From positions 62,001-126,000 of the forward strand of contig CATKHK010000113.1 in the NCBI GenBank assembly GCA_949751835.1: a DNA stretch of 64,000 bases, in the 5' to 3' direction. Origin of the DNA: Blepharisma japonicum. Its lineage: Eukaryota > Ciliophora > Heterotrichea > Heterotrichida > Blepharismidae. Positions 1 through 64,000 of the stretch are shown here, one piece after another. How positions within the stretch are numbered: the stretch's first letter is position 1; every line of letters begins with the position of its first letter. The position numbers were made by a program, and so were the translations under genes. Under the pieces are notes generated by a model that saw only the letters and a program-made list of their open reading frames with translations, was not told the origin of the DNA and did no database searches.

Positions 1-64
1 GACAAAAATAAGAACCACAGCAAATGCCAACCTATAAATAAAAATTTAGAGATATTTTAATAGC

Positions 65-1882
65 TTAGTCTATTTTGAAAATAATCCTTTCTAACTTATC
101 TACAACATTATGCAATTGCTTTGTGTGAAAGTTTCCTCCAAGCTTTGCAACACAATGTAAAGCGTATATATACTCTGATGGATATTGCTTTTCAGCTTTC
201 TTTTTCTTCTGGACAATAAAATCGCAGCAAGGAAGTGGATATTCTGGATTTTCTGAAAAATGATGCTGAATTTCTTCTAATAAAAATGAATTACATAGTT
301 GCTTGGGCTTTTCTAATATTTTTATTGGAAAATAATCCTTTCCTTCACTTTTTTTGCTTGTTAGCTCCAACACAGAGTTTGGCTTGTAATCCAGTGCTAG
401 CTGTAAATGTGAATAATAATTTTGTAAATTTTCTTCAGTCAAATTAAAAACTTGATTTGCATGGGTTTTCTCATTTATTTCATATTGTCACAGCCTAAAC
501 AATCTTTGCAAGCTTGGAAAGCTGCTTATTTTCCGCGCTAGCTCGTCTTGATTTTCCTTCATTTTTTCAGCTGTATTTGTATCAAAAGCATCGCTGCTAT
601 CTTTATAAACTTCAATAGAGTATGGTAAATCATTTAGCCCATATATCAATTTGATAACTAAAAATACGCATCCTGCTATAAGGACTTCCTGTATAAATTA
701 TACTGCTAATGTATTTATAAAGCAATCTGTATTGAATTCTTCTGAAAACTTTTTATATAGCTTATAAGACAATTGAGAAAACTCTGAAGGAAGACTCAGC
801 CTTTTGCATTCAGCTACTGCAAGGTTAAGTGCAAAGGTATCATAGGATCTAAAAGCTGAGATCACATCAATTTCATACTTTTGCTTGAATTCAATTAGAG
901 TCACTCGAATTCAGTGCTCACTCGGAAGACTGAGAGGGCGGAATAATGAACAAAATTTTTCCGGAATATCTAACTCTTGATATGAAGTAAAATATGGTAA
1001 AGTCCCATCATAAGCGGCCTCCAATATATCAGTCACAAGCACAGCTGAATTTTCAGCATAAGTATAAAGCATTGCTATATAAGCAATAATCAAAATATTA
1101 CTTAACTCTATTGGAGTTTTCAATGAAAGGCCTTTAGCCGTCGTTGAGTGCTCTTTGTTGAGCTCTTCAAAAGTTTTTACTAATTTATTTTCAATTTTTG
1201 TTTCTTCAGCAATTTTTTCAAAAACGACTGGGTAAGATCTTTTCATTTCTTCGTAGATATAGATTAAGATACTTGCCTTATCCCTGATATTTAGCTCATT
1301 TTCAAAGTTCTTAGGGTCAAGGCGTCTTTTATTGCATTCATTTATTAAGGTTCGTGTGGAAACCCCATCAGCAAATCTGTCTGGTAGTCTTCCTTTGCGA
1401 CCTTTTCCACACACTTTTTCGATTTCTTGCCTGACTTTTTTGTCAAATAATATTTCTGTTTTTGTATACTTATTAGGCTTTTCTCGATCTCTTTTTCGCC
1501 TGTTTTTCGGCCTAACTTCTCGATTTTCTAATTTTTCTAAAATTTTTTCTCAAATTATGTTAGCATTGCTTTTGAGTTCCTGTTTGAGATTTTTGTTTTT
1601 TATTAAAGCAGTTAGCATGATTTCTATAAGTGATTTATAAGCTTGAGTATATTCAAACCAGGATAATTCTATATAAAAATTACTGTAGTCTGTATCTTTT
1701 ATTTTCGATGATTTTTGTGTAGCGTATTTAACTTTACGCTTAAGAGGGGTTGGGGTGGCTGAATAAAAGGTTTCATCCACTAAAGTGTTAAATCTTGGAG
1801 CTTGAGTAAAACAAATGGTGCAAACTAAATAGCCAGAAGAATGCTCAAAAAATTCTGTGTTGCGGCAATTTATGCATTCCAT
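65..1882 (-). CDS. TAF1B/RRN7-like RNA polymerase I initiation factor
   Basis: About 600 aa when TGA is read as Trp and one 15-nt intron (689-703) is removed. The N-terminus carries a zinc ribbon, CINC...CTIC, within the first 25 residues, followed by a basic stretch and a long helical region. After the intron comes AGCVFLVIKLIYGLND, which resembles the cyclin-fold signature of TAF1B/Rrn7 proteins (a hydrophobic run, then KLLYGLDD). In that family the protein is the TFIIB-like factor that brings Pol I to the rDNA promoter in the nucleolus. Without the code and intron corrections the gene falls into four pieces in three blocks (1882-1550, 1414-698, 442-65), all in one frame once the intron is removed. 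The stop is TAA. Family assignment rests on the zinc ribbon plus the cyclin-fold motif; another TFIIB-like factor is the alternative. Confidence 0.7.
689..703 (-). other. 15-nt intron in the TAF1B-like gene
   Basis: On the minus strand the sequence is GTATAATTTATACAG, 15 nt with GT...AG ends, in phase 0. If retained it adds an in-frame TAA. Removing it joins ...NTLA to EVLIAGCVFLV and restores the conserved cyclin-fold motif. The size and GTAT start match heterotrich introns. Confidence 0.8.
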
Positions 1883-2108
1883 CTTGATTTGCGGGTATCT
1901 TATTAGGATTAATAATCACTATGGACATTTAACTATAAGGATATTCTCTGAAATGTATATGGATCATGTAGATATAAATTAAGTTAAAAAATTATTTTTT
2001 TCTTTTATAATAAAATGAGTTGGCACGGCTTTTTTCTTATAACAGAAAATAATCATTATAGGTAAGAATGGTTAATTCTTTAATTTTTTTAGTTTCTTGC
2101 AATCAAAA

Positions 2109-3035
2109 ATGGCTGAACTTTTAACGGACCCTATAGTAGACGTTTCTGATGAGAAAACGCCTGATCAACCTTCAAACTCTCCTACAAAAAACTATCATAA
2201 AAGATCTCAATCCACTGCTGAAAAGTCTTTTGTTATAGAAAACATGAGCCCAAGAAAATCAAAAGAAATTAAAGGAAAGCAGATGTGGAATGCAGTTCAA
2301 TCTAGAAAAGAACTTGATAAAAAGATCCAGGCAATACAAAACAGAATCAAACATTTAGAAAAAGAAGAAAATAAGGCCAAAAAAGTTATTGAAATGTCAA
2401 ATAAAAGACAAGGCGAAAGAAAAAATGTAAGAGGAAATCATGAAAATCATGTTCAATTAAAAATTGATACAAAAATCAAGCGAGAAAAAGACCTTGAGGC
2501 GAAAAAACAAAGAATTTCTATAGAAAATGAAAACAGGAGAAATAAGTTGAATGAGACAAAAAATAATTTACTGCAAAGAAATTTAACTGCAAAGCAGAAA
2601 ATTAAAGAGCAGCAAGAAACTAACGAAAGCATGACTAGAAGTTTTATGGAAAAAGTAAAATCAGAAAATAAAGAAAAAGCTCAATTGGTGTACAAGGCAG
2701 AAAAAATGACCAAGCATAAGCGAAGCTTAAGCGCAAGGCTCGATTTTCAATCCAAAGAAATTAATTACATCCAAAAGCTAGAATATGAGCAAAAGACTCA
2801 AGAGTTGCAAGAAGGAGAGCTCGAAAGACTAGAGAAAATGGAAGAAGATATCATTGAAAGATTAAAATACACCAAATGTCTTGAAAAAGAAACACTCAGT
2901 AAAGAACTAAGTTCTTCGATGGTGATTTCAAGACCTTTTATGACTCCAACAAAGTTGGATGACCCTTTGATGAACACTCAAAAAATCTTCTTTAAGCAAT
3001 CTCCAAAGTCATCAATTCTAAAGAAAAGTATTTAA
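2109..3035 (+). CDS. Coiled-coil protein, function unknown
   Basis: A 308-aa protein from the ATG at 2109 (MAELLTDP); the open frame runs on to 2097, but only a TTG lies there. The first ~70 residues are Ser/Pro/Thr-rich and look disordered (SPTKNYHKRSQSTAEKS). Residues ~75-260 are almost entirely charged heptad-like sequence rich in K, E, Q and R, indicating a long coiled coil. The C-terminal ~40 residues are again disordered with SP/TP sites (MTPTKLDDP, QSPKSSILKK) that could be kinase targets. No enzyme motif is visible. A cytoskeletal or basal-body role would be typical of such proteins in ciliates, but that is inference. Confidence 0.75.
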   Translation: MAELLTDPIVDVSDEKTPDQPSNSPTKNYHKRSQSTAEKSFVIENMSPRKSKEIKGKQMWNAVQSRKELDKKIQAIQNRIKHLEKEENKAKKVIEMSNKRQGERKNVRGNHENHVQLKIDTKIKREKDLEAKKQRISIENENRRNKLNETKNNLLQRNLTAKQKIKEQQETNESMTRSFMEKVKSENKEKAQLVYKAEKMTKHKRSLSARLDFQSKEINYIQKLEYEQKTQELQEGELERLEKMEEDIIERLKYTKCLEKETLSKELSSSMVISRPFMTPTKLDDPLMNTQKIFFKQSPKSSILKKSI

Positions 3036-3234
3036 CTAACTAATTGTGTAGAAATTTTTAAGATTCACAATAAAGCAGGATTATATATTGAAATATCTTT
3101 TAAGATTCATAATTTTTACTTAAATAATTAAAGTGAAATAAAAATGATAATCCTATGCAAAATGGACAGTTTTTTAAGTATCCATTTTGGATACGCAGAT
3201 CCTTTAGATATCTATTTAGCGTAATAATCTTCAG

Positions 3235-6200
3235 ATGAGGAAATTTTCGTTCTACTCTGTATTTATGATACTATCTAGTGCCGTCGACATCACAATCATA
3301 AGATCGCAATACACGCAATCATTTTTAGACTCATATATTTTCTCTCAGCCTTATAATTCTCTTGATCTAAGCTTTTACAACGCAAGCTCATCATCTAGCT
3401 TGACAGATTATTTAAGTTATTACCAAGACCAAGTGGTATTGGATCTCACCAATTCTTTAATTTATTCTGAAATAATTTCCCAAATTTCGGAACATCAAAA
3501 CCTGCTGCATGTCAAAATCGACAATTTTTACTTGACGTCAGGTAAAAATTCTTTCACGTTAGCCATACCAGTGAAAAATGAAATTTTATCAGCTGGCCAG
3601 CTTTTAAACAGCCTAAATTTGCACTCGTATGGCATTATTTATTTGGAAGAATATAAAGAACAATACAACGACATTATAAATCCCGCAACTGTGGCATTGA
3701 TACTGCCGCATGAGTATAGTGATGAATATCTGAAAACATTGCTAAATAAATATATCCGATATTCGTCTGTTAATACTATAATTTTGCTGCTTCCTGGAAA
3801 ATTGTCAGCGCAAGTTTTGCAAGTGGCTGGAACTGATTTCGAAGACTTAGGATTTGTTTGAATTTTAATGCCAATTGCTGATTATTTATCTTACTCAAAA
3901 AATACTTCCTTAGAAAATGATGGGCCAATTCTTATGTATTCATCAAGCACTTCTTTAAAATCAAAGCTAGCCCTTCTCTACTTTACATTAAATTTATGCT
4001 CAGAAGCCAATTTTGGCTTATTCGACTGCTTCCAAAAATCTATTGAATTTGACGAAAACCACCAATTATTAGCGAACTACTCCATTCTAAACACCCAAAA
4101 CTCCTCTTATATAACTGTAGGAATTACCACTGTTTCTTCTTGCACCATATCAGATTCACTAAAATGGTCACATGGCTCAATAACTGAAAAAACCATTTCT
4201 ATCTCCCAAGACGCAGGGCTTTATTCAGCAGCAGGTGCCTATATATCATTTTTAGTCCCATCTTATAATGGGAACGAGCTAGGTGTCAGCTATGTCAACA
4301 ATAACTCCACAATCCTCAGAGGGTTCAAGCTAAAAAGAAATACTTATAACTTTGGAAGCTTATATTATAATAAAACCTTTATGGAAAATGCATTTAATGG
4401 AGCCAAAGGACAACTAAAAACCCTTATGATTGCTCCTGCTTTATCGGACGTTGCTATACATTTGTATCATACAATGCAAAATAATTCAGTTAATTTACCA
4501 ATGATTGGGTATTCTAATACTGTTGACTCTTTGTCATCGCCTACAAATTTTCCTATGTTTTCTAGAGTTAATATGGCTTCTGGATATATAGGATATGTGC
4601 TGGGGATAATTTTGAATTATTTTGGGTGGTCCAATGTAGGTGTTTTATACCTGGACAATGTTTTTGCGACAAATGTGTTTAATGCATTTGAAGAAGAATG
4701 CAAGCAAAAACAGATAAAAATTGTAAATGAAGGCAAAGAAATGCTGCCTGATAATTCTCCATCATGGAAACATGAAGAAATTGATCCGATCTTGATAAAT
4801 TTAGGAAAAAGTGAAGCACGAATTATTTTGATGATTTGTTATACTCAAGATGCAACGAGTATTATTACAAGACTATGGGAGCTTGGCTATCATGGAGATA
4901 ATCGTGTAATTATAGCTGTTGGGTGGCTTGCATCAAGCATGGTGATGCAAAATGAGTCTGACCCTTCTTATAATGCTACCCAGCTTCATATATTAAGAGA
5001 GTCTTTGAGAGGGTCGTTGATGTTTTTCCCTGTTTCTTATGCTGGTGCATTTGGTCAAAAAGTATATAATGATTATACATATAATTATAAGACTGATCCA
5101 ATTGGCTATACAGGTTTTGCTTTTGATTCAATTCTTGCTTCTGCTTACGCTATTGAACAGGTAATTTTACAAGGAAAAGATTACAATGACCCTAACGTTT
5201 TAATGAGCGCTATAAGAAATCTCAGATTTACAGGTGCTACAGGTTTAGTGAAAATTGAGCAATACACAAATGACAGAGCAGTAATGGATCACTCCATATA
5301 CAACTGTAAAGAAATATCAGAAAATAATTGGGAAATAAAAATAGTTGGCGTTTATTCACCAACTGGCTCTCAAGTTTTTACATATACTGATAATATTATA
5401 TGGCCAGATGGGACTTCTATAACTCCTCCAGATACTCCGATACCTAAAAGCTGTCCATATGATGACTCAGAAATTGAGCCATCTACATCTGGTCATGTGA
5501 TGGTCTGCATTATTGGGTTAATTGTTTTATCTGTTGCAATTTTATCAAGTATTTGTACATGGAAATATTGGAAAGACGTAAAATATTCTGAGATTTTAAA
5601 AAAAACTGAAATGACATTTTATGATATGGTAGCAATTAGTAGGATTTTTATTGAATTTTTCCAGTTAGTAGGCATTGCTCCTTCCATTCCAGCAATTTTT
5701 AATATGATAAAATTTGTTGGAAATTCCTTGTCTTTGAATTTAGATAAAATGTATATACTTGATAAAACTTATTTTTGGATTTCTATGCAAGCTGCTTTTG
5801 GAGCTTTAGGTGCATCTTTTATAATAAGATTTGCTTATATTATGAAAATTCATGTGCCTTTTGTGAAAATTATTATGTCAAGTGTATGGGATTTATTTTA
5901 TGTTGCTATTTTGTCGACACTTCTAAATGTATTTGTATGCAAGAATGGGATTGGTGAAGAACTTGATGAAACAATATTAATTTTTGATTGTTTTACTATG
6001 TGCTGGAAAGGGACACATCTAGCTTATGCTATTACTTCTTTTTTTGTTATTATATTTTACGTTTTATTATCAGTAATAGAAAGACCAAGATGGCAAGAAT
6101 CAAATCAAGCTGAGCAGAATATTCATTTATCTCCAAGCTTTTTGACGATAAAATCACTTTTATTTACACTCATTATTGTCATTAAAAAAATGGTAAATAC

Positions 6201-6675
6201 AGATTTACCTGTTATATATCTCAGCTTCTTCACAATGATCAGCATATGTTATCTCGGAATCATTGCATTTATAAAGCCTTACAATCTTAAAATTTTGAAT
6301 CTTTGGTATATTATCAGCATGATCGCTCTATGTTGGCTTAATCTTATAGGAGTTCTTTATTACATTATGGAAGCCGAAAGAACCATTCTTTGGCTGTCTT
6401 TGTTATCTATTGGCTGGGGCTGTATATGTTTTGGAGGTCTTGCCTACCAAAAATCTCGAAATTTATATTGACCTTTTAGCAGCGGTATTGATAAAAACGA
6501 AAAGCTATACAAATTTGCTTTCAAAAGTAGCAGTGTTATGGATGCCCAAAAAATAGCTCATCAGCTGAGAAAGTTTAACCTTGAAAGTTCTCCGACTTTT
6601 AATGAAGTAACATTTAGGAACCAAAATGATATAAGCGAAGATAACTCAGTAAGAGTATCTATTGCATTCAACTAG
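3235..6675 (+). CDS. Class C GPCR-like receptor (ANF-type ligand-binding domain plus 7TM)
   Basis: A 1146-aa protein; the frame continues through TGA (Trp) at 3859 and 6469 and ends with TAG at 6673. The N-terminus starts MRKFSFYSVFMILSS, a signal peptide. Residues ~25-740 form an extracellular region whose second half resembles the receptor-family (ANF/Venus-flytrap) ligand-binding fold: PMIGYSNTVDSLSS, FSRVNMASGYIGYVLGIIL and FGWSNVGVLYLDN. Several hydrophobic helices follow from ~755 (HVMVCIIGLIVLSVAILSSI) to ~1075, consistent with seven membrane passes, then a ~70-aa cytoplasmic tail. The layout matches metabotropic glutamate/GABA-B receptors at the cell surface; the ligand cannot be inferred. 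Confidence 0.75.
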
Positions 6676-7189
6676 TGAAGATAGGTAAAGAGTAATAAAC
6701 TCATAAATAACTTAAAGTCTTAACTAAATAAGCTTATAAACTAGTATAGAGGATTTTATATCTGTCAGTCCCCTTTAAAATAAACAAAAAATAGCTGCTT
6801 AAGCTGTGATCCATTATCTATATTTTTTAAAAGCGTTTTTCTGATATCCTGGCATATTCTTAAAAAGCTTCAATTCATAAGGTGATGCTTTTTGTATATA
6901 TCATAAAATCCTGACTTGTTTTTCTTATGCGATTTATGTTAAGGCTAAAATTCGCAGTTACTGATATCACTTATATGAAAATAACTACAAGGATTTAATT
7001 ACAAAAAATAATTTATCTTAGATGATCTATTTTTTTAAAACTATATGGCTTCTCAATGAGCAGATTTATTTTTTAATTGATTAATATCAAAGTTTAAAGT
7101 AGAGATCTTGACATTTTTTCAATATGACCCCAAACTTTTATGCTTTTATATTGTAATTTATGAAGACTCATTTATATCGGCATATTCAT

Positions 7190-7335
7190 TTGTTAGGGTT
7201 TCAAGTTTTGCTTACAAATTGTGTCAACCAACTGAATCAACAAGCTTGGCTAAAAGTATGTTTGAATGAAAATTCAAAGTACTAGTATCACTTACGTGAA
7301 AAACACCTACTATGATTTAATTACAAAAAAAATTA
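7190..7335 (+). repeat. Dispersed repeat, copy 1
   Basis: The segment TTTCAAGTTTTGCTTACAAA...GTGTCAACCAACTGAATCAAC with CAAGCTTGGC and a downstream CACTTACGTGAAAA is echoed at ~12940-13035 and ~16795-16900. It lies between family-A genes and looks like shared flanking DNA rather than a coding element; no terminal repeats were seen. Confidence 0.4.
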
Positions 7336-7924
7336 TCTGGGCCTTATTCCATCAAGCTAACCTATATAAGAACTTGATAATATCTAAGATTTCCGCTAAT
7401 TTTGACATAAGTTCAAATTCAGTATAATCAAGGATGGGGGAATGGGTATATTTTCAAGCCTCATGCCGCAGAAGACATCGAGTTTATTGAGAAAAATATA
7501 GGCTGCAGCTTAAGCCAAGCAGAATTTTGTAAACAAAGTTTGCAAAATATGAGATATATAGGTGCATAATTTGAGCTGGATGTGATCAATTGCTGATTTC
7601 ACAAGCAATGATTCTGAATATGGACGATGCTGAATGCATTGCCACATGCACAAATAGAAGAATCTTTCTAAGCTGCAGAAACTACGTTTAAGATTTTATG
7701 CAGACAAAAGTTATATGGATAAAGGATTTATACCATTACATATGGTCTATAAGCAGGTAGGATATCTTCTGGAATTATTGTGGTTATCTTTCAGTAGTGC
7801 GCCAAGCAACGTATTTTGCTGTGTGTAAAAGTGTATAGCAAGTGATGAATCTTTATTTATATTTATTCATGCACAAGCTTTCTAGTTTTTGTTAGCTACT
7901 AGTTCATTAATCTTACTCAAAATT

Positions 7925-7963
7925 TTAGTTTTAGTAAATTTGCGCAAATTATAAATATAAAGA
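7925..7963 (+). promoter_or_regulatory. Conserved upstream block of family-A genes
   Basis: TTTTAGTTTTAGTA, then ATTTGCGCAAA, then an AT-rich run ending AATATAAAG just before the ATG. The same order occurs before A2 (9336-9377) and in weaker form before A5, A6 and A8, including the ATGG start context. It is probably a core promoter plus short 5' leader; ciliate promoters are poorly defined, so this rests on conservation only. Confidence 0.45.
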
Positions 7964-9031
7964 ATGGCAGATAAATATTTAAAAGAACAAAAAACTAGAA
8001 TTGAAGAATTCGCGAAAATGCTTAAAACTTTATGTATAAACGACTCTAATCACCTCAGCCAGCTTCAAACTGATTTTGATACTCTTTCTAATACACCAGA
8101 TAACATAAAAGATATGATTAAAATCAATAAAAATGATTTTAGCGCATTAATAAGCTTCGCCAAGCAATACAGCATCACTCAATTATTATTAAATAAAAAA
8201 CTATTTGAAATCCACAAGCAAAATTATAATAATTCTTACAATTCAGATTTCAATTACCTTTACAATGATGACAAAAATGTAAATTCAACAGAAATTTATA
8301 TTTATGACATAAAATCTCATGAAATAACTTCAACAATCGAATTAAAATCTTACAAAATAACAAATTATATTAAAATCTCAAATTCGCACTTACTTATTAT
8401 GGGAGTTAATAAAAACAGGTATAAGGGACTTTTAATGGAGCTAAAAACTAAAACAATAAGGCAGACTTTTAATATAAAGAGCCAAGAAAATGCATTTGAT
8501 TACTTCAATCAATTTATTTATTATGATGATTATTTATTTGTATTTGGAGATTTAGGTAGCACAGGCTTGGCGAAATATCATATAAATCATAACATCTGGC
8601 AAAAATTGGAATTTCCACGTTTGGAAGGAAGAAGGTTTTTTGTTCTTTTCCACAACTATGTCTTAATAAGCAGTTTTAAGAAAAAAGGTTTGTCTATATA
8701 TGATCTTTTAATTGAATCTCATTCAGAGTTTACTTTTTATAGTCCCCCAAATGTTTCTAAATTTTTATTTACTGATCAAGTAAGGGTTTATTTGTGAATA
8801 CAAGACAGATCTATTCATGAAAGTGATGTAAATAACCCATTTAAATGAAATCTCATAGGGAAAGGGAAAATTGGTTTTGGAATTCCTTATTCACCTTCTG
8901 ATGTAACTTTCAGCAATTTTGAAGGAAATATTTATGCTAGTTTTATTGAGAGACCTCATATGTTTTGCTATATGTTTAATAGAGAAAGAAAAAAAATGGA
9001 ATTAATTTCGAAAGAGAAAGTCAATAAGTAA
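7964..9031 (+). CDS. Family-A kelch-like protein, copy A1
   Basis: 355 aa, intact with TGA as Trp (for example at 8796 and 8846), stop TAA. The N-terminal ~90 residues are helical (EEFAKMLKTLCINDSNHLSQ...LNKKLFEIHKQNYNNSYNSD); the rest is beta-rich. One stretch, YLFVFGDLGSTGLAKY followed by W and KLEFPRLEGRRF, resembles a kelch blade (hydrophobic-G...Y...W pattern). The C-terminus carries the family signature FLFTDQVRVYLW...SDVNNPFKWNLIG and ends in a basic NRERKKMEL tail. No signal peptide or TM segment. It may be a beta-propeller adaptor, but only one blade-like repeat is clear, so function is unknown. First member of the tandem array. Confidence 0.75.
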
Positions 9032-9377
9032 TTTTTAAATTCTTTTTAGTAATCTATAGTTCTTCAAGCGTTATGGCTTTTTACTAATCTTAGAATTATA
9101 TATATTAGACACCCATTTAAATTAAAATCATTTCTAAATTATTTATGCTTAGCATGCGTTGACGTTTGATTTATTTGGCATAATTCCTTATTTAGCAGTA
9201 GTATCTTATAACTGTTTAGCCTTAAATAGTAGAAAAATCGAATTATTTTTGATTTAATAAAATTCTACTCGAGCTTTCAGAGTTAAATGCTATATTATAG
9301 CAAGAATACATCTTTGTTTCATTCATCTGCTCAACATTTTAGTTTTAGTATATTTTTGCAAACTATTAATATAAAGT
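9032..9377 (+). other. Intergenic spacer between A1 and A2
   Basis: AT-rich spacer with no gene. The last ~40 bp before 9378 repeat the family-A upstream block (ACATTTTAGTTTTAGTATAT, TTTGCA, then AATATAAAG next to the ATG). Nothing else was identified. Confidence 0.5.
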
Positions 9378-10482
9378 ATGGCTGGTTTATACTTAAAAGA
9401 GCAAAAAGCCAAAATTGAAGAATTCACAAAAATGCTTGAAACTTTAAGTGTAAATGACTCTAATCACCTCAGCCAGCTTCAAACTGCTTTTGATACTCTT
9501 TCTGCTTTGCCAGAGAGCATAAAAGATATGATTAAAATTAACAAAAATGATGTTCGCGTTATATGCTTATATAAAAGCTTCTTCAAGCAATACCGCATCA
9601 CTCAATTATTATTGAATAAAAAACTTTTTGAAATCCACAAGCAAAACTATAATAATTCTTACAATTCGGATTTCAATTACCTTTACAATGATGACGAAAA
9701 TGAAAATTCAACAGAAATTTACATCTATGATATATAGTCTTTTGTATATTTTAACAAAAACGAATCGCTTGTGGATTCAGACTTGACTTGTAGAACTGCA
9801 TTCCGTCTATAAAATTGCGAATTATATTAAAATTTTAAACTCGCATTTACTTATCCTGAGAGATAATGAAATTGAGTATAATGGGTATTTAATGGAGCTA
9901 AAAACTAAAACTATAAGGCAGATTTTTAATATTAAGTACCAAGATAATGCATTTGATTACTTCAATCAGTTTATTTATTATAATGATTATTTATTTGTAT
10001 TTGGAAATTTAAGATACACAGGCTTGGCGAAATATAACATAAATCGGAACAGCTGGCAAAAATTGGAATTTCCACGTTTGGATAGAAGAGTTTTTTCTGT
10101 TCTTTTCCACAATTATGTCTTAATAAGCCGTTTTTGTAACTCAAGCTTTTATTTATATGATCTTTTAATTGAATCTCGTTCAGAAATTACTTTTTATATT
10201 TCCCCACTAAATTGCAAATTTTTATTTACTGATCAAGTAAGGGTTTATTTGTGAATACAAAACAGCTCTATTTATGAAAGTGATGTAAATAACCCATTTA
10301 AATGAAATCTCATAGGAAATAATGATTTTGGAATTCCTTATTCACCTTCTGATGTAACTTTCAGCAACTTTGAAGGAAATATTTATGCTAGTTTTCTTAT
10401 GAGACCTCATATATTTTGCTATAAGTTTAATAGAGAAAGAAAAAAAATGAAATTAATTTACCAAGAGCAAGTCAATATGTAA
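9378..10482 (+). pseudogene. Family-A copy A2, disrupted
   Basis: Closest to A1 and strongly similar throughout. The first 119 codons are open to an in-frame TAG at 9735. From about 9800 to the TAA at 10480 the rest of the protein is open in a different frame (YKIANYIKILNSHLL... to ...QEQVNM). The lesion lies in a divergent ~70-bp patch (9738-9810) that has replaced the usual linker between YIYDI and the YKI-NYIKI segment. No 15-nt GT...AG intron can bridge it, so this is scored as a young pseudogene; expression of either half cannot be excluded. Confidence 0.7.
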
Positions 10483-10505
10483 TTTTATAAAATTTTTTTA
10501 GTATT

Positions 10506-10642
10506 TACTTTCTGATGTAACTTTCAGTAAATTTTGAAGGAAATATTTATCCTAGTTTTCTTATGAGACCTCATATGTTTTGCTATATGCTTAATAGAGA
10601 AAGAAAATGAAATTAATTTACCGGGAGCAAGTCAATATGTAA
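10506..10642 (+). repeat. Tandem partial duplicate of the A2 3' end
   Basis: This ~137-bp stretch repeats the last ~130 bp of A2 (CTGATGTAACTTTCAG...TTTTGAAGGAAATATTTAT... to GTCAATATGTAATTTT) with a few changes, and begins ~25 bp after the A2 stop. It has no coding role of its own and marks a local unequal-crossover event. Confidence 0.75.
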
Positions 10643-10849
10643 TTTTGTATTTTTTTTAGTAATCTATAGTACTTCTAGTATTTAGGGATTTTCAATAATC
10701 TCAAATTTAATATTAATAAAACCTTAAAGGTTTTAAGAAAAGCCTTTGCTATTTTTATATTTGATTTTATTTATTTCATACTATATTTTTTAGATTTTAT
10801 CACAATAGGCGAGCAAATATATAAATTGAACGATTTCATGCTTTTTCTT

Positions 10850-11125
10850 AGTATAATGCCATGTGAAAATTAACTAGCTTTCCTAATAGCATAGTGTTAT
10901 AAATTATTCCAAAATAATAGCTGCATTTTAATTATCAAAAAAGGTTCGTTGGTGTCTGCACTTAAGTCTTGGATTGGAAGAAGCAAAGGCTCTCCAATAA
11001 AGAGTGACACAACTAATATTATAAGTTCTTAGCTAGCAGAATCATATGTATTTTTTAAATATTTAGATAGTAAACTCTCTTCTGAATACTCAGCAAAATC
11101 TAATTACTTTTGGTTTAATGTAATT
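10850..11125 (+). repeat. Family-A upstream repeat, copy before A3
   Basis: A ~275-bp block (AGTATAATGCCATGTG...AAATTAACTA..., ...TTATCAAAAAAGG..., ...CAGCAAAATCTAATTACTTT) recurs before A6 (~14540-14770) and before A8 (~21175-21455) at roughly the same distance from the start codon. It therefore travels with the gene in duplication and may hold regulatory sequence. Confidence 0.6.
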
Positions 11126-11152
11126 TTACTTGAGTTTATTAAAGTAAACACT

Positions 11153-12238
11153 ATGGCAGATTGATATTTAGAAGGGCAAAGGATAAAATTGGAAAATTTA
11201 CAAAAATACTTGAATGGTTCAAGTATAAATGACTTTAATCACTTCAGCCAGCTCCAAGCCGAGTTCACTACTCTTTCTACTTTAACAAAAAGCATAAAAG
11301 ATAAAATCAATCTTTATCAAAATCCTCGCCATCGAAATATCTATAGAAACTTCATCAAGCAATGTCGAATTACTCAATTATTATTAAATAAAGAATTTTT
11401 TGAAATCTGCAGCAAGAATCCTTTAAATTCAGATTTCAATTACCTTTACAATCATGATAATCATGATGAAAATCTAAATGGAATAGAAATTTACATTTAT
11501 GATATAAAACTTCAAACAAGAACCTCAACATATGAATTAAAATCATCTGAAGAAAATATACGTTTATGTGATAGAGTAGTGAACTATATTAAATTTTCAA
11601 ATTCGTATTTGCTTATTATAGGAACTAAGGATGATGAATATAAAGGATTTTTAATTGACCTAAACACCAAAATAATAAGTGAGATATTTAATATTAGTAG
11701 CAAAAATCAAACAAAATATTGTTTCAATGAGTTTATTTATTATGATAATTATTTATTTGTATTTGGAGAATTAAGCGACTCAGGCTTGATGAAATATAAC
11801 ATAAATCTGAATAAGAAGAAAAAATTAGAATTTCCGCTTATATATGGAAGACTTTTTTCAGTTCTTTTCCATAACTATGTCTTAATAAGCCAGCTTTGTG
11901 ACTCAAGCTTTTATTTATATGATCTTTTAATTGAATCTCATTCAGAGATTACTTTTTATAATGGTGGAAAAAAATATAGATTTTTATTTACTGATCAAGT
12001 GAGGGCTTATTTATGGATACAAAACGACTCTATTTATGAAAGTGATGTAAATAATCCATTTAAATGAAATCTCATAGGAAATAATGATTTTGGGATTCAT
12101 TATTCACCTTCTGATGTAACTTTCAGCAGTTTTGAAGGAAATATTTATGCTAGTTTTCTTATGAGACCTCAAATGCTTTGCTACAAGTTTAATAGAGAAA
12201 GAAAAGAAATGGAATTGATTAGCACAAGCATGGGATAA
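11153..12238 (+). CDS. Family-A kelch-like protein, copy A3
   Basis: 361 aa, intact. The true start is the ATG at 11153 (MADWYLEGQRIKLENLQ...), with a TGA=Trp at codon 4 that hides it under the standard code. It has the helical N-terminal region, a blade-like YLFVFGELSDSGLMKY segment and the family C-terminal signature FLFTDQVRAYLWIQ...NNPFKWNLIG. The tail diverges (LISTSMG) from the LIYQ- tail of its sisters, probably a recent 3' change. The shared ~275-bp repeat lies just upstream. Confidence 0.75.
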
Positions 12239-12348
12239 CTACTCCTGGAGAGTTTCCTGTTGGGACTACTCTCTTCTCAAACTACCTTAGGGAGATTTAT
12301 AAGTTAAAATTTTAATTTTTTATATGTGTTGAAACATTTAATTACATA

Positions 12349-12945
12349 ATGGCATATTTATATTTAAAAGGGCAAAGGATCAAAATTGAAAAATTTACAA
12401 AAATATTATTGAAGGTTAAATATAAATGACTTTAATCACTTTATTCAGCTCCAAGCCAAATTCAATACTCTTTATGCTCCACCAAAACACGTTAAGGAGT
12501 AAATCAATTTTTATAAAAAGAATCCTGACTTCATCAACCAATGTCGCATAGCTCAATCATTATTAAATAAAATAATTTTGAAATTCGCAACAAAAATTCT
12601 TTCATTTCAGATTTCAATTACCTTTATAATGATGACGAAGGAATAGAAATTTACACTTATGACATAAAATTTAAAGCAATGACCTCAACATTAAATTTTA
12701 AATCTTACAGTGTAAATATACGTTTATTTGATAGAGTGATGGATTATATTAAATTTTCAAATTCGCATTTGCTTATTAAAATATCGAAATCATAAACCGA
12801 TATTCGTCATCCCAATTTAAATTTCAAAAAAATTAATAAGTAAAAATTTATTTTAAAAGTTACAATGGCGATCATAGTCATCTAGTAAATGTAAGAATAT
12901 AAGTGAGATGTTTACTATTAGAAGAATGTCAATAGGAATCAGCAA
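12349..12945 (+). pseudogene. Family-A copy A4, truncated and interrupted
   Basis: ATGGCATATTTATATTTAAA opens a copy most like A8, including the preceding leader (GAAACATTTAATTACAT). Reading-frame breaks begin within 70 bp, similarity continues to ~12780 (the NSHLLI region), unrelated AT-rich sequence occupies ~12785-12885, and a short piece coding ISEMFTIRR resumes at ~12893-12935. The last third is absent. It is a dead copy and the likely local sister of A8, which now lies 9 kb away. Confidence 0.7.
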
Positions 12946-13035
12946 GCTTGCCAAATAGTATGAAGTAACAAATCCAAATTATAGCATCACTTATGTGAAA
13001 ATACCTGTAGAGTTTAATAAACCAAAAAAGGTTGC
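12940..13035 (+). repeat. Dispersed repeat, copy 2
   Basis: CAGCAAGCTTGCCAAATAGTATGAA..., then CACTTATGTGAAAATACC, match the 7190-7335 segment in order and spacing. It lies between A4 and A5. Confidence 0.4.
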
Positions 13036-13161
13036 TGGGTAATGAATCTTTGCTAATCTTTATGCAGTTTTAGTTTAGTTTTTATGAGTTTATCGTGCTC
13101 GAAATTGCAAAAATAATACTAAATTTTAATTTAGTTTATTTGCACAATATTATAATAAAGC

Positions 13162-14283
13162 ATGGAAGATTTATATTTAGAAGAGCAAAGGATAAAAATT
13201 GAAGAATTCACAAAAATACTTGCAAATTTATATGTAAATGACTCTGATCTCCATAGACAGCTCCAATCCGAGTTCAATACTCTTTCTGCTCTGCCAGAAA
13301 ACATAAAAGATATAATTAATATTAATAAAGAATATCTCTGCACCCAAAGCTTCTATAGAGACTACACCAATCAATGTCGCATTACTCAATCATTATTGAA
13401 TAAAAAAATTTTTGAAATCCACAAGCAAACCTATAATAATTCTTACAATTCCGATTTCAATTACCTCTATAATTATGACGAAAATCTAAATGGAACTGAA
13501 ATGTGCATTTATGATATAAAATCTCAAACAAAAATCCCAACATGTGAATTAAAATTTTACAAACCAAATAGTCGTTTAACTGATAAAATTAGGAACTATG
13601 TTAAAATTTCAAACTCATATTTACTTATTATGGGACCTAATAAATATGAAAGTAAAGGTTTTTTAATGGATCTAAAAACCAAAGCAATAAGCGAGATTTT
13701 TAATTTTAAAAACAAAGCAATAGCAATTAATTGTTTCAATCAATTTATTTATTATGATAATTATATATATGTATTTGGAGACTCAGGTAGGTCCGGCTTG
13801 ATGAAATATGATATAAATCTGAATAAGTGGCGAAAATTGCCATTCCCTCGTTTGGATGGAAGAATTTTTTCAGTTCTTTTTCACGATTATGTCATAATAA
13901 GTCTTTATTCGGACTCAAGACTTTATTTATACGATCTTTTAATTGAAGCCCATTCAGAAATTACGTTTTATAATGGAGGAGATAATTGCAGATTTTTATT
14001 TACTGATCAAATGAGGGTTTATCTGTGAATACAAAATAGTTCGATTTATGAAAGTGATGTAAATAACCCGTTTAAATGAAATAAAATAGGGAATAATAAT
14101 TTTGGAATTCGCTATTCTCCTTATGATATAACTTTCAGCAATTTTGAAGGAAATCTTTATGCTAGTTTTATTGTAAAACCTCAAATGCTATGCTATAAGT
14201 TTAATAAAGAGAGAAAGGAAATGGAACTAATTTATCAATCCCAAACTAATATCGATTTTTTAAACCGTTCTAGTTATCTATAG
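13162..14283 (+). CDS. Family-A kelch-like protein, copy A5
   Basis: 373 aa, intact through TGA=Trp at 14026 and 14077, ending at TAG 14281. It has the helical N-terminal domain (EEFTKILANLYVNDSDLHRQ), a blade-like YIYVFGDSGRSGLMKYDINL followed by NKWRKLPFPRLDGR (the clearest kelch-type W/R pattern in the array), and the FLFTDQMRVYLWIQ signature. The C-terminal tail is extended by ~15 residues compared with A1. No targeting signals. Confidence 0.75.
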
Positions 14284-15569
14284 TTCTCAGCACATTTATA
14301 GCTTCTTAATATTCTTAAATTCAATTATAAATAGCACCTAAATATTTTTAAGCATACCAATTTATTTTTATATTGTGATTTTAACTATTTTATACTATAT
14401 AAGGTATATATTTTATTTTTATTGCAATCTGCGAAATTGGGTGTAAGTCTTAAGGGTGAGGCGAAAAAAAAACTGATGGATTTTTTCTGCCTCACCCAAA
14501 TCTTAAAGGTTTATTCAATTTCATAGTGGCGGCGCGCAGAAATTAACATAGATTGACATTATAAGTTATGCGAAAATTCCAACTGTATTTTGATTATCCG
14601 AAAAGGCTCGTTGTTGCCCCTAAATCTGCTATATCTTGGATTAGAAAAAATAAGAGTCTCCCAGATAGATGATGGCATAACTAATTTTGACTAAAGTAAT
14701 AGTTACCAGAATCATATGTATATTTTAAATCTATAGATAATAGATACTTTGAATACTCAGAAAGAGCCTTTGAGACAAAATATGATTTCAATAAAAAGAA
14801 ATTTGAGACAATAATAGCATTTCACACGGTATAGACTCAAAATAGCATAAAGTATAACACACAACATAGGATATGACATAATGCATGGCAGACAGCGTGA
14901 TATTGCGCACATAGCACGATACCTAGCATGCGATACAGCACATGGAATCGCAAATTTAATAGCGCAAGACGTAGAATTCAGTATATCTCACAACATAAAG
15001 CATAGTATAGTACGCAGCATGATCCGCGATGGCATAAAAAAGGGATGATAACGATGATTGGAGGCAGATATTAGAAGAAGGGAAATTGAGAATGAAGATT
15101 AAAAATAGCACAGAAATAAATAAAGAAACGAATATTAGAGAAGAAGGAATTGGAAGAAGATTAAGAAACAGAAGAAAAGAAGAAAGAGAATGAAAATTAA
15201 AATGAAAATGAAGGTTAAAAAAGATAGCCGTAAGATTGTCTAGCAGGTTGCACCTGCTTAAGTTAAACAAAACGTAGAATTATAATGCAATTATGTAGTA
15301 TTAATTTGCTTTTATAGAAAATTCATTAATATAATTAATCAAGTCAGCGCCCCAAAGTTTAAATTGCATTCTATTTAGAAAAATCTAATTATTTTTGTTC
15401 AAATTATTTTACATGAGTTTTGCTAAAGTCAACTCCTATATTATATATCAGGAGATTAATTTACGCTGAGATTTTGGGCTTAGTTATTAGTGCGGTTATC
15501 TTGTTCAAAATTTCAAAAGTAAGCTTAAATTTCAATTTAATATATATGTTCAAACTATTAATGTAAATT
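14284..15569 (+). other. Intergenic; A-type upstream repeat and low-complexity insert
   Basis: No gene. ~14540-14770 is the family-A upstream repeat. ~14800-15050 is a simple-sequence region of imperfect short units built on AGCATA, AGCACGATAC and GCGCA-type words, followed by a purine-rich tract to ~15230 (GAAGAAAAGAAGAAAGAGAA). A small minus-strand open frame here is just the complement of the purine tract. Confidence 0.5.
14800..15230 (+). repeat. Low-complexity repeat and purine-rich tract
   Basis: The first part is a decayed array of ~10-15-bp units around AGCATA/ACACAACATA/GCACGATAC; the second is a ~170-nt almost pure A/G strand. Both look unlike the surrounding AT-rich spacer and are missing before A3 and A8, so they entered this copy of the upstream region. 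Confidence 0.5.
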
Positions 15570-16663
15570 ATGGCAGAGCTATATTTAGAAACGCAAAGGA
15601 TAAGAATTCAAGAATTTGAAAAAATGCTAGTAGGTTTATCGATGAATGACTCTAGTCGCTACGGTGAGCTCCAAGCTGAGTTCAATACTCTTGCCGCTTT
15701 ACCGAAAAACATAAAGAGCATGATTAATATTAATAAAAAAGATCTTCTAATTCAAAGCTTATTTTGAGACTTTACCAATCAATGTCGCATTACTCAATCA
15801 TTATTGACTAAAATAATTTTTGAAATTCACAAACAAAATTATAATAACTCTTACAACTTAAATTTCAATTACCTTTACAATAATGACGAAAATCTAAAAG
15901 GAACAGAAATTTATGTTTATGATATAAACATCAAACACAAACATCCACATTAAGATTTAAATCTTATGCTTCAGATATACGTCTATGTGATAGAATAATG
16001 GACTGTTTTAAAATTTCAAATTCGCATTTACTTATTATAGGAGCTAATGAATATAAATATAATGGATTTTTAATGGATCTAAAGACCAAAGCAATAAGCG
16101 AGATGTTTAATTTTGCAAGCCAAAAACGAGCAAAGCATATTTTCAATCAGTTTATTTATTATGATAATTGCTTATTTGTATTTGGGGAATTAAGCAGCTC
16201 AGGCTTGATGAAATATAACATAAATCAGAATAGGTTGAAGAGATTAGCATTCCCGCGAACGAATGAAAGAATTTTTTCAGTTCTTTTCCATAACTATGTC
16301 TTAATAAGTTTTTATACAGATTCTAGCTTTTATTTATATGACCTTTTAATTGAAGCTCATTCAGAAATTACATTTTATAATCGTGTGAGGAATCGTAAAT
16401 TTTTATTTACTGATCAAGTAAGGGTTTATTTGTGGATACAAAATAATTCTATTTATGAAAGTGATGTAAATAACCCATTTATATGAAATCTCATAGGAAA
16501 TAATGATTTTGGAATTAATTATTCACCTTATGATATAACTTTCAGCAATTTTGAAGGAAATATTTATATTAGTTTTATTGTGAGACCTCAAATGCTATGC
16601 TTTAAATTTAATAGAGAAAGAAAAGAAATGGAATTAATTTACCAAGGGGAAGTTGATAGATAA
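15570..16663 (+). pseudogene. Family-A copy A6 with a single frameshift
   Basis: The N-terminal half is open from ATG 15570 through a TGA=Trp at 15765 to ~15930. The remainder is open in another frame to TAA 16661. At ~15925 the sequence is GATATAAACATCAAA where sisters have GATATAAAACATCAA, so one A is missing from a homopolymer. All other family landmarks, including the FLFTDQVRVYLWIQ signature, are present. It is either a very young pseudogene or a sequencing/assembly error in an intact ~364-aa gene. Confidence 0.65.
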
Positions 16664-17007
16664 TTTAATTAAATAGCTTAATCAAAATGATCCAATGATC
16701 ATAATTTAAATTTAAAAAAATTTAAGTTAGGTCCTTGCATCTTCCAATATTATTCAAACATTTTATTTATAATCTGTAATGGACCTCTATTAATCAGTAT
16801 ATTCAATTTTTTAAGGTTCCAAGTTGCACTTAAAACTTGTGTCAGCTAACTGGGATTCAACAATCTAGTCTAATAGCATGCTAGATTGACAATTCTAGAA
16901 TGAGCTAGAATAGTATAAATAGAAACAATTATAATTAATTAAAGTCAAAGGACAATAATCGCAAATCTCTTTGTATGTATGATGGGATAAGATGGTTATA
17001 ATAAAGT
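16664..17007 (+). other. Intergenic spacer between A6 and A7 with dispersed repeat, copy 3
   Basis: No gene. ~16795-16900 (AAGGTTCCAAGTTGCACTTA, ...GTGTCAGCTAACTGG) matches the dispersed repeat at 7190. The usual family-A promoter block is not obvious before A7. Confidence 0.4.
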
Positions 17008-18084
17008 ATGGCAGATTTAATTTTAGGTAAGAAAACAAAGAAAATAGAAAAAATTAGAATTAGTCTTGCTGCTTTGCATATAAAAGATTATAGCACCCTC
17101 AGTCAGCTTCAAGACGAATTTAAAGAGCTATCTGCTTTGCCAGCACATATCGTGGATATGATCACCAAAAATAAAAATAATCCTCGAGTTCAATGTATGT
17201 ATCAAGACTTTAAAAATAAATGCTTCACTACTCGAGTTATGTTTGCCCGATTCCTTTTTAAAATTCACAGAGAAAACTATAGTACTCATTACAATTCAGA
17301 TTTCAACTATCTTTACAATGATTCAGAAAACCGAAATGGAATAGAACTTTATATATACGATTTAAAAACTCATAAAAGAACTTCTACATTAAAGTTACAT
17401 AATTGTCGCAAAAATCATAGTTTATTAGATCAAATAGCGGGAATTATCAAAATTGCAAACTCTCATTTATTTATCATCGGGAATAACCATAAAGGATATT
17501 TAATGGAACTAAAAAACAAAGAAATAAATCTTTGGCTGGATTTTAATTATGATGACTTTAGATTTGATAAATCAAGGCACTTTGTTTATTATGATAATTG
17601 TATATATATTTTTTTTGGTGCAGGATTGATGAAGTATGACTTAAATCGGCAAAAATTAAAAAATATTTCATTTCCTTCTTTGATGGGAAGAGTTTTTACT
17701 GTTATTTATCATAAATATATTTTAGTAACCAGTTTTTGAAGTTCTAAATTTTACCTATATGATTTTACAATAGAATCTTGCTCAGAAATTACATTTTTAG
17801 AGGATATGAAAGGCAGAAAATTTTTATTTACTGACCAAAAGAGGGTTTATTTGCTTATGGAAAACAACTCTATTTATGAAAGTAGTTTAAATAATCCCTT
17901 TAAATGAAAGATAATAGGGAATTTGAATTTTGGAACTCATGGTTCACCTAATAATATAACTTTTAGCAATTTTGAGGGAGATATTTATGCTAGTTTTATT
18001 GAGAAACCAGAGATGTATTGCTATAAGTTTAATAAAAAAAGAATAGAAATGGAATTAATTTATCAAGGGGAAGTTAGTTATTAA
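17008..18084 (+). CDS. Family-A kelch-like protein, copy A7 (divergent)
   Basis: 358 aa, intact through TGA=Trp at 17737 and 17905, stop TAA. The most diverged intact member: it opens MADLILGKKTKKIEKIRISL, has basic replacements through the N-terminal domain, and its blade segment reads CIYIFFGAGLMKYDLN. It keeps the C-terminal signature in altered form (FLFTDQKRVYLLMENNSIYE, NNPFKWKIIG). It may be the oldest copy at the array edge. Confidence 0.75.
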
Positions 18085-19869
18085 GCTGATTTCAATTATC
18101 TTACTATGTTTAAACATAATTTACGCGTTTTTAATAGTTATAAAATTCAGCTGGTAAGATTTTTAAAAAATTAAAAGTCATTCCTGCTATTATTTAGATA
18201 CTTATAACTTTAGTTTATGATAGTTATATGTTTGGCTAGTTATGAAATACTTTTTTATTCATTTCATTCCATATTGATAGGCAATTTTTAGTATATTAGG
18301 TACTTTAATAAGATATTTTATACTTTCGGCTAAATAAAAATAATTATTCAGAATAATTTATATATAGTAAATCAAATAAAAATTAAATGTTGCTAAGTTT
18401 AAATTCCGATTGAAAGACGCTATATCAATTTATGATATTTTTCCCTTTACATAATTTGCATTGTTTACTGAGCATTCGTGAAATGTTTAATGCTGAATTA
18501 AATGTGTATAGGAGTTTTAAAGATCTCAGAAATAAAATATTTGCAGGATATTGACAAATTATATAATTTACTACAGATGCTGCCTATTATTGTGACTTCC
18601 TGCTTTAAAAATTTTTGGTAACAATTTTAATAAATTTATGAACTCTAATTGTAAATTTTCTCTTTTGATGGTGTCTAAATTCAAGTTCTATTTGTCTTTA
18701 TGATACTTTGGCTTGCTTGAGAAGAGTCTAAAAAAAGCAGGATTTAAACTTGGAAAAGTCAGAAAAATAATAAGTTCGAAAATATTCGATAAAATGGAAA
18801 AGAGAGTGGCCAAAGGATTTTAAAATCGAGAGAATGTACACCATTGACATTGACAAATTTGAGCTAGATGGTTAAGCTATTATATAATTTTCAGCATATA
18901 GATAAATTTTTTACCCTTTATATAAATCTTGCTAAATTTTCCAATTTTTTTAAGATATAATTACAATAAAATGCAATATAGATAATTTTTGATGTGATCA
19001 TTTTATGATTTTCAAATCGATAATTTTAAATAAATTACTTAATATTGCTATGAGCTCAATAAGAATCTTATAAATTGCATTTATGTTGTTTCATATTAAA
19101 GATTAATAAAATTTATGTGCTACAAAAAATTTTTGCAAGACATCTTAAATAAACTAATCTTAAATATATAATTTTAGAAAATTTAAAAATTATTATTTCA
19201 TGATTTTTATACAGAATGATATAGGAAATATTAATTTGACTTATATTGCGAAGGCCAAAAATTCAGAAAACACTAAATATTAAGCATTTTTTCTTTTTTT
19301 TATTTTCATCTTTATAATTTCCAATATGTAAAAAGCAAAAAATTTTGATTCAATACTGAAAAGATAATATCTCAAATCTCTTAGAAGCAAGTTCTATTGC
19401 AAGTGTAATAAAAATTGTATAGAAATTTTGAAATATCCTTAGAGTAAATTATGCGATTACTCACTAAAAGAAAATGTCAAATAAAAGTAAAATTAAATAA
19501 TAAGCATCTAAGTATTATTTTTATTTTATAATAATTATATCTTGGATTATACTGGAATAAATTTTTTAATTTCGCACAACTATTTAGTTGGCAATAATTA
19601 TTTAAATTTTTTATCATCTAATTCCAAAAATTAAATGGTCATTTTGTTTATATAAGAGGTCCAAGAATTTATTTAAATTTGCCTGCAGAATATTTTTGCT
19701 ACACAATATATATAAAAATTCAATTATTTGCCTATTCATTCAAATATATAATTACAATTTTAGACTATTTGTTGAATTATTATTTATATTTAATTTTTTA
19801 ACTATTTTTGTATAGCTTCCTCATCTCCACATTCATAACTTAAACCTGTTCATGCATTATTATCATAAT
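18085..19869 (+). other. Intergenic between the two arrays; contains a decayed cyclin-like copy
   Basis: Very AT-rich. ~18468-18875 is a decayed cyclin-family copy (separate entry). ~19370-19869 resembles the region upstream of B3 (shared AATATCCTTA..TAAATTATG, CTATTTGTTG and CTATTTTTGTATAG/TATTATAG words). No other gene was found. Confidence 0.45.
18468..18875 (+). pseudogene. Decayed cyclin-Y-like copy
   Basis: Stretches match the family in order: ~18470-18520 corresponds to SLSEECLMLTLMYVLRVLK, ~18520-18565 to ISEIKIFAG-WQII, then ~18725-18875 to the C-terminal KLGKVRKIISS..., ERMYTIDIDKFELDG and a TAA. The middle of the cyclin box is missing or unreadable and several frames are used. Oldest-looking member of the array, on its left edge. 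Confidence 0.6.
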
Positions 19870-19887
19870 ATATTGTATAATAAAAAT
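19870..19887 (+). promoter_or_regulatory. Conserved start-proximal block of cyclin-like genes
   Basis: ATATTGTATAATAAAAAT stands directly against the ATG of B1 and is identical before B3 (26561-26578). B2, B4, B5 and two decayed copies have TATA-rich variants ending AAAAATATG or AAAAATGG. The conservation fixes the start codon and suggests a core promoter or leader element. Confidence 0.5.
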
Positions 19888-20637
19888 ATGTTTAATAGCT
19901 ACCATAAAACGGCAATAACTCAGCTTGAGTATGTATCAGGTCATAATAAAATTTATCCATCATTAGAAGACCTAGCAGTCGGATTTTCATTTGTGCTCCA
20001 TGCAAAAATCATTGAAGACTTTGAGTCCAAAGGCAGCAGCCATTCTCCGAAAAATGAAACATTTTTCAATAGAAACCATCTGCTGAGCTATTTAAGTTCA
20101 GATTTAAAAGACATCCCATCAGCTAATGAGATTTTTTCATTCACGTTTAATTTATATAGCTCACTTGGCCCCAGCGAGGAATGCTTGATGCTGACTTTAA
20201 TGTACGTCTTAAGAGTTTTAAAGACTTCAGAAATAAAAATATTTGCAGGCAATTGGCAAATTATTATAATTGGTGCTACCCTGACTTCGCTAAGGGTTTG
20301 TGATCCAGCCCACTACTGTAACTTACAGCTTAAAAACCTTTTAGTAGTATTAAGTCATGATGAAATTTTTGAGCTTAATGATGAGTTTTCTTGCTTAATG
20401 GAATCTAAATACGAGGTCGATTTATCCTTTTTTGGAAGATGCCTTGATATTTTGGCTTATGCCTGGGAAGAACAGTCTGAAAAGAAATGGAAATTAAACT
20501 TGGAAAAAGTCAGCAAAATTATAAGCAGGTCTAAGACTTTTGATAATGCAGAAGAAGATGAAGAGGATAGCCAAAGAATTATTAAGAGTGAGAGATTGTA
20601 CAGTATTAATCTCGACCAATTCGAATTAGATTATTAA
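19888..20637 (+). CDS. Cyclin-Y-like protein, copy B1
   Basis: 249 aa from the ATG that follows the conserved AATAAAAAT block; an in-frame ATG at 19852 lies inside that block and is less likely. Residues ~85-215 form a cyclin box closest to cyclin Y: SEECLMLTLMYVLRVLKTSEI, then FAGNWQIIIIGATLTSLRVCD, then NLQL...FELNDEFSCLMESKYEVDLSFF. Cyclin Y recruits PFTAIRE/PCTAIRE CDKs at membranes, but the usual N-terminal myristoylation glycine is absent and KVWDD is replaced by RVCDPA. The C-terminus ends ERLYSINLDQFELDY, shared by all members. Its 3' flank is nearly identical to that of the broken copy at 22651. Confidence 0.75.
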   Translation: MFNSYHKTAITQLEYVSGHNKIYPSLEDLAVGFSFVLHAKIIEDFESKGSSHSPKNETFFNRNHLLSYLSSDLKDIPSANEIFSFTFNLYSSLGPSEECLMLTLMYVLRVLKTSEIKIFAGNWQIIIIGATLTSLRVCDPAHYCNLQLKNLLVVLSHDEIFELNDEFSCLMESKYEVDLSFFGRCLDILAYAWEEQSEKKWKLNLEKVSKIISRSKTFDNAEEDEEDSQRIIKSERLYSINLDQFELDY

Positions 20638-21568
20638 GCCATTTTATCAGCATAAACAGTATATCTAATTATTTTTTTAACTTTGGCAAATTTAATCAAT
20701 ATGCTAGAAACTTGATAGTTAAACTTATTTTGTTTTTTAATGAATAGTTTATAAGTGCAAATATTGCTAACTGTATGATGATATTAAAGACATTTAAAAC
20801 CGATTACAAAAAATTATCGAAAATTTCTATGAATTCAATAATAGGTATTTTGCAGTTATAAATTTGTGCTGAATGCTTATTAAATGACAAAGGAATTTAA
20901 ACAATTTAAAATTTTACTGAGTCATTTTGGGACTGATTAATCTACTACGAGAATTGCAAATTATCTATAACCCGTGGATGTCTTTCTATAAGTTTTAGAG
21001 AAAGAACAGATTGGATTTTTATCAAAGGTGATTAAATGAATTACTTTTATAAATTATTAAACATTCTCTTTCTCTATAAATTTCCTATTGCTTTCTCAAA
21101 TATCTTAATTTATAAATATCAAAGCTCGCGTAGTTATATAGATTGAGTATCAATTTTAAAGGCTTCAGGCTCTTTCCTAGTATGAACGCCATGTGGAAAT
21201 TAACTACCTTTTCTTAGCATTATGCTATAAATTATGCGAAAATAATAATGACATTTTTATTATCAAAAAAAGGCTCAATCGTGCCCGTAGTCGGTACCTG
21301 TGTCATGGTTTGGAAGAAACAAGAGTCTCTCTGATGGATGATGGTATCACTAATTTTGACTAAGTCCTTAGCAGAATCAATTGCATTTTTTTAATCTTTA
21401 GATAATAAGCACAGCAAAATCTAATTACTTTTGGTTTTAATAAATTTCTATGTTATAGCAGTATATAAAATTTTATTTAGATCCATGCTGGCATTTCGAG
21501 CTTGGTTCGATTTTTCAAAATAAGCTTAATTTTATTTTAGTATATGTGTCGAAATATTTAATTACATC
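20638..21568 (+). other. Intergenic; duplicated 3' flank, family-A relic and A-type upstream repeat
   Basis: 20638-21060 is ~420 bp shared with 23158-23560. Inside it, ~20945-21030 carries a worn piece of a family-A 3' end (TATAAGTTTTAGAGAAAGAA beside TGGATTTTTA, compare CYKFNRERKEMEL). ~21175-21455 is the family-A upstream repeat serving A8. No gene. Confidence 0.5.
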
Positions 21569-22633
21569 ATGGCGTATGAATATTTAGAAGCGCAAAGGAT
21601 CAAAATTGTAAAATTTACAAAAATGCTTGAATGTTTATGTATAAACGACTTTAATCACTTTAGTCAGCTCCAAGCCAAGTTTAATTCTCTTTATGATTTA
21701 CCAAAAATCGTAGATAAAATCAATATTTATAAAAAAAATCCTAACTTCGTCAATCAATGTCGCATTACTCAATCATTATTAAATAAAAAAATTTTTGAAA
21801 TCCGCAACAAAATTTCTTGAAATTCAGACTTCAATTACCTTTACAGCCATAATGAAGAAGAATGAGAAACAGAAATTTACATTTATGATATAAAACATCA
21901 AGCAATGACCTCAACATCAAATTTTAGAAATTACGAACCTAATAGAAGTTCATGTTGTTGAATAGTGAACTATATTAAATTCTCAAATTCGCATTTGCTT
22001 ATTATAGGAGCTAATGATCATAAATTTAAAGGATTTATAATGGAACTAAAAACCAAAATAATAAGTGAGATGTTTACTATTAGAAGAAAAAAGCAACCAA
22101 AAAATTATTGATTTAATGAGGTTATTTATTATAATAATGATTTATATATATTTGGAGAATTAAGTGACTCAGGCTTGATGAAATATAACATAAATAGGAA
22201 GAAAGGGCAGAAATTAGTGTTCCCACGAACGACTAGAGCAATTTATTCAGTTCTTTTTCATGACTATGTCTTAATAAGTTTTTATTTGAATTCAAGCTGT
22301 TATTTATATGATCTTTTAATTGAAGATTATTCAGAAATTACATTTCATGAAGGTGGGGAAAATCGTAGGTTTTTATTTACTGATCAAGTGAGGGTTTATT
22401 TGTTAAAGCAAGACGGCTCTATTTATGAAAGTGGCGTAAACAATCCATTTAAATGAAATATCATAGGGAAGATTGATTTTGGATTTCGTAATTGACCTTC
22501 GCGAATGAATTTCAGCAATTTTGAAGGAAATATTTATTTTAGCTTTTTTATGAAACCTTATATTAATTGCTATAAATTTAATAGAGAAAGAAAAGCAATG
22601 GAATTAATATACCAAGAAAAAATCAATTCATAA
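21569..22633 (+). CDS. Family-A kelch-like protein, copy A8, inside the cyclin array
   Basis: 354 aa. It looks broken under the standard code but is fully open with TGA=Trp (21818, 21863, 21958, 22109, 22454 and 22492). Closest relative is the dead copy A4 (same leader, MAYEYLEAQRIKIVKFTK start, same NFRNYE/SEMFTIRRKK middle). It carries the blade-like LYIFGELSDSGLMKYNI and FLFTDQVRVYLLKQ signature. It sits 3.5 kb from A7 between cyclin-like genes and brings its own upstream repeat, so it was moved or copied as a unit. Confidence 0.75.
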
Positions 22634-24112
22634 TTTAATGAATAATTTAAGGAAATGCTATCATTCAAGTTTAATTTATATAGTTTACTGAGCCTCAATG
22701 AAGAATGCTTGATGCTGACTTTAATGTACGTCATAAGAGCATTAAAGATTTCAGGAATAAAAATAATTGCAGATAATTGGAAAATTATTATAATTGGTAC
22801 TACCCTGACTTCGCTAAAGGTTGTAATCTAGACCTGCTACTGTAACTTGCAGCTTTAAAACCTTTTAGGAGTATTATATCATGATAATATTTTTGAGCTT
22901 AATGATGATATTTTCTCGCTTAATGGAGTCTGAATATGAGGTCGATTTATCCTTTTTTGGAAGATACCTTGATATTTTGGCTTATACCTGGGAAGAAAAG
23001 TCTGAAAAAAAATGGAAACTAAATTTAGAAAAAGCAAGAAAAATTATAAGCAGATCTAAGACTTTTGATAAAGCAGAAGATGGAGAGGATAGCCAAAGAA
23101 TTATTAAAAGTGAGAGAATATACAGTATTAATCTCGATCTAATTTGAGTTTGATTATTAAGCCATTTTGTCAGCATAAACAGTATAGGTAAATTATTTTT
23201 CTAATTTTGGCAAATTTAATCAATATGTTATAAATTTGATAGTTAAACTTATTTTGTTTTTTAATGAATAGTTTATAAGTGCAAATATTGCTAACTGTAT
23301 GATGATTTTAAAGACATTTAAAACCGATTAAAAACAATTATCGAATATTGTTACGAATTCAATAAGTGGTATTGCAGTTATAAATTTGTGCTGAGTGCTT
23401 AGGAATTTCACAATTTAAAATTTAATTGAGAGTCATCATGGGATTGATTAATCTACTACGATGAATTGCAAGCTATCTATAAGCTATGGATACCTTGTTA
23501 TAAGTTTTAGAAAAAGAAAAGAATGGAATTTTTAGCAAAGGTGATTAAATGAATTACTTTAATAAATTTTTCTATTTTATAATTTAATTCTATGATAATT
23601 ATTAAATCTGATTTTGCCTGAATTGATAATGCTGGCTTAAATTTTTTTAACTTTCTTCTCCTCCACAAACTTTATAACTATAACTGGTATGCTTTATTTA
23701 AAATCGTTTTCTTATTACTTTATTTAAGGACTCTAAATGGTGATGCTGATATAAAAAAAAAGTAAAAATTTAATAGAAATTTATATGCAAATAATTTTTG
23801 ATTTTTTGCTTTATATTTTGACTTTGAATAATTTTAGTCAATGATTTCTTCTAATGAAAGCTTATAATGATAGAATTAATCGATCTAAAAATAAAAAGCT
23901 TTACAGCTCACACCACATTTAATCATTTTCGTTTAAATTTAATATTTCACCTCTTCGATATATAAATGAATTTACTTAATATGATTTTACTGAACAATTA
24001 TTGCCATTTATATTTTTTATTTATTTTTATTATGAATTTCCTAATCTCGATAGATTTTTTATTCCTTAAAGCTTGCTCATTTATTATTATAAAATATTTT
24101 ATAATAAAAAAT
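22634..24112 (+). other. Intergenic around a truncated cyclin-like copy
   Basis: 22651-23158 is a cyclin-like pseudogene. 23158-23560 is the 3' flank shared with B1, with a family-A 3' relic at ~23455-23545 (TTGTTATAAGTTTTAGAAAA, AAAGAATGG). The rest, to B2, resembles the DNA before B4 (29270-29832), showing a segmental duplication. Confidence 0.5.
22651..23158 (+). pseudogene. 5'-truncated cyclin-Y-like copy, sister of B1
   Basis: Starts abruptly 17 bp after the A8 stop with MLSFKFNLYSLLSLNEECLM, so the first ~75 codons are gone. The cyclin-box middle is frame-shifted near 22820-22880 and the final ~88 codons are open again (SRLMESEYEVDLSFFGRYLD... to ...IYSINLDLI). Sequence and 3' flank are nearly identical to B1, so the break is recent. 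The A8 duplication probably landed in or replaced its 5' part. Confidence 0.7.
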
Positions 24113-24856
24113 ATGGTAAGTAATTTCAACTCACAAACTAAATTACAACAGCTTGAGAACTTTCTAAATACAAATGAAATTTATCCAACCTTGGAAGACT
24201 TGGCTACTGGATTTTCATTTGTCTTACATGCAAAAATCATTGAAGACTTTGAGTCAAAAAGCAGCACTAAATCTCCGATTAGTGAAATTTTATTTAATAG
24301 CAGCCACCTGTCGAGCTATTTAAATTCGGATTTAAAAGATGTTCCACCAGTTAATGATATATTTTTATTCACCTTTAATTTATTTCACTCGATAAGTCTG
24401 AGCGAAGAATGCTTGATGCTTACTCTTATGTACATATTGAGAGTTTTAAAAGCAACAAAAATAAAAATATTTGCCAACAATTGGCAGATAATTGTAGCTG
24501 GCGCAACTTTGGCTTCTATGAGGGTGTGCGATAGAGCCAATAATTGTAACTTACAGTCCGAAAATTTTTTTACTGAATTAAGTTTTGATGACATTTTTGA
24601 GCTAGATAGTGAATTTTCTCGCTTAATGGAGTATAAATACGAGGTAGATTTGTCTTTCTTCGAAAGATGCTTTGAACTTTTGGCTTATACCTGCGAAGAA
24701 AAGTCAAAAAAGTGGAAATTAAATTTGGAAAAAATCGACAAAATAATAAGGAGATCAAAGACTTTTGGTGAAGTAGAAGATGAGAGTATTCCAAGAATTA
24801 TTAGGAGCAAAAGAATTTACAACATTGATCTTGATCAATTTGGGCTTGATAATTAA
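24113..24856 (+). CDS. Cyclin-Y-like protein, copy B2
   Basis: 247 aa from ATG 24113 (MVSNFNSQTKLQQLENFLNT); the frame stays open upstream to 23966, but that hydrophobic stretch is the AT-rich promoter region translated and B4 lacks it. The cyclin box spans ~85-215 with SEECLMLTLMYILRVLKATKI, FANNWQIIVAGATLASMRVCD and ELDSEFSRLMEYKYEVDLSF. The Lys and Glu typical of CDK-contacting cyclins are best represented by RVLK and the EL..EF helix. Forms a recent pair with B4, ~90% identical by eye. Confidence 0.78.
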   Translation: MVSNFNSQTKLQQLENFLNTNEIYPTLEDLATGFSFVLHAKIIEDFESKSSTKSPISEILFNSSHLSSYLNSDLKDVPPVNDIFLFTFNLFHSISLSEECLMLTLMYILRVLKATKIKIFANNWQIIVAGATLASMRVCDRANNCNLQSENFFTELSFDDIFELDSEFSRLMEYKYEVDLSFFERCFELLAYTCEEKSKKWKLNLEKIDKIIRRSKTFGEVEDESIPRIIRSKRIYNIDLDQFGLDN

Positions 24857-26578
24857 AATTATGGTATTAATTGAATAGTAATATGGTCTTTTTTAACTTT
24901 CAAATTCATTATCAATATGCTAGAATTGTGATAAGTGGTCAGAATTTGATTTTATTGAATATTAGTTGCTTCTAAATTGAAATATAATTAAATTTTAGCG
25001 TGAAAAATCTGTTTGAATAAAATTGATATTTTTAAATTATTATTATTCAATATTTATAAAAGTTTAATAAGGGTTATATAATATATAAAATTTTGACAAT
25101 ACTTAATAAGGATTTCAAATTTTAATTGCCTTAAAATTTAATAAAGCCATATAAGTAGGCATCTTTATTAGATTTAGCACAGGGATAAATTCAAGAAAAA
25201 TTCTGATTACTCGTTCAAAGAAGGGATTTTATTGTCGAATTTCATTTGCATTGAAAAAGCTAAAAATTATAAAGCTTCAATTTTAATTTTGATTAAAAGT
25301 TTTTTTACACCTTAAAAGCAAAAAATTTGCATTCTTTGATTTATAATGATTAATAATGTGCCTCACGACTATCCTAAATAATAAGGAAATTGTTTTTTTA
25401 CAGTTTATTTACGAGGTTTTAAAGCTTTCATATAATTCAAAGCCATGAAATTTTTTTGCTTTCATATGATAAACTATATATTAAAAATTCCTTGTGTTGA
25501 CAAAATTAATTATTAAGGAATATCGCTTTTTTACGTAAATATAATATCATGGCTTAATATCAACAGGATTAGGGTGTCATCCACATATCAAATTTATTGA
25601 GTTAAATAAAATTAAATTCTTTTATAATTTAAGAGCTTATTTCAAATAGTTTTACTACATTATATTTACTATTATATTGTAAATTTTAAACACTTTTTTT
25701 AATAATTTTCTTAATTTTCATATGTCTTTAATTCCATCAAGTTTGTTCATTTATTGCTCGCATATGGTTTATAATAAAAATATGATAAGCTTGAAGGATC
25801 AAGAAATTGACAAAATCCAGTTCGAGAGCTTTATAAATGCATTGTTCAGATTTGTTTTAATGTTACATTCAAATATCATTGAAAATTTTGATTCTAAAGG
25901 TAGCACGAATTATAAATATTTTTCAATAGAAACCATTTGATAAGCTACTTTAACTGAAATATTTCTAATATTTCTTAGAAACCAAATTCTGTTTTAGTCA
26001 GAAAGAGATTTATTTAAGAACTCAAAATATCCTTAAATTAAATTATGTGCTACTTTGATAAAAGAAAATGACAATCTAATGTATATATTGAAGTGCATGC
26101 AAGAGTTACACAAAATTAATGAAGATAATAAATTTGAATTATTTACAAAAATATTCTTCATATAACGTTAAAATAATAAAATCTAAGAATTCTTTTTATT
26201 TTTTAACGGATTTTAATGGATCGATAAACCTTTTTTACTGCAATATTTTTATTTAAAAAATATTTTCTTATTGTCTAATTTCAGAGTTTTTTTTGTATAA
26301 TAATTAGAAAATTTATTTCAATTTCATATGTTGGTAATTTTCCTAATATATCCTGATTACTTCTAGTATCAATAATTATCAAAAAAATTAAGGATCCACT
26401 CATTCAAGAATTCAATCATTGTCCACATATTCACTTATATAGCTATAATTTAGAATATTTGTTGGATTAATTCCAATTTATATTTTTAAACTATTTTTAT
26501 TATAGTTTCCTTAATATCCACACCCTTTACCTGGATCTGTTCACTTATTATTTATCTAGTATATTGTATAATAAAAAT
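24857..26578 (+). other. Intergenic; duplicated flank with decayed cyclin-like copy
   Basis: 24857-25690 is alignable with 30577-31330 (GGCATCTT...GAAGGGATTTT...CAAATTTCATTTGCATTG). A short decayed copy starts at 25782. ~25975-26578 resembles the B1 upstream region. No other gene. Confidence 0.5.
25782..25985 (+). pseudogene. Truncated cyclin-Y-like copy
   Basis: ATGATAAGCTTGAAGGATCA opens 5' coding sequence that keeps FRFVLMLHSNIIENFDSKGS, the family segment before the cyclin box. It has lost the YPSLEDLA part internally and ends after FSIETIW near 25942. The cyclin box is absent. It corresponds position for position to the decayed copy at 31749. Confidence 0.6.
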
Positions 26579-27319
26579 ATGTCAAATAGCTACCAAAAAA
26601 CTGAAATAGCTCAGCTCGAGGATGATCCAAGTCAAAATGAAAACTATCCTTCATTAGAAGACCTAGCAATTGGATTTTCAAGTGTCCTTAATGCAAAAAT
26701 GATTGAAGACTTTGAGTCCAAAAATATTAGTCATCCTTCGAAAAGTGAAACATTTTTCAATAGAGATCATCTGCTGAGCTTTTTAAATTCAGATTTAAAA
26801 GACATTCCATCAGCTAATGAGATTTTTTCATTCACGTTTAATTTATACAATTCACTGAATCTCAGCGAGGAATGCTTAATACTGACTTTAATTTACACAC
26901 TAAAAGTTTTAAAGACGTCAGAAATTAAAATATTTTCAGGAAATTGGCAAATTATTATAATTAGTGCTACCTTAACTTCACTGAAGGTTTGCGATTCAGC
27001 CCACTACTGTAACTTACAGCTTGAAAACTTATTGACAGTATTAAATTATGACGAATTTTTTGAACTTAATGATGAGTTTTCTTACTTAATGGAGTCTAAT
27101 TATGAGGTTGATTTACCCTTCTTTGAAAGATTTCTTGATATTTTGGCTTATGCCAGGGATGAAAAGCTTAAAAAGAAATGAAAACTCAACTTAAAAAAAG
27201 TCAAGAAAGTTATCAGAAGGTCTAAGATTTATGATGAAGTAGAAGAAGAGAGCGGCCCAAGAGTCTTTAAAAGTGAGAGAATGTACAGCATTAATCTTGA
27301 CCAATTTGAGCTTGATTAA
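26579..27319 (+). CDS. Cyclin-Y-like protein, copy B3
   Basis: 246 aa, intact; TGA=Trp at 27179 (KKKWKLNLKKVKKVIRR) hides the C-terminal 46 residues under the standard code. Start is the ATG next to the conserved AATAAAAAT block. Cyclin box: SEECLILTLIYTLKVLKTSEI, FSGNWQIIIISATLTSLKVCD, FELNDEFSYLMESNYEVDLPFFERF. The C-terminal ERMYSINLDQFELD motif is retained. Closest to B1, with related upstream DNA. Confidence 0.77.
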
Positions 27320-27837
27320 TAAGCATATAGTGCCAGTTTAATTAACTATTGATAAAATTTTTTTAACTCGGCAATTTAATCAATTTGATAGAAACTCATA
27401 GCTAAGTTTTTTTTTTTTTAAATATAGATATCCTTAAATTTAAACGTAGATAGGCTTAGTTTGATAATTTTGAAAAAGTTTTAACCTATTTTTCGAATAT
27501 TACTATAAATTCAATAGATGGCCTTGTAGTTATACATTTGTGCTGCATACTTATTAAAGTTCAATATCATCATAAGAAACTTTAATTGAGAACCTAAGCA
27601 GTCATTTGACACTGATAATCTATTATGATGGATTAATTTTAGAAATTCTAGAAGTATTCTATTTTCCATTTTCAAGTTCGTTTCTAAAATTATTTTATCT
27701 TATATTTGGACTTAAATTCAGCGGATTTTAGTTTTGTCTCCTCCTCAATATTACCATGAGCATTTTGCAACTAAAATAAAGATATAAATATAAATAATAT
27801 TTTAACTAAAGAGTGCACTTTAAAGGCATAAGAGAGC

Positions 27838-28060
27838 TTGCTTTTTCTTTACTGATCAAGTGAGTGTTATTTTTGATAGAAGTAACTATATTTAAGAAAT
27901 AAAGGTATTTTAATCATTACAAATAACTCTATTTGTGAGATATAAAATAAATGTAAAATGATAGCTTAAATTTATGAATTGGTATGAAATTATGCTAGTT
28001 ATCTTACAAGCTGTAGATGCTTTGATAAGTTCTAGAGAAAGTAAGTAATGGTCAAAAGCA
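27838..28060 (+). pseudogene. Family-A 3'-end relic
   Basis: TTTTCTTTACTGATCAAGTGAG reproduces the FLFTDQV signature, followed by a worn AACTATATTTAAGAAA (compare NSIYES) and, ~100 bp on, GCTAGTTATCTTACAAGCT...TTTGATAAGTTCTAGAGAAA (compare YASF...CYKFNRER). It shows that family-A genes once sat downstream of B3 as well. Confidence 0.55.
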
Positions 28061-28149
28061 GCTAAACGATTTGCTTTAAGAAATTAGAAATATTTTTCTT
28101 TCTATTTTAATCACCTAGGTTTATCTCGAATATGTTAAATTATCAATAC

Positions 28150-28860
28150 TAAAAACCAAGCGTAAAAGTTTTGTATAAATTTTATAATTTTTAATGTTTT
28201 CTATGTCGGTTTTATTATTGAAGCAAAGCGCACTTATTGCACTGAGTGTTAGCGCTCTTTAAGGACTTTTTAGCTTCTTTTTATTTTCATCCTTTCTATA
28301 GATCTAAGAATTTTAAAATGACAGTGTTCTATTCCTTTGATGATCTTAAGAAAATCAGCCTAAGTCTTCTATAAATGTTTTTGGTATAAATTCTCTTGGC
28401 GAATACAGTGGATAGCATTTTCTCTATTTCGGCTTTATTGCATCTGAGCATATTCTCTAAGGCAGACTCCAGTGTCAAAACAAAGAATTATAAATTTGAG
28501 GCTGCGATTTTTCTAGAAAACACACAAGCCATAAATTTGGTTCTTTTGTTCATCTCTTTCTTCCTTTCTTCTTCTGTTTCTCCTCAGAAATCTCGAGATC
28601 CCAATTTTAATGCATATCCACTAATTTCGCTTTGTCAAAAATAGTTAGCGCTTTTTGGAACTATAAATCTGAAGAAGGCATCGTGCTTACTGAGTCTCAT
28701 AACTGGATAGAAGCAACTTTAACTGCTTTAAGGCTTACCTTTCTTATTCCATTAATGGCAAATAAAAGTAATGACTTATATCAGCAAAAATTTCATATTA
28801 AGTGTTCTAATGATTATAAATTCTTAAATTTCCTTGAATAAATAATATTTAAATGTCAAT
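28150..28860 (-). pseudogene. Unidentified decayed gene, possibly cyclin-like
   Basis: On the minus strand one frame reads IRKVSLKAVKVASIQLWDSV, faintly like the cyclin-Y helix NWKRIVLGAILLASKVWDD, followed by FQKALTIFDKAKLVDMH and NWDLEISEEKQKKK. Stops interrupt it and the neighbouring parts are unreadable. The match is short and could be chance; the main support is the base composition, which is less AT-rich than the spacer. Confidence 0.22.
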
Positions 28861-29832
28861 ATGTTTATCTTGCTTACTTTTGAGCAGCCTGAGCTTAAGG
28901 CTTAGAAAATTAGATCAATTTCAACTTGAATTCAAGAGTAACCTCAGTAGATACATTGTTAGGTAGATATTCTCATTTTCCTGTAATCTTTAATGAGAAA
29001 ATTAGCAATCTGCTTTCAAACACTATGCAGCTATTTAGGCTTAGCACAAGAAACATTTTTTCAGCAACTATTAAACTTCAAGAAGGTAGAAACTAATCCC
29101 ATTGCTAATCGCAATACAGCAAAATTCATAAGCCGTTCACTTCAATTTGAAACTTGAATACCTTACTTGCAAGCTTCCTAGATTTTTGGGCTAAGTGATC
29201 AGAAATTAGATAAGTCTTAATATGAAAACTTATTGATGATTTTATCACCAATATGACGAACATTATTTTTAATAGTTGGTTAATTTCCTTGAATATAAAT
29301 CACTCTATTTTATATATTTGATTCTATAATAATTTTGTCTAGTTTTGATTAAATTGGAAATTCATTTTATTTTTATTTTCTCATAACTTTCTTCAGATAA
29401 GATAAATCCTTTTCGCATTTCTATCATTACGCATATATATATTTAAAATTGTTTTCTTACCACTTAATTTAAGTACTCTTAATATTGCTGATATTCAAAT
29501 TAACTAAAAAATGTATTATAATGTTATATGGTAAACAATTTCTGGTTTTTCTTTTATATTAAAGGTTTAGGATCATTTTAGTTAAAGATTTTACCTAATA
29601 AGAGCTTATAATGATAAACTCAATCATATAAAAATCTTCCACAGTGCATTTAGTTATTTTCACTTAAATTTTAATATTTTCCCTTTCGAAATATAAATTC
29701 ATTTACTTAAGATGGCTTTACTGAACAATTATTACCATTTATATTTTTAATTGCCTTTTATTATGAACTTCTAATCTTTGATAGGTAATTTATGCTCATT
29801 TGTCATTATAAAATATATATATTATAAAAAAT

Positions 29833-30576
29833 ATGATAAGTAATTTGAACTCAAATGCTAATTTAGAACAGCTTGAGAACTTTCTAAATACAAATGAAGT
29901 TTATCCACACTTGGAAGACTTGGCTATTGGATTTTCATTTGTCTTGCATGAAAAAATCATTGAAGACTTTGAGTCAAAAAGCAGTTCTATATCTCCGGTG
30001 AGTGAAATTTTATTTAATAGCAGCCACCTGTCGAGCTATTTAAATTCAGATTTAAAAGATGCTCCACCAGTTAATGATATATTTTTATTTACTTTTAATT
30101 TATTTCACTCGATAAGTTTGAGCGAAGAATGCTTGATGCTGACTCTTATGTACATATTGAGAGTTTTAAAAACAACAAAAATAAAAATATTCGTCAACAA
30201 TTGGCAGATAATTGTAGCTGGAGCAGCTTTGGCTTCTATGAAAGTGTGCGATAGAGCCAATAATTGCAACTTAAAGTGTGAAAATTTTTTTACTGAATTA
30301 AGTTTTGACGATATTTTTGAACTAGATAGCGAATTTTCTCGCTTAATGGAGTCTAAATACGAGGTCGATTTGTCCTTCTTCAAAAGATGCTTCGAAATTT
30401 TGGCTTATACCTGCGGAGAAAAGTCAAAAAGTTGGAAATTAAATTTGGTAAAGGTCAACGAAATTATCAGGAGGTCAAAAATTTTTGATGAAGTAGAAGA
30501 AGAGAGTTATCCAAGAATTATTAGGAGCCAAAGAATGTACAACATTGATCTTGACCAATTTGGGCTTGATAATTAA
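29833..30576 (+). CDS. Cyclin-Y-like protein, copy B4
   Basis: 247 aa, intact, TAA stop. MISNLNSNANLEQLENFLNT at the start and ERCFEILAY-type ends make it the close sister of B2. Cyclin box with SEECLMLTLMYILRVLKTTKI, FVNNWQIIVAGAALASMKVCD and NLKCENFFTELSFDDIFELD. Most differences from B2 are single residues, which suggests constraint after duplication. 5' and 3' flanks are also shared with B2. Confidence 0.78.
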   Translation: MISNLNSNANLEQLENFLNTNEVYPHLEDLAIGFSFVLHEKIIEDFESKSSSISPVSEILFNSSHLSSYLNSDLKDAPPVNDIFLFTFNLFHSISLSEECLMLTLMYILRVLKTTKIKIFVNNWQIIVAGAALASMKVCDRANNCNLKCENFFTELSFDDIFELDSEFSRLMESKYEVDLSFFKRCFEILAYTCGEKSKSWKLNLVKVNEIIRRSKIFDEVEEESYPRIIRSQRMYNIDLDQFGLDN

Positions 30577-31343
30577 ATTGTTGTATTAATTTAATATGGT
30601 CTTTTTTAACTTTTAAATTCATAATCAATATGCTATAATTTTGATATGTGGCCAGAATTTCATTTTGCTAAATATTAATTTTTCTAAAATTGAAAAATAA
30701 TAAAATTCTAGTATAAAATTTTGGCAATAATAATAATTAAGGATTTCAAATTTTAATAGCCTTAAAATTTAATAAAGATATATAAGTAGGCATCTTAACT
30801 CAAATTAGTGCAAGGATGAATTTTGATAAATTTCTAATGCTTCTTTTAAAGAAGGGATTTTGCTGTCAAATTTCATTTGCATTGGAAAAAGCTAAAAATT
30901 ATAAAATTTCAATTTTAATTTTGGCTAAAAGTGTTTTGCTAAGCCTTCAAAGCAAAAAATTTTCAATGTAGTATTAATGATGTGTCTCACAATTCTCCTA
31001 AATAGTAAGCAAATTTTTTCTCATTAAAGATTTAAGAAGCTTTAAAGCTTCCATATAATTGAAAAATAAAAAGTTTTTAGCATTTATATAATAAAATATA
31101 TCTTAAAACTTCTAGTGCTAACTATTAAGAAATTTCACTTATTTAAGTAATTATAGTAGCATGACTTAATCTCAAAAAGATTAAGATACTCATCCAAACA
31201 TAAAATTTATTGATTTAAACAAAATTAATTTCTTTTATAATTTAAGAGCTGCTTAATTAGAATGGCTTTATGCATCATATTTACTATCAATTGCACTTTA
31301 TATTACTTTTTTATTATAATTTTCTTAATTGTCATTCGTATTT

Positions 31344-31697
31344 AGATTAAATTAAGATTAATGCCTTGATCTGCAGCCCCTCTTCTTAGTATCATGCTCT
31401 TAGTAGCATTGGCTTCAGGGAGGGGCCTATCGTCACTTATAAGGAGAAACCCTTGGCTTCTCTATAGATGCAATTCTCTCCTGATTTCAGATCATACGAA
31501 ATTTCCAGAACCTCCATTTCCAGCACAAGCATAAGCATTGCCTAGCTTTCCAAGCATTCATCTCTCGGAAAACCAAATCTAGACCATAAATCAGCAAAAA
31601 AAAATAGCTCTATATTTTTGTCCTAAGACTACCCATCCTTTGGGCATCTACTTGCAGAAACAATCTGTATAAGATATCCTATACTAAGAGTACGGTA
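31344..31697 (+). other. ~350-bp insertion, candidate IES or mobile fragment
   Basis: In the sister segment, TCATATGTCTTTA runs straight into ATTCCATCAAGTTTG. Here, TCATTCGTATTTA and ATTCTATCAAGTTTG are separated by ~350 bp that is clearly less AT-rich (for example AGGGAGGGGCCTATCG). The junctions read TTTA|GATT and CGGTA|ATT, so a TA could be the target site, as for ciliate internal eliminated sequences. No terminal inverted repeat is obvious. The minus strand has a short coding-like stretch (LVLEMEVLEISYDLKSGENC), so captured genic DNA is an alternative. Confidence 0.5.
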
Positions 31698-31748
31698 ATT
31701 CTATCAAGTTTGCTCACTTATTATGATACTATAGTTTATAGTAAAAAT

Positions 31749-32196
31749 ATGAAAATCTTCAACGATCAAGAAATTGAAAAAATCTAGTTCAATCACTTTT
31801 TAAACGAAAATGAAGTTTATCCTTCTTTAAAAGACCTAACAGCCAGATTTTCTTTTGATGCTAAATCCAAAAATCATTGAAATCTTGGGCTCGGATTCTT
31901 CGAAAAAATTAAATATTTTTCAATAGAAGCCATCTGATGTGCTACTTAAGCTCAGATTAAAAAGACGTTCATTAACTAATGAAATTTTTAATTTATATCA
32001 CACTATGGCCTAAATGAAAAATGATTGATGCTGACTTTTGGTTTGAATATTCAAACTTTTAAAAAATACAGAGATTATCCCAAAAATTGGAAAATAATTA
32101 ATTGTAGTTAGAAAAACTTAAAAAGACGAGAGTAGTAAGAAATTATTAAATGAGAGAATATATCATTGACTTTAACAATTTGAATTTAATAATTAA
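31749..32196 (+). pseudogene. Decayed cyclin-Y-like copy
   Basis: ATGAAAATCTTCAACGATCA matches the start of the 25782 copy. NENEVYPSLKDLTARFSF, the FNRSHL-type segment, LNEK-LMLTF and a terminal ERIYHxF-xFEFNN then TAA are recognisable in order, but in several frames with stops and with most of the cyclin box lost. More complete than its sister at 25782, so the two copies have decayed independently. Confidence 0.65.
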
Positions 32197-32384
32197 ATCA
32201 ATATATTAGAATTTAGACCTAAAACAATTTTTTTATAAAAGCTCTAATATAAATTGACTTCAATTTAAAATCCCAATTAAATTTCAATTAGAAAATTTAT
32301 GCTGACCTCTCTTTCTTATTAAAAAAACCCTGGGAATATCCTCTCTGGTCTGTTAAATGAGTGAAATTAAGTCCATTCTGAATT

Positions 32385-32452
32385 AAAGCTCAGGGAGCTT
32401 TACAAATGTAGTATTAATATCGAAAGAAAAATTGCTATGCAGCTGATGATAA
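32385..32452 (+). pseudogene. PP2C fragment
   Basis: CTCAGGGAGCTTTACAAATG...GTATTAAT...AATTGCTATGCAGCTGATG aligns with 35088-35152 of the intact PP2C gene 2.7 kb downstream (SGSCANVVLIVGDNCYVANV). Only this ~65-bp core is clear, and it is the reason to infer an older duplicate of the phosphatase gene. Confidence 0.6.
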
Positions 32453-33055
32453 GCGAACATAGGAAGTAAAATTAAAAATCATTCCTTTGTTAGGTATTAT
32501 CTTTTTTTTATAAAATTTATCGTATAATAATTGCGTATATCTTGCTTGTAATATCTAATATTTATTCAAATGTTTATTTTATTTTATCCCTGATCAAATA
32601 GGAATTTTTAACATATTGCATGGCCAGTAATTAGAAATTTTAATTACAAATATGATTCTTATAACTTTTTAGGGGCTTTACTGGCATACTAATAATATTT
32701 TAAAATTAAGAGTCTATCTGTATTCATAAAATAAACAATTTTGACCCTTTTTCTTTAAAATTTCTCACTATTGCACAATTGAGTATACATTCATTCCAAA
32801 ATCAACATTAAATAGCGATATGACTAAATTTGCAAAGGTTTAAGCAGCAAAGTCTATAGTTAATTTAATAGTTTTATAAATTTATCAAAATTAAAACTCT
32901 ATTTAAATATAACTGTTTATTGGTTTCAAAAAATCCATCCTTGCTGCTATTTTCATATTTTATGCATATTTTTTATTATAACTTGCTTATCTGCTACATG
33001 CCTTTTATTTCATCAAGATTGCTCACTTATTTTTATAACGCACTGCATAGTAAAA

Positions 33056-33802
33056 ATGGTAAGCATGAGCTGTAAAATAACCGAAAGAATTCAATCCGAA
33101 GAAATTCAAAATGAAAATGAAGTTTATCCTTCGCTAGAAGACCTAGCAGCTGGATTTTCATTAGTAATTCATGCAAAAATTATTGCCGACCTTGAGTCAA
33201 GAACCAACACTGATTCTCCCAAAAATGAAATCTTTTTCAATAGAGACCACTTGATGAGCTTTTTAAATGCAAATTTGAATGATACTCCATCACCAAGTAA
33301 AATCTTTTCGTTTACTTTTAATTTATATCACTCGATGAGTCTGAATGAAGAATGCTTGCTGCTTACTTTAATGTACATGCTAAGATTTTTAAAAGCAACA
33401 GAAATAAAAATGTTTGCCAATAATTGGCAAATAATTGTAATTGGGGCAACTTTAACTTCTCTAAGGGTTTGTGAGACAACCCGCTGTTGTAACCTACAAT
33501 GTGAAAACATTTTCTTTGGCTTAAGTTTTGATGATTTTTTTGAAATAGACGGTGAATTTTCTCGGTTAATGAAGTATAAATTCGAAGTTGATTTGTCTTT
33601 ATTCGAAAGATGCTTTGAAGTTTTGGCTTGTGCCTGGGAAGAAGAGTCAAAAAAAAAAAGGAAATTAAACATAGAAAAGGTGAATGAAGTAATAAGAAAA
33701 TCAAAAACTTTTGCTGAAGTAGAAAAAGAGAGTGATTTAAGAATTGCTAAGAGCAAGAGAATATACAATATTGATCATTACTTACTTGAGCTTGATAGTT
33801 AA
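33056..33802 (+). CDS. Cyclin-Y-like protein, copy B5
   Basis: 248 aa, intact, TAA stop. Opens MVSMSCKITERIQSEEIQ, then NENEVYPSLEDLAAGFSLVIHAK. Cyclin box: NEECLLLTLMYMLRFLKATEI, FANNWQIIVIGATLTSLRVCE, FFEIDGEFSRLMKYKFEVDLSLFERCF. Its C-terminus (RIYNIDHYLLELDS) diverges from the shared ...INLDQFELD end. Upstream it keeps the CATCAAG-TTGCTCACTTATT block of the array. Right-hand edge of the array. Confidence 0.77.
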   Translation: MVSMSCKITERIQSEEIQNENEVYPSLEDLAAGFSLVIHAKIIADLESRTNTDSPKNEIFFNRDHLMSFLNANLNDTPSPSKIFSFTFNLYHSMSLNEECLLLTLMYMLRFLKATEIKMFANNWQIIVIGATLTSLRVCETTRCCNLQCENIFFGLSFDDFFEIDGEFSRLMKYKFEVDLSLFERCFEVLACAWEEESKKKRKLNIEKVNEVIRKSKTFAEVEKESDLRIAKSKRIYNIDHYLLELDS

Positions 33803-34468
33803 ACATTATTATTATAATAATCGACTGATTATATGTCATCTTTAATTTACATAGATAATCAATTTGCTATAAAATCTTGATAATTGGACAGAATTCTTAT
33901 TGCTATTTATATTTTGGTATTAACTGTGTCTAATTAAGAATAAAATTAAATTTACTGTAAAATATATATATAATAGTTTTTTTGTTGAAAATTAGCCTGA
34001 TAGCTAACCAATTGGTTGCATTATAAATGATTAACCAATAAAGATAAACTCAAAATTTCATTCTTGCTTTTCCTAGAAACTTTTATTTTATCGAACTATT
34101 TTACTTTATATCAGGGAAGCCAAAATTTATAAAACTATAAATATTAGCACATTTCCATTTTTTATTATAATACCATGTTTTAAAATTACATTTTTAATTT
34201 TGATGACACCAGAAATTGCAAATTTAAAAGATTTCGAATTAAATTTTGGTTAGTATACTTTACTATTATCAATATAAAAAGGTTTTCTTAATATTAGCAA
34301 TTTTTAATTGATTATATAAAGAAAGATATTGAATCACACTACTCATTTTAGTATTATATCATTAAGTTTTATATTCTTAAAATGCCTAATTTATCATCTG
34401 CTCAGATTTTTTCCACATTTTCAATTAAAAATTTTATTTCTCTTTTTATAAAAAGTTTATATTAGAAA
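33803..34468 (+). other. Intergenic spacer between the cyclin array and PP2C
   Basis: AT-rich, no open frame with coding character and no match to the array flanks was seen. The last part presumably carries the PP2C promoter. Confidence 0.5.
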
Positions 34469-35704
34469 ATGTCTATTTCAAGCCCAAATTCACGACTCAG
34501 TGAAAGAATCCCAGAAACTTCTCCTCATCTCCAATGAAAAGCATCAGTTCCTTCTCTTCTTCCCCTTTCAACTGATTATTTATCTACTCCGCGAATCTCA
34601 AGTGCACATACATCAAGATCTACTAAATCCTTAAAAAACCCGACACAAAATTTAACAGCTCGATCATCAGAGCCTGATGGAAGAGCATTAACGACACGTA
34701 GCACCGACCGAAGATTTTTTGGGAATTCTGAAACACCTTCAGACCAAACTAAATGTTCACTAAAAGAAAATGGTTCAGTTAAAGCATATGCTGCAAGTAC
34801 AAATCAAGGATTAATAAGGAATTATAATGAAGATAGGGTCAGTATCATTTTAAACATAATGAAACCTTCTCACCGAAGTGGAGAACCATGGCCACGTTGC
34901 TCGTTTTTTGGTGTTTATGATGGACATGGAGGTGCAGCTTGTGCCGATTTTTTAAGAGATAATTTGCATCAATACGTGATAAGAAATCATTATTTCCCAC
35001 ACAATCCAAAGGAAGCTATCAGAAATGGATTCGAAGCTGCTGAACGAGCTTTTCTTGAGCTGGCTGAAAGGAATCAGCCAGTAGAAAGATCAGGGAGCTG
35101 TGCAAATGTTGTGTTAATTGTGGGAGACAATTGCTATGTAGCTAATGTAGGGGATTCTAGAGCAGTGATGAGTGGGGAAGGCGGAACGAAAATTTATCCT
35201 TTATCAAAAGATCATAAACCTTGTGAGGAAAAAGAGAGGCAAAGAATTATTAATAACGGAGGAAAGGTGTATCAATCCACTGCACAAGTCCAAGGAAGCC
35301 AAGTCTCAGGACCTTTTAGGCTTTTACCAGGGCGTCTTTCAGTATCTCGAACTATTGGAGATATTGAAGCAAAAATGCCGAGCTATAACGGAAACCCAAA
35401 TGTCTTGATATCAACTCCAGAAATCAAGGCATTCCGAATCCACCAGGATTTTGATTTCATTATTTTAGCTACCGATGGGATTTTTGATAAAATGACCAAT
35501 AAAGAAGTAATACAAAGCGCGTGATCTTGTATTTATGACGCGAAAACTAGAAATGCACATCAGTTGTGCGGGATTGCAGTGGAAAACGTAATGAGCACTG
35601 CTTTAAACAAAAAAACGACGGACAATGTTACGGTTGTGATGGTTGGGCTTGAAGGTTTTATAAACAAAATTGAAGAGCTTTACGGAAAAGAATGCTTGTC
35701 TTAA
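34469..35704 (+). CDS. PP2C-type (PPM) Ser/Thr protein phosphatase
   Basis: 411 aa, with TGA=Trp at 34535 and 35522, stop TAA. A ~110-residue Ser/Thr/Arg-rich N-terminal tail looks disordered. The PPM domain spans ~115-405 and has the standard motifs: NQGLIRNYNEDR, FFGVYDGHGG (metal-binding Asp151 and Gly), NVGDSRAVMS, LSKDHKP, RLSVSRTIGD, ILATDGIFDKMTN and TTDNVTVVMV. All aspartates expected to bind the two metal ions are present, so it should be active on phospho-Ser/Thr, probably in the cytosol or nucleus. A small fragment of a second copy lies at 32385. Confidence 0.92.
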
Positions 35705-35762
35705 TTTAATACGCTAAATTTGTGTTATTGGAAACTTTTATTATATATAGAAAAATCTGGCT

Positions 35763-36848
35763 CTATAGCCACTTCACTCTTTTTCCTTTAACCCACTCCC
35801 CTTTCAATGTTTTGTCAAGCTTAGTTTTTACATCAGTAAATGTGAATTCCCCAATTCCATCTTGTTTTCCATTTGCCCAATTCCCTTTATATATCCTCCC
35901 GTCAGGCCAAAAAAATTCTCCATATCCATTCCTAATATCTTTATAAAATTCTCCGACATATCTTTTTCCATCATTAAATTTAAATTCTCCGATCCCAGTC
36001 ATTTTGCCATTAATTCATTCCCCGTTATACTGATTTCCATTGCTTCATTGATAAAAGCCTTTTCCTTCAATGTGATTATTTTTGAAGTTCCCTTCATAGA
36101 AACTTCCATCAGATTTTGTTAATTTTGCATAGCCATGGATTCTACCATTTGCAAATTCTCCGTCTACTAAATCTCCATTGGAATATTTAAAAATTCCTTT
36201 TCCGTTGGGAAAGCCAGAGTCGCATTTTCCTTTGAATTCTTCTCCATTTTCGTTTACTAATAATCCTTTTCCTATAGGCTTCCCATGCTTGAACTTGCCT
36301 TCATACATTTTGCCATCGCTGTAGATGATTCTCCCATACTGGTCTTTTTTGCCTTGTCTGAAAAATCCTATGTATTTAGAGCCATTTTTATCAATTAAAA
36401 TGCCTTTTCCATGTGGTTTTAGATTTTTCAAATCTCATTCACCTTCATAAACTGAACCGTCTTCAAGAGTTACTGGACTTTTGTATATGACATCTTTTGA
36501 GTCTATTTTTAAATCAGGGTAAGCAAAATCTCCATATCTATTTTCAATATATTTTACATTTGATGAGAGAAGCTTTGATATTGGCTCTTTATAATATTCA
36601 AAAGGAAAATCCTGGTCTTCCTCCTCTTGTAGATCTTTTTTCTCCATATATCCTTTTGCTGCTGTTTTTAAAAGATATCGGCCTATATCTTTGGGAGTTG
36701 GAGTTATCTTAATATTGCTGATAACTAATTCAAAAGCTTCGCATTCTGCTTCAGTTTTAGCTTTACTGTCAATTATATCACTAAGATCAGATTTCATCGT
36801 CTTAACTTCTGTAGGCTTTTGAGCTAAGCATGCACAATAATTGCCCAT
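35763..36848 (-). CDS. MORN-repeat protein with lipid-anchor N-terminus
   Basis: 361 aa through TGA=Trp at 36435, 36045 and 36009 (all at the conserved W of a YEGEW or YNGEW unit), stop TAG. The first residues MGNYCACL have Gly2 for N-myristoylation and two Cys for palmitoylation, so membrane anchoring is likely. Residues ~130-350 hold about nine MORN units (GSVYEGEW, KMYEGKFKHGKPIGKG, DGSFYEGNFKNNHIEGKG, KRYVGEFYKDIRNGYGEFFWPDG, RIYKGNWANGKQDG). MORN repeats act as membrane- or scaffold-binding modules, common in protist cortical structures. No kinase domain follows. Confidence 0.88.
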
Positions 36849-37139
36849 TTGTTTTTATTATTTATTTTGCAATTTTGTTGATGGCTTATTTATTGATATA
36901 TTTTATTTTAAAATATTGGTTGATTTATTATATCTTAATTTAAAATTTAGGTTTATTAGCAATTTATGCATAAGCTATGCTAAATATTTTATAATATTTA
37001 TATTATAGAACATTATATTGGACTTCAAAATAAAATTGAGAATAAGATTTCAAAATAACTCTGGACTTATCAATAATAGATAATATTATTTTATGCTCAA
37101 AGCTTATATTATTTTTTTGCCTAGCTTAAATTAATAAAT
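36849..37139 (+). other. AT-rich divergent promoter region
   Basis: 291-bp spacer between divergently transcribed genes. Very AT-rich; no individual promoter element can be named. Confidence 0.4.
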
Positions 37140-38210
37140 ATGTTGATTTACCTCAGTTTTTTATCTCTTTTTTTCTTAGCGAATTCTTACCCAGACCCAA
37201 GAAAAGAAAAAATTTCAGCCTGCTTATTTCTTGTACACTTGAAAATCAGCACAGATAAAGATAGATTTGAAAAAATTTTCGCAGATGTCTCTCAAGACCA
37301 AAAAGAACGAGTCACTAATAAAGTTGTAGGGGAAATGGTGCTTAATTGTGTCCAAGACATAACACCTTATGTTGTAAATGAAATTCAATCAAAGTCCAAT
37401 TCATTGACCTATAAGCGAGATTATGACAAATTGTTATCATACAATAAATATGATCTTTATGGAGAGGTTAAGCTTAACTCAGAGCAAATGGAAATCATGA
37501 AAATTGCATTTGAGCAGTCACAAGAAATGCTTAATGAGCAATTTCCTGAAGAAGAAGAACCTGAAGATAACGAAAAATATAGGAAAGAAAAATTATCAAC
37601 ATGCTTGACGCTTTCTAGACACAAAGTCCAAGAAGACGACCCTATAATTAAACAAATTCTCCAAAAAATGCCTAAAGACCTTGAAGAAAAAATCACCAAC
37701 AAAATAATTGGAGACATCCTGATGACCTGCATGGATAAGATGACAAACAAAATTTTGCTTGATTTATCAGAGACCTCTTCATATGCAGATCTTACTCCTG
37801 AGCACAAAAAACTCCTAGCATGGGACAAAAACCAGTTCAAAAAGGGCAAAGAAATCACCTTTACACAGAAACATTTTACACTATTTGAGGAGGTATCAGA
37901 AGTTCAAAAAGAGATGGAAAAAGCTTATCAAGAAAAACTGGAGAAAGAAATAGCCAATCAAGAGAAAATGAGAAACACAAAGCCAGCTGAGGTGCCAATA
38001 GAAGAGACTAATTTCCCAAGTGAGCTATTGATCGTGGGAGTTGTTTTATTGACTCTTTTAGGATGTGGGTGCTATTTTGTTACAAGAGGAGGACATGAAG
38101 AGGAAAGAGGAAAAGAAGAAGATAAAGAAGAAATTAAAGAGGAAAATAAAGAAGAAGACAAAGAAGAAAAGAAAGAAGATTCAGTAAGTCAAAATAAAAA
38201 GAAAGATTAA
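37140..38210 (+). CDS. Acidic-tailed single-pass membrane protein with an internal duplication
   Basis: 356 aa. Signal peptide MLIYLSFLSLFFLANS. The lumenal part contains two similar ~110-residue halves: KISACLFLVHLK...VTNKVVGEMVLNCVQDI and KLSTCLTLSRHKV...ITNKIIGDILMTCMDKM, each with two cysteines spaced ~45 apart. A TM helix follows at ~298-318 (SELLIVGVVLLTLLGCGCYFV), then a cytosolic tail of almost pure E/K repeats (EEDKEEIKEENKEEDKEEKK). Localisation to ER or secretory membranes is likely. The Cys-paired repeat is not assigned to a family; a saposin-like fold is a guess. Confidence 0.7.
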   Translation: MLIYLSFLSLFFLANSYPDPRKEKISACLFLVHLKISTDKDRFEKIFADVSQDQKERVTNKVVGEMVLNCVQDITPYVVNEIQSKSNSLTYKRDYDKLLSYNKYDLYGEVKLNSEQMEIMKIAFEQSQEMLNEQFPEEEEPEDNEKYRKEKLSTCLTLSRHKVQEDDPIIKQILQKMPKDLEEKITNKIIGDILMTCMDKMTNKILLDLSETSSYADLTPEHKKLLAWDKNQFKKGKEITFTQKHFTLFEEVSEVQKEMEKAYQEKLEKEIANQEKMRNTKPAEVPIEETNFPSELLIVGVVLLTLLGCGCYFVTRGGHEEERGKEEDKEEIKEENKEEDKEEKKEDSVSQNKKKD

Positions 38211-38259
38211 AGAAATTCGGATCTAATTAATGATATACAGTCTTCAAAATATTAAGTAA

Positions 38260-39534
38260 TTACTGTGGCGAGGAGTCACTAGGGTCAGACTCATCCGTAT
38301 TTTCTCTCACTTCATGCTCGATTTCTGGAATTTCCACTTCCTCCTCTTTATTGCACACAAAGCACGAAAAAAAGCTTCAGCTTTTTTTGACCGAAATGGC
38401 CATAACACTTCTCCCACACTGAATCATCAAGCTTGATCCAATATCTAAAAAAATCGGTTTTTTTATCTGGACAAGCGTCCCAAACTTGCTTTCATTATCT
38501 TCCAACACCAGTTTGTCTTTAATAAGCCTTATAGTAGCATGGTTTCTTGACACAGAAATATCAGTTATCCTGATATCTGCATCATGGCCTCTCCCTAGGC
38601 GAATATTATTTTTATTAGTCATAGCTATCACATGGATAGTTCTTAAGTTGCTTCTATCTTTATTCAGATTTTCTAACACAATATAGTTAGAGTGAGGTTT
38701 TTCGAATCCTAAAAGGTCATGGGTTACGCCTTTTACGATCAGTTTATCAGGGTATTTCATCTTACAGAGCTCACATTCAAGGGTTTTCCAAGAATACGAC
38801 TTGGAATTGCTGATTTCTCTAGTTGTCACTTTGCTGGTCAATCAGTGACGTAAACAGTTTAAGTGAATTTGAGCCATTGTTCCTGAACATTTGCAAGGGG
38901 TTATAAGAGGGTCTTCTTCTGAAGCACTTTCCATAAGGCAAATTCTGCACTGTGCCTTTTCGTCAAGGCTGTTTAAACATTGGCTGCTGCCTTCAGACGC
39001 GACATCAACATTTAAGGGTTCTTCAGTAAGGACAGTTCTTTTGCGACTGCCTAGACCTCCATTGCAGATTTGGGTACATCTGAGCTCTGATTGGGTGTTT
39101 TCACTGGCGTCTTTCGAGCCATTTATTTCGTTGATTCTTAAAACAACCCTTCCGATGCGAATTATATCACCTTCTGACAGCTTATAGCCCTTTTGACCTT
39201 TGTAACCTTTAATTCCACTGACCACAAGTCACATTTTTTCGAAAGTCTGGTTTGATTCTTTATGGTTTTGGTAGGGGCGATTTAGGACAAAATTTGAGCC
39301 GGTTTGTGTGAGCATGGCCAAGACCTTGGAATTTTCTTCAGGTAATTTGGGCTCACCGTCTATATTATCTGTAGTAATTTGGTCTTGTGTACGGATTATT
39401 CAGCAGGGACCTGTGGCTTTGAAATTTCTTTTAGCTAAATTTTTAGTTTCGTAGTCAAAGAGACCATGGGAGTCTCGATTCCAAGTAGAAACTTGAAATT
39501 CGACGCTATGTAATGGATACCTTATGTTTGACAT
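38260..39534 (-). CDS. RINGv (RING-CH) and FHA domain protein, probable E3 ubiquitin ligase
   Basis: 424 aa; the frame runs through TGA=Trp at 39416, 39228, 38839 and 38377 to a TAA. N-terminal third contains an FHA-like start (LSEGDIIRIGRVVLRI, ~118-135). RING-CH at ~196-260: CRICL, CKCSG, HLNCLRHW and CELCK, the C4HC3 order of MARCH-type ligases. A full FHA domain lies at ~311-381 (IRLGRGHDADIRITDISVSRNHATI, with the R, S and N-H phosphothreonine-binding residues). An acidic tail ends the protein. No TM helices, unlike most MARCH proteins. Suggests a ligase recruited to phospho-Thr proteins. Confidence 0.85.
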
Positions 39535-39818
39535 ATTTTAAAAAATATTGATGCAGCAATTTCAGCTATAAAATTAAGGCTAATTATAAAACAAATAAAT
39601 TAAGATTATTTATTCTATAGAAGAAAAAAATAAAATGCAAAGTTGCAATACTAATAAATATTTTTTTATAAATTGTATAAATAAATTGTAATAAAATAAG
39701 CAGTATACCTGCTTGTAGCTTTATTTCATTTTCAACAGCTTTTTACCTTAATATTGTAATTTTTCATATTAAAAATTTATGTCAACAATTTGTTCAAATT
39801 TCTTTCATCGATATAATT
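39535..39818 (+). other. AT-rich divergent promoter region
   Basis: 284-bp spacer between the RINGv-FHA gene (minus) and the otubain gene (plus). Nothing specific was recognised. Confidence 0.4.
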
Positions 39819-41510
39819 ATGAGAGCGACTATTGTCAAAAAGGTACAAAAGTCAAGGCAAGGCTCAATAAGAAATCCAAAATCTTCTGTGAACAAAGAGG
39901 TTTTAAAGCCTTCCAAGGAAGCTGTGCAATCATCTCAGCCAATTAAACATAACTCGAGACAACTGACATCAAATTTTCAAAATACTTTACCAAGGCAAAA
40001 ATTATCTGAAAAAGCTGATCATGACTTAGACTCCCCAAATGGAATTGTTGACCAAGAAAGTAACCGGGAAAATCCTTGCCTTGGGGAGGCTTCCCAAAAA
40101 GTCCCAAATTTTGTAGAGTCAAACCCAAATTATTCTGATGCACAGCAAAAAACTTCAGAAATTCTAGAAGATAAATTTAAAATAGAAGCTTTCCAAGGGG
40201 TGATACAAGAAGTGTCAGATATTGTGGAAAACAGCCCTAAGCCTCAAAAATTTGAGGAGTCAAAAAATAAGTCAACAGAAGCCAAAGATGCAGCCTTAAA
40301 ACCTTTAGATTATGCAGTTTTGGGCCAGCAAGACTCAAAATTTAAAGAGAAAAATTCAAACCTTTCGAACTATCCAGAGATAAATCAAAAGGATGCTAAA
40401 TTTAAACTAGAAAGTTCAAAAATCCCTGAGAAAAGCTCAAAAACTCTTCAAATAGCAAAGAAAGATTCAAAACCCCCCGATAATCATCTACAAATTCTCC
40501 AAGCTGGGGAGCAGAATTCAAAACTCCCTGAGAATCAGCAAAAACCAATCAGCAACACTCTAAATATTCTAGATTTCGTAAACCCATCAAAAATCCCAGA
40601 TAAAATCGAGCATATCCCTATTACTCAGTCAATAGAAGTTGACGATATTGAAAACCTCTCCAAACCTCCAATCATAATTTGCATCAAACCTTTAAATTTT
40701 GAAATGAATTCAGAAAAATACCCTGAAACTGTAACCCCTTACTGGATTCCTATAGAAGAAATGAAAAAAATATCTCTTTATAGCCCAAGTTTCCAGAGAA
40801 ACGTTGAGGAACTTAAAGACAGAGGGTTTATTGGCTGAAAAAGAAGCAGAGGAGATGGAAACTGCTACTATCGAGCAATTATGAATAACTACATTCGGCT
40901 AATTTTTGAAGTCCATAGGGATGTCCATTTTGCGAACTCATTTCTCAGGCTAATTGAAAATATTCATATAGATATACCTGGATTTCAGGAAAGGCTAAAA
41001 TTATTTATTGATATCATTAATTACTTGCGGAGAATTAAAGCAAAAAACTCAATTCAAGCTTTTAATGAATTTAATAAGTTTACTCAAGATCAAGAATTCG
41101 ATAAGCTTAGCTATGAAGTAGGCAGAGCAATAGCAGCACAAACCTTAATAGACAAAAAAGACGACCCACTTTACCAGCCTTTTATATTTGAAGATTTAGA
41201 TTTTCTTATAAGCGAAATTTTAAAGCTTGGAGAAGAAGCAGGAGATCTAGCACTAATGATGCTACCATTAGGCCTAAATATCCAAATACAAATTTTTAGC
41301 TTTTTTGAGAAAGAGTTAGCTGTCACAAAATATCCTGAAGAATTTGAGGAAACAGCAAATAGACTTCCGCCAATTTGTGTAGTAAGAAGAAGTGGGCATT
41401 ATGATATTTTATGTTCAAATAAGGAGCTGGACAGTAATATGTATGACTTTGATACAGGCTGCTATAGCTTTATTATTGAAAATGATAAGAAACTACTGCA
41501 GGTGAAATAA
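39819..41510 (+). CDS. Otubain-type (peptidase C65) deubiquitinase with long N-terminal extension
   Basis: 563 aa; TGA=Trp at 40836 joins two open stretches just before the active site, stop TAA. Residues 1-~300 are a disordered K/S/P/Q-rich extension with loosely repeated QDSKF.., ..SKIPE-type units. The catalytic domain (~315-563) has RGDGNCYYRAI with Asp346 and nucleophile Cys349, helical middle region, and SGHYDIL with catalytic His527. That is the OTUB layout, which cleaves ubiquitin chains. The neighbouring divergent RINGv gene may only be coincidence. The extension is far longer than in animal otubains. Confidence 0.85.
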
Positions 41511-41598
41511 TGGTATTTTAGAAATAATTAGAATTTATGGATTCTTTAATTTAATTTGAAGTAAAAACTTTTTAGATAAGTTAATAAATACTTTATAA

Positions 41599-43401
41599 AT
41601 GGCGGTCTGCGACTCTAGTGATCTATTAATTGCTTGTGTTAAACAAACTATCACAAAAACCCAGCATTTGCCAGCTAGAAAACTTTTAGAAGTTTACCAA
41701 TACAAATTCCAGCACCCAAGTGTATATCAAGCCATCAACGAATTTTACAATGTTTATACTCGACGAATTTCTGAGCAAGAAAGTGTGGAATATTCAAGCC
41801 CTGAAGAGCAGCTAAGCCTTCTAGATCGATACTTAGAAAATATCATAAATTCGCTGCACAGGCTATCTAATTCTACACAAGAAGAAATTTTTAAAGATAT
41901 GGCTCTGATAACAAGAACAATTCAAGCTTTTCTTGTCACTCAAAATCCCTCAACAAGCCTAATTCATTTAATCAAAGAATATTCTGGCTATAAAGACGAC
42001 TTTTCTAACTATTATTTTGACAGGAAAAATTACTTAAAAGTCATTTTTGAGTGCATTAAAAGAGGAGACTTAGAAACTGCAAGAACCATTATCAGTAAAC
42101 ACCCAGAAATCCAACAAAATGCGAGAAAAGAGGTAAAGCGCACCACAAAAGAATTTTTCGCTTTAATTGATAGATGCTTGAACCCAGCCTCAAGAATATA
42201 TGGGAACCAATTTGGGACAAAAGACCAGAATAATTTTATGAATAATTTTCAAGCGATTTCAAGGGAATCGAGGAATTTGTTGAAAAATACTCTAGAAGGG
42301 GCAGAAAAAGATGACTTAAAAAACGAGCTACTTCCTTTAATAAAAATTTTGGCTGGGGATAAAGAAGCATTTATGGCAACAAAGCCAAACTGGATTGAAT
42401 ATGTAGGATATTTTAATTTTTTTATGCAAGGGACCATATATTCTCCAGAAGATCTATTACTAGACCTAAAAGACTCCAAGTTCAATATCCAAGGAATCCC
42501 TGACGAAATATTATTGAAAATAATCTGCACCAATAATATGCATGATGTCGCCCAAGCATGCAGCGAATGGTTTCCTTCATATTTTATGGCTCACATTATA
42601 GAAGTCCTCGTCATAATTGACAAACTTCCTAGAGAGCAGTTAGAAGAATTTGACCAATTAAACTACGCTGAACATTATTTCTATCATTTTATATTAGGAA
42701 TTTTGAGCGATCCTAACATCTCATTCAAAATTCCTTTAGAGTACTTATTAAATAACATGGGGTTTTCCCCTGATTTGCCATCCATGATAGAGACTGCCAT
42801 TTTGTATAGAATTAATAAAGAAAACCCTAAAGAAGTAATCAGTTACTTGAAAGAAAAAAAAATTGACGATGTATTGTCAGTTTATTATAAGGTTAAAGCC
42901 ATGCAATGTTTAGGAAATAAAGACTTAATATCTGCGTTGACTTGGAGCTATAATACAAATGACAAAGATTTAAAAGCAATTGTGGAGCATCATATTATAA
43001 ACTTTACTTTATATCAAAATACAAGAGATATTGAATTATTTTTATCAGAAATAATTCCTGATGTAAAAAACAGTTCTTCTGTAGTAAACTTTTTAGAACA
43101 ATATACCAAATTTTGCCAAGCTCTTTTAGATAATGATTTAAATGACGCAGCCAGCAAAATGGTCGATTTCTTTGTATTAGAAACTGCCCCAGAAGAATTT
43201 TTCCCCAGAATTTTCGAGAATGGCTTTGAGATCTTGCAGAGAGGGATCATTGTAAATCAGCAAAGTTTATTTTCAATTTTAAGGGTTTATGAGAAGATTG
43301 CTAGTGGACAAATTGTGGCGGAAAACATCACAAAAGAATTTTTAGAAGATTTAAATGCAGCATTAGGGAGATGTGCAGTTTTATCTTTATCTAGAAGTTA
43401 A
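41599..43401 (+). CDS. Nup85/Nup75-like nucleoporin (putative)
   Basis: 600 aa, all-helical, uninterrupted, TAA stop, 88 bp after the otubain gene. A single alpha-solenoid with Y-complex character: N-terminal RKLLEVYQYKFQHPSVYQAI, a central PNWIEYVGYFNFFMQGTIYS then EDLLLDL, and NYAEHYFYHFILGILSDPNI followed by a C-terminal helical repeat region (DLISALTWSYNTNDKDLKAI). Nup85 proteins have this size and organisation in the outer ring of the nuclear pore. No catalytic motif. Similarity is at the level of fold and a few motifs, so another solenoid protein is possible. Confidence 0.55.
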   Translation: MAVCDSSDLLIACVKQTITKTQHLPARKLLEVYQYKFQHPSVYQAINEFYNVYTRRISEQESVEYSSPEEQLSLLDRYLENIINSLHRLSNSTQEEIFKDMALITRTIQAFLVTQNPSTSLIHLIKEYSGYKDDFSNYYFDRKNYLKVIFECIKRGDLETARTIISKHPEIQQNARKEVKRTTKEFFALIDRCLNPASRIYGNQFGTKDQNNFMNNFQAISRESRNLLKNTLEGAEKDDLKNELLPLIKILAGDKEAFMATKPNWIEYVGYFNFFMQGTIYSPEDLLLDLKDSKFNIQGIPDEILLKIICTNNMHDVAQACSEWFPSYFMAHIIEVLVIIDKLPREQLEEFDQLNYAEHYFYHFILGILSDPNISFKIPLEYLLNNMGFSPDLPSMIETAILYRINKENPKEVISYLKEKKIDDVLSVYYKVKAMQCLGNKDLISALTWSYNTNDKDLKAIVEHHIINFTLYQNTRDIELFLSEIIPDVKNSSSVVNFLEQYTKFCQALLDNDLNDAASKMVDFFVLETAPEEFFPRIFENGFEILQRGIIVNQQSLFSILRVYEKIASGQIVAENITKEFLEDLNAALGRCAVLSLSRS

Positions 43402-43673
43402 GGTTAAATATATAACGATAAATAAGTTTGGTAGAAAAATACGATAATAATTTAAGCCAAGAATTCTATAATTAAAGAACAGCAGATTTAATAAATTTTT
43501 ATCGCCAATGAAAAATTATCATTTTTACTTGGCATTTTTAAAAATGAATAATTTTTTATATGGAAGATTTGAGTCCATCTTTCTTATTTTGTCGATTTTT
43601 GACTAGGTGGTGGTGAAAAATCTCATTTCTGTTTAAAATAAAAATTGAAATATTTAAAATTTAAATAAACTTG

Positions 43674-43901
43674 CTATACAGGCTCATTTGATTTTGAAAT
43701 ATAATTTAAAGCATCTGGCTCTCTTGTCTTTGCCAGTTGCCTTCTTTGATAGAGATCGTTGTCACCCAGTCTTAGTATTGGGGCTCTCCGTGCTTTATTT
43801 ACCAAAATCTGTCTTTTCATTGCTTTAATTTTAGTCGCTTCGTCACTTTCTGACTTGGTGTCTTGTAATTTTATGGATTGTTTGGTAATGCAGAGTCCCA
43901 T
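43674..43901 (-). CDS. Small putative lipid-anchored protein
   Basis: 75 aa, opening MGLCITKQS: Gly2 suits N-myristoylation and Cys4 palmitoylation. The rest is basic with VNKARRAPILRLGDNDLYQRRQLAKTREP, a sequence that looks constrained rather than random. No domain recognised. It fits between two well-supported genes with normal spacing. Confidence 0.55.
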   Translation of the reverse strand: MGLCITKQSIKLQDTKSESDEATKIKAMKRQILVNKARRAPILRLGDNDLYQRRQLAKTREPDALNYISKSNEPV

Positions 43902-44307
43902 ATTTTTATTGAAACTTACATAAGCATTCTGGAAAAGAAAATATTAAAACAAAATTGATCTGATATTAGAAGGTTTTTAAGATAAATTTGGTATAATAAG
44001 AAAACAAAATAGGTAAAGAAAAATATAAGTTATAAAATATAGTTTTGAATATTAAATTTGGAATTATGATTTTATAATAGTAAAAATGATAATCTCTGCT
44101 GAAACACAAAGAAAGCCTTTAAAGCTTTCTACAAAGGAGTTTCGACATTTTCGATAATGCAGATGATTTGATTGATTGATTTTCAACCATATTTAACTTT
44201 GATCTTGTGAAGCTACACTTAACAATATGTATATATATTTTCAAATAATATTTTGAATCCTCTAATAAAAAGGAATTTCCTCCTAAAATTATTTTAATCT
44301 TACAATA
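43902..44307 (+). other. Intergenic spacer
   Basis: 406 bp, AT-rich, with divergent promoters presumably at both ends. A ~24-bp GATTGATTGATTTTC repeat-like word at ~44168 is the only local pattern. Confidence 0.4.
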
Positions 44308-45681
44308 ATGTATTGGAGCCTTTTTATATTACATTTTGCTTCAGCTTCAATATCAATTGACATAGAAAAATTCCACAAACCATTAGATGAGCTTTTACAA
44401 GACTATAAAGAATCCAATGAAAAATTGCAAAGCATCTCTAATCAAGAACTTTTGAGATCACCAAAAAGTTACATTACAAATCACCTAAATGTATTATTCA
44501 TATAGACTCAATATTACGGTAAAGTTCACATTGGAACACCTTCATCTACGTTTAAGGTTCTTTTTGATACCGGAAGTTCTTGGCTTTGGGTCACAAGTAA
44601 GGGTTGTGAATTCTGCCACGAGTGCAAGCAATTTGATTATGAGGAATCATCCACCTATATCTCGAATGATACTTATATTACATTAGATTATGGTCAAAGT
44701 ACAGCATATGGAATAGTTAGCACTGAAAGAGTAAGGATTGGTGACAATACCGCATTACAAGCCAATGACCAATATTTTGTCTTAGCTGTCTTCGACATGG
44801 AGTTCGAAAACCTTCATGCAGATGGAATTTTAGGCCTAGCATTCTCGGGGCTTAGTAAAGGAACCAGTCCTTTAATTCAATCACTCAGAAGGCAAGGAGC
44901 AATCCGAAATGCTAGGTTTTCTATATACTTAAATGATAATGATTTCGGGGAAGAGGACGTCAGCCCACGCTCTGCTATGATTATTGATGGCTTTGATCTC
45001 CATAAATATTCAACAGTAACGAAATTTACTTATATAGACTTAGTAAAAGGCAATTATTGGGAGGTTCCCTTATCATCACTCAATTTCGGCTCAAACACAA
45101 TTGCAAAAAAAGAAACAGCAATTATTTCTACTGGAGAAAGCTTACTGCTTGGCCCAAAAGCTGACGTAACAGCAATTTTTAGCACTCTCCAAAAAAGTTT
45201 TGGGTGTTACAATGGACCTTTTGGATTTCTGGAATGCCCTTGCAACACTAAAAAATTATCAAATTATTTCCCTGACCTAACTTTTTACATTGGAAATTAT
45301 CCATTTGCAGTTCCAGGAAAAACTTATGTATTAGCAGCAAATGATACTTGTCAAATTTTAATTCAGCCGATTAATTCAACTTATTGGGTACTTGGTGATG
45401 TTTTTATCAGAAATTGGTATTTAAATTTTGACATGGATAAAGCAAGAATTGGCTTTGCCAAAGCAAAACCATCAGGTAAAAGAGCAGATGAAGAGGCCCA
45501 TTATGACTGACTTTTGATTTTAATAGTGGTCGGATCAATAGTTGTAGTCCTCAGCAATGCTATTGGATGCTATATTTATTGCAGAAATAAAAGGAAAGGT
45601 GCAGCATTTACTCAAATCGGAGGACTCCTTCCAGAGCACAATATAGAAGAGGAAAAAGAAGACGAAATGCCTAAAGTTTAA
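44308..45681 (+). CDS. Pepsin-family membrane aspartyl protease with altered active site
   Basis: 452 aa after removal of a 15-nt intron (44491-44505) and reading TGA at 45508 as Trp. Signal peptide MYWSLFILHFASASIS; propeptide to ~60; mature part starts TQYYGKVHIGTP. First catalytic loop FDTGSSWLWV is intact (Asp82). The second should read D-T/S-G-T/S but is STGES, with Ser269 for Asp (codon TCT at 45127). Flap region LDYGQSTAYG and the hydrophobic ADGILGLAF are normal. A C-terminal TM helix (LLILIVVGSIVVVLS) anchors it. Without the second Asp, normal pepsin chemistry is not expected, so it may be a pseudoprotease. Confidence 0.88.
44491..44505 (+). other. 15-nt intron in the first aspartyl protease gene
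   Basis: GTATTATTCATATAG, phase 0, sitting between HLN and TQYYGKVHIG. Its 3' splice AG makes an in-frame TAG if retained. Same position as the intron in the 47211 paralog. Confidence 0.9.
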
Positions 45682-45905
45682 TCCTCATTCATAAAAATTG
45701 ATAAAATGTCTTGATAAATCGTCTTGATCTGCGCTCGAAATTATAATTATCTACACAATTTTCTTTAATCCCTTAAAAATTGTCACAATTTTGCTTAAAA
45801 TTATTTTAATCTCAATCTCTCCCTTTTTATTAGATTTCTAAACAAAGATGAGTAGGTGACATTTATGTTTGGATAAAATGCTGAAAATAATAGCCATAAT
45901 TTAAT

Positions 45906-46337
45906 ATGAAGCTCATCGCTTTATTACTTTCACTTGCTGCTGTTGCATCTGCAGGAGGTGTTGTCAGAGACATGCTAGGAGGTAACACAGGCAATAATTG
46001 TGATCAAAGTCTTCAAACCTATAACGTTACCAAGTTTGTAGTAACACCTTGGCCTCCATCAAAGAATGAATGGCTTAACTTATCAATGAACGGGACTATG
46101 ACAGCTCCTGTCACACTAAAAGGCATGGGAATTTTTGTCACATTTAATGGGCTTAACTTTTATCAAGAAACTATCCCAGAAGACGGGTCTTATAATGCAG
46201 GACAATACTATGCATTAGCCTTTAAGGCATACTTGCCAAGTATCGCGCCAAATGGAAAGTATGGAGTCGACGTCAAAATGGTGAGCACAACTGGCGCTTT
46301 CTTAAACTGCTGGGGAGTCACTTTTACCTTGACCTAA
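45906..46337 (+). CDS. Secreted ML-domain lipid-binding protein
   Basis: 143 aa. Signal peptide MKLIALLLSLAAVASAGG. The mature part has the MD-2-related lipid-recognition pattern: NNCDQSLQTYNVTKFVVTPWP, then LNLSMNGT with strands and VTLKGMGIFV, YYALAFKAYLPSIAPNGKYG and a final LNCWGVTFTLT. The paired Cys residues (NNC and NCW) match the conserved disulfide. Such proteins carry sterols or phospholipids in lysosomes, food vacuoles or outside the cell. Location between two vacuolar-type aspartyl proteases fits a digestive compartment, by inference. Confidence 0.8.
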   Translation: MKLIALLLSLAAVASAGGVVRDMLGGNTGNNCDQSLQTYNVTKFVVTPWPPSKNEWLNLSMNGTMTAPVTLKGMGIFVTFNGLNFYQETIPEDGSYNAGQYYALAFKAYLPSIAPNGKYGVDVKMVSTTGAFLNCWGVTFTLT

Positions 46338-47210
46338 ATAAGAATCTTTAATAAAAAATTCCGCTCCCACATTTTCTAATATGGTTTTTTAATTTTTCGA
46401 CAACTATTAAAGATAAAGATTTAAGAGGATTTATTTATTAAAGGCTTGATTTTGGTTGTTAGATTTGTGTATTTTTATGATAAAGAGACGATTTTAGAAG
46501 AATTAGAGGACTACGAGATTATTTTTAATTATAAGGAATAGATTGGAAATAATAGGAATTGGAGATATCTAATAGAATTTTTGCCATAGTTTATGAAATT
46601 AGGCAATTTTGCAAAAAATCGACATGAGAGCATTCCATTTTAATGAAGTTCTTCAAGATTGAACTGGAGCAAGTATAAAAATATATCAAGCAATAATAAA
46701 TAGATAGGATAGAGCGTATTATTTTGGTATAAGTAGCTAATATGTAAGCCAGATAAGCCAAGAGTCAATAGAAAAACTCTATTCTAATTAATTCTCCTAG
46801 AAATTGGTGCAATAATCATAATTATTTTAAATTTGGAATAATCTTATTAAATGGCATTAAATCTTTTATTTCTTTAATTTTTATCTTATTACTTAAATCT
46901 TATATAGAATTCCTCGTCGGCAAAATAATCCTTTAAAAATATTTGCATAAAGTCAACCTTTATCGCGAATTATAAAGTGTTTTTGAGTCATTTAGCAGTC
47001 TTTTTTCTCATATATCCCAAGCCAAAAAGCCAGACTCTCTCTATTCTTGCATTAATCTATTCACTAAATTTGTTCCTCAAAAACTTATTCTTTTAATTCA
47101 TATCAAAAATTTTCCGAAAACGAATCTAGCATAAGAAAATCTTCTTTGCCTTAACTAATCTAATAATTACTGCTATTATTCTATTATTATCCAGCATATT
47201 TATTTTTACA
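46338..47210 (+). other. Intergenic spacer, no gene seen
   Basis: 873 bp, AT-rich. No frame with coding character, no repeat shared with the rest of the window and no RNA signature were recognised. Confidence 0.5.
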
Positions 47211-48578
47211 ATGCGCTGGAACATTCTTTTGGCTACAGTCGTTTATGCTTCAGTCTCTATCGATATTCAAAAAGTAAAGAAATCTTCCCAAGAAACCTTC
47301 GACGATCTCAAAGAATTTAGCACTCATATTCGCAATTCAAGCTTATACAAATCAAACGGAGCCGCAAAAAGTGAAATTACGAATTATGTGAATGTAGGTT
47401 TTATTTAGGCTCAATATTTTGGAGAAATACAAATTGGGACTCCTCCAGTCTCTTTTAAGATGATTTTTGACACTGGAAGCTCTTGGCTGTGGGTGGTGGG
47501 TAGAGGCTGTGAGCTTTGCCATGAATCTAAGCAGTTTGATCAGTTAAAATCGACAAGCTATAGCTCAAATGATGAAGAAATTATTTTGAGTTATGGACAA
47601 GGAACTGCATTTGGATTAGTAAGCACTGATAATGTTTTTATTGGGGATAATACAGATTTGAAAGCCTTAAATCAGTATTTTGTCCTTGTTATACAAGATA
47701 TGGATTTTGATAATTTAGAAGCTGATGGGATTCTTGGCTTGGGTTTTTCTGGTCTTAGCGATGGTAAAAGTCCGTTAATTCAGACCCTCAAAGAGCAAGG
47801 AGTTATCCGTAATGCAAATTTCGCGATTTATTTAAATGATGCCGGATTTGAAGAAACTGATGAGGACGTAGAGCCCAAATCAAATATGATGATAGACGGA
47901 TATAATTTAAAAAAGTACTCAACTGAGAAAAAATTCAAATATGTAGAATTAGTTTCTGCGCTCTATTGGGAAGTAGAAATTTCAAATATAAATTTCAATG
48001 GGACTTTAGTTAGTAATATGACTGATTCAACTGCTATTATTGATACTGGGACTAGCGTATTGTTAGCTCCATATGATGATTTTGAAAAAATTTCTAGTTA
48101 TTTTGAGGAGAAGTTTGGGTGTTTTGATTTCTTTGGGTTTGTATTTTGCCAATGCCAAAATATTGAACAAAAATTGGAATATCCAAGCCTTGAATTTAAC
48201 TTAGGAGATCATGCTTTTGAAATTCCTCCAAGTTCATATTTTCTGCAAATAAATGATACATGCGTTGCTTTATTAATGCCTTTTGATGCCCCATTTTGGG
48301 TTTTAGGTGATGTTTTTATAAGGAACTACTACATTCAGTTTGATATGGAAAAGTCAAGAGTTGGGCTTGCAAAAGCAAAGACTGCGAAAGATCCTAAAGA
48401 AGACGCTCACTATGGGTGGATTAGCTTATTAGTGATCATCCTTATTGTTGTTATAATTGTCACTTTAGGAGTATTATTTGAAAGGAAAATGAGTCATGGA
48501 GAACAAAAAGATGCGCCACTATTGACTGAGCAGCCAAAAACCCAGGGGCAAAGAGTATCTGAAGAAGCAAGACTTTAG
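47211..48578 (+). CDS. Pepsin-family membrane aspartyl protease (canonical)
   Basis: 450 aa after removing the 15-nt intron (47394-47408), stop TAG. Signal peptide MRWNILLATVVYASVS, short propeptide, mature start AQYFGEIQIGTP. Both catalytic loops are canonical: FDTGSSWLWV (Asp82) and IIDTGTSVLLAP (Asp273). Flap LSYGQGTAFG. Cys-rich inserts (CELCHE, CFDFFGFVFCQCQ) suggest extra disulfides. C-terminal TM helix (LLVIILIVVIIVTLGVLF) and an ~40-aa cytosolic tail. Likely a membrane-bound acid protease of the endolysosomal or food-vacuole system. It is the intact paralog of the 44308 gene. Confidence 0.93.
47394..47408 (+). other. 15-nt intron in the second aspartyl protease gene
   Basis: GTAGGTTTTATTTAG, phase 0, between YVN and AQYFGEIQ. 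Retention gives an in-frame TAG. Removing it gives a continuous pepsin-like mature N-terminus. Confidence 0.92.
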
Positions 48579-48591
48579 ATTAATTTTAGGT

Positions 48592-49440
48592 TTAATTAGG
48601 GTTAAGTGCTCGGAAAATTCTTATAAAAAGTAATGGAAGCTCATGTCTCATTAGATCATGAATTTCACAGTTTAATAAATTTCCTGTAGGAAAATCGACT
48701 TTTATAGGTTTATAACGGATGCCTCTATTAAAAGGTTCTATATTAAAAATATATTCCGAGTTGTTTTTCCTGCCTTTGCAAGTAAAAGAATTCCCTTCAC
48801 ATTCTACATTTACGTTTAAAATTGATGAATAGACTTTGTTAATCTCTATGATTTCTTCATTTTTCTTATGTAGACCTTCTAAGCTGACTTCTATATTATT
48901 GTTGAATTCGTTTAAATTGTCTTGCAAACTCTTTTCTTCTATTTTTTCTTTTTTAATCTCATTTTCAGCTTGAATATTTATATTTTCTAGCTCTTTTTCT
49001 AAGTCTCTTAGCTTTCTCTGTAACGAAATATTATCAGCTTTTAAATTTTCTATATCTACATCGGTAGGTGCCATCGAATGAATCCCAAGTTTTGATTTTA
49101 CACAATCTAAAGTCTCTCGATATCCATTTTTGAAATTTTTTATCGTTTGGGTAAGACTTTCTTCTGTACTAAAAGAAAGTGTATCAATTTCGATAAAACA
49201 AGGATTTTGATAATTTTCTTTATCTGTCGGCAATTCAGCTATTTCTTGGGATTCTCTAGGGGTTATAACAAATTCGACTCTCCCTCCAAATGAAACACGT
49301 TTATCTTCTTTTTTGCGAATTTTTAGATTGGATTTTTTTTCTGAAGAGCTTTTGTAAGTGGTTGATTCTTCGTTTTCTTGAGATATTATTGGAGAAAGGC
49401 TATGAGCAGTATTAAAAATTGTCTTGTTGTACTCTTCCAT
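48592..49440 (-). CDS. Coiled-coil protein with PP1-docking motifs and RWD-like C-terminus
   Basis: 282 aa, no internal TGA, stop TAA. Residues 47-57 read KRVSFGGRVEF: two RVxF-type protein phosphatase 1 docking motifs (RVSF and RVEF) within ten residues. Residues ~125-200 form a coiled coil (NLKADNISLQRKLRDLEKEL...). The final ~80 residues (VECEGNSFTCKGRK..., YKPIKVDFP, LMRHELPLLFIRIFRAL) have the alternation of a small alpha/beta RWD-like domain. That order resembles kinetochore proteins such as KNL1/Spc7 or a Spc24/25-type subunit. Assignment is tentative. Confidence 0.65.
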   Translation of the reverse strand: MEEYNKTIFNTAHSLSPIISQENEESTTYKSSSEKKSNLKIRKKEDKRVSFGGRVEFVITPRESQEIAELPTDKENYQNPCFIEIDTLSFSTEESLTQTIKNFKNGYRETLDCVKSKLGIHSMAPTDVDIENLKADNISLQRKLRDLEKELENINIQAENEIKKEKIEEKSLQDNLNEFNNNIEVSLEGLHKKNEEIIEINKVYSSILNVNVECEGNSFTCKGRKNNSEYIFNIEPFNRGIRYKPIKVDFPTGNLLNCEIHDLMRHELPLLFIRIFRALNPN

Positions 49441-49601
49441 TTATAAATGCTAAACTCAACCATTATTAAACTCTATTAAATTTACTCTAATTAAAGCGCC
49501 ATAAAGCTACTGTTATCATTTTTCACTAATTTTTACATTTTTTATTTATTTTTTACAAACTTAAATTAAATAAAGATAATCTGAAAAAAATTAAAAAGAC
49601 A

Positions 49602-49898
49602 ATGGAAGAAGATGGAACACATACCGATAAAAAGATAATTGAAAATTTCAGCCCAGGAATTCGAGTGCCGAAATTAATGCACCCGCAACTGCAAAAAGTA
49701 TTGGAAGAAATAAAAACCCCAAGCCCTTGCTTTCTTCCAAGAGATAATTTCCAACCTATATCTGGGAAAATTGTATATGCGATCAGAAATCCTATAAATA
49801 TAATGAATCAAGATAAGCCAATCACAAAACCTCCTATTAATCTAAACCTTGTGTCAAGCGTTCTTCTGAGGAGGAGAAATATTGCAGAAAAACGTTAA
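49602..49898 (+). CDS. Small basic protein, unknown
   Basis: 98 aa: MEEDGTHTDKKIIENFSPGI ... NPINIMNQDKPITKPPINLN ... VLLRRRNIAEKR. Pro-rich and basic, no signal peptide or TM. Composition and position (correctly spaced between two genes) support a real gene, but no family is recognised. Confidence 0.55.
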   Translation: MEEDGTHTDKKIIENFSPGIRVPKLMHPQLQKVLEEIKTPSPCFLPRDNFQPISGKIVYAIRNPINIMNQDKPITKPPINLNLVSSVLLRRRNIAEKR

Positions 49899-49966
49899 TA
49901 GATAATAATAATTTGGATATAAAATTGTTCTATATATAGAAAGAGAATTTAAAAAAAGCTCTATAA

Positions 49967-50581
49967 TTAATCAATGAGCTGAATTTTGTCATCAATTAGT
50001 CAGAAATCTTGGACGTCCAAGTTCAGAGTTTCTTCTCTTTTCTTTTTCTTGCTCCATCTACTGGGATTTTTTGATACTGCATTTTTGGGAGTTCCTTTCA
50101 GAAAGGAGTTCATAATTTTGCTATAATATCTCGATTGGCTTGGGGTTTGTTTTAATGTTTCAGAGTTTTGATAGGAGTGTCGAGAAAATTTTTTCGTTTG
50201 AATTTTTGGTTTAACTCTTCTTTGAGGAGTTTGGCTTATAAATCTTTCAGTCCTCGACATCTGATTTACTAAGCTTCTTTCTCTAGATATGCTCTTAACA
50301 CTTGGCTGTTCATTATATTCGTCTTCTAAATAGTAATTTGAATAGTGCAATGCTAAATTTTTACATGAATCGGAAAACTTTGGCTCTAAATATTTATGCA
50401 ATTCTAGCTTGGCCATTTGGCTATAGGTGATATTGAATTGTTTGACCCAATCTTCATCTTCGTGAGAGATTAATTTTGCTAAAGAAAGGATTTTTGTTTG
50501 TAGCAGGTAAATTAAATTTTCAGTAAGCTTGTAATATTGTGTTTCTTGAAGACGCGTGGAAAAGCCACTGTAAACTGACAT
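49967..50581 (-). CDS. Unknown basic protein with helical N-terminus
   Basis: 204 aa; TGA=Trp at 50000 adds ten residues (LIDDKIQLID) before TAA. Residues 1-~85 are helical (YYKLTENLIYLLQTKILSLAK, DWVKQFNITYSQMAKLELHKYL). The remainder is a Ser/Arg/Lys-rich disordered tail with many SRTER, TPQRR and SPSR-like sites. No known domain. It could be a microtubule- or nucleic-acid-associated protein, but that is inference from charge only. Confidence 0.65.
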
Positions 50582-50775
50582 TAAGAATAGTAGTTAAATT
50601 ATTGTAATAAATCAAAATAAATAGAAAAGGTAATTGATTTTATTAAAAATTTATTGAGCAAATGCAAAACATTAATCAATCGAAATTTTTATGAAAAGGC
50701 TAATAGGGAAAATATCAATAATACAGTTAAAAACTCAAAATAAATTTAATGTAAAAAACTTGATGTAAATTTAAA

Positions 50776-52056
<1,281 letters not shown>

Positions 52057-52158
52057 AAAAGCTAAAAAAATTTATCTCTCCATGAGCTTGATTAATAATA
52101 GCCAGAGAAATAATAATACGTCCATATTTTCTTATTCGATGAGCTTATTATAAACTAT

Positions 52159-52611
52159 ATGTTATTCGAAAGTTACGAAGAGCTTGAGGAATGCTTTTCA
52201 TTGTTTGATAGGAATCATAATGGCTACCTAAATGCCCAAGAATTAGGCTGTGCCTTGCGCGCTATGGGATTAAACCCATCTCAAGCCCAAGCTGTAAAAC
52301 TTTTGCAATCAGTAGACCTATCTCATAGAAACGAAATAAACATAGAAGAATTCAGCCGACTTTGTGGAGTGGAAAAGCCACAAAGAAAAATAACTAAGCA
52401 GCAGTTGATGAGACGAATAGCGAGGTTTGATCAAGACAAGAATGGCTTTATCGATGCAGAAGAGCTTAGAAATGTTTTAAAAGCTAATGGCGATCCTTTG
52501 GATGAGAAGCATGTTGAGGAGATTTTAAGGGATTTCGACACAAACGGAGATGGAAAGCTCAGCATTGAAGAGGTAGCGATCGGGCTACTGAGAGGAACAG
52601 ATGATAAGTAA
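52159..52611 (+). CDS. Four-EF-hand calmodulin/centrin-like protein, copy 1
   Basis: 150 aa, stop TAA. EF loops: 1 DRNHNGYLNAQE (canonical), 2 DLSHRNEINIEE (lacks the central Gly, probably weak), 3 DQDKNGFIDAEE (canonical), 4 DTNGDGKLSIEE (canonical). Length is that of calmodulin, but the linker KPQRKITKQQLMRR and only three good loops fit a calmodulin-like calcium sensor. No lipid anchor. Closely paralogous to the 54873 gene. Confidence 0.92.
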   Translation: MLFESYEELEECFSLFDRNHNGYLNAQELGCALRAMGLNPSQAQAVKLLQSVDLSHRNEINIEEFSRLCGVEKPQRKITKQQLMRRIARFDQDKNGFIDAEELRNVLKANGDPLDEKHVEEILRDFDTNGDGKLSIEEVAIGLLRGTDDK

Positions 52612-54519
52612 GTCAGTATTTCATAAGAAATATAAATATGGAACTATGATAAGGAGTAAGCTGACCTGCACTGCTGCTATTTTGAAAATTAATATTTTAT
52701 AAAAAGCAATCAATATAAAGATAAAGCTAGCAACTGTTAAGAAATTATTTAATGGTAGTGTTATATCCAGAATTAATAGCTCAAAATCAAATTTTGCGTA
52801 TACTGAAGAAGTTAATATAAACTCTAGGTCTCGATTATTTTGCTGACAAAATAATACCATAAAGACAAACTTAATAATATTATAACGATTTTCGATTTCT
52901 TGATTTAAGATCTTTGCAGGTTTTATTGAAAAGGAATCTGTCTAAAATGGTCTAAGCAAAGTAGCAATACATCTTATAATAGGTGCATCACAAAAGATTT
53001 TGACAAGCACATTTTCTAATAATAAAGAAAGCTTTTAAGTTTCTATTAAAAATATATCAATTAATAGATCAAGTAATTACTATTAGGAGAGAAATATTAA
53101 GTATAATTCAAAAAGGAACACAAGGCAAAAGATGGTGAAAAATGAATTAGAAATAAATATGATTTATTTGAAAAAGTAATCAAAGACTTGGTTATAGAAT
53201 TTATTATAAAATTCATTGATTGAAAATAAGGATATTTTTCGGAAAATACATTTTAAGCAATTCGCCTTATTCATCGAGAGAAGGTGAGGAAGATATGTAT
53301 ATATAATTACAGTAATGAATCTTTATATCTCAGTAGAAAGCATTTTTTGCAGTGTCATTAATTTGAATAAGCTTCATTTAGGAAATCTTGCAAGAATGCC
53401 TTTTTATAAGAAATCTACATGAAATTCCATATAATTGATGTTGCTTTTAATCTAAAAAATGGAAATTAAAATATAATATGCAAAAATCAAAGTAATTGAT
53501 GTGGAGAGAGTCATTCTGAATCGATTCATTACTTTATAAATATTTTGAAAGCGTATGGATGGGATTTTGCAATAATTTTCACAAATTTTGAAGTAGCAGT
53601 TATTAAACACTTGAGTATGTTTAAACTAATATAAAAGAAAAGGATAATGGCATACTGTACAGTAATAAGAAAAAATAACTTAGGTTTGAAATTATCAAAA
53701 ATTTTACACCTAATAGTAATAATTTTTAAAAATTATCCAGATTACAGAAATTTGTTACAGACTGAAAGATGTCATAAGCATAGCTTTTAATATCTAGAAA
53801 ACAAAAATTGACACCCAAGAGAGTAATATTTTCAAAATTTGAAGCTCATTTCGCAAAAAGAAGATGCTAGAAATTACAGGGAAAAGCCCATAAAACATTT
53901 TTTATCTTATAACAATTTTATGTAAAATGGCTGCTGATATCAGGCCCATTTTATCAATGAATAGCCCATGTATATAAGGACATTGCTTTTGGGCTGGCAC
54001 AGCAATTAGAAGCCCTAAAGCAAAGGGCATAGAGCCTGGATCCACTAATTTGTGCCTTGACTCAATTGAAAATTAACTTGATACTCCTTTTTGTCATTGA
54101 CAATCTGAAGAGGAGGTCTTTAAGGCTTGAAATCTCGCAGGCAGTCCTTCCAGCTAAGGGATATCGAATAGAGAGGAATCTGACCAGGATTATGAGAAGA
54201 GATTGTACAATTGTAGAAGAAGAGGATAATCCGGAAATGTTGATACTTGGCAAAGGTCATATTCCACCCCCATATAGGGTACCCCAGAGGTGGAGCCATA
54301 CAAATTCGTTTGTACTACCACAGGGCTTCTAATGAAGTCGTGATCATCACTCAGAAGTAGATATTTTAAATATTCAACGTAAACAAATATGAAATTCTAA
54401 TAAAGGCTTTAAATTTCTGAGTAAGAAATTGAGACTAGTGATAAGCAAATATTATTGAGTCTAAATTTTGAAAATGAAGACAAACTTTAAGAAATAAAAA
54501 ATTTGAAAAATCAAAAATC
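52612..54519 (+). other. Intergenic spacer with a GC-richer island
   Basis: 52612-52720 resembles the 3' flank of the second EF-hand gene (55320-55430). The middle is AT-rich with scattered coding-like fragments that I cannot identify. ~53930-54345 is a distinct GC-richer island (separate entry). No intact gene. Confidence 0.45.
53930..54345 (+). other. GC-richer island with relic reading frame, origin unknown
   Basis: Composition changes sharply from the surrounding AT-rich DNA. Short coding-like stretches occur in plus frames (FGLAQQLEALKQRA and, at 54057-54332, RLEISQAVLPAKGYRIERNL and PPPYRVPQRWSHTNSFVLPQ). It has no convincing start and no recognised family. It may be a gene fragment or a mobile-element remnant. 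Confidence 0.35.
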
Positions 54520-54872
54520 TTAAAGGAAGAAAGTGCCAACATAAACAAGTCAATGGTATTAGGAAATTCGATTTCATAAGAGTTTCGATAAATAGAAAGA
54601 CCATTTAAAGACACACAGAAAGAAATTTTTAACTGAATTATTGAGAATAGCATCTTATTTTTACTTGCTTCATGTGTATTTTTTTTTGGAAAAATAATTT
54701 TTTCTTGTATTGAGTTTAGCATAAAAGATCAATCCAAACGCTTAATTCGACTTATTTTGTGTTGAAAAGAAATAAGCTAAAAATTATTGTTCCCCAAATT
54801 AGATTAATAATGGCCAGGCAAATAATTGTCGTCCATATTTTACTTCTTCATTTAAGTCTATAATTAAAGTAT
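54520..54872 (+). pseudogene. Decayed copy of the zinc-finger gene 3' end plus EF-hand upstream region
   Basis: ~54530-54645 matches the 3' coding part of the 50776 gene: AACAAGTCAATGGTATTAGG (compare NKPALLGNS) and AGAAAGACCATTTAAAGACA (compare ERPFRDSAEKIF). ~54765-54872 matches 52040-52158, including ATTAATAATGGCCAG and the CGTCCATATTTT block before the start. So the duplication unit was [zinc-finger tail, spacer, EF-hand gene], and only the EF-hand part was kept. Confidence 0.7.
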
Positions 54873-55319
54873 ATGTTTTTCGAGAGTTACAAGGAGCTTG
54901 AGGAATGTTTTTCTCTGTTTGATAGGAACCATAATGGTTACCTAAATGCCGAGGAGCTGGGTCATGCCTTGCGTTCAATGGGACTAAATCCATCGCAATG
55001 CCAAGTTGAAAAACTTTTGCAGGAGCCCGGCCTTTCTCGTAAAAATGAAATGAGCATAGAAGAATTCAGTCAGCTTTGTGGAATGACTAAACCACAATCT
55101 AAAATAACTAAGCAGCAACTGATGAGACGAATTGCGAAGTTTGATACAGACAGGAACGGATTTATTGATTCAAGAGAGCTTAAAAATGTTCTAAGAGCCA
55201 ATGGTGAGAGCTTAGAAGAAAGTCATATTGAAGAGATTTTAAGGGATTTTGACACGAATGGAGATGGAAAACTTAGTATTGAAGAATTGGCGGTTGGGCT
55301 CTTGGGGAGGAGCAACTAA
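54873..55319 (+). CDS. Four-EF-hand calmodulin/centrin-like protein, copy 2
   Basis: 148 aa, stop TAA. EF loops: DRNHNGYLNAEE, GLSRKNEMSIEE (second loop has lost even the first Asp), DTDRNGFIDSRE and DTNGDGKLSIEE. About 80% identical to copy 1 across the length, with most changes in the second EF hand and the inter-lobe linker, so calcium binding by hands 1, 3 and 4 appears preserved. Its promoter region was copied with it. Confidence 0.92.
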   Translation: MFFESYKELEECFSLFDRNHNGYLNAEELGHALRSMGLNPSQCQVEKLLQEPGLSRKNEMSIEEFSQLCGMTKPQSKITKQQLMRRIAKFDTDRNGFIDSRELKNVLRANGESLEESHIEEILRDFDTNGDGKLSIEELAVGLLGRSN

Positions 55320-55623
55320 TAAGTAATCAGTATTTCTTAATGAGGATAAATATGGAAGTATGATAAAGAATGAACAGAGCTGTACTGCTACAACATTGAA
55401 AATTAATAATTTTACAAAAAATAATATCTATGAAATAATGATTTAATCTAATACTCGCAATAAGACTCTTGCAGGACTCGGACTAAGACTCATGCCAATT
55501 AAATCTTCTCGAGATAGATGATGCTTGAAAACTAAACCCTGAGGCATAGAGATAGAAAATTGAGCATCCTTAAATTTTTCATTCAAGTAAAATTTTTGTT
55601 TGAAAATTTTGTAGAGCCATATA
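55320..55623 (+). other. Spacer with kinase-family upstream repeat
   Basis: From ~55383 (TACTGCTACAACATTGAAAA, ...CTCGCAATAAGACTCTTGC, ...ACTCATGCCAATTAA) this matches ~61465-61712 before the third kinase and, in part, ~57580-57680. It is the shared 5' region of the kinase family. Confidence 0.6.
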
Positions 55624-57267
55624 ATGAATGTTAATAGGGACTGAGAATTTCTATCTTTGCTTGAGCCTTATTATAAGGACCTAGATAATGAAGAAGAGTT
55701 CAAAAGAATTAATGAATCTCAAATAATGCCTTCTTATGAAGAATATCAGTCAATTGAGATGTCAATATCGATTGAGAATATGATCAAATTCAATGAATTT
55801 TTGAGAATCTACAAGATATTTTGAGAAGTTGAAAAATTTGATGATTTTACTTTAGAAACTGCAAAAAAAGTGCTTAATTTACTAAATTATAGCCTTTTCA
55901 AAGAAAGTAAATTTTTCTCGAAGAAGCCAAAATATTCTACTTATTCGTTGATAGAGAAAATGAAAATAAATATAGCTTATCAAATGTCTAAGTCTACCAC
56001 AATTGAAGAAATTACTGACTGACTTTTGATCGCTGAAGAAATAAGAAATGGATGAAAAGAAATCGATATGAAATCCTTATTAAAATCAGGATGCAATTTT
56101 TTTATGAAAAATAATGGCGCAAAGGAAATAACTGACCCAAAAATACTGATTTTACTCAATAAATTTATTGGCAGAGATAAGGAATATAGAAAACAGATAG
56201 GAATTGATGCTTTAAATTGGCTAAAAGCTCATTATGACGAAGACCTTTGAAAATGCAAAGCAATTTTGAGTGCCCTATCAAGCAACCATTTCAAATTTCA
56301 TTCAGACGATAAACAAAAGTTAAATGAAATCGAAAATAAAGTTGGGTATTGAAAGTTTGGTGCTAAAAGGAAAATAAAAATATATCGAAGATGGATAAAT
56401 GCTTTTATTAATACTGGAAAACAATCAAAAAGGCTTAAAATAATTCAGCAATCAGAAATATCAGAAAAATCGCCAATACCAGTTACCTCAACAAAGGCAT
56501 CACTTTTTCGATGTAAGTATAAAAATATAGATGCAGTCATAAAAGAATATCAATTAGAACAACTTCCAAAAAATAAAATAAAAAACATTTCCTATGAAAT
56601 AGCGAATTCCATGTATCTCAGCAAAAATAATAAAACTCAGATTTTTTTGCATTATTATGGATTATATTTTGAAAAGAATGAAAGTGAGTTTCGCATTGGA
56701 ATTGTAATGGAAAGCTGTACTGATAGTTTGGAAAATTATATATATAATGGAGGAAATGTTGACTTAAATGAAATTATCGATTCACTATTAAACGGGTATT
56801 TCTTGCTTCATAATTTAGGGTTAGCCCACAACGACATTAAACCGGAAAATATATTTATCAAAATAATTGGAGATAAAATTCAACCTAAAATTGCAGATTA
56901 TGATATTTCCTCCGCATTTTCTTTAATTTCTGGAGCTTCTCTACATAAAACAGTAACTGCTGTCCGAGGCACAATAGCGTTCATGGCTCCAGAAGTCCAA
57001 GATTCACTTCTAAAAGACAAATTAGTTATGAAAATAAATCAAATGAGAGCTGATGTTTTCTCTCTCGGAATTGTCATTTTATGGCTGAAACGTAAAAAAT
57101 GACCTCCAGAAGGAAAATTAGATAGAGAGGATTACATAGAAAAAGGAATGAAGAAAGTAAAAACCCCTTGGCTGAAAAAACTTTTGGATTGGATGCTTCC
57201 AAGTGATCCTGAGGAAAGAAAAAAGTTTGGAGAAATAATAAAATTGAAAAAGACATTGAAGGATTAA
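55624..57267 (+). CDS. Atypical protein kinase, copy K1
   Basis: 547 aa with about ten TGA=Trp codons, stop TAA. Residues 1-~285 form a novel helical domain shared only with K2 and K3 (NEEEFKRINESQIMPSYEEY ... GRDKEYRKQIGIDALNWLKA). The C-terminal kinase domain keeps the beta3 Lys (AVIKEY), the catalytic Asp in HNDIKPEN (HND for HRD) and IADYDIS in place of DFG (metal-binding Asp kept, Gly replaced by Asp). The Gly-rich loop is not recognisable. MAPE, the Arg/Asp-containing MRADVFSLGIV helix and the C-lobe are normal. Probably able to bind ATP and perhaps active. Confidence 0.85.
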
Positions 57268-58678
57268 GATTAGACAATTTAATTTGTAGTAAGCTTAGAT
57301 TTTATTAAAAAATGAGATTTCCTAGAAGGAAACTGAGTCTTATTTGTACTATTGTAGCGATTTATATATTGAGTAAGATTTTTATTCACAGTGTTTCTTC
57401 ATAGCTAAAATTTATACTTACAATCTCGTTATTGCTTATGTAAGCTTTATTTCATGAATTAAGCACTCTAAGGCTTTGATATAAGATTATATAATAAATA
57501 GTATTTCCTTATTTGCTTCCTCCAGCTCTTTAAGACCGAATATAAAAATATTGCTCACTCTTCAAGGTGCTATCTATTTTTCTGCAATAAGACTCATGCC
57601 AATAAATTCTTATTAAGATAGATGCTTAAAAACTAAATCATGGGAAGATAAATAAAAAATTGAGCATTTTTTAAATTTTCATTCAAAATTTTTGGTTTAA
57701 AATTCTGAGAGTATTTATTATAAGGACCTCGACATGAAAAGAATCCAAAAGAATTAATGAATTGCAAATAATCCTTCTTATGAAGAATATCAGTCAATTG
57801 AGAGTGATATCAGTTGGAGATATCATCAAATTCAATGAATTTTTGAAATTCTATAGCAAGTCAAAAAATTTGAATATTTTACTTTACTAAACTGCAAAAA
57901 AATCCTATTTGTATGAATAAACGTCTGCATACTAATTTAACTAAAAATATTAATATCTTACCAATAAATTTTTAAAATGAGAAATTATTAAGCCTCATAA
58001 AAAAATTGATTTTATATGCAAGGATTTACATCTAAAAAGACTTGCCTTATCAGTAATTATATAAAGCCTTAATTGTTGGCAAATAAACCATGAGACGATA
58101 ATTCTTTAAAATGTTTCTATCACACTCTCCTTGAAGATTGGATCTACAACCATTTTATCTTCTGACATCCATTTTACTAGGTGAGGTTAAAAAATGTACC
58201 TTGTAAATTTTTAGACCCTATAAAAATGATGGTAATGATTTCTTTGTATTGTCCGTATGTAAAGATTGAAGAGTAAAACGAATTGAAAGGCTTTTATGTG
58301 CCGTTATCAAAGCAAGCTTATAAAATATATGCTGAAATCAGGCATAAAATTTTCCTAAAATTCGATGAACTACTCATAAAGCTATATTGGCAGCTACACC
58401 TGATTGCTTAATAGCATTCCCATTTATCTTATATTCTTAATTTTGTTTTTCATTTTCTGCATGATCTTCAATACTATATTCATTATTTTCATTTATTGAG
58501 TATTATCTCTCAACTTATCACCTTTATTCAAAATTTTCTCTCGTTCTCCAAATAACTCCATATAGTGTTTTCTTTAATGATTCTTTTTAAAATATTACTA
58601 AATATTTTTAATTCCTTTACCATTATATACTCTAAATAGGTAAATTTTGTAATTTTTATAGAGTCGAAGACAATTATA
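57268..58678 (+). other. Intergenic; truncated kinase copy and spacer
   Basis: ~57580-57910 is a 5' kinase-family remnant (separate entry). 57910-58678 is AT-rich with short CACT/ATTT-rich stretches and no gene. Confidence 0.5.
57580..57910 (+). pseudogene. Truncated 5' copy of the kinase family
   Basis: Begins with the shared upstream repeat (GCAATAAGACTCATGCCAAT), then the N-terminal region in pieces: TTATTATAAGGACCTCGACA, AAAGAATTAATGAATTGCAA, TTCTTATGAAGAATATCAGT (compare YYKDLDNEEEFKRINESQIM and PSYEEYQS). Frame breaks occur throughout and similarity ends near 57905, so the kinase domain is missing. Confidence 0.7.
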
Positions 58679-60379
58679 ATGGATAATAAAATAAGCTGAG
58701 AATTTTTGTCTTTACTTCAAAAGTATTATGAAAAGCTTGAAGAAGAAAAAGAATTCAAAAGAGTTAATGAATCATCAATAATGCCAAATTATAATGAATT
58801 CAAAGAAATTGATTTACAAAAAATATTGCCAGATAATCTAATTTATTTTATAGAGTTCTTGAAGATTTATGAAGTATTTTGAGAAGTCGAGAAATTTGAG
58901 GATTTTTCCTTACAAAATGCAAGAAAAGTCCTTAAATTATTAGGAGAAGATATATTCATGGAAGGACACTCTCCAAAGTTTGAAACACATTCCTTGATTG
59001 AGAAATTCAAGATAAATATAGCATATCAACTATCAAAATCAACTTCAATTGACGAAATAAATAAATGACTTCGCATTGCTGAAGAGATAAGAAAAAAGTG
59101 AAAAGATATTGATATGGATGCTTTAATGAAGTCGGGCTGCAGCTTTTTTATGACTCATAATCAAAATCATGACATAAAAGATCCTAAATTATTGATTTTA
59201 TTAAATAAATTTGTCGGAGATCAAAATGAATACAAAGAAAAATTATGAACTAATGCTTTAATGTGATTATGGAATCATTATAAAGAAATCGAAAACAATT
59301 GCAAAGCCAAAGTACTCTTGGATGCTTTAAAGTCGAATAAATTTCAATATAGTCAAAGTGATAACAGGAAAATGAGAAAAATCCAAAATAAGCTTAAGCA
59401 CTGAACGTTTGATTCCTATAAAAAAACAAAATTATATAAAAGAAGAATTAAAAATTGAATTACAAAAGGCAAAAAAATAAGAAATACAAAAATAATTTTA
59501 CAGTCAGAAATATCTAATAAAATTAAATTTCAAACCCCAGAATCAGACAAAAGTAAAATAACCCTTTATGAATGTAATTACGCTAATAAAAAAGCATTTA
59601 TAAAAGAATATAAAATTTGTGAAGGTAAAAGTGATAAAAACAAATCCATTTTCAATGAAATTGCAAATTCAATCTATCTTAGTGAGCACAATGAAACAGG
59701 CATCTTTATGAATTTTTTCGGTTTGCTTTTAGAAAAAACTGTTCAAGATGGTATAGCATACAATAATCTTGGAATTGTAATGGAATGATGTGATAGTAGT
59801 TTGTCAGCATACATAAATGAAGTTGCTGAGAAAAAAATTGAAATAGGTATAGATATGAATTATTTTGTAGATTCACTTCTCCAAGGATTTTCCTTACAGC
59901 ATAGTTTAGGAATGGCTCATAATGACATTAAGCCTCAAAACATACTCGTAGTAAAAAAGGCGGGGAAAATAGCACCAAAAATAGCTGATTATGATATTTC
60001 GTCTACTATTACCACATCTGCAGCAGTATTTTCTATAATACCTCAATCTCATATTAAAGATATTAAAGCAACTTGAAATTTCGCAGCTCCTGAGATTCGA
60101 AAATTTCTAGATGATAAAATAGCTAAAGCGAGAATAAATAGAATGAGGGCTGATGTGTTTTCACTTGGATTAGTTTTTCTATATTTAGATACTTTTGAGT
60201 TGCCTCCTGATGGATTAATGGATAGAAGAGATTATATAAAAGAAGGAATGAAAAATGTTAAAAATCAATGGTTGAAAAAATTATTGGCAAAAATGGTGAG
60301 AAATAATCCACAAAAAAGATTAAAGATTGGAGAGCTTATTAAATTGAAAAAGAGCATAATGCAGCAATATAATAACTAA
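58679..60379 (+). CDS. Atypical protein kinase, copy K2
   Basis: 566 aa, intact with about twelve TGA=Trp codons, including GIVMEWCDSS and ATWNFAAPE; stop TAA. Same layout as K1: novel helical N-terminal domain (SWEFLSLLQKYYEKLEEEKE start), beta3 Lys in AFIKEY, HNDIKPQN catalytic loop, IADYDIS for DFG, and AAPE. The activation loop carries an inserted Ser/Thr-rich stretch (TITTSAAVFSIIPQSH). More diverged from K1 than K3 is, so it is the older branch. Confidence 0.85.
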
Positions 60380-61712
60380 TGATCTGGAATTAAATTAATA
60401 ATTTTATATGTTAAAGATCTAATTATATCTGAATTAACTATGCTTTTGAGATTTATTTGAAACAAATTCTGCAATTGATTTTTTACTATTGTAAATTTAA
60501 GTTATGATAAATTGCAATAGTTTACAATAGAGTTTAATATTTAATAAAAACTAATTTTTTGTTCAATTAGATTAATCTTTAAGCCTTTAAAATCCATTTG
60601 TAATTAGCATTTCTTAATTAATATCAAGTAGACACTTATTAAATAAGCTATCTTTATCTTAATTAACTATATTCAGATGTCAAAGTGGTTTCATTATGAG
60701 AAGGCTCTGTATAAGTAATATGTAGATAATTACTATATTGGCTTTTTACTCTAATTTCATCTCTCAGCAAATTATTACTAATAGTTGGCTTTTAAATAGA
60801 TTGATTTAGTTTATCTCCCCTTAACTAGGGGTGTTTGATGGCTTAGATTTTATTTATATGATTGCTAAATAGAAAAAATTATATTCTGCTGCTCCAAAGG
60901 ATCAGGATGAGGAGCTATGAATCTGTAGTTTGTTATTTAAAATTTAAGCACAATAAGAAAATGCAATTATACCCAGAAAAAAGTGAGATACTTATCCTTT
61001 GATATTTGTTTATAAAATTTCCAAAAATTTGAGTTGAAATTCTTTCTAATCGTGTCAGGCTTGGTTGACTTATCCGAAACCTAGAGTAAGATAATTTTTA
61101 GAAATACGATATAATAAAATTCAGCTCTTAACTAGTCTTTATATTTACACTTTAACAGCCCCAACATTATTCAGAATAGTTTTTTTTCTTCTAGTAACAC
61201 ATTTTTTAGCTGGTAGATTTTTTCTTGACTGCTCGGATGGGGATGATGGGATCTATTGGGAGAGGGATCAATAGTCCCAGGAGGTGAGGATGAGTTGGGG
61301 TTGGGATTTATATTTGGCCACACCTCGGCCAAAATCAAGTGTTCGACTCGGGCTGCGGGAGACTCTAGCACCTAAATCACTGCACAACAGAACAATCAGT
61401 GAATAGACTATAAATAACTTGCGAATAATCTAATCTATAATAAGGAATAATTTGTATCATACTGCTGCAACATTGAAAATTAATAATTTTATAAAATGTA
61501 ATATCTATTAGATAATGATTTAAGCAAATTCTCGCAATAAGACTCTTGCCAGTACTCGAACTAAGACTCATGCCAATTAAGTATTTTTGAGATAGATAAT
61601 GCTTGAAAACTAAATCTGGGGTATAGAGATTAAAAATCGAGGATCCTTTAAATTTTTCATTCAAATAAAATTTTAAATTTTTGATGGAAATTTTTATAGA
61701 ATCATATAATTA
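60380..61712 (+). other. Intergenic; GC-rich island and kinase upstream repeat
   Basis: AT-rich to ~61180. 61185-61385 is a G-rich island (separate entry). ~61465-61712 repeats the region upstream of K1. No gene; the small Pro-rich minus-strand frame at 61171-61371 is the complement of the G-rich strand. Confidence 0.5.
61185..61385 (+). other. G-rich island with G-quadruplex pattern
   Basis: 61239-61266 reads GGGG-ATGAT-GGG-ATCTATT-GGG-AGA-GGG, four G-runs with loops of 5, 7 and 3. More G-runs follow (GGAGGTGAGG, TTGGGGTTGGGA). Near 61345 a GTTCGACTC word matches a tRNA B-box, but no cloverleaf can be built around it. The island is sharply different from the flanking AT-rich DNA. Confidence 0.5.
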
Positions 61713-63350
61713 ATGTTTAATAGGAGCGAATTTTTGTCTTTGCTTGGGCCTTATTATAAGGACCTAGATAATGAAGAAGAGTTCAAAAGAATTAATGACT
61801 CTCAAATAATGCCTTCTTATGAAGAATATCAGTCAATTGAGATGTCAATATCGATTGAGAATATATTCAAATTTAATGAATTTTTGATGCACTATAAGGT
61901 TTATTGAGAAGTCCAATCATGTAATGATTTTACTTTACAAACTGCAAAAAAAGTCCTTCATTTACTAAATAATAGCCTTTTCAAAGAAAGTAAATTTTCC
62001 TCAATGGAGCCAAAATATGAAACTTATTCATTGATAGAGAAAATGAGAATAAATATAGCTTATCAAATAAATAAATCTACATCAATTGAAGAAATTGCTG
62101 AATGACTATTGATCACTGAAGAAATAAGAAATAGATGAAAGCAAATCGATATGAAATACTTAATGGAATCAGGCTGCATTGATTTTATGAAATATAATGG
62201 CACAAAGGAAATAACTAACCCAAAAATACTAATTTTACTCCTCAAATTTATTGGCAGAGATCGAAAATATAGAAAGCAGCTAGGAATTGATGCTTTAAAT
62301 TGGCTAAAAGTTTATTATGATGAAGACCATTGAAAATGCAAAGCAATTTTGAGTGCTCTATCAAACTACCATTTCAAATTTTCTTCAGATGATATTCAAA
62401 AGTTAAAAGAAATCGAAAATAAAGTTAGGTATTGAAAGTTTGGTGCTAAAAGGAAAATAAAAATATATCAAAAATGGATAAAAGCTGTTATTAATACTGG
62501 AAAACAATCAAAGAGGCTTAAAATAATTCCACAATCAGAAATCTCAGAAAAATCGTGAATGTGTATTCATCAACGAAATAATGTATCATATTATAGATGT
62601 AATTATGAAAATAGAGAAGCAGTGATAAAAGAATACGAACTAAAATGAGATGAAAAAGATAAAATAAAAAGAATTTCTTATGAAATAGGATGTTCAATTT
62701 ATCTCAGCAAAAATAATAAAACTCAGATATTTTTGGATTATTATGGATTATATTTTGAAAAGGATGAAAGTGAGTTTCGCATTGGAATTGTAATGGAAAG
62801 CTGTAATGAAAGTTTGAAAAGTTATATAGAGAATTGAGGAAAAATTGACTTAAATGAAATTATTGATTCCCTATTAAATGGGTTTTTCTTGCTTCATAAT
62901 TTAGGGTTAGTCCACAACAATATTAAGCCGGAAAATATACTTTTAACAATAATTGGAAATAAAATCCAACCTAAAATTTCAAGCTATGGCTTTTCTTCCT
63001 CATTTTCTTCAATATCTGGAGAATCTATATATTTCCCAGAAACTGCTGTCAAGGGTACAGAAGGGTTCATGGCTCCAGAAGTCCTAGATTCATTTCTAAA
63101 CCGCGATATAGTTATGAAAATAAATCAAATGAGAGCTGATGTTTTCTCTCTCGGAATGGTCTTTTTATGGCTGAAAACTAAGAAATATCCTCCAGAAGGA
63201 AAAATAGACAGGGAAGATTTCATAGAATGTGGAATGCAGAATTTAGAAACTCCTTGGCTGAAGAAAATTTTGGAGTGGATGCTTCCAAGAGATCCTGGAA
63301 AAAGAAAAAAGTTTGGTGAAATAATAAAATTGAAGAAGACGTATTGATAG
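61713..63350 (+). CDS. Kinase-family pseudokinase, copy K3
   Basis: 545 aa, intact with TGA=Trp codons, stop TAG after KKTYW. N-terminal domain is very close to K1. The kinase domain keeps the beta3 Lys (AVIKEY) and MAPE, but the catalytic loop is HNNIKPEN (Asn403 for the catalytic Asp, codon AAT at 62919) and the DFG site is SSYGFS (Ser424 for the metal-binding Asp). With both acids gone, phosphotransfer is not expected. Reading frame and C-lobe are preserved, so it was kept as a protein: a candidate scaffold or decoy for K1/K2. Confidence 0.88.
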
Positions 63351-63830
63351 GTTAAGATTATGGATTTTAATCTCTAGTAGCTTAGATTTTATAAACAAAG
63401 ATTTCCTTTGAGGCAAAAACTTTATTATACTAATTTTAACGATTTATATATTGAGTAAGATACTTTTCACACATATTAAACTATGATGCCTTAGATTTGA
63501 GATGATTTAGTTATATTGAATCTCTTATACTTCCTATGCTTATTTTATCCTAAATTAGCTATTCTAATGAACTTCATATATTGCATATCTTAGACCAGCC
63601 ACCTCAATACTTAGAAATCTATTTTCTTCCTTTAGAGCGATTCATTTATATTTATATTTAGTAATTTTATATATCTAACCAAAGAGATTGGTTTTCCTAA
63701 TTTCATAAAAATAAGATATTAGTTAGCTAAGATGCACAAAAGATAAAAAGCCCAGCTTCATAAACCTTCAATGTCTATTAATTAAGTTATTGTTCTCAAG
63801 ATAATTTATTTATCCTTTTCATTTTCATTT
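63351..63830 (+). other. Intergenic spacer
   Basis: 480 bp, AT-rich. The first ~90 bp resemble the DNA after K1 (ATTTTAT-AA, GAGATTTCCT, GATTTATATATTGAGTAAGA at 57301-57380), again showing duplicated flanks. No gene. Confidence 0.5.
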
Positions 63831-64000
63831 ATGCCTAAAGGAAATATATCATGCATAAATTCCAGCAGCAATTTCCTAGAGATTGAAGATGAAATTAAAA
63901 ATCTTAATAAGCCATTAATGAAGTTATCATATAAAAAATCAATCAAAAATGTTAGCATTCAATATAATATAGATTATTTACCATTTGATATCAGCTTGAT
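63831..64000 (+). CDS. Start of an unidentified gene, cut by the window end
   Basis: ATG at 63831 opens a frame that stays open to the end: MPKGNISCINSSSNFLEIED then EIKNLNKPLMKLSYKKSIKN. Too short to identify. An upstream AT-rich leader fits a start, but the call depends on the missing continuation. Confidence 0.4.
   Translation, partial: MPKGNISCINSSSNFLEIEDEIKNLNKPLMKLSYKKSIKNVSIQYNIDYLPFDISL

Follow-up and report, generated by a model that had tools for sequence, protein, structure and literature searches.

A tandem array of cyclin-Y-like genes, intact and decayed, in the ciliate Blepharisma japonicum

Background

The metazoan member of the cyclin Y branch, CCNY, begins with an N-terminal Met-Gly and is myristoylated. 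Cyclin Y is an unusual cyclin: in human cells, phosphorylation and 14-3-3 are needed for it to bind CDK16, with both Ser100 and Ser326 being required for 14-3-3 and CDK16 binding, according to the accessible part of the report (PMC4613515). A Lys and a Glu are located at the CDK interface of cyclins, as exemplified by K257 and E286 of CCNB1 in the available sections of a structural account (PMC6971155). Among unicellular eukaryotes, 22 cyclin Y or Y-like copies have been listed across species of Symbiodiniaceae, where P/U-type cyclins are expanded (PMC7686383, accessible text), and expansions of other cyclin classes have been described in diatoms and Paramecium (PMC2872877, accessible text). 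Here we describe an array of cyclin-Y-like genes in Blepharisma japonicum and compare it with these systems.

Results and discussion

Gene content of the array

The window, that is, the whole stretch of DNA that was analyzed, comprises 64,000 nucleotides of contig CATKHK010000113.1 (positions 62,001 to 126,000 of the forward strand). The initial annotation had proposed that the interval 19888-33802 contains five intact genes with a cyclin box resembling that of cyclin Y, denoted B1-B5, and at least four decayed copies. A tblastn search with B1-B5 as queries against the window (translation table 4, E<=0.01) located four decayed copies in addition to the five intact genes, all on the plus strand within 18.5-33.8 kb, so that the tandem array stands as described, with one decayed copy beginning 1.35 kb to the left of the above interval (Table 1). 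The intact genes consist of 246-249 codons, with a TAA stop in each, whereas the four decayed copies show frameshifts, stops and missing parts. The protein sequences of B1, B3, B4 and B5 are 60-86% identical to that of B2.

Table 1. Features of the array and its duplicated blocks (positions in the window)
Feature	Coordinates	Strand	Description
Decayed copy	about 18534..18869	+	C-terminal half with stops; tail ERMYTIDIDKFELD retained
B1	19888..20637	+	intact cyclin-Y-like gene, 249 codons, TAA stop
B1 unit with flanks	19714..20884	+	78% match to B3 unit 26406-27558
A7	21569..22633	+	Kelch-like gene of the A family, not of the cyclin family; inside the cyclin array
Decayed copy	about 22652..23138	+	nearest to B1; match from B1 residue 81; frameshift and stops
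Block with B2 and a decayed copy	23695..25950	+	duplication block, homologous to 29440-31947
B2	24113..24856	+	intact, 247 codons; PDB cyclin Y E=1.3e-11
Decayed copy	about 25851..25972	+	N-terminal fragments in two frames
B3	26579..27319	+	intact under TGA=Trp, 246 codons; single in-frame TGA at 27179-27181
Block with B4 and a decayed copy	29440..31947	+	partner block; extra ~0.34 kb at about 31360-31697
B4	29833..30576	+	intact, 247 codons; protein 86% identical to B2
Decayed copy	about 31776..32099	+	N-terminal and early box fragments, three frames
B5	33056..33802	+	intact, 248 codons; PDB cyclin Y E=2.3e-12, residues 77-241

Genetic code, introns and base composition

The single in-frame TGA of B3 aligns with TGG in B1, B2 and B4 and with AGG in B5. 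An exchange between TGA and TGG is found at one column in each of three families of the window (cyclin-like, Kelch-like and kinase); moreover, one TGA column is kept in all five Kelch-like paralogs and four such columns in all three kinase paralogs, the remaining in-frame TGAs being located at variable positions of the paralog alignments. This conservation, together with a TGA in the CLRHWL stretch of a RING-CH-like protein (see below), indicates that TGA encodes Trp and hence that B3 is intact, which rules out its interpretation as a pseudogene. The ciliate code with TAA and TAG read as Gln is ruled out as well because the stops of all five B genes and of other listed genes are TAA or TAG, and the in-frame TGA codons are the conserved ones. 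TAA or TAG terminates 12 of the 13 genes that we tabulated, the exception being A3, the listed end of which does not coincide with a stop codon.

Two neighboring genes that, judging by a motif, we take to be aspartic-protease-like contain candidate 15-nt GT..AG introns at the same place (44491-44505 and 47394-47408), both with an in-frame TAG; two further matches to the intron pattern near 47394-47408 do not fit. In Blepharisma stoltei, UGA encodes Trp and the introns are mostly 15 and 16 bp long (PMC9942806), and the somatic G+C content is 33.5% (PMC9942856), as stated in the available parts of these articles; the G+C content of the window is 29.3%. Taken together, these features would by themselves mark a Blepharisma as the most likely source of the DNA. 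The region 7900-34000, which encompasses both tandem families, has a G+C content of 0.266, compared with 0.313 in the rest of the window.

Relationship to cyclin Y

Sequence searches of the PDB initiated with B2 (E<=5), B5 (E<=10) and a profile of all five proteins (E<=1) identified cyclin Y (9r2i/9r2n) as the sole cyclin, with E=8.2e-16 for the profile (see Table 1 for B2 and B5). The other matched chains are unrelated, with E-values of 0.1 or worse, and the next best chain for the profile has E=0.1. The resemblance to cyclin Y that had been noticed by eye is thus borne out, and no other helical family surfaced as the best match by sequence. The aligned part of B5 is colinear with residues 170-334 of the cyclin Y chain (165 residues), with moderate posteriors in the last part, and the box motifs quoted in the initial annotation are present in B1-B5 and correspond to cyclin Y residues. 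The box of cyclin Y itself, when used as the query, retrieves from the PDB itself alone at E<=5, which indicates that the branch stands apart from other cyclins by sequence and that the link between the B proteins and cyclin Y is specific. Over 117 ungapped positions, B1-B5 share 26-29% identity with cyclin Y; for B5, identities fall on 23 of the 54 positions that are invariant among B1-B5 versus 8 of the 63 variable ones (Fisher p=0.00026).

In Pfam, Cyclin_N was reached by four of the five proteins, with E-values of 0.0016-0.09 that are all under the curated cutoff, but B1 gave no match at E<=1. AlphaFold models obtained with five near relatives in the alignment were of low confidence (pLDDT 34.8 for the full length and 42.4 for the box), and Foldseek initiated with the low-confidence box model produced nine matches at E of 4.9-9.5, with no cyclin among them and none at E<=0.001. 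Accordingly, we infer the cyclin fold from homology and not from the model. Searches for relatives yielded 113 pattern matches in viral contigs and 304 in prokaryote genomes, none of which was confirmed.

Judged by these matches, the closest counterpart of B1-B5 among the cyclins appears to be cyclin Y. We refer to them as cyclin-Y-like and not as CCNY orthologs given the absence of Met-Gly, the shorter N-terminal part without a match and the mixed residues at the position aligned with Ser326, as detailed below.

Interface residues, N-terminal part and tail

The CDK-contact Lys and Glu, equivalent to K257 and E286 of CCNB1, were placed by motif at positions 230 and 256 of the cyclin Y chain. 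The former aligns with K in B3 and B4 and with R in B1, B2 and B5; the latter, with E in all five proteins.

No B protein starts with Met-Gly (B1-B5 begin with MF, MV, MS, MI and MV, respectively), and there is no Gly after the alternative in-frame ATGs either (for B1 and B2, those lying upstream; for B5, the second one). The part that precedes the box showed no match to cyclin Y in any of B1-B5. In a search of the PDB with the N-terminal 104 alignment columns, six chains were retrieved at E<=10, of which cyclin Y alone was significant (7.7e-6), via the edge of the box only. A counterpart of Ser100 was not found, there being no match before the box and no Ser that is invariant upstream of residue 35; in B1-B5, the stretch ahead of the box is long enough to accommodate such a residue, and the alignment is compatible with one.

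At the C-terminal end, in a region aligned with moderate confidence and under the assumption of a 5-residue offset in the numbering of the cyclin Y chain, the residue aligned with Ser326 is Ser in B1 and B3 and Asn in B2, B4 and B5, and the decayed copies at 22.65 kb and 18.5 kb have Ser and Thr, respectively. On this moderate alignment, the position seems to be the clearest difference between the sub-clades. The tail, with the pattern S-x-R-x-Y-x-I followed by LD, is conserved in all five intact proteins and is present whole in one decayed copy and partially in another.

Duplication history and the adjoining Kelch-like family

Self-comparison of the window shows that the blocks containing B2 and B4 match at 84.7% over 23695-24998, 76.7% over 25084-25744, 78.9% over 25729-25837 and 73.3% over 25847-25950. 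In the same comparison, the 3' part of B1 (20124-21058) is 86.5% identical to 22648-23571. The latter region includes the decayed copy that starts less than 20 bp after the stop of A7, and the first 80 codons of this copy were probably replaced by A7.

The B4 block contains an insert (Table 1) that is missing from the sister B2 block and has a G+C content of 0.41, compared with 0.27 for 7.9-34 kb. The insert contains imperfect (81%) inverted repeats of 16 nt at 31390-31405 and 31682-31697 and has no second copy in the window. It may be an element of the mobile or germline type.

A second tandem family, Kelch-like and likewise consisting of intact and decayed copies, occupies 7964-18081 and 21569-22633. 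Of the three copies scanned against Pfam, the one at 13162 matched Kelch_6 just under the cutoff (E=2.4e-5), and those at 7964 and 17008 showed no Kelch match.

Other genes in the window

Three tandem kinase-like genes are located at 55624-63347; they have a long N-terminal part in common, and in-frame TGA codons are conserved among them. Considered as possible CDK partners, the first of these, the only one scanned, matched Pkinase (E=2.2e-20) and passed the Pfam cutoff with general kinase families only. The gene at 38260-39537 on the minus strand encodes a protein with stretches that, by eye, we take to be RING-CH-like and FHA-like, and carries the in-frame TGA at CLRHWL. The interval 3220-6675 encodes a large protein of the receptor type, in which a ligand-binding region (ANF_receptor, E=3.1e-32) is accompanied by several hydrophobic stretches.

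Selection on the copies

Nei-Gojobori estimates, which are simple pairwise values without a significance test, gave dN/dS of 0.23-0.35 for all 10 pairs of B1-B5. In the four of the 10 pairs that were split by region, dN/dS was 0.13-0.30 in the box, 0.18-0.46 in the tail and 0.37-1.05 in the N-terminal part, which is more variable and reaches about 1 in one pair. Between B2 and B4, the proportion of differing sites is 6-13% in the coding part, depending on codon position, versus 13-30% in flanks and intergenic DNA; for B1 and B3, the corresponding values are 11-24% in the coding part and 26-30% in the 5' flank. In contrast, no coding slowdown relative to B1 is seen in the decayed copy at 22.65 kb, with 11-17% differences in the former coding part and 7-12% in the 3' flank. 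Thus, low dN/dS and coding sequences that change more slowly than their flanks, unlike those of the decayed copy, suggest that the intact genes are under constraint. In the Kelch-like family, dN/dS is 0.41-0.75 (10 pairs among five copies).

Interpretation and alternatives

The proteins are homologous to cyclin Y, the array includes duplications of a block and of single genes, four copies have decayed, and the intact copies display a pattern of purifying selection. We consider it probable that the locus represents a tandem family that evolves by birth and death and encodes, in a ciliate, short cyclins with a single box that belong to the cyclin Y branch. Each protein would then bind and activate a cyclin-Y-type CDK (PCTAIRE/PFTAIRE/CDK5-Pho85-like) through the usual box contacts. 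Without a recognizable N-terminal lipid signal or Ser100 region, these proteins are predicted to be soluble activators, which would be regulated for the most part at the level of transcription or turnover and through the conserved C-terminal tail. The two sub-clades, with either Ser (B1/B3) or Asn (B2/B4/B5) as the Ser326-aligned residue, may differ in phospho-regulation.

The use of different CDK partners by different copies, which had been suggested together with expression at different stages, would be plausible. A strong switch of partner is disfavored by the retention of the Lys/Glu positions in all five proteins and the low dN/dS of the box in the four pairs, whereas the greater variation of the N-terminal part and the sub-clade difference at the Ser326-aligned residue point to some divergence among the copies.

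Stage-specific use of the copies is plausible as well, by analogy. The more definite proposal that the intact copies are cyclins dedicated to stages of conjugation and nuclear development, which would add to the birth-and-death explanation and not compete with it, is possible but should be viewed as tentative: it draws on the analogy with Tetrahymena, where 23 cyclin homologs peak at different times of conjugation, but the term 'cyclin Y' is absent from the accessible text of that study (PMC4818844). Rather doubtful is a broader scenario in which locally expanding activators of the cyclin Y type would have lost the membrane and 14-3-3 control that applies to animal cyclin Y, with a phospho-switch in the tail gained or lost by sub-clade. 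A single ciliate would then possess several variants of one atypical CDK, each under its own regulation and serving a particular stage of the life cycle or of the nuclei.

We regard as unlikely the alternative that these proteins are cyclin-fold scaffolds or adaptors that no longer activate a kinase, in an array whose growth and decay would be due for the most part to drift and unequal recombination. Such an origin would agree with a part before the box that is shorter than that of cyclin Y and unmatched, with the decay of four of the nine copies, and with the similar duplication and decay, under weaker constraint, of the adjoining Kelch-like family; yet the CDK-contact positions are kept in all five proteins and dN/dS in the box is low in the four pairs split by region. 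That the B proteins belong to a different helical family and resemble cyclins by eye only is highly improbable in view of the gulf between cyclin Y and the next PDB chain and the length of the colinear B5 alignment, for all that the Pfam matches are under the cutoff and the models are of low confidence with no cyclin retrieved by Foldseek.

Several natural ciliate copies that seemingly lack the N-terminal control part would reveal what the core module of cyclin Y does alone, and they would make it possible to examine the specialization of cyclins in a cell that contains two types of nucleus.

Comparison with known systems

Similarly to cyclin Y and CCNYL1 (PDB 9r2i, 9r2n), the B proteins contain a single box with the EC...TL.Y, NW..I and E...F stretches, and B5 is colinear with cyclin Y from the box to the C-terminal tail, with K/R and E at the contact positions in B1-B5. 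Unlike cyclin Y, in which 169 residues of the chain precede the aligned part, B5 has 76, and the B proteins have no Met-Gly, an N-terminal part that does not align, Ser at the Ser326-aligned position in two of the five cases, and five tandem gene copies.

The Symbiodiniaceae cyclin Y and Y-like proteins resemble the B array in being alveolate members of this branch but, in the accessible part of the source, the tabulated copy number is one or two for each group and column, and a tandem array is not described (PMC7686383). The initial annotation held that large local expansions of this cyclin class were not known from other eukaryotes. This claim stands for tandem arrays of the cyclin Y type, none of which is described among the matches listed in our searches of mainly openly accessible literature, but needs to be narrowed given that, in the available portions of the articles, other cyclin classes are expanded in diatoms, Paramecium and dinoflagellates. 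The diatom-specific cyclins belong to another class, and the word 'tandem' is absent from the accessible text (PMC2872877), but, like the B array, they exemplify a cyclin class that has expanded in one particular lineage of unicellular eukaryotes.
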